A stretch of DNA of 64,000 bases, taken from Pisolithus tinctorius (taxonomy: Eukaryota > Basidiomycota > Agaricomycetes > Boletales > Pisolithaceae). Below are positions 1 to 64,000 of this stretch, in pieces. A model generated the notes under the pieces. The model searched no databases. It had not been told where the DNA came from and saw nothing but the letters and a program-made list of their open reading frames with translations. Position 1 is the first letter of the stretch, and every line of letters starts with the position of its first letter. Location of the stretch: positions 124,001 to 188,000 of the forward strand of contig JANFAH010000069.1 in assembly GCA_024663395.1 (NCBI GenBank), written 5' to 3'. The position numbers and the translations under genes are program-made.

Positions 1-3000
1 GTTTTTCTGGCTAGATCATGGGCTGCAAGGGCTTCTTCTCTAGCTTTTCGGAGTTCCTTGAGTCTAGACTCAGTGGCAGGAAGGTGAGTTTCTGTGATCA
101 GGGACGGAAGGGGTTTCGGTTCATATCCGTACATGAGGTAGAATGGAGATTGATGAGTGACGGAGTGTGGGCGATGGTTGTGTGTGAATTCAGCCATAGG
201 CAGGTTGTTCACCCATGAGGTGGGGTCGTTTTGGCAAAAGATGCGGAGATAGGTCTCCACTTCTTGGTTCATGCGTTCAGTTTCTCCGTCAGTCTGTGGG
301 TGATATGCCGTTGATAGGGCAAGGGAGTATCCTAAAAGGGAAGCGAGTTCCTTTGCAAAGGCGGAGGCAAACTGAGGGCCTTGATCAGATATGATTTTGT
401 CATACAACCCGAAGTGGGAGTAGACTTTCTTGAAAAATAATGCCACAATATCAGCAGTGGAGGCAGTTTTCTTGGTCGGTGTCAAAATTACCCCCTTTGT
501 AAGCCCATGGTCTACCACGACCAAAAGGGAATCATAGCCATTAGAAACGGGCAGGTCGGTGACCAGATCGCAAGAGATCTGTTGAAAAGGGCGGGTCGAG
601 GTGGAGGCAATAGGTGTAAGGGGCGGTGTCGTGGGGTGAGTATTTACTTTATTCTGTTGGCACACAGCACAGCCTTCAATGTATTTTCGGACAAAGGACG
701 CAAGTCCAGGCCACCAAAACTCGGAAGAAACGAGTTGTCTGGTTTTCAAGATACCGGGGTGGCCAGTGGAGGGGTGATCATGATGGTTGGACACGACAGT
801 CCGACGGAGGGTAAGGTCATCGGGGATATACACCTGATCTTTGTAAAGTAACACTCCACTGTCAAACCTCCAATCAGAGAGGTGGGATTTAAATGGGAGT
901 GGCATGTCAACGTTTTCAATGGCACGAAGTGCCATTTGGACCACGGGGTCTTTCATGGAGGAAGATGCGACCTTCTGAGTGAGGTTGGTGTCAATAAGAT
1001 TGACGAATAAGGTCTGTGGAAGGAGGGTAACTCCTTTGTTATCTTCATCATCATCGGGGATATGATCGGGTTGGCGGGAGAGTGCGTGAGGTGCAGCCAG
1101 GTCTTTTCCTGGGACATGTTCTAACTGCAGATCAAAGTCTGCAAGGTCGAGGAGCCAGTGGGCCTGGCGATGATTCAAGTTTTGAGGTGATTTGAAGTAT
1201 GTTAGATTTTTATGGTCTGTGAAGACCTTAACCGGGAAAGGGGATCCATGGAGATAATGTCTCCAAGATTTCAACGCTCGAATAACTCCAAGTAGTTCTC
1301 TGTCATATATGTTGTAGTTTCTTTCTGCAGGGTTAAACAATTGGGACAGAAAGGCACAGGGTTGCCATTGTCTGTTTGAATCTTCTTGAAGGAGGATTCC
1401 TCCCATTGCGTACTTGGACGCATCTGTAGTAATCGTGAATGGCCGAGAGGTATCAGGCATTCGAAGAGTCGGTTGTGCCATGAAGATTCTTTTTAGGAGC
1501 TCAAAGGCGTCCTGACATTTCTTTGACCAACTCCAGTTGACCGTCTTCTTGGTAAGGTCAATGAGTGGTCGTGCAATGTCCGAGTAGTAAGGGACGAATC
1601 TTCTGTAAAAGTTTGCGAAACCTAGGAAGGATCGCACATCCTTGACCCTTTTTGGAACAGGCCATTCAGCAATACCTTGGACTTTGACGGGGTCCATGGC
1701 GACGGTGTTTTCTTTGATAATCATGCCAAGGTATTCCACCTTGGCAAGATCAAAATGACATTTTTCTAACTTTAGGGGGAGGGAAAGCTCCCTCATTCTC
1801 TCAAGGATGCAGCAGGTTCTTCGTTCATGTTCTTTGGGATTGGTAGAGAAGATGAGGAGATCATCCATATAGACGACCAACCATCCTTCGGTGATCATGT
1901 CTCTGAAAGAGTCGTTCATGAACTGCTGGAAGGTGGCGGGAGAGTTGCACAGCCCAAAAAACATGACGGTTGGTTCGAAGAGACCTTTATGTGTGATGAA
2001 CACAGCTTTCCACTGGTCTCCTTCCTTGATTCGTACGTTGTTGTAGCCAGATCTGACATCCATCTTTGTAAAGATAGAGGCTCCTTTCAATTTGTCTACG
2101 AGGTCCGAAATGAGGGGAAGGGGGTACGCATCCTTCACCGTGTTTTTATTTAGATACCTGTAGTCTTGACAGGGACATAAGGAGCCATCTTTCTTTCCTA
2201 CGAAGAAGAAGGGGGCGGCTTGGGGAGACTTCGAGGGGTGGATTTTCCCTTCTCGAAGGTTTTCTTCAATGAACTTTTCTGCGGACTCTCGTTCAGAGGG
2301 AGAGAGCAGGTATGCTTTAGCCACTTTGGGGATGAAGTCCTCTACAAGGTTTATGGCATGGTCATATGGTCGTGATGGAGGTAAAACCCCATCAGATGGT
2401 TTCTCAAAAACCAAGGTGAAGTCCTTGTATTCTTCAGGAAGGACAGCCTTCAGTTTCTTCTTGTGTTCTTCCTGGGCTAGCTCTGTAGCCGTGGTGATTT
2501 TTCGGAGAAGGCTATTATTGGGGTTAACCTTCTTGGCTTCCTCAACGAGTTTTCCAACCGACATGACGAAGTGTGCTTGGATGGTTTCGTCTTCCAGTTC
2601 TTCATAATCCATGAACTTGTTTATCCCTTTCTTTTCGGCAGGGGACACAAGGTTCACGGTGGGTTCTTCAATGGCAATGGAAGAGATGTTGTGTTTTAAC
2701 TCCTTTGATCTATCGGTTTTCTCATCGATAGAGAGCATGCCCATCCTCCAGTCCATGACAGGATTGTTTTCCTGAAGCCAGGGGAGACCTAGAATAACGT
2801 TTTCCATTCCACAGTTGATGACATGGAAAAAGGACTGGTGGACGAGTCCCTTAACCTTGAAGTAGAGAGTGGTGGAAAACAATATCCTTCCCTTCGAGTT
2901 CTGGGTTCCATCAGCATTTTTGGCGAGGATGGGTTTGGCAAGGCGTTGAGTGGGAATCCGGTGCTTTCGCACAAAACCCCAATCGATGCAAGAAATCTCT

Positions 3001-3182
3001 GCTCCTGAGTCAACCAGAGCAGTAGTGTTGATGACTTTCAGTGTAATTTCTGATGCATAAAGGGAAATGGGGATCTGCATAGTACGTTCTGGTGTAGACG
3101 TTACAAGTACAGGTGCAACAGAAACTAGACTGTCCTTAGTTTGGGGAACATCTGGCGTCAACGCAGAGTTCCCATTTAAAAA
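1..3182 (-). CDS. pol: pol of gypsy A copy 1, uninterrupted to the window edge
   Basis: More than 1,050 codons are open without a stop, from the gag/pol overlap to base 1. Domains in order: aspartic protease with LVDSGAEISC (about 3015-2985), reverse transcriptase with YMDD (1871-1860), RNase H, HHCC zinc domain (HHDHP...CAVCQQ), and integrase core with catalytic D (CDLVTDLP), D (ISDQGPQF) and E (DGETERMNQE). No ATG opens the frame; it sits -1 relative to gag, so translation is expected as a Gag-Pol fusion by frameshift at 3182-3176. The chromodomain would lie beyond the window edge. Copies 2 and 3 have stops in the same gene, so this is the best preserved pol of the family here. Confidence 0.9.
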
Positions 3183-4318
3183 TCCTTTCCAAGGGCTCTA
3201 GCAATGTTTACCAGAGCGATGGATGGACCAGCGACTTTTTCTTCATCATCACTTTCTTCTACCTCCACAATTTTGCGGATTTTCTTTACTTTCTTCTGGG
3301 GAGTTTTCCCCTTGTCTGGACATTCTCAGGAGAGGTGTCCCTTGTTTCTGCAACCGAAACATCTTCCTTCTTTGATGTGACGGTCTTGTTCTTCTTTGGA
3401 GAGTCTCACTCCATCCACGTCCATAGCGTTTGGATCTTTTTCTTCAGCAAAATTGTTCCTGGGGTGGAACATTTTCTGTTCTTTCTTTGTGGAGAATTCG
3501 TTGACCTTTCTCCACTTTGCATCGAACTTTTGCACTTGGGAGTACCACTCGGTAATCTTGGCAGGAGCGGTTTCCATCATATGGATTCTGTTTGCAATGA
3601 AGGGTTTGAGTCCTTGGGAGAAGAACTCGATCAAGGCGACATCCTCCATAATGGTTGAGTCAGCGGCGGCAGTTCGGAAATCGGTGATATACTGTTTGAC
3701 TGATTCTTTCTGTTTTAGGGTACGCAATTTGGCGATTGCAGTTCCCGCGGTATCGGCGGAGGTGAAAGACTCCTTAAAATTCTTCACAAAATCAGTGAAG
3801 GTTCCGAAGCTTGGAGTAGTCTTCTCCAGAGCTATCTTCTGATAGGTGGCAGCCCAGGAATGGGTGACACCTTTCTTCATGTATGACAGGGTGTAGACCA
3901 CCTTTTTGGTGTCAGTGTCGTACAATTCTTTGTTGACTAGGAGGTAGGTCTGTACAGAGTACAGCCAGCTCATAGCGTTCTTTTGGTCTCCATCGAACTC
4001 AGTTGGAGCACCAATTTTTAGTTCAGTGGCTTTGGTGGCATTGCCAACCGGTGCCTTCGACGATGAACCAGACATTGTATTCGGGGATGGGGGCGGGTGT
4101 GTAGGGAAAAGTGGCAGGGGAATCGGTTGGATGGGGGTGCCAAGCGATGTGAGTGACTGAGAAAAGAGGTTCGAGAGGATACCTGAGGTAAAGCCTCTAT
4201 CTGGTTGTTCGGGTTCATTGGAGGTGTCAGTGACAGTACTCTCCTGTTCTTCGTCAGATGATGATTCTTCATGAGTGGGTCGCAATGGCGCCCAACGTCG
4301 GTTGTTTCGGGGGTTCGT
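3176..4318 (-). pseudogene. gag: gag of gypsy A copy 1, start codon lost and one in-frame TGA
   Basis: Structural protein of the virus-like particle. The frame is 380 codons: acidic/proline-rich N-terminus, the capsid-like region around FDGDQKNAMSWLYSVQTYLL, and a C-terminal CCHC zinc knuckle (CFGC/CRNKGH type). Two lesions are visible. The ATG present in copy 2 reads ACG here (4318-4316), and a TGA at 3328-3326 falls inside the zinc knuckle between its His and last Cys, where copy 3 has Arg (CGA). After this stop the frame stays open to the true stop TAA at 3178-3176. Pol follows in the -1 frame across a TTTTT run. Copy 2 carries the same TGA. Confidence 0.85.
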
Positions 4319-4358
4319 GGTGGTTCACTAAGCAGTGACTGATTTGGCCAAAGGCTGT

Positions 4359-4369
4359 AGACTTGAGCT
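4359..4369 (-). promoter_or_regulatory. Self-priming primer-binding site, gypsy A copy 1
   Basis: Two bases inside the LTR end the minus strand reads AGCTCAAGTCT, the exact reverse complement of AGACTTGAGCT in the same LTR (4551-4561), located where the transcript should begin. It is conserved in copy 2. This is the arrangement known from Tf1/sushi chromoviruses, where 11 nt of the RNA 5' end prime reverse transcription. The function here is inferred. Confidence 0.65.
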
Positions 4370-4371
4370 TT

Positions 4372-4732
4372 TGTTATGCTTGACCGAAGTCAAGATGTAG
4401 GGAGAGCTCAAACGTAGACTGTGGTTTCTACTGAGCAAATGGCTGCAGTAACCTCTGTAAATGACAGAGGATTTAGGGCAACGCCAGTAAGAGTGGTCCT
4501 TGTTAGGGACACTGAGGGCAAAGTTCTGAGAACACTGTGTATGATTGAGCAGCTCAAGTCTGGGTTTCCAGGACTTGAGCCGGCAGTCTAAATACTACAA
4601 AGGAGAGGACCATGAGGCATCCTCATGTACCCGAGGTAACTACACCATTGGTTGAACAATGAACTAAGTCCAACGGATCAAAAGCAAGGTAACCGTACAG
4701 TAAAGAGGAAAAGTTAGGGGCGAAACGTAACA
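4372..4732 (-). repeat. LTR of gypsy A copy 1 (5' LTR)
   Basis: On the minus strand it runs from TGTTACG to GCATAACA, so it has the TG...CA ends of an LTR, and it is 361 bp long. It aligns to the 452-bp LTRs at 34880 and 42179 with one block of U3 missing. A TATA-like TATTTAGA precedes the conserved segment AGACTTGAGCT (complement at 4551-4561), which pairs with the primer site next to the LTR. Confidence 0.9.
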
Positions 4733-6461
4733 GTTACCACAACTACAAGCAATGGCAACGATGGCAAGAGCGACAACGGCAGCGAGTAGCAAGATAGCAT
4801 CAACAATGATGATCAGACACAGTGCAGACCAATGGCCCAGCAAGGTTGGATGTGCCATTCTGTGGAGAGGAGGCACAAGTAGCACAGATATTGAGCTCAA
4901 TGGCTCGAAGGTTCGTTTTGATTTTGAAACATTTTACTTATGTCTGTGTTATTCTAGGGAAGCTGGCTATCTACAACGAATGGCGACCACGATACGAGAG
5001 ACGATGATGATGCTCGACACAGACCAAAGACCGTGCGATGCTAGAATGGCTGCTCTATGGAAACAAGGTGCGATGGGTGCAGATATTGAGCACTACAGCT
5101 CAAGGGTTTGTTTTGGTTTCATGGCATTTTTCTTACAGTTATCCTACTCTAGGGCAAATGGACATATGTGACGAAGCACGACAGAGGTCCTTGCGATCGC
5201 AATTCAGGGGTCAACAATGGACTATGAACGAGCGATGGTGACAGCGAGAAGAGAAACAACAACAACAACAGCACTGGATACAGAGCGATGGCTGCGCAAG
5301 GCGAGAATTGCCATCTGAAGGAAACAACACACGATGAAGACCACCAAGCTCGAACGCTCGAAGTTCTGTTTAAGTCCTATGATAGTTTACTTACACCTCT
5401 GTTATTCTAGGGAGGCCAGATGTCTATGACGGACAATGATCGTGGTACAAGGGACAAGGACAATGACTACAGTGACAGCGAATCAAGTGTGATGACTGGT
5501 GTACGAAAAGAAGTGACAAGTTGAAGGGTCAAAGCAACACAACACAATCTGACAGTACTACTATGAGTGGGGTGAATGGGTATGGTACTCAAGAGGAAGA
5601 GCACTGGCATTACAGCGCAATATCAAAGTGAACAAGATGGCTGACAACAACAGTGGGAAGACCGCAGTGTTTGCATGTGATGACTCAGGTTTTTATCTTT
5701 GTTTTGGGTTAACTTACTTATGCTCACATTGTTACAGAGTGTCTGATGACTGGGACCAAGTACGATTGAGTTCAAGAGTATGAAGGCAATGTTTGAGTAG
5801 ACACAAGATTGTGAAAGTAACTCCATATGGAGTCACGAATATCAGACAGGGGTGAAACTGGCTAGAACGACCACCTCATATGCAGAGCATTCAAGGTGAC
5901 ATGGATTCATACACAGAGCCCAAGTGCTCTTTGTTTCTTTTTGGGTTCATGACAAGCTACTTACAAGTGTTTGGCTTTAGGGTATCTGGGGTAGAATCTG
6001 TCGAAGCAAGAGGAGTGCCAAGAGTGACAGTACAGGAAGGAAAACTCAGGAAAGGGATATACAAAGTCCAGGTGACCTTTTCAGTTTGGATTCAAACACC
6101 ATCTACTGGGAGGTACAGGAACCTTAGTGCAAAGGAAAAGGCAATCAACGGGGATGGATGGCTCGAAGTCGTCCATCAGTACTTAGCATCAAGACTTCAT
6201 CCACCTGACTGTGAGGTTGAAGGCCAACAATCAAGAGTGAAGCAAATTAGTGCCTGTACCTGCCAGAGTCGAAGACCTATCACCGAAGAGATCTTGAGAG
6301 TCTATAGACTAAAGGTGATGGGTTTTATTTTAGTTTGAACATATACTGCATCAGCGTCCTTTGTGTCTAGGGTTGAAAAAGTAGCAAACAAAGATGGATG
6401 ACTCAAAGTCACTCCCAGATGAAGTACTGGTTGAAGTACAAGAAGTCAAGTGTGTGTGCGC
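4733..6461 (+). repeat. Degenerate array of exon-intron-like cassettes
   Basis: No long ORF is present. The stretch contains six intron-like segments of about 50-60 nt in serial order, with 3' ends at about 4957, 5152, 5410, 5737, 5980 and 6370. Most end TTCTAG or TTTAG followed by GG, have a branch-like ACTTA(T/C) shortly before, and follow the exon-end motif GCTCGAAG or GCTCAAGG plus GTT. The segments between them are 140-330 bp of similar but diverged sequence rich in CAACGACA/GATGG. It looks like repeated duplication of one exon-intron unit in a spliced, perhaps non-coding, transcript. Element B interrupts it; similar sequence with another TTTCTTTAG end resumes after 20290. Confidence 0.45.
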
Positions 6462-7481
6462 TGTGGGACACTACCTCCAGGTAGCATGTGAATAGGGGAA
6501 AGCTGTAGGGGAAATCCCTAGGCTTGACCCAAGGGGTGCTGAGTAGGAAGGAGACATAGAATGCGATGGTAGAGTCGGTCAGAGAGTCGAATGTGGGACA
6601 TGGAATTTAATTCCACAGAGTTGAAGGTAGGGATAGACTTGCTTTTGAAATTCCAGGTGATGATCTTGCACCGATGAAGTAACTCCAAGACAAATTAAGT
6701 GCACAGGAGAGGAAAACAAGGTACTAGCAGATCAAGGACACAAAAACAAAGTAGATGCAGTAGACACAAAGACACAGATATGTGGCAGACACAGAGGACA
6801 TGAAGACTCTTTGAACTCTTTAGACTTGCACAAGACACAGAGTGTGGGTCCTAAAAAGATGATTCTTATTTTGTTGCTGAGGCAGAATTATATAGTACAT
6901 GGATAGTAAGGTACTGATCAGAGAAATGTGGGGCAGGTGAAGCAAAACTCCAAAAAACAAAGGGGGCAACATGTCAGATGTCAAAGCCATACAGCAATGT
7001 GTGAAAACAAACTGTAAGGTAGTAACTGAGAAAGACAACAGGAAAGATGGGTATCTTCCAACAGGACAAGTGTACACTGTACCATAGAGTGAAATGCAAA
7101 GGGTAGAGGCCATAGGTAGAAAGGGGTTCTTGCATTGCAGAGAAAGGTTCACAGGAAAGGGATGAGAGGGGTAACCAGAGTTTTTACTGATGGTCTGCAT
7201 GGTTTCCTGGCTATGTGGCAAGGCAAGGGTTGAGGCAACACGACTGCAGAATTCCAGATAGATGTATGTCAGGTTGATGTTGACACAGAATTTTGGGACA
7301 ATGACTGGTGTGCATTATTCATGGATAGGGAAGCTCCAAAGGTTTGATGGGTGAGGTGGCACATGAGGCAGATGCATGAGGCAGATGGAATAATTCCGAA
7401 GATGACAGACATGGTTGGTAACAGCAGAATTTTGGTGTTGGCATCCCTATTTTGGCCTCAGGGAGTATACTACTCCCTACA
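6462..7481 (-). repeat. 3' LTR of gypsy B
   Basis: 1020 bp, + strand TGTGGGACAC to CTCCCTACA. It aligns end to end with the LTR at 19270-20289 at high identity, and most differences are C/T or G/A changes at CpG. The U3 end has an inverted repeat GGAGTA-TAC-TACTCC. A TATATAG-type box lies at about 6890. A degraded minus-strand reading frame (6820-7221) is only an incidental ORF of the LTR. Confidence 0.85.
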
Positions 7482-7845
7482 CCTCCCAGGGTCTTCAAAT
7501 GCTGACTGTCCTTGGTCAGAGGTCATCGAGTCATGACAGAAGGGTGGCAGAGATTCAGAAGGTGATGTAAATGAAGAAGGCTCATGTTCAGCCACATGGC
7601 TTGTGTGAGCAAAAACTCCACACCTGGATAATGTGTCAGGAGCAGCCCTTCGGAATTAAAAAAACTTGCCCAGAAATGTCTCATCATCAGATTCACCCCT
7701 GCTACACCAGCATCTTGCTCTCAGACTCTCACAACTCTTGGCAACTACCATGCAAGCTTACTCTGTCAATGACATGTGCCCTGTGTTCAGCATGAGGGAC
7801 CAGGTGACCATGGCACTCACTGCAGCTCTAGGGCATATCACATGA
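7482..7845. other. Unassigned cargo sequence of gypsy B, left end
   Basis: On the minus strand the bases touching the LTR read CCTGGGAGG, a plausible polypurine tract of element B. Beyond it I recognise no gene or repeat; the short frames here lack family motifs. Confidence 0.4.
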
Positions 7846-7954
7846 TTCAGTCACTTGTAAGCCTAAAAGCAGGTCATCCAACATGTACATTTTGTCCTGA
7901 AACTGGGACTAACCAACATTGGCTGGTGGTCCCTAGGGGTGGGTAGGCCAGACT

Positions 7955-8197
7955 GTGAAGGTGGGGTCAGCCAACCTGGCTGGAGGGGGGACCCACTGCC
8001 TGAAAGTGGGGTCGGCCGACCTGGCTGGAGGGTGGACCCACCTCCTGGAAGTGGGGTCGGCTGACCTGGCTGGAGGGTGGACCCACTGCCTGAAAGTGGG
8101 GTCGGCTGACCTGGCTGGAGTGCAGACCCACTGCCTGAAAGTGGGGTCGGCCGACATGATTGGAGGATGGACCCACCTCCTGGCAGTGGGGTCTGAC
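7955..8197 (-). repeat. 45-bp minisatellite, left inverted arm, about 5 copies
   Basis: About five 45-bp units, each containing CCCACTTCCAGG(C/A)AGTGGG in reverse complement. This is the same unit as the array at 10505-11090, in opposite orientation. Each unit has a short stem CCCACT/AGTGGG. Confidence 0.85.
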
Positions 8198-8198
8198 A

Positions 8199-8620
8199 TG
8201 ATTTTGTCATGACATCATTGTGGCTGTGTACCCCATGCCATCACTTTCCCACCATCAAAGCGGAGTTTGAATTTCTCATTGATGTGACTGTGTTTATTAT
8301 GTACACAGCTGTATTCAGCCCAACAAATGGCCCCTGATGGTATTAATATCAATATGCTTACCTAATTAGATGTAGCGGAGTTTCAATCTGATTTTGTCAT
8401 GACATCATTGTGGCTGTGTACCCCTTACCATCACTATCCCACCCTCAAAGCGGAGTTTGAATTTCTCATTGATGTGGCTGTGTTGACATATGCACAGCTG
8501 TATTCAGCTTCACAAATGGCCCCTGATGGTATTATTATCAGTATGCTTATGTAATTAGTTGTGGCAGGGTTTCATTACAAATTTGACATGACATCATTGT
8601 AGCTGTGTTTTCATTACCAA
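8199..8620 (+). repeat. 190-bp tandem repeat, about 2.2 copies
   Basis: Units begin at about 8199 and 8389, and a partial third at about 8579. Each starts TGATTTTGTCATGACATCAT and contains AAAGCGGAGTTTGAATTTCT and GCACAGCTGTATTCAGC-like segments. Copies differ by substitutions and small gaps. No coding potential is seen. Confidence 0.85.
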
Positions 8621-8759
8621 TTAACTACTGGTCTGCTTTTGTGATTACATAAAAGTAATGTTGTGCTGTGCAGTGTGCCATCGGCATGTCATGTGATGTC
8701 ATGTGACATGCTTCACTGTACATGCTGTGACCAGTGGCTGATGACCAAACAGCAGCAAA

Positions 8760-8815
8760 CAGAAAATTTTATAAAAGACGCCCTTCAACACACCACTCTT
8801 CATCTTTCTCTCTCC
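8760..8815 (+). promoter_or_regulatory. TATA box with CT-rich start region
   Basis: AATTTTATAAAAGACG (TATA at about 8769) is followed 25-50 bp downstream by a pyrimidine-rich stretch (CTCTTCATCTTTCTCTCTCCC), the usual layout of a strong fungal promoter. A GTATGT donor-like site follows at about 8884. It could be the promoter of a lost gene or the U3/R of an unrecognised LTR. Confidence 0.4.
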
Positions 8816-8967
8816 CATGTTCCTCTTACCACTCCCTTGATGCTGGACTTCACCTATGTAGACTGCAGCTGCATGGGTTTAAGGTATGTCTTGTAGTATC
8901 CTGTTGTTGTCCTGCAGCCCACTGTGTGCCTGGCCAGCACACTATGGGTGTGTAGGTTACTGATACT

Positions 8968-9182
8968 ATCTTCCTGTGGGTTCTGGGGGTTTAGTCTGTG
9001 CCTGCTTTTGCAGGCCAGCTGGGGTTCTGGGGGGTTACATAGTCTGTACCTGCTAGTGCAGGCCAGCTTAAGACTTTTTCATTGTGGGACCTGGGGGCTT
9101 AGTCTGTGCCTGCTAATGCAGGCCAGCTTTGTGGGTTCTGGGGGATTTATAGTCTGTGCCTGCCAGTGCAGGCCAGCTTCTG
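8968..9182 (+). repeat. Four hairpin-bearing tandem repeats, about 55-65 bp
   Basis: Four units of the form TTCTGGGGG..TTAGTCTGTGCCTGC followed by four to five bases and GCAGGCCAGCTT. Each holds a 6-7 bp stem GCCTGC/GCAGGC with a 4-nt loop. Differences between units fall mostly in the loops and spacers. Confidence 0.75.
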
Positions 9183-9320
9183 ACTGACATCTGTATTATC
9201 TTTGTACTAGTCTTTTAAATACCTTATTTTCTCTAGAGATCTCAGTGTCTTTCTGGGGAGGGGCCCCTCCAGGATGCCTGAGGTCTCAGTTCCACTTGGA
9301 ACATTTGCTCTGTAACTTAG

Positions 9321-9446
9321 TCCTGTATTTTTCTTGGCTGTGTATTTGCTCAATCCTGTATTTTCTGGGCTGTGTATTTGGTTGGTCATTCCTGTATTTC
9401 CTTGGCTGTGTATTTGGTTGGTCAATCCTTGTAGTTGCTAGGCTGT
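9321..9446 (+). repeat. Tandem repeat, about 36 bp, 3-4 copies
   Basis: Units share TCCTGTATTTTCTTGGCTGTG and TATTTGGTTGGTCAA-like segments. They lie between the hairpin repeats and the telomere-like tract. Confidence 0.7.
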
Positions 9447-9490
9447 GTAACATGAATTGCCCCCATGCTGCTTGATTTTTTGAAGTTGTG

Positions 9491-9511
9491 TAACCCTAAC
9501 CCTAACCCTAG
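9491..9511 (-). repeat. Interstitial telomere-like repeat
   Basis: Three consecutive TAACCC units plus TA on the + strand, that is TTAGGG on the minus strand, the usual fungal telomere unit. The tract is only 21 bp and lies in the cargo of gypsy B. Confidence 0.8.
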
Positions 9512-10496
9512 CAAAGGACATGCACTGGGCAAAGTAGAAATCCCACCACCCTGGTGATTGAGTCAAAGGGTAAACCTGAGGGTCAGATAAGTGTGAAATC
9601 TAAGGGATCCATACCACATGGGGTGGGGGTGAGGTTGTGTGTAAGTAGTAGGCAAATGGGTATGGCATAGGCCAAAGACTTGGGACCCAAGACCAAGGTA
9701 ATCAATCCATTGGTCTAAGCTCATGTCCAATCCATTGGGTCTAACCTTTACCATACTGGACCATACCTGTCAGTCTTTGGATTACTGGCACTTGGGATCT
9801 TTGTGTTGGCTGTGCATACCTACATTGTAGCCTGCATTGCTTGTTGGTAGTACATACATATGTTGGTAACTCATGTGGTAGATACCTCAGTTTGAATATC
9901 AACTGTAATACCTCTATAGGTCTTCTTTATCAGCCTTCTGTCAGGACTTGTACAAGGACACTGCTACATAACATGTCAACTACAGAGCAGGTCCACTTTG
10001 TGTTCAGTACCATTTGATCAACTTCATAACATCTCAGCTGTAATGTTCCACCCTTGGTACTGCATTGGTACTTGTCAGTGAGCATCAGCAGATCCCTAGA
10101 GCTTTATACCCCCCTTGGGTGAGAGGATCAGTTCTAACCTGATAAGAGACTTTAAAAGAAAACAAGCAGATAGACAACTAAGTGCAGAATGTTAGATTAG
10201 GATCAAACATGAAGAATGGAGACATGGAAAGAGACTGTCAAGATTGGTTGCTCCTAGGGATAAAGGGGGGGGGGGGTTCCACAACACTTAGTGATGAATG
10301 CTGATGTGGTATTGGCTACTGGGGGTCACAACCAAAAGGTGCCTAGTGGTGAAGGGAGACCTGCTGAAAGGCCAAAAAGCAAGTAATGTGGAGGGGGCTT
10401 ACTCTGTACATTGCCATGCTATCTTGCAATGCCCTCATACAAGTTTTGACAGAAAGCTGAAGGTAACAAAATTGAACCTCTTATTGGTGTGGGTAT
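9512..10496. other. Unassigned sequence
   Basis: No family-typical reading frame or clear repeat. A run of G (about 12) occurs at 10266. Bases 10081-10450 are AT-mixed with short frames only. Confidence 0.4.
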
Positions 10497-10504
10497 GTGC
10501 ATCT

Positions 10505-11090
10505 CCCAGTGAGGTCAGCCAACTCCACTTGCAGGAGGTGGGTGCATCCTCCAAACAGGTTGGCTGACCCCACTTCCAGGCAGTGGGTCTACCCTCCAAA
10601 CAGGTCAGCCTCCCCCACTTCCAGGAGGTGGGTGCATGCTCCAAACAGGTTGGCTGACCCCACTTCCAGGCAGTGGGTGCACCCTCCAAACAGGTCGGCC
10701 AAACCCACTTCCAGGAGGTGGGTCCACCCTCCAGCCAGGTCGGCCAACCCCACTTCCAGGCACTGGGTCTGCCCTCCAGCCAGGTTGGCCAACCCCACTT
10801 TCAGGCACTGGGTCCCCCCTCCAGCCAGGTCGGCTGACCCCACTTCCAGGCAGTGGGTCCACCCTCCAAACAGGTTGGCCAAACCCACTTCCAGGCAGTG
10901 GGTCCACCCTCCAAACAGGTTGGCCAAACCCACTTCCAGGCAGTGGGTCCACCCTCCAAACAGGTTGGCCGACCCCACTTCCAGGAGGTGGGTCCACCCT
11001 CCAGCCAGGTTGGCCGACCCCACTTCCAGGCACTGGGTCCACCCTCCAAACAGGTCGGCCGAACCCACTTCCAGGCACCGGCCTACCCAC
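10505..11090 (+). repeat. 45-bp minisatellite, right arm, about 13 copies
   Basis: Thirteen or so 45-bp units such as CCCACTTCCAGGCAGTGGGT plus CCACCCTCCAAACAGGTTGGCCAAA. Variants alternate AAACAGGT with AGCCAGGT and CAGTGGG with AGGTGGG or CACTGGG. Because 45 is divisible by three and the unit lacks stops in most frames, long 15-residue-repeat frames appear on both strands; I treat these as by-products. Confidence 0.92.
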
Positions 11091-11189
11091 CTTTGGGCAC
11101 CATCGGCCAACATCGGTTAGTCCCACTTTTAGGACAAAATGTACATGTTGGATGACCCACTTTCAGGCCTACAGGTGACTGAAGGGTCT

Positions 11190-12705
11190 GGGCATGTCTG
11201 GGACTTGATTGAGGTGGCACCACAGCCAGAGGAGAGGCTGGAGACCATCTATGCATGGGTGGAGGACTGGGACAAGACATGGGTGAGCAACCTTCCACTG
11301 TAGTGTGTCACGTGTTGACAGAGATCCACAGGCCAGCATTCACTCATGGTGGAAATACATCGATGACAATGGAATTTCTGTGCTGAAGGTTCATGATGAG
11401 TGCATGCACAACTACACCAAGGAATCTGTGATGTGCCAAAGCCTTCTAGTCCTGGGTGCTATTGCCATTGCTGACCTCCATGACAGATCCACATCGATGA
11501 CATCTTTGAAGACTACCAGGAGAGGGTAGAGTTGAGGGTGCAGCTTGAGGTGGAGAGGTTGACAAGGGAACTCTCTATGCTCATGTGCAGACAGGCAGCA
11601 ATGGCAGTAGGTGAAGGTCAAGGCCGCATGCCCAGTGATACTGAAGCAGGGGAGCCCTCGAGGGGAACTGGACAACAAGTGAGGCAACAGATGGAAGGTA
11701 CAGGCAAGGGGAAGGGCAAGGAAAAGGTACACCCTACCCTCCAGGAAACTCCGAGCACGATGGCTAATGTTCAAAAACTCCGCAGGCCACAGACAAAGTC
11801 AATGAGTTGGAGAACAATGAAGGCAAACACCCACCGAACCCTGACCAATCAAAAACTGGCGCTCCGGCACCCAAAGCTGACCTTTGATGCAGGGAGTGCA
11901 TGAAGGTAAATGCAGAGTGCGAAGGGCTACCTGGGGAGTTGTGCAAGCGATGCAGGCAGGCCAAGTGGAAGTGTAGCCAGTTGCTCAGAGTGGGTAGGAA
12001 GGTGAGTATGAGCTGATCGTGACATGAGGAATGAGGACACTGAACCATAACACAGCACAAGAACACTGGTAGTGGAGAGATGGCTGCTGGGCCATCGCAT
12101 AAATGGACCAAGTCAGTAACGGCAACGGTGATGACTGAAACTCTGGTGATGACTGGGCTGAAACTCCAGATCCCTGCTTGCAAACCACCCCCCAGGCAAA
12201 ACTCCAAACTGACTCCCAGGCACCCAACACCTCATGCTAGTCCCCCATTGACCTCAAACATGCCTCCTCCTCCCACACCTCAACCTCCCCTCTTCCTTCC
12301 ATCAGCAACCCCTGCACCTTGACCTCACCCTGAGCTAACTCCACCACCAATGGACAATCCAGGAGACCTCAGTGATGGTGGACTTTTTGGCAGACCGACA
12401 GGATTATTGGATGATCCACCTGTGCCCGTCATCAGCACACAGGACCGGTCTGGAGTTCCCCCAGTCAAAGAAACTCTGCAGATTGCAAACCCGAGTGAAT
12501 TGACTATGCGCAAGACTCTTGCTGAGTGCATCTGACTGTTGGAGGGTAGGGCAGACAATGAGGAGTTTGAGTTGACCCAGATCCACCAGATGCTGGGGCT
12601 GTTGGCAATGCGAGTAGAGTGACAGATTGGCGCAGTTCAGGGGCGACATGAGGAGCTGAAGAGGTTGAAGGATCAGCTCAAAGATATGTAGGTATGTGTA
12701 CAGTA
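11190..12705 (+). pseudogene. Degraded coding-like region with a Zn2Cys6-type motif
   Basis: Several short + strand frames in sequence (11305-11529, 11532-11903, 12080-12322, 12350-12535) have the composition of agaricomycete proteins: E/R-rich, then a Pro/Ser-rich linker. At 11888-11974 one frame reads C-X2-C-X6-C-X7-C-X2-C-X6-C with basic residues (KRCRQAKWKCS), which fits the fungal Zn2Cys6 cluster consensus. A stop lies directly upstream of the first Cys codon and the frames do not join without shifts or introns, so the gene is broken or strongly spliced. Such Zn2Cys6-like hypothetical proteins are common near transposons in Agaricomycetes; the function is unknown. Confidence 0.4.
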
Positions 12706-12969
12706 GCATAAGTATATTGCAGAATTTATTTGTTTTATTTTATTTTGTGGATCTTTTGGCATTTTGAACAGGATTATCGCTAAGAAGGAGCAGGGAAAGA
12801 GAACAAATCAACAAGAGACTAGAGATGAGTGGAAATGTTTTTTTTTTTTTTTGTGAGTTGTGAAGACAGTTTTGTTTCATATGAGATGCAGAGGGTATAT
12901 ATATAAGCCAAAGGAAAAGCAGAGAAAGAGAGGAAAGAAAAGAAAGAAAAAGATAGAGAGAAAGGTGTG
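12706..12969. other. AT-rich sequence after the pol end of gypsy B
   Basis: Contains a T12-13 run at about 12838, a TATATATA tract at about 12897 and an A/G-rich stretch 12910-12965. On the minus strand this is just 3' of the integrase stop. No LTR sequence is found here, which is why the 3' LTR is placed at 6462-7481. Confidence 0.5.
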
Positions 12970-14100
12970 CTACTCATCTGATTCGTCCAAAGGGATGCCA
13001 GTGAGTGCAGGGTCTGGTAGTGAATCGTCTTCCAAGTGATCCAAGTCACTTGCAGAAATTCCAGTCAACTGCATGACTTCGATACAAGAGTTGTTCTGCA
13101 GGAAATAGGGGTAAAGATGGAAGGCAGCAAAATGGGATTTGGACACAGCACCATCTAATTCTGCCAGGATGTACAAGCCTCCTTTGGTTTGCCAAATGAT
13201 GATCATGGGGCCTAGGTAGCGTGGTTTGGTTTTGCAATCTAGTTCTCGCTCAATGCATGAATTCCACATGAGGACGAGTGACCCAGGTTTGAAGTCGAAG
13301 TCTTGGATGGTGTGTGCAAAATGAGTGATAAAGTCTTTGACCAACACAAAGCAAGACTTCAGAATGAGATCATGGATGTGAGCAAGATCTTCTGATTGTT
13401 TCTGGAGTTGTCAAGTGCAATGGGTGATGAGTTCTGACATTGAGTAAAATTCCACCTTGAAAGGGGCTAAGAATGTCACCTTGGCAATGTCAAAGGGGAG
13501 TCTAGGTTCAATGCCATGAGCCATATAGAACAGAGAAAACCCAGTTGCCTTGTGAATCATAACCCTCTCTGCCCAGAACACTGTAGGAGCCACCTCTGAC
13601 CACTTTGATGCTTCTCTGCTGCAACTCTTTACCAATGCCTCCCTCACATTGAAATGCTGATGCTCAACAACTCCATTAGCTTGTGAGTTATAGGGTGAGA
13701 TTCGTATGTGGCAAATTCCAAAGGTCTTGGAGAGCCAATTGAGGGCGAGTACATAGGGACCACCATTATCTGTGACAATTTCTGCAACAGCACCCCAACA
13801 GCACAAGATCTGCTCGAAGATGAATTTTCTGATGGTCTTGCTGGTTTCTGTGTGAAGCATAGCCCACTCTGGATAACTAGTGAGTGAACAGCAAGCTTGG
13901 GTGATGTAGCGAAATCCATTTGACTTTGGCATTAAGAATGTGTCCATATATGCTTTAAAGAATAGGGGCTCAGGGATGGCAACAACTGGTGGAATATGTA
14001 TGCGATCCAAACAGCATATTTGGCACTTGTGACATGACTTGACATACCAGCAGATGTCCTGCTCTAGCATAGGCCACCAGAAACAAGTCAGCAACTGCAT
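12970..14100 (-). pseudogene. Integrase of gypsy B, degraded
   Basis: Frames 14100-13411 and 13347-12970 cover the HHCC zinc domain (CHKCQICC), the core with D (AYMDTFLMP), TDNGG and the E (GVVEHQHFNVRE), and the C-terminal region (KPRYLGPMIII...LAELDGAV). The catalytic triad residues are still readable, but the two parts are separated by a stop at about 13408. The frame ends in an acidic tail (LPDPALTGIPLDESDE) before the AT-rich 3' region. Confidence 0.8.
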
Positions 14101-14160
14101 GCAGGTCGAGTAGATACCCTTGTGTCCTAGCTCATCATGAGCCTGACAAAGAATCCTGAG

Positions 14161-15039
14161 TCATTTGTGAGGGGTGACTACTAGTTGGTGACATCCTTGA
14201 GGGTCTTTTCTCCACAGCTCTCCTCCTTTGATGAAATACCAAGTGGTGAGATGCACCAGGCTTTCCAACTCCCCTTCCTCCAATCCTTCTGGTGTCTTCT
14301 TCATCTCCAAAAATTCCTTCACCACTTTCAACCTCTCCTCTCTCTGGATCACTTTCTCTGAGCATGGAATTCCCATCTCATAGACACTTGGCAAGGTTTG
14401 TTTGGAGGAATAGATGCCTAGACTCTGTGACAAGACCAAAGGTGAGTCTGACAAGGTACTCAGAATTTCTGAAGGGTAAGGCTGAGACTCGAAACAGGCC
14501 TCCCTACAGTTCAAGAGCTTGACAATGAAGGCTCCACACTCATCTATCCAGTCCTCATAGTCCTCTTCCCCATCCTCATCTTCTGCTGCTTTCAGTCTCC
14601 TTGAAAGACCATCCAGCACTGCATGCTTGTGTGCAGGGACATGTATGAGCTCAAAGTTGAATAAAAGAATTCCCGCAATCCAGCAGTTGATGGTAGCGTT
14701 GGGCTGTAAGTTGAGATTGTTAATCATCCCCTTTATATCTCATGTGTCAACCTCAACAACTAAATTCCACACACCAAAAATGTGAAGTCTGACATTGTGT
14801 AAAGTGTGGAAAAGACCAAAGAGCTCCAGTTTGGCTTGGCTATAATGGCGTTCACAGTTGTTGAGAGTTATTGAGCCGAACCTTGCAGGATAGTGTTTTT
14901 CATCTTCCCCTTCCTGCATGAGGAGGTATCCTATAGCGATATTTGAGGTGTCAACTGCCAGAATGACCTTCCTATCAGAGTTGTAGTCAATAGTGCATAG
15001 CGCAGGCGATGAGATGATAGCTTGGCAAAGATAATCCAT
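14161..15039 (-). pseudogene. RNase H and connection domain of gypsy B, degraded
   Basis: 15039-14740 reads like the RNase H start of gypsy elements (VILAVDTSNIAIGYLLMQ, then ARFGSITLNNCERHYSQAKLELFGLFHTL). 14727-14161 continues with FELIHVPAHKHAVLDGLSRR and an acidic stretch EDEDGEEDYEDWIDE. A stop separates the two parts at about 14737. The order after RT and before integrase is that of Ty3/gypsy pol. Confidence 0.8.
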
Positions 15040-15102
15040 GGCTTCTCTGTGTTCATCATGGAATTCAAAGGAGACATCTTTCTTGGTCAGCTCAATGAGG
15101 GG

Positions 15103-16578
15103 TCATGTGTGCTTAGTGAAATCCTTGATAAAGATCCTGCAATATGAGCAAAGACCTAAAAATCTGTGCACTTTGGTGATGTTAGTGCAGTAGGGCCAAT
15201 CTTTAATTTTCTGGACTTTAGCCTCATCTGGAATTCTCCCCTTGAACAACACTTTATGACTGACCACTATGATAGATGGCACAGCAATGATGCATTTCTT
15301 TGCTGAGACAGTAGCTCCTCTGTGACACAGACAATGTAAGATGCAGTTGATGTTCTGCAGATGTTCCCAGATGAAGTGTCTGATCCTGGAGTTTTGTGCA
15401 ATCATCTGGTAGGTACCATCAGAATTTTGGTAATGAGATTTGGGGCCTTTGATCAGGCAGTCATTGATGAACAGGATGGTAACTTCCGGGATTTCCTCCT
15501 TCAATATCCAACAGATGTCTCCATGGAAAATCTGGACAGCGTTTGTGTAGCCCATAGGTAGTTTGGTGAGTCAAAGGGTACCAATAGGGGTTTGGAAAGT
15601 AGTAAGATCGCAGTATTTGTTGTGGATGGTGCGATGATTGTATCTGACCATAAGATCTAAAATCCTGTATACAGAGTAGCAGGTGAAAGCTTTTGCAATC
15701 GAGTTGACAAAGGGGGGAACAGCTGAATCCTGTATAGATATGGCATTCAGAGGTTGTAAGTCATGGACAAGGTGCAGAGATTTTCCATCCTTCTTGACTA
15801 TGCAGAACCATTTTGAGTGATAGGATGAAGTAGAAGGTTCATAGACACCTGTGGAAATCTTTTCTTTGATTATGCCGACAACATCATGAAAAATGGCTGG
15901 AGGTATGGGGATATTCTGCTCAACCCAGGGTTTGTGGGCTAGTGTAGGTATCTTCAGTGGTGGAAACATATCTTCTTGGAAGGTTCCTCTTTCTGTGGCA
16001 TCCCAAGCAAAGGTGGTCTCGTGTGTCTTGACCAGCCATCGCACCAGATTTAACTCCATGGGCCAGAGGAACTTTGAAGGGTCCAGGTTGAGCTTGTCAG
16101 CCCTTTCCTGGGTGAACCTGGAGCCTGGCATGAATGGAGGAGGATGAGTAGGTAATACAGGTAGGTCTGTGAGAGGATCTCCAGCCTCCCAATGCTCTAC
16201 CCAGAATTCCACAGGCATCGACATCAGTACAGGCCTGACCTTCTTCACTACAGGTTTGTATTTTAAGATATGAAGGATGGGATCAAACTGGTAAGTAGAA
16301 CGTAAGGCTGAAATTGTCAGTGGTGAAACAGTAGTGCTAGTAGAAAATAAGAAAGGGTCATTCAAAGAAATGGAACTAGAATTGAACGGGTCAATTGGGG
16401 GCATACTGTTGCTTTGTAAATTATAGAGCAATGCTGCAGCAGAATTTTGGGTAGTATCTGTAGAGAAAAGAGAAGCTGGCTTCGAAGGTAACAAGGGAGA
16501 ATCAGAAACATAGAGCAAACACATGGAGAAAATGTTATCATGGCCTCCTCGTGATCTAAATGAGTCATTGACTGACAC
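15103..16578 (-). pseudogene. Reverse transcriptase of gypsy B, active site lost
   Basis: 16578-15571 holds the region upstream and the first RT motifs (SKWFCIVKKDGKSLHLVHDLQPLNAI), and 15555-15103 the rest. The catalytic motif expected as (F/Y)xDD reads FINDC, so one of the two metal-binding Asp residues is Asn. A stop interrupts the gene at about 15568. The enzyme is dead. Confidence 0.85.
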
Positions 16579-16830
16579 TAAAAACCCTGCTCAGGTTGTT
16601 TCATGTGGTGATGCATCTCCTTGCATGTGAAGTAGTCTTCTTCATCATTGGAATTTATGAACTGTGGAAGAGGCTGTAGTCTGTTTCAAGGGCACATTGG
16701 AATTAACACCTGTCTTCCCATGTTAGGGTCACAAATCTCCAGGGACTGTTCTCCATCAGGGAAATCTCGTAGGATGCTAGAGAGCAGACAGATGAAGGGT
16801 CACCCAAGAAGTAGATCAAATGGAGCATGA

Positions 16831-17202
16831 TCAAACCTGAATTTGGAGGTGTGCTTCGATATTCCCTATGCGCAAGGATGCATTCTCTATGACACCTAGA
16901 GTACTTTCTTTGGATTGATTAGTGGCTTTGAGAGTCATGCTCATGTCAGAATGAAGAGGAGCCCCTAAGGCCTCCCATAGTTCATGATGCAAGGCTACCA
17001 CCTGACAACCACTGTCCAGAATGCATTTGATGTGGAGTTTGTCCATTAAGACACCATCGACAGTGTGTAAGGGGGCAGTTGCAAGGCCTACACACTTCCC
17101 TTTGATGTCTCTGACCCAGAATTGTTCATAGGATGCCCAGGTAGGTGACACCACAGCTTCTGATGCCATTTCCAGGCCACCAATTGTTATCTTCTTCATC
17201 AC
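16831..17202 (-). pseudogene. Aspartic protease region of gypsy B
   Basis: The 123-residue frame contains KCILDSGCQVVALHHELWEA, the D-S/T-G active-site motif of retroviral-type proteases, followed by LGAPLHSDMSMTLKATNQ. It lies between the gag zinc knuckle and RT, and is separated from both by stops. Confidence 0.75.
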
Positions 17203-17337
17203 AGCCAGTTCTCAGACCTGCTTATGAATCTCCAGGCTGACAGAAAGGAGGTCTTTGGTAGAGCTTTCCATCTTTGCTTCTAAGACTTGGTTCACAAGAT
17301 GTCTGGTAGCAGCTGCTTCATTGAAACTGCTCTGGTA

Positions 17338-19269
17338 TCAAAATTGGGGTGTGGGAATTGTTGTAGGCTTAGATTTCCTGGGATCTGTGGGATTAGAGAC
17401 AGCTGGAGTTTTACTAATGGTTGGGTTCTCTGTAACATGGACAGGATTGTTTGGAACAGAATTAACAACTGGCCTGGGGGTGGTTGACGCATTAGCAGGC
17501 GCTGGACTTGTTGCAGGGTTTTGCTGACAGTGGGCCAGAATTTCTACACCATCAAAACGAGCAGCCTTCTTCTTCTTGATATTATTTTTCAATTCTTCTA
17601 TTTGTGTGTAAGCTCTCGCCAGGGTGCACTGGTCTTCTTCATCTGCATTACTCTCTAGTTCTTTGTTGATTAGGCAGGAGGAGGGATGTAGGTCGACCTG
17701 AAACTCTGCAGATTCTTCATTAGTGAAGAACATCATGCTGACAAGATGAGGTGGGGTATCACGTCCTCAAGACGAGTTCAATGACTGGCTAGGATGTTGT
17801 ATGGAGATGAGGTTTGCTGAGGTGATGATAGAATCACACATGGCGAGGAAGTTGTTGATCTTTTCTTTAAAGTTCTGGCCAGCAGCTGTCCTGGGAATGT
17901 CAGAACCATCAGGCATAAATACTCTTCCCCCTATCAGGGTGCATTTCCCAGCTTGTACATATTCACAACACAGTGCACACTCTGCTGTACGGTGACCATC
18001 AGTGCTCCTGCAGAAGAAACACCATGGGTCAAAAGATGATGGAATTGGGCCTCTTGACCTTGCTGAGGGGGTGACATGTCAGTAGGTTGTTGGGTGACTT
18101 GGACATACTCATGTTTTAAGATAGTGGGGACAGTCGATGACAAAGGGGGTGCAGAGTTCTGGGGAAACAAAGCCAAAGAATCAGGCTGGGGGAGATTTTG
18201 TTTTGCTCCACTGAGCAGGTAGTTAGCATGCTTGTAGACCAGATCAAACTCCCAAGGTTTGTCAATGTCATGATCTAGGTCTGAAAGTTGCAATCATATG
18301 AGCAAGGAATTCTGAAACCTCGGGGGAAACCCCTCAAGGAATTTCTCATTGATGTAGTCCTCAGGGAGCTTCTTCTTCTTCTGGACGAGGCCCAGGATGC
18401 ATTGGAATTCCCGGACATATTTACTGAGATCTTCCAGCAATCCCATAGGTTTCTGAACTTGATGGTAGAGTAAGGTTTCCAGGTCAGCTTTGGTATAGCA
18501 ACAATCTTGCACTGAGGCACCTGGATAGCAGTTCAGGAGTTCTTTGGAAAATGCATCCCAGTCATTGAAGCCATTGGTTGCAGCATCTAAGGGGGACCAA
18601 AATTCTGCCTCATTGTGATCAGCATAATGGATGACCCAGTGGATTTTATCTCTTCCAGTGTCAAGGCCAGCTTCGATGCAGAGTTGTTTGATGTCTTCAA
18701 GGTAGCAAGTGATGTCTTCAGTATGACCAGAAAACTTCAGGGCTCTGTTAGAGCCCCTGAGTGGCATGTCTCTAGCTCCAGACATTATGTGAATGGATGC
18801 AGAATTTAAGAGTGGGGCGACTGAGGTATTCTGAGTGGGAACTTGGGTGGGGGAAACAATAGCAGGATTTAAAGTGAGTGATTTCAAAGGGATAAGGAGT
18901 TGTTCAGTAGCGAGTTTGGAATTACTAGATGACGAGGGTGACAAAGAGGTTAGTTCTGAGGGAGGCGAAAGTTCTTGGCGCTCTGCAGGAGGATCGAAGG
19001 GTTTGTCAAAGTTGAAACCTCCTGGAAATGCTGGGTAAAACACTGGGGACTCTGGGCTCTGAAAGATCTTGTCTAACCCGAGATCTGAGTCTGATGAGTG
19101 TGGCTCTGAAATATCTCTAGGATCAGTTACTGGAATTAAGATTTCTGATGAGGAAATAGATAGTCTGTGGAAGGGCTCCAGGAGCTCTTCAAGTTTGGTT
19201 CTTTGACAAGTGGGTCGTAAGGATCTCCTTTCCAGATCTACAGACCCCTCATGGTGGGCTCCAAAATGA
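17338..19269 (-). pseudogene. gag of gypsy B, interrupted
   Basis: The frame 19269-18297 opens through the primer site and carries the capsid-like region (NRALKFSGHTEDITCYLEDIK...WDAFSKELLNCYPGAS). A TGA at 18296-18294, probably from CGA Arg, separates it from 18293-17934. A zinc knuckle of the agaricomycete type follows in another frame (CFFC-X5-H-X4-C near 18050-18010, then EYVQAGKC). 17736-17338 is a Pro/Thr-rich linker toward the protease. At least two frame breaks are present. The start is uncertain; the first internal Met is in HIMSGARDMPLR. Confidence 0.75.
19245..19263 (-). promoter_or_regulatory. Primer-binding site of gypsy B
   Basis: Minus-strand TGGAGCCCACCATGAGGGG begins 6 nt after the 5' LTR end and starts with TGG, the complement of a tRNA CCA tail. 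The same sequence, with a C at one CpG, follows the unrelated family-L LTR at 53192-53210. The tRNA was not identified by eye. Confidence 0.6.
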
Positions 19270-20289
19270 TGTGGGACACTACCTCCAGGTAGCATGTGAA
19301 TAGGGGAAAGCTGTAGGGGAAATCCCTAGGCTTGACCCAAGGGGTGCTGAGTAGGAAGGAGACATAGAATGCGATGGTAGAGTCAGTCAAAGAGTCAAAT
19401 GTGGGGCATGGAATTTTATTCCACTGAGTCAAAGGTAGGGATAGACTTGCTTTTGAAATTCCAGGTGACAATCTTGCACTGACAAAGTAACTCCGAGACA
19501 AATTAAGTGCATGGGAGAGGAAAACAAGGTACTAGCAGATCAAGGACACAAAAACAAAGTAGATGCAGTAGATGCAAAGACACAGATACGCAGCAGACAC
19601 AGAGGATGCGAAGACTCTTTGAACTCTTTAGACTTGCACAAGACACAGAGTGTGGGTCCTAAAAAGATGATTCTTATTTTGTAGCTGAGGTGGAATTATA
19701 TAGTACATGGATAGTAAGGTACTGATCAGAGAAATGTGGGGCAGGTGAAGCAAAACTCCAAAACTCAAAGGGGGCAATGTGTCAGATGTCAAAGCCATAC
19801 AGCAATGTGTGAAAACAAACTGTAAGGTAGTAACTGAGAAAGACAACAGGAAAGATGGGTATCTTCCAACAGGACAAGTGTACACTGTACCATAGAGTGA
19901 AATGCAAAGGGTAGAGGCCATAGGTAGAAAGGGGTTCTTGCATTGTGGAGAAAGGTTCGCAGGAAAGGGATGAGAGGGGTAACCAGAGTTTTTACTGATG
20001 GTCTGCATGGTTTCCCAGCTATGTGGCAAGGCAAGGGTCAAGGCAACACAGCTGTGGAATTCCGGATAGACATATGTCAGGTTGATGTTGACATGGAATT
20101 TCAGGACGATGACTGGTGTGCATTATTGATGGATAGGGAAGCTCCAAAGGTTTGATGGGCGAGGCAGCGCATGAGGCAGATGCATGAGGCAGATGGAATA
20201 ATTCCAAAGATGACAGACATGGTTGGTAACAGCAGAATTTTGGTGTTGGCATCCCTATTTCGGCCTCAGGGAGTATACTACTCCCTACA
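19270..20289 (-). repeat. 5' LTR of gypsy B
   Basis: 1020 bp, pair of 6462-7481. On the minus strand it starts TGTAGGGAGTAG and ends GTGTCCCACA. A minus-strand TATATAA box lies at about 19695-19703. The primer site follows internally. Confidence 0.87.
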
Positions 20290-21390
20290 GTGTGCAAAGA
20301 GTCGATGGTATGAGGATGAGAAGGACAGTATAGTGAAAGTCCCGGTGAGCGTATCATATATAGTTTTCTTTAATATGAGTTTTGCCTCGAGCGACATTGC
20401 TCAACCGAGTTGCACTAGCCTTCAGGTGATTCTACTCACCCTGACTTATAATTTTGAGTTCTATTGTTTTTTCTTGGTGATAAGTCGTCTTAAGGATGAG
20501 CAATGATTGAGAGCACATGCATATAAAGATAGTAAATACACCACTGATCAGGAGTCTTTTTCTTTAGGTACATAAATGTATTTAAGATGCTTCGTGGAGG
20601 GCCAAAAAACTGTGCCTCGAAGAGCAGCCACTGCTCTGCTCTGCACTCAGTTCATTACTCACTTGTTCATGTGCTCAGAGTTGCCCATGGGGTCATTCAG
20701 TTCAAGGAACTCAGGGGCTGTGGAGTGGTTGAGGGCCGAAGGGGTCATCTGTGAGGAGGGCAAGAGTTTGTCCAAGGGTGAGAAGCTTTGAGGGCAGAGA
20801 GGGTTGCGCTGCGAGGCCAGGAGCAGGTCTTGGGAAAGAAGGGAGTCATGTTCAAGTAGTGTGAGGCTAGAGGGGTGAGGCACCATGTTCGAAGGTCAAG
20901 GGAAGCAGATGCGAGGGTGAGGATGTTTGTGCGAGGGGGAGAGTGACCAAGGACAGTTGAATTCTAAACCACCCCTTGGATGTAGGGAATGAGTTCAAGT
21001 TCCCTAGGAGAAGCAGTCTGGGTCAAGAGTTCAGGGGTGGAGAGTTTTCTTTTGTTTTATTTCCTTCTTTTGTTTTTTGCATTGTACCACTGGACTTAGT
21101 GGCGAGCAGTTGCATTGCTGACTAAGCACATGCACTGTGTTCACACGAGTTCAGTTTACCATTAAAAAAAAGTTCATGTCACAGGCCCTCAGTAGTAGGG
21201 TAAATTTGTCTCACAATTCAGTGAGTTTTTGAAGTTAGATTTATTACTTCAGGGAGTACCCAAAGTGCCAGGAGGACTGGCAAGAGTATTAGACAGGCAC
21301 AGCTAAGTATCCTTTTACAGTTCGCATTTTTTCCCTTTTACTACACTGCTTTTCTTGAAACAGGACCTCCCTTTTGGGTCAAGCACAAAT
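20290..21390. other. Unassigned region right of gypsy B
   Basis: The first 300 bp resemble the cassette array at 4733-6461 (exon-like GATGAGAAGGACAG, an intron-like end TTTTTCTTTAG at 20570), consistent with element B having split that array. From 20600 to 21390 only short frames occur; a minus-strand Leu/Ser/Pro-rich frame (20886-20659) has no recognisable family. Bases 21047-21080 are T-rich. Confidence 0.35.
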
Positions 21391-21391
21391 C

Positions 21392-22768
21392 TCACCCATA
21401 ATTGACAATTACTATTTCTAGGTACTTCTCTTTACCAATTCCTACAGTGCATGCAAGTGAAGTCCTATGTGAGCCACAGCTGTGAGTGTCAGGTACATGA
21501 GCCCATTTGCTACAGTATGACAAGCAGGTGCATTGTACTGATGTTTCTGTGTTGGCCAGGATTTTGTGTGTGGCACAAAGAGGGAGTGGGAGCGATGAAG
21601 AGCAATTTGTAGTGTGCACAGCACTTCTCGCACAGTCAATAGGTATGCCCATGCGCAGGTCAGTTGTAATGTCACTTGCAGATGGAATGGGCGCATATGA
21701 GCTCACATTTTGATTTAGATGGATCAAATAGGGCATGTAGTGACTTGTAGCACATGTGTTCAAAGGAACCACACTGTGGTGTGGACCCTCTGGAACAGGG
21801 GGTGTTTGCATGCCATGTACACTGCTTGTAGTGAGTCTGGTGTAGTCTGTATTTACTTGCAAGCCTGTGCTGACACAGTTTCCAGTATTTGGCACTTGTG
21901 TGGGCAAAGGAATGAGTGTGTGGAACCTGCTAGGGTGTCCAGAACTGTGCCCAAGCACTGCACCAGTGGCCACACTATGTGGAGTGTTGCACAGTGGCAA
22001 AGAAGTTTGGTAGATGAGTGTGCATTTGTGAAGTAGGTATGTTTCTGCTGCGAGAAGGTAGAGTGAACCTTGTAGTTGACCATATCCAATAGCTTGGCCA
22101 TCTGCAACCAGGGAGCAGCTGTTTTGAGAGAAAACAACTTGAACTCCTTGACTGGATAGATAGGTGATCAAAAGAAGGTTTGCATGCATCTGGGGAACAA
22201 AGTATACCGTTTGAAGTAGTATGCGAGAGGGCTTAGCAGTGCCGAGATCCATTTTGAGAGCGATTTGCCCAACTGCAGTAGCAAGGACCAAGTTTCCACT
22301 TGCAGTTACTATTGCTTGAGCAGGTGAGAGAGGTTTGAGGAATGAGAACCATTCTTTCTGACAACAGATGTTCACAGATGCACTGGAGTTGAGGACCCAG
22401 TGCGATCCTAAGAAACTGTCTTGTTGCTGTGCAAGAAAGAGGCAAAGAGGCTCATCATTGCTGGAGGTAAAACACACAAGGTTGGCTGAATGTTCCTCCA
22501 TCTTTTTGCCTTTCTCTTCAGTTGCATTGTTTTTAGTTTCATCGGCCTTTTTCTTTTGACATTCAGACTCATCATGTCCACAATACTCGCAGTAAGCGCA
22601 TTTCCCTTTCTTTTTCTCGTCATTCTTGGCCTTTCCTTTTTGACGAGAAGCTGTATTGGCCATGAGTGTGCTGTGGGCTGTGGAAGCCTGATGTGACTTC
22701 TCCTCGACTAAGACCTGTGATATAACTGTTTCGACAGATAGTTTACTGTCAGATGACATGAGGATCAT
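21392..22768 (-). pseudogene. Ty1/copia gag-protease fragment
   Basis: 458-codon open frame. It starts inside the copia gag domain (MSSDSKLSVETVISQVLVEE), has a CCHC knuckle (CAYCEYCGHDESEC) at about residues 57-70 and a protease region reading WVLNSSASVNICC where active copia proteases have WxxDSGA. The catalytic Asp is Asn and the Gly is Ser, so the protease is inactive. Downstream of about residue 240 the expected pre-integrase and integrase motifs are not recognisable. The family-C LTR abuts its N-terminal side at 22770, which truncates the gag. Confidence 0.75.
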
Positions 22769-22769
22769 T

Positions 22770-23478
22770 TGTTATGCTGATGACTCGTATCATGCCATGA
22801 ATCGAGTGCGATGGAGCACAAGCACGTGACTGCGTGAGAAGGGGCATGTTATTTAACTTCACTAGTGGTGGGACACTAGTCTTGGCCAACCAAAGTCGTA
22901 CTGTCAAGTCCTCATGGGTACAGTGAGCAGAGCTAAGGGTGGTTGCAAAGTAGATTTTGAATGAGGAGCTGGTACGATACATGCGGGTTTATATACGTAT
23001 GTAAAGTACCTGCAGAACAAACATTTGAAAGCATTTGAATGTCCACCCATGTCCTTGTTAAGGCAAAACGAGTCATAGTGAGTTGCTGCGCAGCAGGACT
23101 GCATGTACAACCACGTCTGTGGGCGCAAGGGTAAACAGGGTGAACAAGTGATGAGGGACTAACTGTGTATATGATGTATACAGGGGTGAATGGACACACC
23201 AGGGTAACTGGGGTGAGTGTGTCACATGACTGCATGTATCAGGGCCACCAGCAGATCACAGGGGAAGGGGAATGGATGCAATGTCCAGCTATAGTACAAT
23301 GCAGGGTAGACAGGGGTCTATCATAAAAGGAAAGAGAAAGGGGAAATGTACAGAACACAAGTCCAACTGCATAGACAGCAGCTTGCGGGGAAGGGGAACA
23401 CCTCAGGAGGCGAGATGACACACAAGTGGTTATGTAAGAGTCTGCAAGAGGAAACAATGTGAGCGCAGCGTAATATCA
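22770..23478 (-). repeat. Family C LTR, copy 1 (3' LTR of the gag element to its right)
   Basis: 709 bp; minus strand TGATATTACG to GCATAACA. It aligns to 49680-50363. On its internal side the minus strand has GAGGGGGGGG directly before the TG, a good polypurine tract, which makes it the 3' LTR of the element whose gag lies at 23487-24954. Confidence 0.72.
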
Positions 23479-23486
23479 CCCCCCCC

Positions 23487-24954
23487 TCAAGGCCCAAGGT
23501 CCTCTGAAGGTGGGTAGAGGCCTTGAGTTACCCAAGAGCAGATTTCGGAGTTAGTTGCCACTGTGAGTTGGGCAGTCAGCCGACCAATGTCCAAGGCATG
23601 AACATCAGAAACAGGTGAACTGATGGAGGGGATGCTGCCAATCAATGGGAATGAGCCCACCAAGTTCTCTCTTGCTGAGGGTGGAGATAGGTACTGGGAC
23701 AAAGGGAGTAGCTGGAAGAGCTCTTGATGTCTGAAAAGCATAGAAGAGGGCCCTTCCAGCAGAATCTCCTTGGGCCTGAGTGAAAAAGTCGAGCCAGTCA
23801 TGTGGGGTTCTGTTGAAAGGGACAGCTGCGAGGGCATCCATGACGGCCTGGAAGTGTTCTCAACCTTGGCCCAGTATAATCTTCTCCCAGTAATTGTGAC
23901 ACCTCTGTTCAACATCTCTGTCAACCTCTTGAGTTCTTCCTTCTCCATGTTGTGATGTTCCTCCATGACTGGTTTCTTTGTCCTCGACCTTCCATGCTTC
24001 CTTTCAGTGAGGGTCCAGAGGTAGGCTTGATCTTCCAGGTGCTGCTTGACTCACCAGAGGGAAGAGCCCACGGACCATGACATTGATGGGGAGTCTGTCG
24101 AGAAAGGAATGGAAGGATGATATGAGCGAGGGGCTGTAGTCTTCATGAACAATCTTGATGACAGCCTCTTGGGTCTTAAGAGCTTCTTGGAGGATGGAAG
24201 AACTGGTGCAGTCGATGGCCTTGTAGGTGTGGGCCTCAAAGCTTCCTTCTGCAGTTCTGACCTGATCGTACATGTGCTTACCAATCACTTCTGAGCTTCT
24301 GAAGATCATAGACAGCATCTGTAGATGCTCATTGCATTCTCCTGCTCTCCAGCTGTGTGATTCCCAGTGCTCAAAGTCATTAAGCAGCCACATGTAACCG
24401 AGGAAGAGGCCTGCCTTGGGAGCCATCCTGCTGGTGCCTGTGGCAGGGGCTGCAGGTGCTGTTGTGGGGGCTGAGAGGTTGGCTGGTGAGACAGATGGTG
24501 CTGGAGCGGATGCACCAGGGCAAGAGACTAGGGAGGGGGATCTGTAACCAGCTTGGGAGAGAGGAGGGGTGTTGCATGACCTGAAAGAGGTGTCATAGCG
24601 AGGCTTGGATGGTCCCGAGTGAGGCTTGGACTTTCCCTTGTGGGCATCCTTGCGGGCTCTCTGCAAAGAGGGGACTGAGCAGATGACTGGGTATGGGTAT
24701 GGGCATGTGGCAGAGGTGATGGAGTCGTGAAGGGGTTGGTAGGCACTGCCATGTGCGGAGTGAGAGGGTATCACAGGGGATGGGGAACATAGCGCTCTGT
24801 GGGAGCATACTGGTGGTTCTGAGAGGTGTGGTGGGGTACTGGCATAGCGATCGAAGTATGGGTGAGAGGGATCATAGGGTTCATCAATGTCAACATGGAA
24901 GTCATTGTCAAAGTAGTCAGAGCTGGGGTTCTCAGTGTTGGGGGTGTAGGACAT
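23487..24954 (-). pseudogene. gag of a family C LTR element, frameshifted
   Basis: A 316-codon frame (24954-24004) starts MSYTPNTENPSSDYFDNDF, with an acidic N-terminus, Pro/Ala/Ser linker and a helical core (DFEHWESHSWRAGECNEHLQ). The rest continues in other frames to 23487: HDWLDFFTQAQGDSAGRALF and a CCHC knuckle CF*CSCLGHWSADC whose Arg codon is now TGA (near 23610). A polypurine tract and LTR follow directly, so this element has a gag but no pol between them. It was either non-autonomous or has lost its pol. The 5' end is cut by the LTR at 25135. Confidence 0.6.
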
Positions 24955-25134
24955 AGCAGTTTAGAGGTTGTGGATGCACTTGTACTCCCTGAGAACCTCT
25001 GGGGCATTTATAAGGTTGTCCTCGCTCTCCCAACTGTTCTGGGAATGTGGGTAACCAAGCCACTTGACAAGGTAGAGGTAATTTTGCTGCGGAGCCACAC
25101 TGGGCTCTTTAGATGATGACTTGACCTTGCATGC
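24955..25134 (-). other. Remnant 5' leader of the family C gag element
   Basis: Sequence between the gag start and the family L LTR. No frame or signal recognised; presumably the untranslated leader, truncated at 25135. Confidence 0.35.
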
Positions 25135-26993
25135 TGTCACACACCAAAGGTGTTGTGGACATGGTTACAGCTGACTCTGCCTAACTCGTTGACGAGTTGC
25201 GCGCAATGCCCAAGCATGCAGATGAAGACTAAAGGCCTCATGCGTAGAAAGACTGTTGGACGTGAACAGTCATCCTTCGCACAAGAACGAGTCGTCAGTG
25301 CTAAAGAGAAAAGAGGAAGCGAGTTAAGCGCGCATTAAAGGTTTTTAGCGCCCATGTACGGCATTCCGGTTTTCGTCGTATCTCCACCATTTCCAAAGAT
25401 ATCGACTCCGTTCCCATGCTCGCTTAAAGTGCTCAGCCCCACGATTCTTCCTTCCAAATTTGGAGAGGATCCTCGCACCCTGCGTGTTTCTACAGCACTC
25501 CATCCATCAGACACTCATTTCGCAAAGTCCATCAATCATGGCCACCTCTTCGTCGGTCATCTCGCTTGTCTCATTTGCCAGAGACAGTGGCTACGTATAT
25601 CTGCCAGGCATTCCCACCAGCTTCCGTCCTGAAGCCCCCTGGTTCATCCCGTCATTGTCAGCCCCGTCTCATCCCATGCAGCTTGGTCAGCGTGTTCTCC
25701 TTGTCAGTATGACTTCCAGAAGGACGTTCTTTGGTCGCCTCAGGTCTGTCACTCAGTTAGAAAGGTCTTATGTGGTCGTTTCAGTCTCCCCAGTTGATGA
25801 AGCATATGGATCGTTCCTCCCTGCTCCATGCACCGTCTTTATTCCAGTCTCGTCCATCATTCTTCCTGCATTGCGACAGCTGCAGTATAATCTACTGTCC
25901 TCCAGCCTCCCTGATCGCATTCATGACGAGTATGACATGCATCTTGCCTTCCTACTGCAAGATCCAGCAGAAGACATCCCCCCTTCTCCTCCTCCTCCAT
26001 CAGAGCCCCATTCATGAAGTTTTTGTTAACTTCGCTGAGAGGATGGAAGGGTGGGAGACACGATCGCGTATGCTCTCATTGCCCCACAGACCCCCAATGC
26101 CCTAGCCCCCTTTGACACCTGACTCATGCCCTTCAATTCTGGAATTAATACTTCCCTATCTGGAAACACCGTCCATCTGTCATGCCGTCTTTGGATCTAG
26201 AGATGTCTCCGCCGAGATCTGACTTGCATCGCCACCCCCTAATGTGATATCAGTGTGCTTACTCAGTTTCTGACTCTATTTGACTCATTCTGTGATATTT
26301 TGACTATCCTTGACTCGTTCATTGCCAGTACTTACCAATCCTCCTTGCTTGCTTACTTATCATTTCTCGCTTACTCATCATGATTACTCAGTCCTTACTC
26401 ATTACTTACCAAGTGTTTGTGCCTTGTTTGTCACAAGCAGTGCTCCCCCCTCAGTATATAAACCCCCGTGTACTTAGCTACCCACAATCAATCAATCAAG
26501 AATCAATCAGGAATCAATTCAGAAGTCATCCAGCAGTCAGTCCAGAGCCTATCTCGTCGTCGACAGTTGAGGCTCCACGAAGGGGTCTATCTGTCATCAT
26601 TCATATCCTTGGTAGTTGAGGCTCATTCGGAAGAGTCTATCTACCACCATTATCTGAAGCTCCATCCCCACTTAGTCAGCAAGTCTTGCTTAGTCATCCT
26701 CCCACTCCTGCATAACTCGTCATCAACTTGTGCAAGGAGCACATTTACTTGAAGTCCATTACTTGAAGTACCTTTCGGCTGAACACCTTCGCTCTGTTCA
26801 GCGTCCCCTTCTCAGTCCCTCTCCTGCGTAACTCGTCGTCGACTTGCGCTAGGAGCACCTGCCATTGAAACTCCCCCCACTTTAGGTTTCTCTGCACTCC
26901 AGGTTCCGCGGAGGCAAACCACCACTCGCTTTTATTTGTCTTTTGGTGTTGGATTTGTTTGGTTTTCACCAGCATTCCACACTTTGACTCACA
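25135..26993 (+). repeat. Family L LTR, copy 1 (1.86 kb)
   Basis: TGTCACACACC to TTTGACTCACA, ends TG...CA. It matches 57096-58945 over its full length and, in part, 56437-57095 and the minus-strand copy 53213-56436. A TATATAAA box at about 26452 with a CCCCCGTGTAC start region marks the U3/R limit. Near the 3' end are two tandem duplications of about 60 bp (GTTGAGGCTC...GTCTATCTRYCATCATTCAT type). The flanking bases (CATGC left, CCGGG right) do not match, so it is not a simple solo LTR. Confidence 0.75.
25538..26017 (+). CDS. LTR-encoded 159-aa protein, family L copy 1
   Basis: Unrecognised protein inside the U3 part of the LTR, upstream of its TATA box. The start MATSSSVISLVSFARDSGYV is chosen because the ATG (context ATCATGGCC) and the length are the same in copies 57499-57978 and 56257-55778. 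It has no signal peptide, a predicted beta-rich middle (QRVLLVSMTSRRTFFGRL, RSYVVVSVSPVDEAYGSF), a helical stretch (LRQLQYNLLSSSLPDRIHDE) and a proline-rich acidic tail. Three copies keep exactly 480 bp without stops although they differ at many bases. It may be an accessory protein, a domesticated ORF, or part of a longer transcript; the function is unknown. Confidence 0.55.
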   Translation: MATSSSVISLVSFARDSGYVYLPGIPTSFRPEAPWFIPSLSAPSHPMQLGQRVLLVSMTSRRTFFGRLRSVTQLERSYVVVSVSPVDEAYGSFLPAPCTVFIPVSSIILPALRQLQYNLLSSSLPDRIHDEYDMHLAFLLQDPAEDIPPSPPPPSEPHS

Positions 26994-29130
26994 CCGGGTG
27001 ACACGACATTCCTTTGCAGGCGGTTCCCAGGTATTCACTGGTGCAGCCGCTGAAACTTCAGCCATCCTCGAGCCAGAATGACTTCTTCTGACAGGTAACT
27101 CCCTTCCACGACTAGATACGGATGGTAGAGCAGATGTATGACTGCTGCCGAGTGAAAGATTTGATATGTCAACTGAAAGTGCCGAGGAGACCGAGTTTGC
27201 CTGAGAAATAATGACCGAGTCTGCGGCACGTCCATGGGTTGCCTCTGGCATGTGACATGAAATAGAGGTAGAGTTGGGTCCGTCGAAGTGTAGGTCGGGG
27301 GGAGGTGTTGGCTGCTGGGGGCCATCCAACTGCGCCAAGATGTCGGACTCCCATGTGGAAGCTACCGAGGTGTCGTTGGACGAGCCCAATGCCGCATTAG
27401 CGGAAGCGTTACTCGAGGCATTCCATACGCCCTGATTGAAAAACTCCATCACTTCCAATGACCACTCTCGTTTTGATGGGTGACTCAATAGCTCGATGAA
27501 ATACTCGAAGTCGTCCTGATATCTGAATCCACTTTCTTCACCAATGGTCATAAGCTCGCGGTCACTTGATAATAAGTACCGCGCCTGTTAAATGTTTGTC
27601 AGAATATGCAGACCAGAAGAAAAAGGTGACACAAGACTTACAAAGGTAGCAGCGATGGCGATCAGGCCAGCCAAAGGGCCGGATATCCCCAACTTCTGAC
27701 CTTGTCCCTGTGGACCACCCCTTCGCTTGCCGGTGAGGACTCCCTTGCCAAAAACCATGACTCAAATGATCTTATAGAAGTAATCAGTGTATGTATAGTC
27801 GTAAGTAGTGAAAAAAACTTACATTAACCAGGAGTGGGGTTTTGAATAAATCCCTAGCCACCGGAGCGTCTGGTTTGGGAAAGAGGATTGGTGAGAGAGG
27901 GGTATAGCGAGTGTCGACGTTCCCGGGGTGCATCTTCAGCAGTACTCTCACAGCCTCGTTTGACCCATGCAGAGCTCTTGAATTCTCATTTGCGAATAAG
28001 TCGGCACTAAGTTCCAAGTGTGCAAAGAGTTGCTGCATGTTATCCTTAACAGGCTTGAGGATGTTGGGCCTCTCGGCCCCAACTGCGTTTGAAAACTAAA
28101 AGGTGATCAATGCCAGCCTTCGAATTATGGATTGGGAATGTCAACCTACCACACAGCCAAAGTTACTGTACGTTGTCGCACGGACCTTGAGGTTACTGGG
28201 TAGCATGAAGTAGAGTTCCGCTTTGAAGCCCGCGATTTTTGATTCAGGCGTACTCCAGCGGGCAGTGTCAGTCAGATCGTATCCAGGCGGCAGAGTGACG
28301 AGTGGGAAAACATCTTTAGGGACCCAGAAATGATAGAAGAAGCAATACTTTTTTGCCTGGGCAATGATGTTGTTGTCCAATACGGTGTTCGGGTTGTTCT
28401 CTACAGCTTTCTTGCAGCTCTGCAGGAGGGTGGAGAGTAGACTGTTATAATTGATTCGTAGCTGCTTCATCTGAACGTGAAGCTTCGAGTACGCCAGCTG
28501 AGTGGCACCGAGTGCCTGTTACCATAGTGTAAGTGATAACTGTGTCGAGACTGAAAGAATGATGAAGGAAAGGGACGTACACTGCGTAGCTGGGGAGCAC
28601 TAGCATCCGGAGGTGGTTCGCGCATGATTCTCTGCCATTCCCGAAGCTCTTCAAGGTCAGAGGTCTCGTTGTCATCAGAGTGGTCCGAGTGTGAGTCGGT
28701 GCCAGAAGAGTCCGAATCAACGTTACGAAGTGCATCTGTAAAGTCCTCAGGCATGCCTACAAAAGAGAACTTGATGACGATTTGAGCCAAAATTGACAAG
28801 AGGACAAAAGTGCCACTACTCAGCCTGGGTCTGTTTTACGTCACAGGCCTCCTTAAAAGCCTTCAAGTCCACCCTGACTCTGAGAAGAGAGCTGTTGGGT
28901 GATGTAAAACGCATGTCAGTGAGATGATGACAAGTAACGCTTACTCGTGACACCAGCAACATGCAGCACGTCTTCAGGAATCATTTCAATGGGTGTTTCG
29001 TCACCGCAATGCCATGCAGTCGCTCCATACCAGTAATAACAGTAGTATCACGATGCGATAAGATGTAATAGCACGGTGTACAAAGAATTGCATATCACAA
29101 ACCAATCGCATTCATTCTGACGCTGGCCCT
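26994..29130 (-). pseudogene. Uncharacterised agaricomycete multi-exon gene, truncated at 3' end
   Basis: At least five exons on the minus strand with clean GT...AG introns. They include about 28935-29010 (GDETPIEMIPEDVLHVAG), 28754-28580 (MPEDFTDALRNVDSDSSGTDSH, acidic), 28515-28150 (MKQLRINYNSLLSTLLQSCKK...LPPGYDLTDTARW), 28095-27825 (LFAHLELSADLFANENSRAL), 27755-27650 (VMVFGKGVLTGKRRGGPQGQ) and 27592-26994 (LLSSDRELMTIGEESGF...). The block has the look of repeated hypothetical proteins that accompany transposons in Agaricomycetes; I do not assign a family. A TGA where Arg is expected (IIxVMVFGKG) and loss of the end at the family L LTR make it non-functional. Within the last exon the frame continues into the LTR to 26745. 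Confidence 0.55.
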
Positions 29131-29212
29131 CCAACATCCAGGTCTGATTGTTCTGACCCTACCGGTATAGAATCAAGATCAGTTTGAATGAAGTAATACA
29201 CAACAACGGGGA

Positions 29213-32200
29213 TCACCTACCCGAAGTATTGCTTTGAGTTTTGGCTGACATTTGGTCAGAGTCAGAACTTGAATCCTGTTCGGCTGCTTCTGGCACTTGG
29301 CACCGAGTCTGAGTCCATCTCTTCATGCGAAGGAACATGTCACCATCAGTATGCTCAACAACTAAAAACTTGCCATGGTGGCTCGGATCCGGGTAAAGCA
29401 ATGCGCCCCGAATGATTGACTTTACGGGAATGAATATCGATGCTGCACGGGATACGGCTTTGACTCAGGTAAGTCAGAAATCTTGGTCCAACCTGCGCAC
29501 TCCAGTTCCAGCCGTGAGTGGCTGAACGAGTGCAAACTGAAAAACGTCCTCGAATGCCGCGATTTTACAAGTGAACATAAATATAAGTTGAATGAAGGCA
29601 GTCTTGGTCTCCGAAAGTTGAATGAGAGTGCAATCGTATCGTGGCCGACCATGGAAGCTTGGACTACATCTGATGTGGTTCACGGCGACCTTCCAGTCCA
29701 CCACTGAAGCGTAGTTAACCTTCAAATACTGATACTCCCAGACCTTTGAGGGAAATGCCAGGGGATAAGTCTGTATACAGACGAGGAAGTAGGACATACT
29801 GTGTCTGTTCCTTGTAATCGTATCCACGTGTTGAGGGGATACCCATAGGTGGGGAGGCAAGCGTTGAGGAAAATTTCTAGCCTCCGACGGAATCCCTCAA
29901 ACGCCCGATCATCCCGGTGAGTGTTCTCGACACCAGAAAGTGTGCTAGGTTGCTGGGGTGCACCGAGCCTGGTGTTTCCTTCAAATGGCTCGTCGTCAGT
30001 AAAATGAGTAACGCGTTCGTTTTCTGCATCAATGCGTGCTTGAATGAGTTTGATCGCAAATCGATGGTGGTCAATACGGAGAATCTAAATGAAGCATTGT
30101 GAGACAACGTCTCTAAGTAAGGACTTAATACGCACCTGCCCCGCAACATCCTTTCCGTTAGAACGATCCTGGTACGCATCTTTGAGCGGACCATGCATCT
30201 TCTCATTCAGCCGAGCACTGTAATTACGAATGGCGCCTTTGCTCCAAATGTCGCGGGTAACGTGCTTCCAGAGGTGTGCCTTGGGAAAGTTCCAGTTGTC
30301 CTTGAGGCCTGTATCATGCAAACGGCGAACATGGGATCGGTACACCTATTTTCAAAAATCATTGTATGATAATGGACAATCAAAGGAGCGGAATACCTTG
30401 AGTTCGCCCCTGAAAACGAGAAGTTCATCTTCGATCATACCGAGGGTCGCCTCAGTGTGTACGTCAAGCCCGATGAGAGTTTCAAGCTGTAGGTAGCTGC
30501 AAATCATACGCAGCAACTGGTACCCAACTTGAGATGTTGTGGACGTCAAAATGTCGAGGGCAGCGTAGAAACATTGCTATTCCAGAGTGATCGTTAGCCA
30601 CGTTTAAACACGCATCCTAATTAGATTACCCTGGTGAGATCTCGCATTTTGTTTCCGCCAGAAAATGTGATGTGGATCACGGTATTGAAATGTGCGAGGC
30701 CTCGCCAACGGGGAAAGGCAGAAACTCTGTGTGATAGTCAGCCAGTCCCGCAGCCTAATTGAATTGTCTTACCGTTCTTCTAAACATGTCTCAAAATCAC
30801 GGCCAAGTTCATTGACGACAATCTTGAGCTCCTCATGCATGTGCTTGCCTCCCAAGCCGCCGTGCAGGGAGTGAAGTGGCTCGAAGCTTGCAGCCTGTTC
30901 AGGCTCTGAGTGTTCTACCGACCAAAAAATGTTCTATCATACATTCTGTCAGTCATATACATAGATTCGTAATGCATGTCGAAGTCCTACCTTGACAGGA
31001 CGTAACCCAAGAGATTTCAGTTTCTTCTCGCTGGCTGACTTCTTCTGCTCATATAACGCCAGCGCTTCTTGATGTTGCTTGGTTGTGCGCATTTCGTACG
31101 TCTTCGATAAGTCCCAAAGCTCCTCCAAAGGGACTAGGCAAAATGGGCATGGGAATTTGCATTTCGTGCCTCATATAAGCGTCATCACACAGCTAAAAAG
31201 ACTGGGTTTCATAAGTACAATCGATTTGCAGACAAATTAGTGCTTACAGTTCTTTCATAGTCAGCTGACAAGATAAGAATAACTGGAAAGAGCCACCGGC
31301 GAATGTTGTCATAGCATTCATGCAGGTAGCCAACCTTTGAGAGCTCCGCAACTTTCTCAAGGAGCTTATAGAAGGCTTCATGCCAGACGACACGCTTGAA
31401 ATTTACATAGCTGGTCTTTCTCTCCTCACTCGCAAGCTCGGGAACCTGCAAAAACCCGTTCGATCAATTTATTACTCTAAAGCAAAGAGATATCGTACTC
31501 ACAATTGGAAGCCAGCCTACCACACAGCCACCACCATATCGCTCACCATTGCGAATGTGAACTGGGAGGTTGGCACAACGCACTACCATGGGGTAACCCT
31601 TGACAGTACCATGAGATGACAGCCGTGTCTTGTCAGCATAAAGAATAAATGCAAAAGGGACAGCATTCTCCGCATGCGTGGGTAACTGCGACTTCATTTG
31701 CATAACAGGAAGAAAGACAGTGAATTTACACAGTACAACGGTATGAAATAATATTAATTACAACGCACTTGAATATCCCACCAATGATCGCCTGTCCAAG
31801 GTTCGGTGTAGAAGCGTTCATACGTCTCACCATCAAGTTTGAATACCCGTTCAGCATCCCAGACGAAGTGCGGTGCAAGAGAAGGATTTTGCAATAAATC
31901 GAGGGCCCAGTCCCACAGAGGGCGGATGTGGATGGGGAACGTCACGTCACTGCCTTTATAGGGCGCAGCAATTTCAAACTTCGAGAACTGACGAGTGGCT
32001 GGGAAGTGAGCCACTTGTCAAAAGCGCACTGGAAATAAACAACTTACTGGTGTTAGTTGTGCCGCCGCTCTATCCAAAGCAGTGCGAAGCCCAGCATCAT
32101 TACACAGTGTGACGCTTGCTGTTCCTTGCCGTATACAATGAATCAACTTGAGAAGGGAATCAACCTGAGTTGAACTAAGCCCAGCTTCCACGGCAACAGT

Positions 32201-33018
32201 AGCAAAAACGTAATCGCCCTCCGAAGCAAAAGGGCGCCAGGGCTCACGGTCCGGGGCCATGCATTTGAGGTTTTGCTGGCCAAACTCTTCGGCAGATTGG
32301 AAAAGCGTTGGGCGCTTGCTACGGGGATGAAATTCAGTCTTGAATTTGGGACGATGGTCGTTTCAGACATCCAGCACAGTGGAGTTGACTGAGTGACCCG
32401 CCACTTGGGCTGCGATCGACACGTCAGAGTCGAGATTCATCACCCACAACAGGAGATTAGTTGAATTCCAGTTAAAGAGACAAACGTTCTGAACTTACCT
32501 GAGTCCAGTGTATTCCTACCACGAGGACTCACCATACCCATCAACGCATCATCTTCATTGAGAGCGAAACCAGTTGGTGATCCTGTGCTGCAACATGTAA
32601 GCATCAAGAGCGACACCAGAGTGGTCTATGTACCAGGAATTGATTGTGAAGGGCCCGCTGACAGCTGCCTGAGTGGCGCTGGTATTACAGCCGCTGCAGA
32701 GCCCGAAGACCCGGTGACGCCAGGGTGCACTAACAACGAGGACGTAGCTGCGATTGCTTCCTTAGCAATTTCGGCTAGTAAACCACCATTGTAAATTAAT
32801 GGACAGATGGGAGGGGGGAAAGATATTGACTTACTTCGATGGACATCTCATATGTATGCCTTATTGTGTTTGTCTCGTTCTTTGCGGTTCACATGCTCCT
32901 TCACACAACTGGTCTCGTGCTTTTTGATCCCTTGTGGTAGATAGAGATTCCCGCAGTGCTTGCAAGGTTGCTTAGTGGACGACTCTTTTGACTGCTGGTA
33001 AGTTCGATGTGGGGGCAT
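29213..33018 (-). pseudogene. Plavaka-like (CACTA-related) transposase, many exons, degraded
   Basis: Start at 33018-33016. Exon 1 encodes a C2H2/CCHC-like finger (PCKHCGNLYLPQGIKKHETSC), the usual N-terminus of this family. Further exons: 32260-32018 (PFASEGDYVFATVAVEAGLS), 32014-31754 (FEIAAPYKGSDVTFPIHIRP...PHFVWDAERV), 31703-31464 (PFAFILYADKTRLSSHGTVK), 31451-31209 (FKRVVWHEAFYKLLEK...WLFPVILILSADYE), 30900-30560, 30549-30352 (YQLLRMICSYLQLETLIGLD), 30345-30085 (WNFPKAHLWKHVTRDIWSKG), 29860-29474 and 29401-29213. In-frame stops occur in the first exons (TGA after NKAYI, TAG in exon 2, TGA in DVxNDHRPKF), the TGAs being former CGA. The terminal inverted repeats were not found. Confidence 0.72.
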
Positions 33019-33325
33019 GGTGGACAGAGGGCAACGGGCAAAAGCGATTTGGGTCAGACCTGAAACGACCCTATGATAATAATAATATGTAATATGTAAT
33101 TGATGAGTTAGATCAGAAAATCGATAATCATCACGTCGCGTGCACTTGCAATGATTCGTTGGGCTTAAGGTGCACATCCAAATACCGAATGGAGTATTGT
33201 TATGGCATTGATATGATAAGACAAGATAAAATATCATTACATTGCTATTGTTATGCCATTGAACCAGGCATCTCAGTCACATGACAAGCCGCCGGGATTG
33301 TCATGGCACTTTACTTTTTTGCGAC

Positions 33326-33446
33326 AAAAAGTGTCAAAAATGCGAAATGCACACAATGGTCAATGGCTTATTGGCCATCTCAAAGCTATAAATCTCTAAT
33401 GGACTGATTGATTAGAGGTGCCCATTTCGCATTTTTGACACTTTTA
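33326..33446. repeat. Inverted repeat hairpin
   Basis: AAAGTGTCAAAAATGCGAAATG (arm 33326-33349) is repeated inverted at 33423-33446 with one or two differences; the loop is about 73 bp. It lies about 300 bp upstream of the transposase start, so it may be part of the terminal structure of that element or a small MITE. Confidence 0.6.
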
Positions 33447-33454
33447 GTTGCAGA

Positions 33455-33930
33455 AATCACTAGGCACCTGCTGCTATTATGGCAGGGCATGCCATCCCAT
33501 GTGCCAGGTGAATTGGTGTAAGTGTGGCAGCACTGTGGAGGCTGCAATGCAATGTTTTAGATATGTTTTGTAAATCTCCACTATTTTATTTGCGCTTTTT
33601 GGAGTTTTCCCATGCATCTTGGAAGTGTAATTTGTGTGCTGTTCATTCAATTCCTGATGGATTGACTTGATACTTTCTACATAGGTAGCTAGGGACATGG
33701 GGCATGCATCCAAGGTATTAAGCATTGCATAAACTATGTGTGAGATGCATGCTGTGATGTTCTTTCGCTTTTTCCATTCCCCTTATATCTCATCAACCAG
33801 TGACTTTGATTGGATAATACTTCAACATGTTGTGAATACCCCCTAGACAATCCCACCTGCAAAATCACAAATGCATATGTCAAGAATTGAATGAGTGGTG
33901 ACATGATTCATGTTAAAGCACAGCCACACT
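33455..33930. other. Unassigned sequence
   Basis: No family-typical frame, repeat or signal recognised; a minus-strand 82-codon frame at 33725-33477 has no known motif. Confidence 0.35.
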
Positions 33931-33944
33931 TAGCATTAGGGGCG

Positions 33945-34355
33945 AGTTAGTCACGTGCTAGGTACATAGTGCCAGATGCGAGGTTAGGTGCAGTCACATG
34001 GTGTCACGTGACTCTGGATTCACGCAGCAATGTGACTGCTGGGACCACATGATCGGCCCCTCTCATGACCTAAGGCATCATACCACATGATCACCAATTG
34101 ATCTCAGCATGTGACTATTAGGTGTACATGACTGAGCGATGTTGTGACCTGGGGCACCAAGTCATGTGACTCACAGTCACATGATTCAACCTCATGTGAA
34201 CTACTGTCACATGACCTGGGTCATGGGTGCTGGAAAGGAGCATGTCATGTGACTTCACCAGTGCCACTTGGGAACACTTCGGGTCACGTGACTGTTATGG
34301 CATCGACCATGTGACTGTATCACATGATTCGGTGTCATGTGACTTCCGCCCTCTG
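33945..34355. repeat. Cluster of TCACRTGA-type palindromes
   Basis: About twenty occurrences of CACGTG, CACATG or CATGTG, mostly inside GTCAC(A/G)TGAC or TCACATGAT, within 410 bp. They are irregularly spaced, not a simple tandem repeat. CACGTG is the bHLH E-box core; the CACATG/CATGTG forms are what CpG deamination of CACGTG would produce. Confidence 0.65.
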
Positions 34356-34789
34356 ACTCGTACTACACTTTTTGTAGTCAGCAACAGGCAAAAATGCACA
34401 CTACCAAAGTGTAGCATAGCCTACACTATTCAGCACTACCAACTACTACAACTAGCACTAGTAGGTGTTAACACCCCAGCAAGTGATAATGGAGTGATGT
34501 CATCATAATCAAAGTTATAGCTCCTGATTGTGCAATCATGATGGTATGCTTATCTTATCAGCAAGTGGAAAATTGCATGAGGAAAACACAAAACACTTGT
34601 GATCAGCACCATGCCAGGAGAAATCAATGGCTGCCCCAGAGTCCCTAGGCATAGTACTGGAGAAAACACTTTCCATGGCAGCAGCTGGGTATACCCAACC
34701 CATTGAGATCTCATAGGTATATATTGTAAACCTGTAGAAATAAACAGACTTAATGGGTCTCCAAAGGGGATTGACTGACATGCCTGCAG

Positions 34790-34879
34790 CCTTCAAAGCT
34801 ATCATGGGACATCCCATTGGTCTCCAGAGAGGGGAGTGGGATGTCCCATGGTAGCCTCTGAAGCTATCATGGGACATCC
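34790..34879 (+). repeat. 65-bp minisatellite, left part
   Basis: Units of 65-66 bp with GGGACATCCCA...TGGGATGTCCC inverted pairs. The array is split by gypsy A copy 2, whose target duplication CATCC lies in the GGGACATCC motif, and it continues at 42636. Confidence 0.85.
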
Positions 34880-35331
34880 TGTTATGTTTCACCCCTAACT
34901 TTTCCTTTTCTGTTGTACGTTTACCTTGTTTGTGTTCCGTTGGACTTAGTTTCCTTTTAGAGCCATCTTCTTTCTGATCCGACGGCTCTCTATTTCCACC
35001 ATTAGCGTTACTGGCTCAATACATGCTTAGGACATGTGTCGTCATTGTTCAACCAATGGCATAGTTACCTCGTTACATGCAGACGCCTCATGGTCCATTT
35101 CTGTGTAGTATTTAAACTGCCGGCTCAAGTCCTGGAAACCCAGACTTGAGCTGCTCAATCATACGCAGCGTTCTCAGAACTTCGCCCTCAGTGTCCCTTA
35201 CAAGGACCACTCTTACCGGCATTGCCCTAAATCCTCAGTCGTTTACTGAGGTTACTGCAGCCGTTGCTCAGTAGAAACCTTAGTCTGCAATTTGAGCTCT
35301 CCCTATGTCTTGACTTCGGTCGAGCGTAACA
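34880..35331 (+). repeat. 5' LTR of gypsy A copy 2
   Basis: 452 bp, TGTTATG to GCGTAACA. TATTTAAA at 35109-35116; AGACTTGAGCT at 35142-35152, about 33 bp downstream, is where transcription should start. It differs from the 3' LTR at about 20 positions, of which all but one are C/T or G/A changes at CpG. Confidence 0.95.
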
Positions 35332-35333
35332 AA

Positions 35334-35344
35334 AGCTCAAGTCT
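35334..35344 (+). promoter_or_regulatory. Self-priming primer-binding site, gypsy A copy 2
   Basis: AGCTCAAGTCT starts two bases after the LTR and is perfectly complementary to AGACTTGAGCT (35142-35152) at the predicted RNA 5' end. Same length (11 nt) and logic as the Tf1 self-primer. No match to a tRNA CCA end (TGG) is present next to the LTR. Confidence 0.7.
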
Positions 35345-35384
35345 CCAGCCTTTGGCCGAATTGGTCACTACTTAGTGCACCACC

Positions 35385-36530
35385 ATGAACCCCCGAAACA
35401 ACCGACATTGGGCGCCGTTGCGACCCACTTGTGAAGAATCATCATCTGACGAAGAACAGGAGAGCACTGTCACAGACACCTCCTCCAACGAACCTGAACA
35501 ACCAGATAGAGGTTTTACCTCTGGAATTCTCTCGAACCTTTTCTCCCAGTCACTTGCATCGCTTGGCACCCCCATTCAACCAAGTCCCCCACCACTCTTC
35601 CCTACCCCGCCGCCCCCACCACAAATTACGATGTCTGGCTCATCGTCGAAAGCACCGGTTGGCAATGCCACCAAAGCTACTGAACTGAAGATCGGTGCTC
35701 CGTCTGATTTTGATGGAAACCAGAAGAACGCCATGAGCTGGCTGTACTCCGTACAGACCTATCTCTTGGTGAACGAAGAACTGTATGACACTGACACCAA
35801 GAAGGTGGTCTATGCCCTGTCATATATGAAGAAAGATGTTGCCCGCTCTTGGGCTGCCACCTTCCAGAAAACGTCCCTGGAAAAGAACCCCCTGAGTTTC
35901 GGCACTTTTGCCGATTTCATAAAAGACTTCAAGGCCTCATTCACCTCCACAGACACAGCAGGTGCTGCCATCACCAAACTACATACCCTGAAACAGAAAG
36001 AATCGGTCGAACAATATATCACCGATTTCCGAACTGCCGCCGCCGACTCCACCATCATGGAGGACGTCGCTTTGATCGAGTTCTTCTTGCAAGGACTCAA
36101 ACCTTTCATCACGAACTGAATCCATATGATGGAAACCACTCCCACCAAGATTACTGAGTGGTACACCCAAGCGCAGAAGTTCGACGCTAAGTGGAGAAAG
36201 GTTAATGAAACCTTTGGAAGAAAAGAACAGAAAACGTTCCACCCTAGGAACAGTTTTACTGAAGAAAAAGATCCAAACACCATGGACGTGGATGGAGTGA
36301 GACTCTCCAAGGAAGAACGAGACCATCACATCAAAGAAGGAAGATGTTTCGGTTGCGGAAACAAGGGGCATCTCTCCTGAGAATGTCCAGACAAAGGGAA
36401 AACTCCCCAGAAGAAAGTGAAGAAAATCCACAAAATTGTGGAAGTAGTAGAAAGTGACGATGAAGAAAAGGTCGCTGGTCCATCCGTCGCTCTAGTCAAC
36501 ATTGCTAGAGCTCTTGGAAAGGATTTTTGA
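35385..36530 (+). pseudogene. gag: gag of gypsy A copy 2, two in-frame TGAs
   Basis: 381-codon frame starting MNPRNNRHWAPLRPTCEESS, with a polyproline linker, capsid-like core (FDGNQKNAMSWLYSVQTYLL) and CCHC knuckle (CFGCGNKGH). TGA at 36117-36119 replaces the Arg of NRIHMM, and TGA at 36378-36380 lies inside the knuckle, as in copy 1. The normal stop TGA at 36528-36530 overlaps the -1 pol frame at a TTTTT run. Confidence 0.88.
36524..36530 (+). promoter_or_regulatory. Predicted -1 frameshift site between gag and pol
   Basis: GAT TTT TGA in the gag frame becomes TTT TTG AAT in the pol frame. All three copies keep the T5 run and the gag stop directly after it (TGA, TGA, TAA at 3178-3176), and pol is always in the -1 frame. 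A slip of the Phe tRNA on TTT back by one is sufficient. Confidence 0.55.
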
Positions 36531-39500
36531 ATGGGAACTCTGCGTTGACGCCAGATGTTCCCCAAACCAAGGACAGTTTAGTTTCTGTTGCACCTGTACT
36601 TGTAACATCTACACCAGAACATACTATGCAAATCCCCATCTCCCTTTACGCATCAGAAACTACTCAGAAAGTTGTCAACACTACCGCTCTGGTTGACTCC
36701 GGAGCAGAAATCTCTTGCATCGACTGGGGTTTTGTGCGAAAGCACCGAATCCCCACTCAATGCCTTGACGAACCCATCCTTGCAAAAAATGCCGATGGGA
36801 CCCAGAATTCAAAGGGAAGAATATTGTTTTCCACCACCCTCTACTTCAAAGTTAAAGGACTCGTTCACCAGTCCTTTTTCCATGTCATCAACTGTGGAAC
36901 GGAAAACGTCATTCTGGGTCTCCCTTGGCTCCAAGAAAACAACCCTGTCATGGACTGGAGGATGGGCACGTTGTCTATCGACAAGAAAACTGATAGATCA
37001 AAGGAGTTAAGATGCAATGTCTCTTCCGTTGCCATCGAAGAACCAACCATGAATCTTGTACCCCCTGCTGAAAAGAAAGGAATAAACAGGTTCATGGATT
37101 ATGAAGAACCAGAAGATGAAACCATCCGAGCACACTTCGTGATGTCGGTTGGAAAACTGGTCGAAGAAGCAAAAAAGATTAATCCCAACAATAGTCTTCT
37201 TCGAAAAATCACCACAGCTACGGAACTAGCCCAGGAAGAACACAAGAAGAAACCGAAGGCTGTCCTCCCTGAAGAATACAAAGACTTCGCCTCGGTTTTC
37301 GAGAAACCATCTGATGGGGTTTTACCTCCATCACGACCATACGACCATGCCATAAACCTTGTAGAGGACTTTGTCCCCAAAGTGGCCAAAGCATACCCTC
37401 TCTCTCCCTCTGAGCGAGAATCTGCAGAAAAGTTTATCGAAGAAAACCTTCGAGAGGGAAAGATTTGCCCCTCGAAGTCCCCCCAAGCTGCCCCTTTCTT
37501 CTTTGTAGGAAAGAAAGATGGCTCCTTACGCCCCTGCCAAGACTACAGGTACCTAAACAAGAATACGGTGAAGGATGCTTATCCCCTTCCCCTCATTTCT
37601 GACCTCGTAGACAAGTTGAAAGGAGCCTCTATCTTTACAAAGATGGACGTCAGATCCGGCTACAACAATGTTCGAATTAAAGAGGGAGACCAATGGAAGG
37701 CCACTTTCATTACACACAAGGGTCTCTTCAAACCTACCATCATGTTCTTTGGGTTGTGCAACTCCCCCGCCACCTTCCAGCGATTCATGAACGACTCCTT
37801 CCAAGACATGATTGCTGAAGGATGGTTGGTCATCTACATGGATGACCTCCTCATCTTTTCAAACGATCCCGAAGAACACAAACAAAGAACCCGCCATATC
37901 CTCGAGCGAATGAAAGAACTTTCTCTCCCTCTGAAATTGGAAAAATGTCACTTTGATCTGACTGAGGTTGAATACCTCGGAATGATCATCAAGGAGAACA
38001 CCGTTGCCATGGACCCTGTCAAAGTCCAAGGTATTGCCGACTGGCCTGTCCCAAAGAAGGTCAAGGATGTGCGATCCTTTTTAGGATTCGCAAACTTTTA
38101 CAGAAGATTTGTTCCTGTGAAGTACGGGTTTACCCTCGGGTGACCAGGCTTCAGGACCGGGTGACAGGGGCTAAGTCCAAGTGGCCAAAGTCAAGGCCGA
38201 GAGACAGGGGCCAAGTCCGGTTGGACCGGAGTTGAGGCCGGAGGTTAGGGGCTAAGTTCGGAGGACCGGACTTAAGGCCGGGAGCGCGGGAACAAGGCCG
38301 GTAGCGTGGGAAACCGACCGGTGTTGGAGTGCGCACAAGGGGAAGCTGGTCCAGGGTTGGATCTACCTCCCTTGGTCTCAGCTTATGTGCTGTACCCTTA
38401 TGCAAGCCGGGGAGAGGTCCGGGACAGGGGTCGGGGATAGCTTAAGGCTCGGCCTTAGCTATAGAGTAGATCAAGGGGTAATACGGAGTTGAGGGTAATA
38501 CTAAATTGATATTCTGACTGAGGGTGCTACGAAGTATGTACAGGGGTTAAATACATGAGGCCGGTCCGGAGTAAAGAACATAGAGCCGGACTTGTTAATA
38601 AGCTATTAGCAAGAAGATTAGCAAGAGAGTGGATAGCCATAGTGGCTGTGCCGAGGCTAATAGCCAAAGTCCGGGTGACCGGCATACCGGGGTCAGACAC
38701 AGGATTTGTACAGTAAGCAAAAGTCAGATGAACGGGCTAGACTAAATATAGTACAAACAAAGGGAAACAGACCGGAGTTATGTCCGAGTGACCTGGACAT
38801 AGACCCGGGAGGACCGGGGTGGAGCAGCGCAAGGCCAGGAGGCCGAAATGGACCGGAGATAGGGGTAAAACACCGGACTTGAGTTATGCAAGCCAGAGTT
38901 GAGTTATCTAGGGCCGGGATTGGGTTTTCTAGGCTGGACTAGGACCGGACTTGACCGGAGATAGGGGCTAGGGGTCCGGACTGGACTGGGAATGAGTCCG
39001 AGAGTCATGGATATGACAGTTCCCTACTATTCGGACATTGCACGACCACTCATCGACCTCACTAAGAAAACGGTCAGTTGGAGTTGGTCCAAGAAATGCC
39101 AAGATGCCTTTGAACTCCTAAAAAGAATCTTCACGGCACAACCAACTCTTCGCATGCCTGATACCTCTCGACCATTCGCAATCACTACAGATGCGTCCAA
39201 GTACGCAACGGGAGGAATTCTCCTTCAAGAAGATTCGAATGGACAATGGCAACCCTGTGCCTTTTTGTCCCAATCTTTTAACCCCGCAGACAGGAACTAC
39301 GACATATATGACAGAGAACTGCTCGGGGTTATTCGAGCGTTAAAATCTTGGAGACATTACCTCCATGGATCCCCTTTCCCGGTTAAAGTCTTCACAGACC
39401 ATAAAAATCTGACATACTTCAAGTCACCGCAAAACTTGAATCGTCGCCAGGCCCGCTGGCTCCTCGACCTTGCAGACTTTGATCTGCAGTTAGAACACAT

Positions 39501-42141
39501 CCCAGGCAAAGACCTGGCAGCACCTGATGCGCTTTCCCGCCACCCTGATCATATCCCTGAGGACGATGAAGACAACAAAGGAGTTACTCTCCTCCCACAA
39601 ACTCTGTTCGTCAACCTCATCGATACCAACCTTACCCAAAAGGTTGCGTCGTCCTCCATGACAGACCCCGTGGTCCAAACGGCACTTCGTGCCATTGAAA
39701 ACATCGACATGCCACTCCCGTTTAAATCCCATCTCTCTGACTGGAGATTTGACAACGGAGTGTTACTTTACAAAGACCGGGTGTATATCCCCGATGACCC
39801 TACCCTTCGTCGGACCGTCGTGTCCAACCACCATGATCACCCCTCCGCTGGACACCCTGGTGTTCTAAAAACATGACAACTCGTTTCTTCCGAGTTTTGG
39901 TGGCCTGGACTAGCGTCCTTTGTCCGAAAATATGTTGAAGGCTGTGCTGTGTGCCAGCAAAATAAAGTAAATACCCACCCCACGACGCCACCCCTTACGC
40001 CCATTGCCTCCACCTCGACCCGCCCCTTCCAACAGATCTCTTGCGATCTGGTCACCGATCTACCTGTGTCGAACGGTTATGATTCCCTTTTGGTCGTGGT
40101 AGACCATGGGCTTACAAAGGGGGTAATTTTAACTCCAACTAAGAAGACCGCCTCTGCTGCTGACATCGCAGCACTGTTTTTCAAGAAAGTCTACTCCCGT
40201 TTTGGGTTGTATGACAAAATTATATCTGATCAAGGCCCTCAGTTTGCCTCTGCCTTCGCAAAAGAATTGGCTTCCCTTTTGGGATACTCCCTTGCCCTGT
40301 CAACAGCATACCACCCACAGACCGATGGAGAAACAGAACGTGTGAACCAAGAAGTGGAGACCTATCTCCGCATCTTTTGCCAAAACGACCCCACCTCGTG
40401 GGTAACCAATCTTCCCATGGCAGAATTCGCGCACAACCACCGACCCCACTCCGTCACCCATCAATCCCTGTTCTACCTCATGTATGGGTATGAACCAAAA
40501 CCACTTCCGTCCCTGATCACGGAAACCCACCTTCCTGCCACCGAGTCTAGACTCGAGGAGCTCCGAAAAGCTAGAGAAGAAGCCCTCGTGGCCCATGATC
40601 TAGCCAGAAAAACCATGAAAGACCGCTCGTCACGACCCTTCACCCCGTTCCAGAAAGGTGACAAGGTTTGGCTAGAGGCACGCAATTTGAAATGCTCCTA
40701 TGAAAATAGGAAGTTAGCACCAAAACGAGAAGGACCCTTCACCATCTCTGACGTCTTATCTCCGATAACGTATCGCCTCATGATTCCCACACGCTGGAAA
40801 ATCCACAATGTTTTCCATGCTTCCCTCCTATCGCCCTATTGCGAAAATGACGTTCACGGACCGAACTTCCCGGCTCCACCACCTGACCTAATCAATGAAG
40901 AGGAAGAATACGAAGTTGAGGCGATAGTCAGCCATAAAAGATCTGGCTGCGGACATGCCTTCTTAATCAAATGGAAGGGTTACCCTTCTTCCGAAAACTC
41001 GTGGCAAAAAGAATCACACCTTGAACATGCAGATGATACGCTCTCCACCTATAAGAAACGGTTCCCCAACGACTTTCCTCCCAAGAAACAACCCACTCGA
41101 CGTACCACCCGCACTGTCAGAAACATCACCTTCGAAATGCCCCCTCGTCGTTACACCTACCCTCGTGAACCTTCTCGCCGCCACACCCCGTTCGCTCGTC
41201 ACCAACGGCAACCTGCCAGCGATCAAATGATTGCTTCTTACCGACTCTTCGTTGCTGACCCCGCCGTCATTGGCACTGTTTATCATGAGGTGGATGAAGA
41301 CTCCCCTCTTGATCTCGTATATCACGCCACTATCCAAGCCCTTCGACTTGAATAACTTTCTCGCTATGTCAACCGACAGAACCCCCTTCTGTCCCCCGCC
41401 CACACCATCCTGAATAAAATCGCCGTCCAACAGGTTCCCCTTCTACTTAAACTTTTTGATGTCTTAGGAGGCACAGACCTCATCTACAACGTCCGACAAT
41501 ACCCTACGCTGATCGCTCCCCCTCCTCCTGGGTCTAGAAGACCCTCGACTGCAACCCTCCCTCTGGCCTCCTCCGTGTCGTCCTCTCCTCCAGCATCGTC
41601 GCCGTCATCGTCCTCCCACTCCTCCTGCTCTCTCCGAAGAGCCGACAGACCTCGTGCCTGCTGCCTGTCAGGCCCCAACCCTCAACCCTGTGAGTCTCAC
41701 GACTCCCCATCTGAAGTAGACCCTGAGACCGCCTTTGGCGTCTCCCATGCTGAACTCGACTACACGTTAAATATCATCGAAACCCTTGCACAGTTACCAC
41801 CTACCCCTGTGCTAAACGCCATGACTGAGTTTGATAGACCTCTTACTCCGTCTGACCCACGCTATTGTCAAGCGTGTTACGTCTGCCGCCGCCTTGGCCA
41901 TATCCGCGTCAACTGTGGACTGTACGAATGTCCCCTTTGCCACGCCACTCGCCCTGGGCATACTCAGGCCCAGTGCCCTTCTATACGCCCTTGTCGTCCT
42001 TTACAGGACAGAATTGCTACCCCCGCCTTAGTGGATGATCGTACCCTCGTTGGGAGCGAGGATAATGACTTGTACGACAATGATTTTGATTTCGATGACT
42101 CCGCCATCAGTAACATGACCGGAGAACCTTACGGAGAGTAG
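36527..42141 (+). pseudogene. pol: pol of gypsy A copy 2, split by insertion and stops
   Basis: Protease (LVDSGAEISCIDW), RT with YMDD (37835-37846) and the RT end to 38115; the insert 38116-39018 follows; then RNase H (39160-39500), HHCC domain, integrase core (CDLVTDLP, ISDQGPQF, DGETERVNQE) and chromodomain (YEVEAIVSHKRSG...FLIKWKGYP, 40910-41030). TGA at 39874-39876 and TAA at 41353-41355 (GAA in copy 3) interrupt it. Past the TAA the same frame stays open to 42141 and encodes about 260 residues with a Ser/Pro-rich linker and two zinc-knuckle-like motifs. Copy 3 has the same open continuation up to the window end. Confidence 0.88.
38116..39018 (+). mobile_element. Solo-LTR-like insertion of 903 bp in pol, 5-bp target duplication
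   Basis: Starts TGTGAAG and ends TATGACA (TG...CA), flanked by GTTCC on both sides (38111-38115 and 39019-39023). Removing it plus one GTTCC restores the pol reading frame FYRRFVPYYSDIA seen in copies 1 and 3. It has no long ORF and many GACCGG/CCGGAG motifs. No other copy is in the window. Orientation is unknown. Confidence 0.82.
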
Positions 42142-42178
42142 TTGAAGTCGGGGACTTCAATGCTTAGAAAGGGGGTAA

Positions 42179-42630
42179 TGTTACGTTTCACCCCTAACTT
42201 TTCCTTTTCTGTTGTACGTTTACCTTATTTGTGTTCCATTGGACTTAGTTTCCTTTTAGAGCCATCTTCTTTCTGATCCAATGGCTCTCTATTTCCACCA
42301 TTAGTGTTACTGGCTCAATACATGCTTAGGACATGTGTCGTCATTGTTCAACCAATGGTGTAGTTACCTCGTTACATGTGGACGCCTCATGGTCCATTTC
42401 TGTGTAGTATTTAAACTGCCGGCTCAAGTCCTGGAAACCCAGACTTGAGCTGCTCAATCATATGCAGTGTTCTCAGAACTTCACCCTCAGTGTCCCTTAC
42501 AAGGACCACTCTTACCAGTGTTGCCCTAAATCCTCAGTCGTTTACTGAGGTTACTGCAGCTGTTGCTCAGTAGAAACCTTAGTCTGCAATTTGAGCTCTC
42601 CCTACGTCTTGACTTCAGTCAAGCGTAACA
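42179..42630 (+). repeat. 3' LTR of gypsy A copy 2
   Basis: 452 bp, TGTTACG to GCGTAACA, preceded by the polypurine tract AAAGGGGG. Target duplication CATCC follows. Confidence 0.95.
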
Positions 42631-42635
42631 CATCC

Positions 42636-43060
42636 CACTGGCCTCCAGAGAGGGGGATGGGATGTCCCATGGTAGCCTCTGAAGCTACCATGGGACATCC
42701 CACTGGCCTCCAGAGAGGGGAGTGGGATGTCCCACAGTAGCCTCTGAAGCTATCATGGGACATCCCATTGACCTCCAGGGAGGGGAGTGGGATGTCCCAC
42801 AGTAGCCTCTGAAGCTATCATGGGACATCCCATTGATCTCCAGGGAGGGGAGTGGGATGTCCCACAGTAGCCTCTAAAGCTATCATGGGACATCCCATCA
42901 GCCTTGAGGGAGGGAGGTGGGATGTCCCATGGTAGCCTCTGAAGCTATCATGGGACATCCCACTGGCCTCCAGAGAGGGGAGTGGGACATCCCACATTGG
43001 CCTCCAAAGCTATCATGGGACATTCCACTGGCCTTCAGAGAGGGGGGCTGAGATGCATCT
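42636..43060 (+). repeat. 65-bp minisatellite, right part, about 6 units
   Basis: Exact period 65 between successive TGGGACATCC motifs (42691, 42756, 42821). Each unit has GGGACATCCCACT and AGTGGGATGTCCC, a 13-bp inverted pair around CCTCCAGAGAGGGG, so every unit can fold. The end at about 43050 decays into unique sequence; 43061-43294 holds nothing recognised. Confidence 0.9.
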
Positions 43061-43294
43061 AGTATGTATGATCTTAGTAAGGAGCACTGTTGCAGTAAAA
43101 CAGGGGACTTACATACATAGGCACTCATGGGAGAGGTCTGAATCCATTAACATTCATTACAATAATTCAATTCTCACTGCCATAGGCATTGTATGAGTCT
43201 GGAAATGACACCACACACAAACACACTGATTGCCCAGTATTCTTCAAATCTGTGCATAATACATAAGTTGTATTACATGGTTTTGGAATGGCAG

Positions 43295-43633
43295 TGTTAG
43301 GAATAATGCGTGCGTGGTGACTGAAGTTGGAGTGATTAGGTACAGGCGAGGTTGTGCAAGAGGGTGCTCGGTTTAAGGCTCAGCGTGCTCAGGCAGGGAT
43401 GCGGGTCGACGAGGTGACGTTCTCGTCTCATAGGGATTCTATCCCCTGCGGTAGCTACCTTATATCTACGTCGTATATTTGATATCTCGTCTGTTGGGGC
43501 GCGTCCACCCCTACTCCTGCCTTTGTATTTTTTGCTTTGTTTGTCCCCTTCTTGGGGTTATGACATATCTCCCGCGCCCTCTGCGCGTCATCGTTTCCTT
43601 ATTTGGGTGTGACGGCGGATTGGTATTCCCACA
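43295..43633 (-). repeat. 3' LTR of the copia element
   Basis: 339 bp. The + strand runs TGTTAGGAAT to TATTCCCACA. On the minus strand the tract GAGGGGGAG directly before it is the polypurine tract and overlaps the pol stop. Confidence 0.96.
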
Positions 43634-43640
43634 CTCCCCC

Positions 43641-46600
43641 TCAAGCCGGGGTCATACCCAAGGCTTCTCTGTTATGTTCGTGTTTCGGTCTGGTTAATGC
43701 TTTAGTGAAGATATCGGCCGTCATTTCGACCGTAGGGCAATATTTTAAGTCAATTATTTCTCTCTTCGCGCAGTCGCGAATAAAATGGTTTTTAGTATCA
43801 AAGTGTTTTGATCTTTGGTGGTATTGCGCATTTTTCGCGATTGCTAGCACTGATTGATTGTCGCCGTATAGCCTTGTGGCCTCTAATTGTGGGCGATCTA
43901 GCTCACTTAGCAGGCTTCGTAGCCATATGATTTCGCGTGTTGCGTTTGCCATCGATATGTATTCGGCTTCTGCCGTGGAAAGGGCCACGTGATTCTGTTT
44001 CTTTGAGTACCACGTGATCGCACCCTGGTTGAAGGCGGATACGTAGCCTGAGATTGATATCCGATCGTCGTCATTAGCGAAGTCGGCGTCTGAGTACATA
44101 ATTAATTTATTGTGTTCGGGATGAGTTGGGTCAGCCTTATAGGCAATCCCATAGCTTTTAGTTCCCGCTAGATATCTTAGTATTCTTTTTGCTGCTGTCC
44201 AATGGGACAAGTCGGGATTTGCCGTGAAGGATGCGAGTCTATTGACCGCATACGTTATATCGGGCCTCGTGGCCACTGATGCATACATTAGGTGCCCTAT
44301 GAGTGTTGCGTAGTTGCCGCTAGGTACACCTTCGGCCTCGGTGTCACGTGGGCTTAGCCGCGTGCCCGGATCGAGTGGAGTTTTGACTGGGTTTGCGTCG
44401 GTCATTCCATATTTTTGTAGTAGTCCCTCGATATAGCGTGTTTGGCCGAGGGTAATTGTTCCACTGGTGCGATTTCGTGTGATCTCAATCCCAACTAGTT
44501 TACTTGGGTCTCCGAGGTCTGTTACCTCGAACATATTTTGTAGTTGTAATTTTAATTTAGTCATAAGTTCGGCAGTGTTGGTGACGAGTACTAGGTCATC
44601 TACCCATACCGTAATGATCTCGATCGTAGTCGAGGTTTTTCTTATGTATACACATGGATCGGAGTGGAGTCGAGTGAAGCCGACGGTTTGTAACTGGCCA
44701 TTCAGCTCTTCGTTCCACTCTCGTCCGGATTGTTTCAATCTGTATAATGTTTTAATTAATTTGCATAAGCGTCCGGTTTCGTCGTCGAAACCTTCGGGCT
44801 GCTCCATGTATATTTCTTCTTTTAGTTTACCATTTAAATATGCGCCCTTTACATCCATTTGTTGGATTTCCCAGTTTTGGGCGTTGGCCAATGATAAGAT
44901 AAGGCGTATTGTTTCTAGTCTAACGACTGGGGAATAGGTATCGTTGTAATCCATTCCCGGGACCTGGGAATACCCCCTGGCGACTAATCTCGCCTTGTAT
45001 TTCTGGAGTACCCCGTCCCTGTCATATTTTCGGGTAAACACCCATTTATTTGATATGGGCTTACGCCCCTCTGGTGGATCTACTAATATCCATGTCCCTT
45101 TTTCTCGTAATTGTTGTAATTCGGCCTCTATGGCCTTTTGCCATTCCGGCCACTCAGGTGAGGCTTTAGCCTCTTGTAGTGTTTTGGGGTCGCCTTCCCC
45201 CAGTGTGCTTTCATTGAATGCTAAGTACACTTGCTCCGCTGACGAGAGCTCGCGATTCTCCGACGTTTGCTCACCGTCTAGTAATTCGTCCAAATCGGGT
45301 AATGGATCGTTCAACACGTTGTAATCGTGTGACATCCGGATCCTTTTGCTTCGCCTCATGGGCTCGTCAGGTGACTCTGTTTGTTTCCGTTTTGATCCCG
45401 CTTTATCGCTGGCGGTTCTTTCTTCCTCTCCTCCAGTGTCTCCCCCTGTAGTTGGCAGGTCTCGAGGAGGCGAGTCGGTCTCTGGATGGAACCGGTAGTT
45501 TCTCGAGGTACGTATTTGTCTTGTGCGTGTGTCGAAGTACTGAACAGCGCGCGGGCCATCTAGGAAGCCCACAAATGGGTGCGCGTGCGATCTCGCATCC
45601 AGCTTGGAGATCGTTTGGTGCTCGTCGAGGATCCACACGCGTGTTCCAAACTCTTGCAAGTGTGATACGTCGGGCTCTTGCCCATACCATCCCTCATAGG
45701 GCGTTCTTTCATAGGTGCGTGTCCATGCGCGATTGCGCACATAAACTGCATGACTTACGGCTTCGCACCACAGGAACCTCGGCATGTCTCTTGCCAGTAG
45801 CATCGCTCGTCCAAGCTCTACGACGGTGCGATTGAATCGCTCAGCTACGCCGTTCTGGGATGGCGAGTACGGTGCCGTAGGTTCTAACAGTATTCCTTTT
45901 TCTTTGCACCATGTTATCAGTGCGTTGTTGATGTATTCGGTCCCATTATCGCATCTGATTCGTTTAGGGAGTGTGTCTTTCTGTCTTTCCAACATCTGCA
46001 CGTATTCTTTCACGCGTTCTGTTGCTTCCCCCTTTTGTTTCATGTAGTACGTCGTAGCGTACCTTGTTGCATCATCGATAAATGATATATAGTATCGATG
46101 ACCATGTATGGATGTCGTACGTGACGGCCCCCATACGTCTGTATGAGTTAACTCTCCCGCTGCCGAGGCCCGATGGGTTGCCTCGGATGGGTGAGGTTCA
46201 CGTGTCTGTTTAGTGGCAGTGCACGCTTCGCAATTGAAATCGGGCGAGTTCGGATCGACTTCGAACCCTTTCACTAACTTCTTATGGAACAGGCGGCGCA
46301 GTCCGCTTATCCCAATATGGCCAAAGCGTTTATGCCATGTTTTCCACGAGGTTGTTTCACCAGCGAGACTGGTTTGCTCGCTCCTCGTAGGTACTGTAAA
46401 TTGTAGCTCGTATAAATGATTTTTCCGCTTCCCCAGTGCGATGACGTCCCCTGAGGAATTGCGCAACTCGATCTGTCCTCCTCCACTGATGGAGCGGCCA
46501 CCTTGTGCATCTAAGCGGCCAATTGAAAATAGATTGTTAGGCGATGACGGCACATGTAACACATCGCGTAAATTAACGGTGACTGTCCGGTCACCTATTT

Positions 46601-48032
46601 GGCTATTCACCGTGACTGTACCACGTCCGGGTACGGCAGCTGGCTTGGTCCCTATCCCGGAGACTGTTTTGTCCGGTAGTACCTCGTAGGTAGTAAATGC
46701 TTCGCGATGAGCGCAGATGTGCGATGTTGTAGCACTATCAGCCAACCACACGTACGCAGAATAAGCCTCTGATTTGGGGGACTTTGTATCTACACTTTCG
46801 GTAGAGGAGAATGCTACATCGTCTTTGGAGTCCGTATTCTCCACCGCGCGATGCGCCTTATCTGATCGTCCGGAGCGTTTACTAGACCGCTTCCTATCCC
46901 GATCTCTATCCCGGTCTCTATCCCGGTCTCTAGATCTCTGTCTTCGCCGTTTATCTTTGTTATCCGGGTTGGTCCAACACTCCTGAGTGGTGTGGCCAAA
47001 CCGTCGGCAGTGTCCGCATTTAGGTTTATTCTTGAAGCGGCACTCGGAGGTTTTGTGATTGGTGCGACCGCATATGTCACACGGGCCCAGATGGTTGGCC
47101 TTTCGTTTATTGCTCCCGCCGCTCTTGGCGTAGTACCCACTCTCTCCGCCTTCACGCTTGCGGCGTTCCCATTCAGTGCGGAGTAATGATATTATCTCTT
47201 GCGTAGATATCTTTGTTGTTTGTGAGTGCGACCCTCCGAGGAAGCCGGAGGTATAGCTATCCCACGAGGTAGGGAGTGACGACAACAACACGGCCTGGAA
47301 CTGGGGATCAGGCATGACGTCACCCATTTCATACAGCCGGTTCTGCAAGTCGCGTAGTCTAGTGATATGATCGGGGAGGTCCGTATCCTCCTGCGCCTTG
47401 AGGCCATAGATCTCGCGCCTAATAGCGGCGATGGACTGCTGGCCCTGGGTTTCGTGTACCACGTGTAGATTACGCCACAATGTGGCACTGGTCTCCGTTT
47501 CTGATTGGGCATGTACGGTCTGATCGTTAGCGAGGTTTGCCATAAGCGTCGCGTACGCGTGTTTGTCACGTTTCCGCCAGGCATTCAATTCGTCCGGTAG
47601 GGTCTCGGATGGCTGTGGGTCGTCCCCTGTCACCATCTCGTACAAATCTTGGAGCCGAAGTACGGCGGCGATCTTCTTTTTCCACGCTGCCCAGTTATTA
47701 GAGGTGAGCTTCTCCGTCTTGACTATTTTCATTTCTCCCTCTCGTCCTCTTTCTCTAGACCTGGCTCGTCCCTTCCCCTTCGACAACGCCGTCGTCGACG
47801 TCGAGGACCCATCGATGACTGGGCCCGGTCCTGTCGGTTGCGACGAGGGCCCTGCAACTGTGGGCGAACCTATTGGTGAGTTGGACGTTACCTGAGGCGT
47901 CCTCGAGGCTCTAGCTGACGCTATCGGTGCTACAGGTGAGGACAGCGTCGGTTCATTGGTCTGTGCGTTAGGGGGTCCGTCCCCTTCGGGCGTCGTGCCT
48001 CGCGGATTGGCCGGCGCCCTTGCTCTCGACAT
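43641..48032 (-). CDS. Copia gag-pol polyprotein, 1463 aa, intact
   Basis: Single frame, as in most Ty1/copia elements of fungi. In order: Ser/Pro-rich N-terminus, gag core (about residues 100-300: NNWAAWKKKIAAVLRLQDLY), two zinc knuckles (CDICGRTNHKTSEC, CGHCRRFGHTTQEC), an RDRDRD-rich stretch, protease (WLADSATTSHIC), pre-integrase HH..CC (HKRFGHIG...CEACTATK), integrase core with D (THTDVWGP), D (RCDNGTEY) and E (NGVAERFNRT), RT with WVDDLVLV in place of YVDDxLL, and RNase H (YSDADFAND, STAEAEYIS, YGDNQSVL). All catalytic residues are present and no stop interrupts. The start is the first ATG, 101 bases inside the LTR. The stop TGA touches the polypurine tract. Confidence 0.96.
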   Translation of the reverse strand: MSRARAPANPRGTTPEGDGPPNAQTNEPTLSSPVAPIASARASRTPQVTSNSPIGSPTVAGPSSQPTGPGPVIDGSSTSTTALSKGKGRARSRERGREGEMKIVKTEKLTSNNWAAWKKKIAAVLRLQDLYEMVTGDDPQPSETLPDELNAWRKRDKHAYATLMANLANDQTVHAQSETETSATLWRNLHVVHETQGQQSIAAIRREIYGLKAQEDTDLPDHITRLRDLQNRLYEMGDVMPDPQFQAVLLSSLPTSWDSYTSGFLGGSHSQTTKISTQEIISLLRTEWERRKREGGESGYYAKSGGSNKRKANHLGPCDICGRTNHKTSECRFKNKPKCGHCRRFGHTTQECWTNPDNKDKRRRQRSRDRDRDRDRDRDRKRSSKRSGRSDKAHRAVENTDSKDDVAFSSTESVDTKSPKSEAYSAYVWLADSATTSHICAHREAFTTYEVLPDKTVSGIGTKPAAVPGRGTVTVNSQIGDRTVTVNLRDVLHVPSSPNNLFSIGRLDAQGGRSISGGGQIELRNSSGDVIALGKRKNHLYELQFTVPTRSEQTSLAGETTSWKTWHKRFGHIGISGLRRLFHKKLVKGFEVDPNSPDFNCEACTATKQTREPHPSEATHRASAAGELTHTDVWGPSRTTSIHGHRYYISFIDDATRYATTYYMKQKGEATERVKEYVQMLERQKDTLPKRIRCDNGTEYINNALITWCKEKGILLEPTAPYSPSQNGVAERFNRTVVELGRAMLLARDMPRFLWCEAVSHAVYVRNRAWTRTYERTPYEGWYGQEPDVSHLQEFGTRVWILDEHQTISKLDARSHAHPFVGFLDGPRAVQYFDTRTRQIRTSRNYRFHPETDSPPRDLPTTGGDTGGEEERTASDKAGSKRKQTESPDEPMRRSKRIRMSHDYNVLNDPLPDLDELLDGEQTSENRELSSAEQVYLAFNESTLGEGDPKTLQEAKASPEWPEWQKAIEAELQQLREKGTWILVDPPEGRKPISNKWVFTRKYDRDGVLQKYKARLVARGYSQVPGMDYNDTYSPVVRLETIRLILSLANAQNWEIQQMDVKGAYLNGKLKEEIYMEQPEGFDDETGRLCKLIKTLYRLKQSGREWNEELNGQLQTVGFTRLHSDPCVYIRKTSTTIEIITVWVDDLVLVTNTAELMTKLKLQLQNMFEVTDLGDPSKLVGIEITRNRTSGTITLGQTRYIEGLLQKYGMTDANPVKTPLDPGTRLSPRDTEAEGVPSGNYATLIGHLMYASVATRPDITYAVNRLASFTANPDLSHWTAAKRILRYLAGTKSYGIAYKADPTHPEHNKLIMYSDADFANDDDRISISGYVSAFNQGAITWYSKKQNHVALSTAEAEYISMANATREIIWLRSLLSELDRPQLEATRLYGDNQSVLAIAKNAQYHQRSKHFDTKNHFIRDCAKREIIDLKYCPTVEMTADIFTKALTRPKHEHNREALGMTPA

Positions 48033-48121
48033 CTCTATTCTCCCCCTCCTGACGGATAAGCGGGTGGATCTTCTTGGCTCTATGTTGGTGGCTTGGCGAC
48101 GAGGTCAGTTACGAGCAGACG

Positions 48122-48133
48122 GGGCTCATAACC
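48122..48133 (-). promoter_or_regulatory. Half-tRNA-type primer-binding site of the copia element
   Basis: The + strand GGGCTCATAACC directly abuts the LTR end; the minus strand (genomic RNA sense) reads GGTTATGAGCCC. This is complementary to the anticodon arm of fungal initiator tRNA-Met, whose loop contains GGGCUCAUAACCC, and not to a tRNA 3' end. Ty5 of yeast and Drosophila copia are known to prime this way. Confidence 0.7.
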
Positions 48134-48472
48134 TGTTAGGAATAATGCATGCGCGGTGACTGAAGTTGGAGTGATTAGGTACAGGCGAGGTTGTGCAAGA
48201 GGGTGCTCGGTTTAAGGCTCAGCATGCTCAGGCAGGGATGCGGGTCGACGAGGTGACGTTCTCGTCTCATAGGGATTCTATCCCCTGCGGTAGCTACCTT
48301 ATATCTACGTCGTATATTTGATATCTCGTCTGTTGGGGCACGTCCACCCCTACTCCCGCCTTTGTATTTTTTGCTTTGTTTGTCCCCTTCTTGGGGTTAT
48401 GACATATCTCCCGCGCCCTCTGCGCGTCATCGTTTCCTTATTTGGGTGTGACGGCGGATTGGTATTCCCACA
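48134..48472 (-). repeat. 5' LTR of the copia element
   Basis: 339 bp, pair of 43295-43633; target duplication GGCAG follows at 48473-48477. Confidence 0.96.
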
Positions 48473-48477
48473 GGCAG

Positions 48478-48994
48478 TGACTCACATATCCCCCCACTTT
48501 GACAGGTGTGCTCATCATCCTGGATGATCATGACAGCTATGTATGTTTTTCTGATCAGAAGTGGCATTTCAATGTGAATATGAACTGCACTTTTTTGAGC
48601 TGAGGACCCCTGACACCTAAGGCAGTCATGGGACAGCCCAAAATATATTACCAAAGGGCTGGGATTATGGGACATCCCAGGTCCTGCGAACTGTAAATAG
48701 CCCTGGGACATGGCCCACCTTGTGCCTCTTGTGCTCAGCCAACTTCCCCTGGATAGCCTGCTTGTCATTGTCACTGCCTACCTGCAGCTTGACACTTGTC
48801 ATCTGGGTCAGGTTGGGCAGGAGGTCTTGGTCATAGGGTGTTTGGGACTGGTGAATGGACATGTCAAAGTGAGGAAACCAATCCTGAGGTGGACCAGTCT
48901 TAAGTCCACTGGTTTTCAAGGTCAGACACCAAAATTTTGTTCTCAGCATTGTCCTCATTGGAGCCTTGTGGGCTTGGCTCCAAGAGCAGGATAC
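48478..48994 (-). pseudogene. Possible gag remnant of an unplaced LTR element
   Basis: Minus-strand frame 49006-48665 reads like coding sequence (DWFPHFDMSIHQSQTPYDQD, then LQVGSDNDKQAIQGKLAEHK), but no domain is recognised. It directly follows the LTR-like block 48995-49492 in the minus sense. The minus strand has TTGGAGCCAAGCCCAC near the junction, loosely like the primer site of gypsy B. Confidence 0.3.
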
Positions 48995-49492
48995 TGTCAC
49001 AACCATGTCTAGACCACCCTAGACTGGCTCTACCCCAGTCTTGACTGGTCTCACCCAACCCCTGCCCCAGTCCTGGCCTTAACCCTTCAACATAGAAATG
49101 TGTTAGCTCATGAGGCACTGCAAGGCAGTGCCCAGTTGAGTTGTCTGCTCAGTTGGTACCAGACCAGTGTAATACCTGGCCCAGCCTCTGGTCCTGCCCC
49201 AGTTTCCAGTAAATCCTTTGTTTATAGTTTTGCTTGATAATATTCTTTGTAACACTACTTACCAATCAGTTTACCAACCATTGCTGTACTGGTGCAAACC
49301 AGTCTCTGGTGCTATGTTACACTTACTATACCCTTAGTATTTAAGTTGTAGGATAATCTGTTTTAGCCTCAGTCTGAAATCAACTTAGTCTCATCTTAAC
49401 CTGGTCCCCTCTGTTCTCTGTCTTCTGCCTCTTGACTGGACTACAGCCCATGCAAGGGAATAGCATTGCACCTTCAGTCACTAAGTCCAACA
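48995..49492 (-). repeat. Possible LTR, about 0.5 kb
   Basis: Minus strand TGTTGGACTTAG to GGTTGTGACA, ends TG...CA. It has no second copy in the window and no target duplication, so the boundaries are a guess. The block is rich in (A/C)CTGG and CCAGT motifs. Confidence 0.3.
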
Positions 49493-49679
49493 GTCCAACC
49501 CTCTAGTATCCCATCTACCCTCTGACCCCCAACTGGACTCCAGACTGGCTTTGGACTGGTGATGAACTGGACTTAACACCAGGCTGCAACTTGATCTTTT
49601 TGACAGGCCTCTTGGAAGCCACCTTTGCCTGTGCCTTTTTCTTCTGGAGGGTGAAAAGGTTGAGCCTTGGGGCATGGCC
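49493..49679 (-). other. Short coding-like piece beside family C LTR copy 2
   Basis: Minus-strand frame read from the LTR gives a Lys-rich peptide (KKKAQAKVASKRPVKKIKLQ). It sits where the leader or gag of the second family C element should begin, but no family could be assigned. Confidence 0.3.
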
Positions 49680-50363
49680 TTTTATGTCAATGACTTGTAT
49701 CATGTCATGAATTGAGTGTGATGTAGCACAAGCATGTGACTGCATGAGGAGTGATGTGTTATTTAACTTCACTAGTGGCAGAACACTAGTCTTGGCCAAC
49801 TGAAGTTGTACTGTCAAGTCCTTGTGGGTACAGTGAGCAGAGCTAAGGGTGGTTGCAGGGTAGATGTTGAATGAGGGAGTGGTATGATACATGCAGGTTT
49901 ATATACCTATGTAAAGTACTGTGGGGAAAACATGGGAAAACATTCAAATGTAGGCCTGCATTCCTACCAGGGTATCATTGAGTCATAGTGTGTCACTGCA
50001 CAGCAGTTGTGCACATATAACTGAGTCTCCACAGCAGAGGGAACTGGGGGTTAATGTATGACAAAGGAGGGGAAACCCTGTATTTATACAGGGGTAGATG
50101 TGTAACTGGGTTACACATGTCACATGACTGTGTGGATCAGGGCCACCAGCAGATCACAGAGAGAAGGGTAAATGGACATAGTCCAGCTATAGTACAATGC
50201 AGGGTGAACATGGGTAGGACATAAAAGAAAACATATAGAACACAAGTCCAACTGTGTAGACAGTGGCTTGCAGGCACAGGGAACACCACTTAGGGGCAGC
50301 AATGGGCATGAGTGGTAAAGTACAAAGTCTATGAAAGGAAATAATGTGAGTGCAGCATAACAT
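49680..50363 (-). repeat. Family C LTR, copy 2
   Basis: Aligns with 22770-23478 over nearly the full length; many CpG of copy 1 are TG or CA here, so this copy is more decayed. The ends are approximate. TATATACC-type box at about 49895. Confidence 0.7.
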
Positions 50364-50688
50364 GGCCCCCAGTTACCTTCTTGGCAATCTGTTTGGTTCT
50401 GGCCATCAAGGACACCTATGGACTGGAGATGTAAGGTGATTATTGATGTTGACCAGGATGGCACAGCAGCAAGGACATAGGTAATTTAACAATACAGAGG
50501 GTTTGAGTCATCCAGGATACAGGTAATTTATGTATATAAACAAATGACAGGGAGGGGGGGGAACTTACCTGGTGTGTGGTGTTGATGTTGTCAGCAGTAA
50601 GGGCTGTGAGATTTCTGATGTCAAGGACACAGGTGATATAAGTATATAAATAAATAGCAGGGATGCAGGGAGAGCAAAGGGGGGCATA
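50364..50688. repeat. Splice-like cassette array 2, left part
   Basis: Repeats of a cassette with AGGTAATNTANGTATATAAA, then ATGACAGGGAGGGGG and GAACTTACCTGGTGTG(T)GGTGTTGATGTTGTCA. The cassette has donor-like GTAAGT and branch-like CTTAC sequences readable on both strands. The array is split by the Tc1 element and continues at 52294. Confidence 0.5.
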
Positions 50689-50895
50689 CAGTGACTTCCA
50701 AAATTGATTCAATGTTTGTACATTTTGGGTTGTTTGTTGAATTTATCAGGAACAAAGACAAATAAGACCAAAGTGTAAGTTGATGACATAAGCTATTTGC
50801 ACAGGACTATCCATCAAAAAAAGAATTATGTAATTTGAATTAGTATCCATAAAGGTATATACAATTTAAATTGCCATCTCATTGAATCAATTTTG
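50689..50895 (+). repeat. Tc1 left terminal inverted repeat
   Basis: About 200 bp, inverted copy of 52095-52293 with scattered substitutions and a one-base gap. Both the outer and the inner copies contain TTGATTCAAT or its complement, the likely transposase binding sites. Confidence 0.88.
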
Positions 50896-50929
50896 GAAGT
50901 GTGTATCAGAGATATAGAAACTGATAATT

Positions 50930-51958
50930 TTAATACTTTGTATGACCTCCCTTGGCTTTTATCACTGCTTGGACCCTTCTAGGCATACTTTCAATTAAAT
51001 TCTGACACACCCCTGGGTCTATATTATTCCACACCACTGCCACTCTCTCCCAAACCTCCCAAACTCCCTTTGGCTGTGTTGAATACTTGTTGAGCTCCCA
51101 TTTGATGTGATTCCAGAGGTGTTCAATGGGGTTCATATCTGGAGACTGTGGAGGCCAGTCTAGAGCATTGATATTGTTGTCCTCCAACCACTTCTTGGCC
51201 TTTTTGGAGGTATGTTTTGGGTCATTGTCTTGTTGAAAGATAACATCCTTCAAAGGAATTCCAGAATCTCCCAAGCTAGGAAGCAACTGGCTCTCCAAAA
51301 TGTCCACATATTGGTTGGCATCCATCCTCCCCTCAATCTCTGCAAGGTGGCCAACACCTTCCCAGCCCATACATCCCCATACCATAATGTTCCCTCCTCC
51401 ATGCCTGACTGTTCCCTGTATCTCTCTCTCAATAAGCCCCTCTCCTGCCTGTTTCCACACCCAAACCTTCCCATCTGACCCAATCCTACTGATTTTGGTC
51501 TCATCTGACCAGTCCTCCACAGTCCATTCTTTGTATTTCAGAGCAAAGGCTAATTGCTTCTTCCTGTGAGTTATAGAAAGGAGTGGTTTTTTCTTCTTTG
51601 TTACAGCCTTGAATGAATGTTTTCTGAGGACCCTTCTGACTGTTTGTGAGGAGACTGGATTGGAGATTATGGAATTGATGTCCTTTGTAACCTCAACAGC
51701 ATTGGTGGCCTTGCCTGTGGTGATTTGTGTAATAATAGCATGCTGAGAGGTGGATGAAAGCTTAGCAGGATGTCCAGAAGAAGGTGCTTGTCAATCAGGA
51801 AGAAGGTTCTTGAGTACCCTGGAGAGTGTAGGCTGGCTGATACCCAGCCTGGAGGCAATAGTGCAAGTAGAATGACCATTACAGGCCAGAGAAATGATGT
51901 TTGCCTTCTGAGCAAAGGAGATGGGGCGTATAGTATAGTTAGGAAGCATTGACAACAT
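50930..51958 (-). pseudogene. Tc1-type transposase, single in-frame TGA
   Basis: 342-codon frame starting MLSMLPNYTIRPISFAQKAN. N-terminal helix-turn-helix (ACNGHSTCTIASRLGISQPT) and second HTH, then catalytic D (WSDETK), D (VIFQQDNDPKH) and E (DMNPIEHLWNHI) with 34 residues between the last two, the DD34E signature of Tc1. The only lesion is TGA at 51793-51791 (codon 56), Arg in relatives by the CGA-to-TGA pattern seen elsewhere. From the next Met an N-terminally shortened protein could still be made, lacking the first HTH. End GGHTKY matches the family's usual length. Confidence 0.9.
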
Positions 51959-52094
51959 AGACAGTGGTTAAATAGCTTGGACTGAAATGGTTGCTAAGGT
52001 ACAATAACCATAGCAACCATCTTTGATGATTTTTGAAATTGTTTTATGTGATATTGGTTGGATTCTGATGGATCCAATACATAGTTACAAAATT

Positions 52095-52293
52095 GATTCA
52101 ATGACATGGTGATTTAAATCAAGTATATTGCCATGGATACTAATTCAAATTATATAATCTTTTTTTGATGGATAGCCCTGTGCAAATGGTTTATGTCATC
52201 AACTTACACTTTGGTCTTATTTGCCTTTGTTCCTGATCAATTCAACAAACAACCCAAAATGTGCAAACATTGAATCAATTTTGGAAGTGACTG
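52095..52293 (-). repeat. Tc1 right terminal inverted repeat
   Basis: Mirror copy of 50689-50895; ends GGAAGTGACTG. Confidence 0.88.
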
Positions 52294-52950
52294 CAAGTCA
52301 TCAATGACACAGGTAATGTAAGTATATAAACAAATGATGATGAGGGGATGAACTTACATGGTGGGTGGTATTGATGTTGTCAATGACAAGGGCCATGAGA
52401 TGTCCAACTTGGAGGATGCAGGTTATAGAAGGATATAACTAAATGGCAGGGAGGGGGCCATGAGTCATCAATGACAATGCAGGTAATGTAAGTATATAAA
52501 TGAATGACAGTGAGGGGATGAACTTATGTACATGGTGTGTGGTGTTGATGTTGTCAATGGCAAGGGCTGTGAGATGTCCAACCACAAGGATGCAGGTAAT
52601 ATCAGTATATAAATAAATGGCAGGGATGGGGGGAGCTTACTGATCTTGACATTGCCAATGCACAGGGACTGTGAGCTGTTGAGGATGCAGGTAATGTAGG
52701 TACATAAATAAATGACAGTGAAAGGGGGGACTTACCAGGTGAGTGGTCTTTGCATTGTCAAAAATGTGTCAGATGGAATGCATGTGGTGAGCTGTCAAGG
52801 ACATGCAGACACTTCTGTTATGCTGAGTGTGGAGACTGATGGCAGTTAGTCTGAAAGAAACAAACATGGGGGTGGGGGGGGACTTACCAGGTGTGCTGTG
52901 GTTGTGTCATCAAGGACACAGTGACATGCAGGGGCTGGCTGCAGAAACAG
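52294..52950. repeat. Splice-like cassette array 2, right part
   Basis: Cassettes with AGGTAAT at about 52311, 52481, 52593 and 52689, spaced 97-170 bp. Donor-like ACTTAC (minus GTAAGT) at about 52355, 52638, 52731 and 52889. Segments between them carry GGCTGTGAG or GCCATGAG. No long ORF. Confidence 0.5.
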
Positions 52951-53191
52951 ACAAGCATTAGTACAGAGCGAGCAGGAGGAGCTGCTGGAGGCATGGGTGG
53001 ATAAATAGCAGAGGTAGTAGATGACATAGAAGCGAGATATATGGTGGATTTACAGGCAAGACTTGATGGGATAAGGAGAATAGGAGTTGGGATTGGAAAA
53101 GTGATGGATTTTGGCAATTATGACAACCTAGGAGGCAGGAATATGAAGGATGCAAACATGAACAAGGTTTTTCTTGATCCAGGAATGACCA
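52950..53191 (-). pseudogene. Leader and gag start of a family L element
   Basis: Directly after the primer site the minus strand has a leader and then ATG at about 53035 (MSSTTSAIYPPMPPAAPPAR), a proline/alanine-rich start that breaks off into the cassette array at about 52950. The rest of the element is missing. Confidence 0.45.
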
Positions 53192-53210
53192 CCCCTCGTG
53201 GTGGGCTCCA
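53192..53210 (-). promoter_or_regulatory. Primer-binding site of family L element
   Basis: Minus strand TGGAGCCCACCACGAGGGG, two bases after the LTR end. Nearly identical to the gypsy B site at 19245-19263. Confidence 0.6.
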
Positions 53211-53293
53211 GATGTGAGTCAAAGTGTGATTCAGTGGTGAAAACCAACCAAAACCAACACAAAAGACAAAAAGAGCAAGTGGTGGTGTGCCTA

Positions 53294-54895
53294 CAGTGAG
53301 GGACAAAAGTGTTGCAATGTTTGTGAGGTGTGACTTGTTGCTGATGTAGGTCAGGCTATTCTGCACAGAGAATTGTGATGCCTATACCATTGGAAAGGGG
53401 TGACTCTAGGCTTTCAGTGCACTAAGGTTCAGTCAAAACAAAGCAGTACATGCTGAGAGACACACTATTCTTTCTGAAAGGTGCATTGCAATGCTTTTGT
53501 CCCTGACTGGTGAAATTGTGAAATGTGACCTTTTGATGGGATTGAGGGCATGGAGGATGGGAAAAAATGATTACATAATAAACCACATGATCTTCCAGAT
53601 GATTTGTCAGCATGTAAACAATGACAAGCATTGGACTTGTACCATTAATCCTCCCTCTTTTACCACAACTCATGAAATCATCTCCCTAGCTCACATGGTC
53701 ATTTTCTCAAGGAATTCTTATCAAATACTGGTGGCCACCACAGTGCCATCAGTATAACATGCTCTCAGAACCATCAGTCCCTTAAAAAACCTGCTGTCAG
53801 TCATTTCCTGGACTGTTTCCCCCCCCCCCCCCCCCCCCCCCCCATGCCTGATGTGTTCTGGGACTAATCAGTACTTGGAAGGCTGAAAATGTTATGGAGG
53901 ACAATCTGGCACTTCAGAACATGATGTACAAACAGTCCCCTCTCAACCAATGGATTTCTGGCACAGGGACAGTGGTATGGAAGTTAGGGAAAGACAAAAT
54001 CCTCTTTACCCCTGGGTGTCATCAGAAGGATATGCTACTGAACTGCCATGGAGTAGAATCCTGTGCTTCCATCTGGCCCTGCATATTGCCTTTGGTCACA
54101 TATAACCCAATAATCCTTCCCCAGTCATTTACAGTTCAGATCAGAGCAAGACCTAGTGAACCCTCTTATGGTGCTCAGAGCACAAGGAGGTTTTGTCTCA
54201 CCCCAACTTCCATATCAGTGTTCCTGTGCCAGAAATCCATTGGTTGAGAGGGGACTGTTTGTACATCATGTTCTGAAGTGCCAGATTGTCCTCCATAACA
54301 TTTTCAGCCTTCCAAGTACTGATTAGTCCCAGAACACATCAGGCATGGGGGGGGGGGGGGGGGGGGGGGGAAACAGTCCAGGAAATGACTGACAGCAGGT
54401 TTTTTAAGGGACTGATGGTTCTGAGAGCATGTTATACTGATGGCACTGTGGTGGCCACCAGTATTTGATAAGAATTCCTTGAGAAAATGACCATGTGAGC
54501 TAGGGAGATGATTTCATGAGTTGTGGTAAAAGAGGGAGGATTAATGGTACAAGTCCAATGCTTGTCATTGTTTACATGCTGACAAATCATCTGGAAGATC
54601 ATGTGGTTTATTATGTAATCATTTTTTCCCATCCTCCATGCCCTCAATCCCATCAAAAGGTCACATTTCACAATTTCACCAGTCAGGGACAAAAGCATTG
54701 CAATGCACCTTTCAGAAAGAATAGTGTGTCTCTCAGCATGTACTGCTTTGTTTTGACTGAACCTTAGTGCACTGAAAGCCTAGAGTCACCCCTTTCCAAT
54801 GGTATAGGCATCACAATTCTCTGTGCAGAATAGCCTGACCTACATCAGCAACAAGTCACACCTCACAAACATTGCAACACTTTTGTCCCTCACTG
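53294..54895. mobile_element. Foldback Tc1/mariner-like MITE, 1602 bp, near-perfect palindrome
   Basis: Ends CAGTGAGGGAC...GTCCCTCACTG flanked by TA on both sides. The arms (53294-53967 and 54221-54895, about 674 bp) are inverted copies with essentially no differences except one base in a C25/G24 run; an approx. 250-bp spacer lies between. Two frames of 88 and 83 codons appear twice, once per arm, as mirror images. No transposase. It must depend on another Tc1/mariner transposase. Confidence 0.92.
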
Positions 54896-55777
54896 TATGT
54901 GGTACCTAGATGGTAGAACCTGTTCTTTGGGAGGATTTTTGCGAGCTACAACACTCAAAGATGAGTGCTGAGGGTTGGGGGTGCTCCTGACGAAGGGGGA
55001 GCAAGAATACGAGAGAATGCAATGGGGTAGACTGCTGTCAGCCTACTGAAGGATGGAGGACAACTTAATTTGATGTCCTGAGCTGCACTGAGCTCAGGGA
55101 GGACTTGGAGCAAAGCTGATTGATGATAGATGATTATAAGTGAAGCAGACAGTAGTTAGACCCTTCATAAAGTCTCAACTATCAAGGCTGATGAATGAAT
55201 TACTGAGTGATGATGAAAAATGCAAGCAAGAGGGGCTCTCTGATGTCTTCTTCTTATTCAGCTATCTAAGTACAGTGATTTATATACAGTACAGGGGTGT
55301 TGCCTATGGAAAACAAGGTGCAAACACTTGGTAAGTGATTGGTAACTGATGAGTAAGGAATGTAAGCGATGGGTAATTGTCTTAGAAAGCATTGGTAAGC
55401 GCTGGTAAGGATAAGTAAGCCAAAAAGTGAAGAATCAGTAAGCAAAGTCAAAAGATTGGTAAGTATTGGCAATAGGTGAGTCAAGGACAGTCAGAATGTC
55501 AAAGTATGAGTCAACTAATGTCAGGAACTGGGAAAGTGCACTGGAATCACATTAGGGGGAGGCTGTGCATGTCACATCTTGAAGAGATTGCCTTTGGGCC
55601 AAAGTGGGATGACAGGGAGGCAGTGCTGATCTGATGCTGATATAGTACATCCAAAAGCAGACAGGGCGAGTCAGATGTCAACAGGGGTCAAGCTTTGGGG
55701 GTCTGTGGGGTTACAGGAGCATAGGGGATCACAACTTTCCCCCCCAAACCATCCTCTCAGTGAAGCAAATAAAAACT

Positions 55778-56257
55778 TCATGAATGAGGCTCTGTTGGAA
55801 GAGAGGATGAAGGGGGAGCATCTTCTGCCATATCTTGCAATAAGGAGGCAAGATGTGCATCATACTCATCATGGATGTGATCAGGGAGAGTGGAGAACAG
55901 TAGATTATACTGTAGCTGTCGCAATTTTGGAAGAATGATGGATGAGACTGGTATAAAGACATTGCAGGGAGCAGGGAGGAAGGATCCATATGCTTCCTGG
56001 ACTGGAGAGACTGAAACAACCACATAAGACCTTTCCAAGCGAATGACAGACCTGAGGTGACCAAAGAATGTCCTCCTAGAGGTCATACTGACAAAAAGAA
56101 CATGCTGTCCAAGCTGGACAGGCTGAGAGGGGGCAGACAAGGATGGGATGTACCAGGACACTTCAGGACAGAAGCTGGTAGGGACTCCTGGTAGATATAC
56201 ATAGCCATGGTCCCTAGCAAAGGGGACAAGTGAAATGATTGATGTGGAGGTGGCCAT
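55778..56257 (-). CDS. LTR-encoded 159-aa protein, family L copy 4
   Basis: Same length (480 bp) and no gaps against 25538-26017, starting MATSTSIISLVPFARDHGYV. It differs at many residues (for example FCPEVSWYI for FRPEAPWFI, KLRQLQYNLLF for ALRQLQYNLLS), so it is the most divergent copy, yet still open. Key shared blocks: VSMTSRRTFFG, RLERSYVVVSVSPV, EAYGSFLPAPC, FIPVSSIILP. Function unknown. Confidence 0.55.
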   Translation of the reverse strand: MATSTSIISLVPFARDHGYVYLPGVPTSFCPEVSWYIPSLSAPSQPVQLGQHVLFVSMTSRRTFFGHLRSVIRLERSYVVVSVSPVQEAYGSFLPAPCNVFIPVSSIILPKLRQLQYNLLFSTLPDHIHDEYDAHLASLLQDMAEDAPPSSSLPTEPHS

Positions 56258-56436
56258 ATCAGAAGAATTAGCAAAATGAGCATCTTTTGGAGGGAGTGCT
56301 GTAGAAATGTGTGGAGTGCACAAATCCTTTCCAATTTTGGAAGGTAGGATCACATGGCTGAGCACAACAAGCGAGTGTGGGAATGGTTTTGGTATCTGCA
56401 GAAATGGCAGAGATACATTGAAAACCAGAATGCCGT

Positions 56437-57095
56437 TGTCACACACCAAAGGTGTTGTGGACATGGTTACAGCTGACTCTGCCTAACTCGTTGACAAGTT
56501 GTGCACAATGCCCAGGCATGCAGATGAAGACTAAAGGCCTCATGCGTAGAAAGACTGTCAGATGTTAACAGTCATCCTTTGCACAAGAATGAGTTGTCAG
56601 TGCTAAAGAGAAAAGAGGAAGCAAGTTAAGCGCACATTAAAGGTTTTTAGCGCCCATGTACAGCATTCTGGTTTTCGTCATATCTCCACCATTTCCAAAG
56701 ATATCAACTCCATTCCCACACTCGCTTAAAGTGCTCAGCCCCATGATTCTTCCTTCCAAATTTGGAGAGGATCCTCGCACCCTGTGCATTTCTACAGCAC
56801 TCCATCCATCAGATGCTCATTTCACTAAGTCCATCAATCATGGCTGCCTCTTCATTGATCATCTCACCTGTCTCATTTGCCAGAGACAGTGGCTACATAT
56901 ATCTGCCAGGCATTCCCACCAGCTTCCGTCCTGAAGCCCCCTGGTTCATCCCATTGTTGACAGCCCTGTCTCATCCCATGCAGCTTGGTCAGCATGTTCT
57001 CCTTGTCAGTATGACTTCCAGAAGGACATTCTTTGCTCGCCTCAGGTCTGTCACTCGGTTAGAAAGGTCTTATGTGGTTGTTTCAGTCTCCCTGG
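56437..57095 (+). repeat. Family L LTR, copy 2, 5' part only
   Basis: Starts TGTCACACACC and is cut at 57095 by the next copy. It contains the ATG of the internal frame (56840) and its first about 83 codons (MAASSLIISPVSFARDSGYI), ending in a short fusion with copy 3. Confidence 0.75.
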
Positions 57096-57145
57096 TGTCA
57101 CACACCAAAGGTGTTGTGGACATGGTTACAGCTGACTCTGCCTAA
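56840..57145 (+). pseudogene. Truncated LTR-encoded ORF, family L copy 2
   Basis: Frame identical in register with 25538-26017 through RSYVVVSVS, then it runs into the start of LTR copy 3 and stops at 57145. No internal stop before the truncation. Confidence 0.5.
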
Positions 57146-58945
57146 CTCGTCAATGAGTTGCGCACAATGCCCAAGCATGCAGATGAAGACTAAAGGCCTC
57201 ATGCGTAGAAAGACTGTTGGACATTAACAGTCATCCTTTGCACAAGATCGAGTCATCAGTGCTAAAGGGAAAAGAGGAAGCGAGTTAAGCGCGCATTAAA
57301 GGTTTTTAGCGCCCGTGTATGGCATTCCAGTTTTCGTCATATCTCCGCCATTTCCAAAGATATCAACTCCATTCCCACACTCGCTTAAAGTGCTCAGCCC
57401 CACGATTCTTCCTTCCAAATTTGGAGAGGATCCTCGCACCCTGTGCATTTCTACAGCACTCCATCCATCAGATGCTCATTTCACTAAGTCCATCAATCAT
57501 GGCCACCTCTTCGTCAATCATCTCGCTTGTCTCATTTGCCAGAGACAGTGGCTATGTATATCTGCCAGGCATTCCCACCAGCTTCCATCCTGAAGCCCCC
57601 TGGTTCATCCTGTTGTTGTCAGCCCCATCTCATCCCATGCAGCTTGGTCAGCGTGTTCTCCTTGTCAGTATGACTTCCAGAAGGACGTTCTTTGGTCGCC
57701 TCAGGTCTGTCACTCGGTTAGAAAGGTCTTATGTGGTTGTTTCAGTCTCCCCTCTTGATGAAGCATATGGATCGTTCCTCCCTGCTCCCTGCACCGTCTT
57801 TGTTCCAATCTCGTCCATCATTCTTCCCGTGTTGCAACAGCTGCAGTATAATCTACTGTCCTCCAGCCTCCCTGATCGCATTCATGATGAGTATGACATG
57901 CATCTTGCCTTCTTACTGCAAGATCCAGCAGAAGACATCCCCCCTTCTCCTCCTCCTCCATCAGAACCCCATCCATGAAGGTTTTGTTAACTTCACTGAG
58001 AGGATGGAAGGGTGGGAGACATGATCGCATATGCTCTCATTGCCCCACAGACCCCCAATGCCCTAGCCCCCTTTGACACCTGACTCATGCCCTTCAATTC
58101 TGGAATTAATACTTCCCTATCTGGAAACACTGTCCATCTGTCATGCTGTCTTTGGATCTAGAGATGTCTCCACCAAGATCTGACTTGCATCGCCACCCCC
58201 TAATGTGATATCAGTGTGCTTACTCAGTTTCTGATTCTATTTGACTCATTTTGTGATGTTTTGACTATCCTTGACTCGTTTATTGCCAATACTTACCAAT
58301 CTTCTTTGCTTGCTTCCTTTTCATTTCTCACTTACTCATCATGATTACTCAGTCCTTACTCATTACTTACCAAGTGTTTGTGCCTTGTTTGTCACAAGCT
58401 GTGCTCCCCCCACAGTATATAAACCCCCATGTACTTAGCTACCAAGAAGTGAATTCAGAAGAAGTCCAGCAATCAGTTCAGTACCTATCTCGTCGTCAAC
58501 AGTTGAGGCTCCACGAAGGGGTCTATCTGTCATCATTCATATACTTGGTAGTTGAGGCTCATTCGGAAGAGTCTATCTACCACCATTCATTATCTGAAGC
58601 TCCATCCACACTTAGTCAGCAAGTCTTGCTTAGTCATCCTCCCACTCCTGCATAACTCGTCATCAACTTGTGCAAGGAGCACGTTTCCTTGAAGTCCATT
58701 ACTTGAAGTACCTTTCAGCTGAACACCTTCACTCTGTTCAGCATCCCCCATCCAATCATCACTCATTCATCTTCTCCTGCGTAACTCATCGTCAACTTGC
58801 GCCAGGAGCACCTCTACTTGAAGTTCCCCCCACATTTAGGTTTCTGCACTCCAGGTTCCGCGGAGGCACACCACCACTCGCTCTACATTTGTCTTTTGTG
58901 TTGGTTTTGGTTGGTTTTCACCACCTTTCCACACTTTGACTCACA
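57096..58945 (+). repeat. Family L LTR, copy 3, full length 1850 bp
   Basis: TGTCACACACC to TTTGACTCACA; matches copy 1 end to end. TATATAAA at about 58420. CTGG adjoins both ends, but the left neighbour is LTR copy 2 and the right one is gypsy A copy 3, so a simple insertion does not explain it. Confidence 0.78.
57499..57978 (+). CDS. LTR-encoded 159-aa protein, family L copy 3
   Basis: 480-bp frame aligned without gaps to 25538-26017. It starts MATSSSIISLVSFARDSGYV and ends SPPPPSEPHP. Differences from copy 1 are few and mostly conservative (VSPVDEAYGSF to VSPLDEAYGSF, FIPVSSIILPAL to FVPISSIILPVL). It lies upstream of the LTR TATA box, so it would need its own promoter or an antecedent read-through. 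Function unknown. Confidence 0.55.
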   Translation: MATSSSIISLVSFARDSGYVYLPGIPTSFHPEAPWFILLLSAPSHPMQLGQRVLLVSMTSRRTFFGRLRSVTRLERSYVVVSVSPLDEAYGSFLPAPCTVFVPISSIILPVLQQLQYNLLSSSLPDRIHDEYDMHLAFLLQDPAEDIPPSPPPPSEPHP

Positions 58946-59896
58946 CTGGTACCACCTCCCATCTTCCCCACACACCCACCTCCTCCACAGAATATGATGT
59001 CTGGTTCATCGTTGAAAGCAACAGTCAGCAATGCCACCAAAGCTACTGAACTGAAGATTGGTGCTCCAACTGAATTTGATGGAGACCAAAAGAACGCTAT
59101 GAGTTGGCTGTACTCTGTACAGACCTATCTCCTAGTCAATGAAGAATTATACAACACTGACACCAAAAAGGTAGTCTACACCTTGTCATACATGAAGAAA
59201 GGTGTTGCCCATTCCTGGGCTGCCACCTTCCAGGAGACTTCTCTGGAAAAGAACCCCCCAAGCTTCGGTACCTTCACTGATTTTGTGAAAGACTTTAAAA
59301 ACTCTTTCACATCTGCCAACACCACCGGTACTGCAATTGCCAAGTTGTGTACCATGAAACAGAAAGAGTCAGTTGAACAATATATCACTGACTTTCGAAC
59401 TGCCACCGCCGATTCCACTATCATGGAAGATGTCACATTGATTGAGTTCTTCTCTCAAGGACTCAAACCATTCATTGCAAACAGAATCCATATGATGGAA
59501 ACCACTCCCACTAAAATAACCAAGTGGTACATGCAGGCACAAAAGTTTGATGCCAAACAGAGAAAAGTCAATGAATTCTCTGGAAAGAAAGAAAAGAAGG
59601 CGTTCCACCCCAGGAACAGCTTCACTGAAGAAAAAGACCCCAATGCCATGGACGTAGATGGGGTTAGACTCTCTAGAGAAGAAAGAGACCATCACATCAA
59701 AGAAGGAAGATGTTTCAGTTGTGGAAACAAAGGCCATCTCTCACGGGAATGCCCCGACAAAGGCAAGACTCCCCACAAGACAGTCAAGAAGATCCGCAAA
59801 ATTGTGGAAGTAGAAGAAAGCGACAATGAAGAAAAAGTCACTGGTCCATCCATCGCCTTAGTAAATATCGCTCGGGCCCTTGGAAAGGATTTTTGA
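58946..59896 (+). pseudogene. gag: gag of gypsy A copy 3, N-terminally truncated, otherwise open
   Basis: 317 codons in frame from the LTR junction; internal Met at 58994. Capsid-like core (FDGDQKNAMSWLYSVQTYLL) and an intact CCHC zinc knuckle CFSCGNKGHLSREC, followed by a basic and acidic tail to GKDF and TGA at 59894-59896. It shows that the TGA inside the knuckle of copies 1 and 2 replaces Arg. Confidence 0.85.
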
Positions 59897-62800
59897 ATGG
59901 GAACTCTGAGTTGATGCCAGAAGTTCCCCAAACTAAGGACAGTCTTGTTTCTGTTGCTCCTGTACTAGTATCTTCCACACCAGAATGAACTATGCAAATT
60001 CCCATTTCTCTTTACACATCAGAAACAACCGCAAAAGTCATCAACACCACCGCTCTAGTAGACTCTGGAGCAGAAATCTCTTGCATCGATTGGGCTTTCA
60101 TCTGAAAGCATCGAATCCCCACCCAACAACTTGCCGAACCCATCCTCGCCAAAAATGCAGATGGGTCGCCAAACTCGAAAGGAAAAATCCTCTTCTCTGC
60201 CACCCTTTACTTCAAAGTCGAAGGACTCGTTCATCAATCCTTCTTCCATGTCATTAACTGTGGGACGGAGAATGTCATTCTTGGACTACCCTGGCTCCAG
60301 GAAAATAACCCCATTGTAGATTGGAGAATGGGCACATTGTCCATCGACGAAAAGACCGACAGGTCTAAAGAGTTAAGATGCAACATCTCCATGGTTGCTG
60401 TCGAAGAACCCACCATAAATCTTGTGACCCCTGTCAAGAAGAAGGGGATAAACAAGTTTATGGACTATGAAGAACCCGAAGATGAAACCATCTGCGCACA
60501 CTTCATGATGTCAGTTGGAAAACTCATCGAAGAAGCCAAGAAAATTAATCCCAACAATAGCCTTCTTCGAAAAATCACTACAGCCACCGAGTTGGCTCGA
60601 GAAGAACATAAGAAGAAACCAAAAGCAGTTCTCCCAGAAAACTACACGGACTTCACTTCGGTCTTCGATAAACCCTCTGATGGAGCCTTACCTCCATCAT
60701 GACCATATGATCATGCCATTAACCTTGTAGAGGACTTCATCCCCAAAGTGGCAAAAGTGTACCTGCTCTCTCCCTCTGAATGAGAATCTGTGGAGAAGTT
60801 TATAGAAGAAAACCTTTGAGAAGGGAAAATCTGCCCCTCAAAGTCTCCTCAAGCTGCACCCTTCTTCTTTGTTGGAAAGAAAGATGGCTCCCTCCACCCT
60901 TGTCAGGACTATCGATATCTGAACAAGAACACAGTAAAAGACACATACCCCCTTCCCCTCATTTCAGATCTCGTCAACAAGCTAAAAGGAGCATCTATCT
61001 TCACAAAGATGGATGTAAGATCAGGCTACAACAATGTCCGTATCAAGGAAGGAGACCAGTGGAAGGCTGTGTTCATCACACACAAAGGACTCTTCGAACC
61101 GACGGTCATGTTCTTCAGGTTGTGCAACTCCCCTGCCACCTTTCAGCGATTCATGAACGACTCCTTCTGAGACATGATTGCAGAAGGCTGGCTGGTCATC
61201 TATATGGATGACCTTCTCATCTTCTCCAATGACCCCGAAGAACACGAGAAAAGAACCCATCAAGTTCTCGAACGAATGAGAGAACTTTCACTTCCTCTGA
61301 AACTAGAAAAGTGCCATTTTGATCTTACCGAGGTGAAATACCTTGGGATGATCATTAAAGAAAACACCATCGCCATGGACCCCATCAAGGTCCAAGGAAT
61401 TGCTGATTGGCCCATCCCTATGAAGGTCAAAGATGTGTGATCCTTCCTAGGATTTGCAAACTTTTACAGGAGATTCATACCCTACTACTCTGACATTGCC
61501 TGACCTCTCATCGATCTAACAAAGAAAACTACTAGTTGGGACTGGTCAAAGAAATGTCAGAGTGCCTTCAAACTCTTGAAAAGAATTTTCATAGCACAAC
61601 CAACACTTCGAATGCCTGACATCTCTCGACCATTCACAATAACGACAGACACATCCAAATATGCAACTGGAGGTATCCTCCTACAAGAAGACTCAAACGG
61701 ACAGTGGCAACCCTGTGCCTACCTGTCCCAATCATTTAACCCTGCCGAACGAAACTATGACATCTATGATAGAGAACTTCTAGGTGTCATTCGAGCCCTG
61801 AAATCCTGGAGACACTATCTCCATGGATCCCTATTCCCAGTCAAGGTCTTCACCAACCATAAGAATTTGACTTATTTCAAATCACCACAGAATTTGAATC
61901 ATCAACAAGCCCATTGGCTCCTCAACCTCGCAGATTTTGATCTGCAACTCGAACATGTTCCAGGAAAGGACCTGGCTGCCCCTGACGTGCTTTCCCACCA
62001 ACCCAACCACATCCCTGATGACAATGAAGACAACAAAGGAGTTACCCTCCTCCCTCAGACATTGTTTGTCAACCTCATCGACACCAATCTTACCCAGAAG
62101 GTTGTGTCCTCATCCGAGAAGGACCCAGTTGTCCAAACGGCACTTTGTGCCATAGAAAATGTCGACATGCCACTTCCATTCAAGTCACACCTCTCTGATT
62201 GGAAGTTTGAAAGTGGAGTTCTACTCTACAAAGACTGGGTGTATATCCCCAATGACCCTATCCTCTGCTGGACTGTTGTGTCCAACCATCATGACCACCC
62301 CTCCGCTGGACACCCCAGTGTCTTAAAAACCTGACAGCTTGTCTCATCCAAGTACTGGTGGCCTGGACTCGCATCCTTTGTCCGAAAATATGTTGAAGGC
62401 TGTGCCATATGCCAGCAAAATAAGGTTAATACCCACCTGACAACTCCACCCCTAACGCCCATCCCCTTGACCTCAACTCGCCCCTTCCAACAGATCTCTT
62501 GCGATCTGATTACTGACCTCCCTGCCTCTAATGGGTTTGATTCCCTTTTGGTTGTGGTAGACCATGGGCTTACAAAGGGGGTAGTTTTAACACCCACAAA
62601 GAAAACCGCCTCTGCTGCCGATATCACAGCCTTGTTTTTCAAGAAAGTCTACTCCCACTTTGGGCTGTATGACAGAATCATATCCAACCGAGGCCCTCAG
62701 TTCGCCTCAGCATTTGCTAAAGAACTCCCTTCCCTTCTTGGATACTCCCTCACCCTGTCCACGGCATATCATCCTCAGACCAACGAAGAAACTGAACGTG

Positions 62801-64000
62801 TAAACCAAGAGGTAGAAACTTACCTTTGCATCTTCTGCCAGAACAACCCTGCTTCATGGGTGAACAACCTCCCTATGGCAGAATTCGTGCATAACCACCG
62901 CCCACACTCCATCACCCACCTGTCACCATTCTACCTCATGTACGGCTATGAACTGAAACCCCTTCTGTCCCTTATCGCAGACACCCACCTCCCCGCTGCC
63001 AAGTCTAGACTCAAAGAACTCTGAAAAGCTAGAGAAGAAGCCCTCGCAGCCCATGATCTAGCCAGAAAAACCATGAAAGACCGCTCATCATGACCCTTCA
63101 CCCCATTCCAGAAAGGTGATAAAGTTTGGCTAGAAGCATGAAATTTGAAATGCTCCTACGAAAATAGGAAGCTTGCTCCAAAACAAGAAGGACCCTTCAC
63201 CATCTCCGACATCCTATCTCCGATCATGTACCGCCTCATGATTCCTGCATGATGGAAGATTCATAATGTCTTCCACGCTTCCCTCCTATCACCCTATTGC
63301 AAAAATGACATTCACGGACCGAACTTCCCAGCTCCACCACCTGACCTTGTCAACGAAGAAGAAGAAGAATATGAAGTTAAGGCGATAGTCGGCCACAAAA
63401 GGTCTGGCCACAACCACGCCTTTTTAATCAAATGGAAGGGTTACCCTTCATCCAAAAACTCACAGCAAAAAGAAGCACACCTTGAACACACGGATGATAC
63501 ACTCTCTGCTTATAAGAAACGCTTCCCAAAAGACCTCCCCCCTCAGAAACAACCCTCTCGACGTTCTACTCGCACTGTCAGAAGTATAACTCTCAAAATG
63601 CCCCCTCGTCATTACACCTACCCCCGTGAACCATCTCACTGCCACACCCCCTTCGCTCGTCGGCATCGACAGCCTGCCAGTGATCAAATGATCGCTTCTT
63701 ATCAACTCTTCATCACTGACCCTGCCATCGTCAGCACCGTCTATCATGAGGTGGATGAAAACTCCCCTCTTGATCTTGTGTACCATGCCACTATCCAAGC
63801 CCTTTGGCTTGAAGAACTTTCTCGCTATGTCAACTGCCAGAACCCTCTTCTCTCCCCTGCTTGTACTATCTTAAATGAAATCTCCGCCCAGCAGGTTCCC
63901 CTGCTTCTCAAACTCTTTGACGTTCTTGGAGGCGCAGACCTCATATATAATGTCTGTCAATACCCAACATTAATCGCACCCCCTCCTCCTGGATCTCGAA
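59893..64000 (+). pseudogene. pol: pol of gypsy A copy 3, many stops
   Basis: Collinear with copy 2: protease (LVDSGAEISC, about 60060), RT (YMDD at 61201-61212), RNase H (61620-61990), integrase (62480-62840), chromodomain (63370-63480) and the start of the C-terminal extension, open to the window end. TGA codons replace Arg at, among others, 60103, 60700, 60781, 60817, 61168, 61438, 61501, 62332, 63022, 63090, 63139 and 63250. The integrase has SNRGPQF for SDQGPQF, so a catalytic Asp is lost too. Confidence 0.9.

Follow-up and report, generated by a model that had tools for sequence, protein, structure and literature searches.

A long LTR with a 159-codon frame

The window, that is, the whole 64-kb stretch of DNA analysed here, from the ectomycorrhizal mushroom Pisolithus tinctorius, contains an unusually long LTR (1.85 kb) which occupies exactly the span proposed in a sequence-only reading of the same DNA, starts with TGTCACACACC and ends with TTTGACTCACA (Table 1). 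The frame of 159 codons (plus a stop) that had been described in it is open and of equal length in three copies, and it is located upstream of a TATA box, as that reading had stated. The first two copies (25538 and 57499) belong to a subfamily named A and the third (55778-56257) to a subfamily named B. The third copy had been said to differ at many residues, and its protein is indeed 81% identical to the first, while that of the second copy is 93% identical. The surrounding DNA had also been said to have decayed. When A and B were compared in 60-nt bins, divergence was lower in the frame than in its flanks, and there were hardly any gaps within the frame. The differences per bin are 0.12-0.26 where the bin touches the ORF and 0.20-0.68 outside, the initial 60-nt bin of the LTR being an exception at 0.14. 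There is no complete element of this LTR family in the window, only solo or broken LTRs and 42 nt of internal sequence.

Table 1. Positions of the long LTR, its gene and related features in the window
Feature	Position	Strand	Remarks
LTR, subfamily A, solo	25135..26993	+	TG...CA ends; sides ATGC / CCGG, no matching 4-bp duplication
Conserved block AGTGCTCAGCC	25428..25438	+	every base conserved in >= 90% of 59 copies
Conserved block TTTCTACAGCACTCC upstream of start codon	25487..25501	+	TTTCTACAG kept in 57/59 copies
159-codon gene in U3	25538..26017	+	protein P0001
Stretch between gene and TATA box	26018..26454	+	six TGACT motifs
TATA box TATATAA	26455..26461	+	
LTR/internal remnant	53171..53292	-	about the last 80 nt of the LTR (53213-53292), then 42 nt of internal start (53171-53212)
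LTR fragment, subfamily B	55434..56436	-	
Gene copy, subfamily B	55778..56257	-	protein P0003
5' part of another (fourth) LTR	56437..57092	+	cut within the gene by the insertion at 57096
Second LTR, subfamily A, solo	57096..58945	+	CTGG on both sides (57092-57095, 58946-58949)
Second gene copy	57499..57978	+	protein P0002

In addition, the window carries several other elements. A Copia element (43641-48032, minus strand) encodes an uninterrupted polyprotein of 1463 aa (gag, integrase, SH3 and RVT_2) and is flanked by 339-bp repeats (43295-43633 and 48134-48472); it is young, because these repeats are 98.5% identical. A Gypsy element has 452-bp LTRs (34880-35331 and 42179-42630, 95.6% identical), and its internal region is 82% like the region 58955-64000, which begins just after the LTR ending at 58945 and has no DNA match to the inside of the 1.85-kb LTR family. 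Moreover, a 1-kb direct repeat (6462-7481 and 19270-20289, 94.4%, about 12.8 kb apart) encloses a pol stretch with stops (13072-16260, minus strand), which is 39% like the pol of the 1.85-kb LTR family, and the region 6462-20289 is probably an old related element. The repeats at 10506-11078 and 7953-8193 consist of copies shifted against each other by multiples of about 45 nt, and long frames are found on both strands there (10589-11113 and 10636-11178).

The Ty3/Gypsy element carrying the LTR

The genome searched has 92.5 Mb in 221 contigs, against 71.0 Mb given for the published assembly of P. tinctorius Marx 270 v1.0 in the accessible text of PMC5689174, and duplicated loci may contribute to its size. 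Many matches of the frame in this genome are paired, and ten LTR pairs were fetched. The spacing of the pairs is about 9.5-9.8 kb in nine of the ten elements and 13.7 kb in the one on C97, whose pol is interrupted. The elements on C79 and C21 have the same flanks, so the ten represent nine distinct elements; both were retained in the counts, and copy counts exceed the number of independent insertions, since some loci are duplicated in the assembly in this way.

Among the 20 LTRs of these pairs, 19 start with TGTCACACACC and 18 end with TTTGACTCACA, and the internal sequence right after the LTR begins with TCTGGAGCCCAC. The 4-bp target duplications match in seven elements, of which six are independent (GCGT, CCGG, TCGC, GCGC, ACGC and CCGG), differ in two and were left unjudged in one with a truncated LTR. 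All six independent matching duplications, in the elements on contigs C79/C21, C5, C2 (two), C97 and C7 (loci L009-L028), have a central CG (NCGN), which suggests that the element prefers CpG sites for integration, whereas the window copy at 57096 has CTGG instead. Five internal pieces of one element were scanned against Pfam; two had no match and the others gave Asp_protease_2 (under its curated cut-off), a partial RVT_1, RT_RNaseH, Integrase_H2C2 and rve, which is the Gypsy order of protease-like domain, reverse transcriptase, RNase H and integrase. The gag frame of this element gave a match to DUF4100, and a chromodomain was absent from the Pfam matches to its integrase piece. The two LTRs differ at 0-7 of 883 U3 sites in nine of the ten pairs (the tenth has a truncated LTR), and therefore the element family moved recently. 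The LTRs belong to a recently active Ty3/Gypsy retrotransposon of Pisolithus.

The frame across the genome

When the best 150 of 2062 candidate places found with the A protein were scored, ranked by protein match, 148 were free of stops and two had one. Stops are commoner in subfamily B, where 31 of the best 150 of 2056 places, ranked in the same way with the B protein, have a stop. Since lists ranked by protein match favour good proteins, a second sample was chosen by the downstream flank alone, using the 423 nt downstream of the gene as query. It comprised 40 of 1437 candidates (35 newly fetched and 5 obtained earlier), and the frame was open in 37 of them (32/35 and 5/5, respectively); two of the other three have a stop at codon 113 and one is broken. 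The sequence-only reading had held that frequent stops in other copies would speak against a protein; they turned out to be rare in copies chosen without regard to the frame. Furthermore, each of the 20 LTRs in the ten paired elements has an open frame, and LTR sequence adjoins the frame at all 31 loci examined of subfamily B and its kin. Changes of the CpG-decay type account for 112 of 456 minority variants in A versus 96 of 960 in B, a share that at most hints at DNA methylation in A. A longer protein was also considered, as the A frame is open for 63 codons upstream, but P0004 and the B-like locus L059 use another frame there, and the start was therefore kept at 25538.

Selection on the frame

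The dN/dS ratios were calculated by the method of Nei and Gojobori, pooled, with a bootstrap over 157 codons. A duplicate locus (L001) and two edge matches were dropped first. From the resulting 61 copies 59 were retained, 29 of A and 30 of B (22 and 27 distinct); the two left out are a second reading of the B copy in the window and one truncated copy. The ratio is 0.233 between the subfamilies (29 x 30 copies, 870 pairs; bootstrap 0.14-0.36), 0.291 within A (0.13-0.48), 0.425 within B (0.26-0.69) and 0.19 (0.11-0.30) for the window pair 25538/56257. Among 33 of the flank-chosen copies (the 35 fetched minus one broken and one with a codon gap) it is 0.33 (0.19-0.59). The A-B differences at codon positions 1, 2 and 3 are 0.128, 0.103 and 0.294, respectively. 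Along the protein, dN/dS is 0.18-0.20 over residues 1-112 and rises to 0.36 in the tail.

The remaining forward frames gave 1.12 and 1.60 for A versus B. The reverse frame that has codon position 3 in common gave 0.33 between the subfamilies, as expected because the third positions are shared, and the ORF list of the window has no minus-strand ORF of at least 150 aa over the gene. A comparison of the frame with its flanks had been proposed as a check, and it agrees with these controls: in sliding segments of 477 nt (10 x 10 copies) the ratio dips only over the gene and in the frame of the gene, and segments wholly downstream have 0.55-0.95 against 0.23 for the frame. Moreover, when the ten elements were compared, the ratio was 0.132 for gag, 0.231 and 0.234 for two pieces of pol (the second from nine elements, one being left out for a gap) and 0.306 for the LTR gene, so that the constraint on the frame nearly matches that on pol. 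The selection on a protein that the sequence-only reading had inferred is thus supported as purifying selection, and the LTR frame is almost certainly protein-coding.

A chance frame is ruled out by the dN/dS values together with the controls of frame and position. It is extremely improbable that chance or youth keeps the frame open and that the U3 is just regulatory DNA. Nine of the ten element pairs are young and short U3 blocks outside the frame are also conserved, as such an explanation would have it, but two subfamilies whose upstream flanks differ by about 23-30% over most of their length retain the start, the length and the frame, and the bias to codon position 3 and the low ratio, set against 1.1 and 1.6 in the other forward frames, argue against it.

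The protein and its relatives

The structural model of the protein (pLDDT 76.6, with block means of 84-92 over residues 11-100) consists of a helix and a small SH3/Tudor-like barrel (residues ~44-103). The structure-based search that had been proposed for the protein gave weak matches of the SH3/Tudor-like kind, which are suggestive only, the Tudor-like matches being tied with ribosomal L25-type and other barrels. None of 43 family members matched a Tudor sequence profile at E <= 1, and the family searches gave no match of the LTR-gene protein to known protein families. Two other candidates were not taken up: an Sm/LSm fold, the first guess from the sequence, for which no Sm chain is prominent among the matches listed (which proves nothing), and descent from the integrase end of the element itself or from the SH3 piece of the Copia element in the window, for which no match was found with shallow profiles (weak tests). 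As regards composition, lysine is absent from the protein in all 29 A copies and occurs once or twice in the 30 B copies; the frame is purine-poor (37%), from which the lack of lysine in A may follow.

Four public models of the protein (P0006, P0007, P0012 and P0014) are without 18 residues, corresponding to 54 nt, as if an intron had been removed. At the locus of P0007 (L095, C3:3958380-3958960) there is a 54-nt GT...AG stretch, and the genome otherwise matches P0007 as compared by eye. The GT donor is present at this locus because codon 52 is TGT, and this codon is CGT, CAT or CAC in 58 of 61 rows and TGC in three. The 54-nt intron was not accepted as evidence for transcription.

The first protein search gave 11 relatives, namely nine NCBI records from P. 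orientalis, P. tinctorius, P. albus and P. microcarpus and two proteins from short JGI contigs. A profile search gave 56, of which 15 are Pisolithus records, and another gave 295 at E <= 10, the best 120 of which are nearly all from ENA or JGI contigs, sources that are taken to be metagenomic. Among the matches listed, no relative has a Pfam domain, organism names are attached only to hypothetical proteins from Pisolithus, and large clusters (137, 64 and 41 members) occur, as expected of repeats. Repeat masking may hide such genes, since named relatives among these matches are confined to hypothetical Pisolithus proteins. No relative was found in viral contigs, and the alignment of the relatives shows three groups by eye, drawn without a tree. 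Judged from the searches made, the protein appears to belong to no described family within their reach.

The regions upstream of the relatives were also compared with the LTR. Of 148 proteins, 28 satisfied a rule on start motif and length, and the upstream extensions of 11 of these 28 match the Pisolithus U3 upstream of the gene (tblastn E <= 1e-3, best 7e-7), against 0 in one shuffled set; most of the matching extensions match just 1-3 of 59 copies. In these relatives, too, the gene may thus be placed in a U3 of this kind, a setting that may be common to them. Given the relatives in several species and sources, together with the selection between subfamilies, it is very unlikely that the frame is a recently captured fragment of a host gene without function for the element. 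Such an origin would fit a protein that has no match among known families, but every fetched copy checked, among the 150 best places per search, lies in this LTR. The literature searched, to which most subscription papers did not belong, described no fungal retrotransposon with a conserved gene in its LTR, and what PMC12037069 calls 'LTR ORFs' are, as far as its available text goes, frames of the polyprotein.

Signals in U3 and expression of the gene

Two short blocks upstream of the gene are conserved (Table 1). The one containing TTTCTACAG sits 37-51 nt before the start codon and resembles a 3' splice site, i.e. a candidate acceptor; no pattern tried for a splice donor in the leader occurs in six or more of the ten elements. 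The stretch between the gene and the TATA box is the probable promoter region of the element. TGACT, a motif picked after reading the sequence, occurs there six times versus 0.79 expected and a maximum of four in 500 shuffles, and we take these motifs to resemble bZIP sites. In 26 of the 29 A copies, the first base of the TATA box is the 438th after the ORF. Rfam gave no match in the LTR at E <= 1.

With the TATA box placed downstream of the gene, transcription of the element should begin past the 5' copy, and its RNA should hold only the gene copy of the 3' LTR, as the last cistron. We assume that reverse transcription would then copy this U3 into both LTRs, so that the gene would stand at each end of new insertions and survive in solo LTRs. 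For the gene product being made from the 3' LTR rather than from a private promoter in U3, we see about an even chance. Somewhat less probable is that the gene has its own U3 promoter and is expressed from every LTR, including solo ones, as a dispersed trans-acting factor. The nine NCBI records are annotated as stand-alone proteins, the solo LTRs in the window have an intact frame, and the start codon is closely preceded by a conserved block, all of which would be consistent with such a promoter. However, a freely shared factor should weaken the selection on each copy, and the ratio observed is instead close to the pol value; this argument is modest, since the products of gag and pol could be shared as well. 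Selection close to that on pol suggests that each copy is served by its own product.

Possible role of the gene

Overall, the best explanation is a real accessory gene located wholly inside the U3 of a Pisolithus Ty3/Gypsy LTR, to which we assign a probability of about 0.8. The protein, a helix plus a small barrel by prediction, would most likely have a nuclear partner, either a protein or an RNP, and it could assist the expression of the element, for instance by opposing its silencing, or else its targeting. As to the function, we infer tentatively a regulator or anti-silencing factor in the first place and, with lower expectation, a targeting or packaging factor in the second. As a targeting or packaging factor, the barrel would read a chromatin or RNP mark, steer integration or RNA packaging, and replace the integrase chromodomain of other Gypsy elements. 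The weak Tudor-like fold matches, the integrase piece without a chromodomain among its Pfam matches and the central CG of all six independent matching target duplications point in this direction, but the integrase itself may account for the CG preference, a shallow comparison showed no similarity to the integrase end of the element, and it would be awkward to supply a targeting domain as a separate protein whose gene is upstream of the promoter. This role seems unlikely, somewhat more so than that of a regulator or anti-silencing factor, itself doubtful.

What is described here is a selected gene in the LTR of a fungal Gypsy element, and a protein family, so far undescribed, which is also present in sources of metagenome type. 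It offers a testable example of a retroelement gene that outlasts recombination to solo LTRs. If it is true that the protein counters silencing or steers insertion, this would help to explain the high copy number of the element. A wider and rather unlikely proposal is that retrotransposons of forest-soil fungi place a trans-acting, Tudor-like gene for anti-silencing (or targeting) in the LTR, where each insertion or solo LTR would be targeted by silencing and would at the same time supply the counter-protein, and hundreds or more dispersed regulatory genes would be seeded.

Comparison with known systems

Extra conserved proteins with supposed accessory roles are reported for other LTR retrotransposons, such as TRP28 of the Retand elements (PMC11963269) and ORF3 of bdelloid elements (PMC5408684). 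As described in the accessible parts of these papers, the TRP28 ORFs of plants are antisense and lie between pol and the 3' LTR, and the ORF3 types have env-like, GDSL esterase or DEDDy exonuclease domains, none of which was seen here. Similarly, Retrosat2, RIRE3 and RIRE8 of grasses are long-LTR elements with an extra gene, ORF0, whose role is given as unknown (PMC3485330); in the available text it is upstream of the gag-pol ORF and is not described as part of the LTR, unlike the Pisolithus gene, which is inside the LTR.

The small barrels of the Tudor/SH3-like type are similar in predicted fold, with no sequence match and weak fold matches. VANC are anti-silencing proteins of plant DNA transposons, and they would be a model, though from another class of element, if the protein of the LTR gene counters silencing.

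LTRs are ordinarily held to be non-coding (PMC4667437). The sequence-only reading had likened the frame to an accessory gene of a mammalian retrovirus, and this likeness holds for the position in the LTR. No kinship of the proteins was found, in that no relative of sag was among the matches listed in the family and relative searches; the gene was not filed as sag. According to the available text of PMC4667437, sag of MMTV and related betaretroviruses lies mostly in U3, survives in solo LTRs and is under purifying selection among copies, and the 5' ends of its messages in MMTV are at the U3/R junction, in env or inside U3. The Pisolithus gene differs from sag, which has its majority in U3 and promoters that have been described, in lying wholly in U3 and in a fungal Gypsy element. 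It resembles MMTV sag, so far as that text describes it, in being an accessory gene in U3 that is intact in both LTRs, kept in solo LTRs and under purifying selection. By analogy, the gene would work in its layout like an LTR-encoded accessory gene of the MMTV type, which suggests that a sag-like layout arose outside the mammalian retroviruses.
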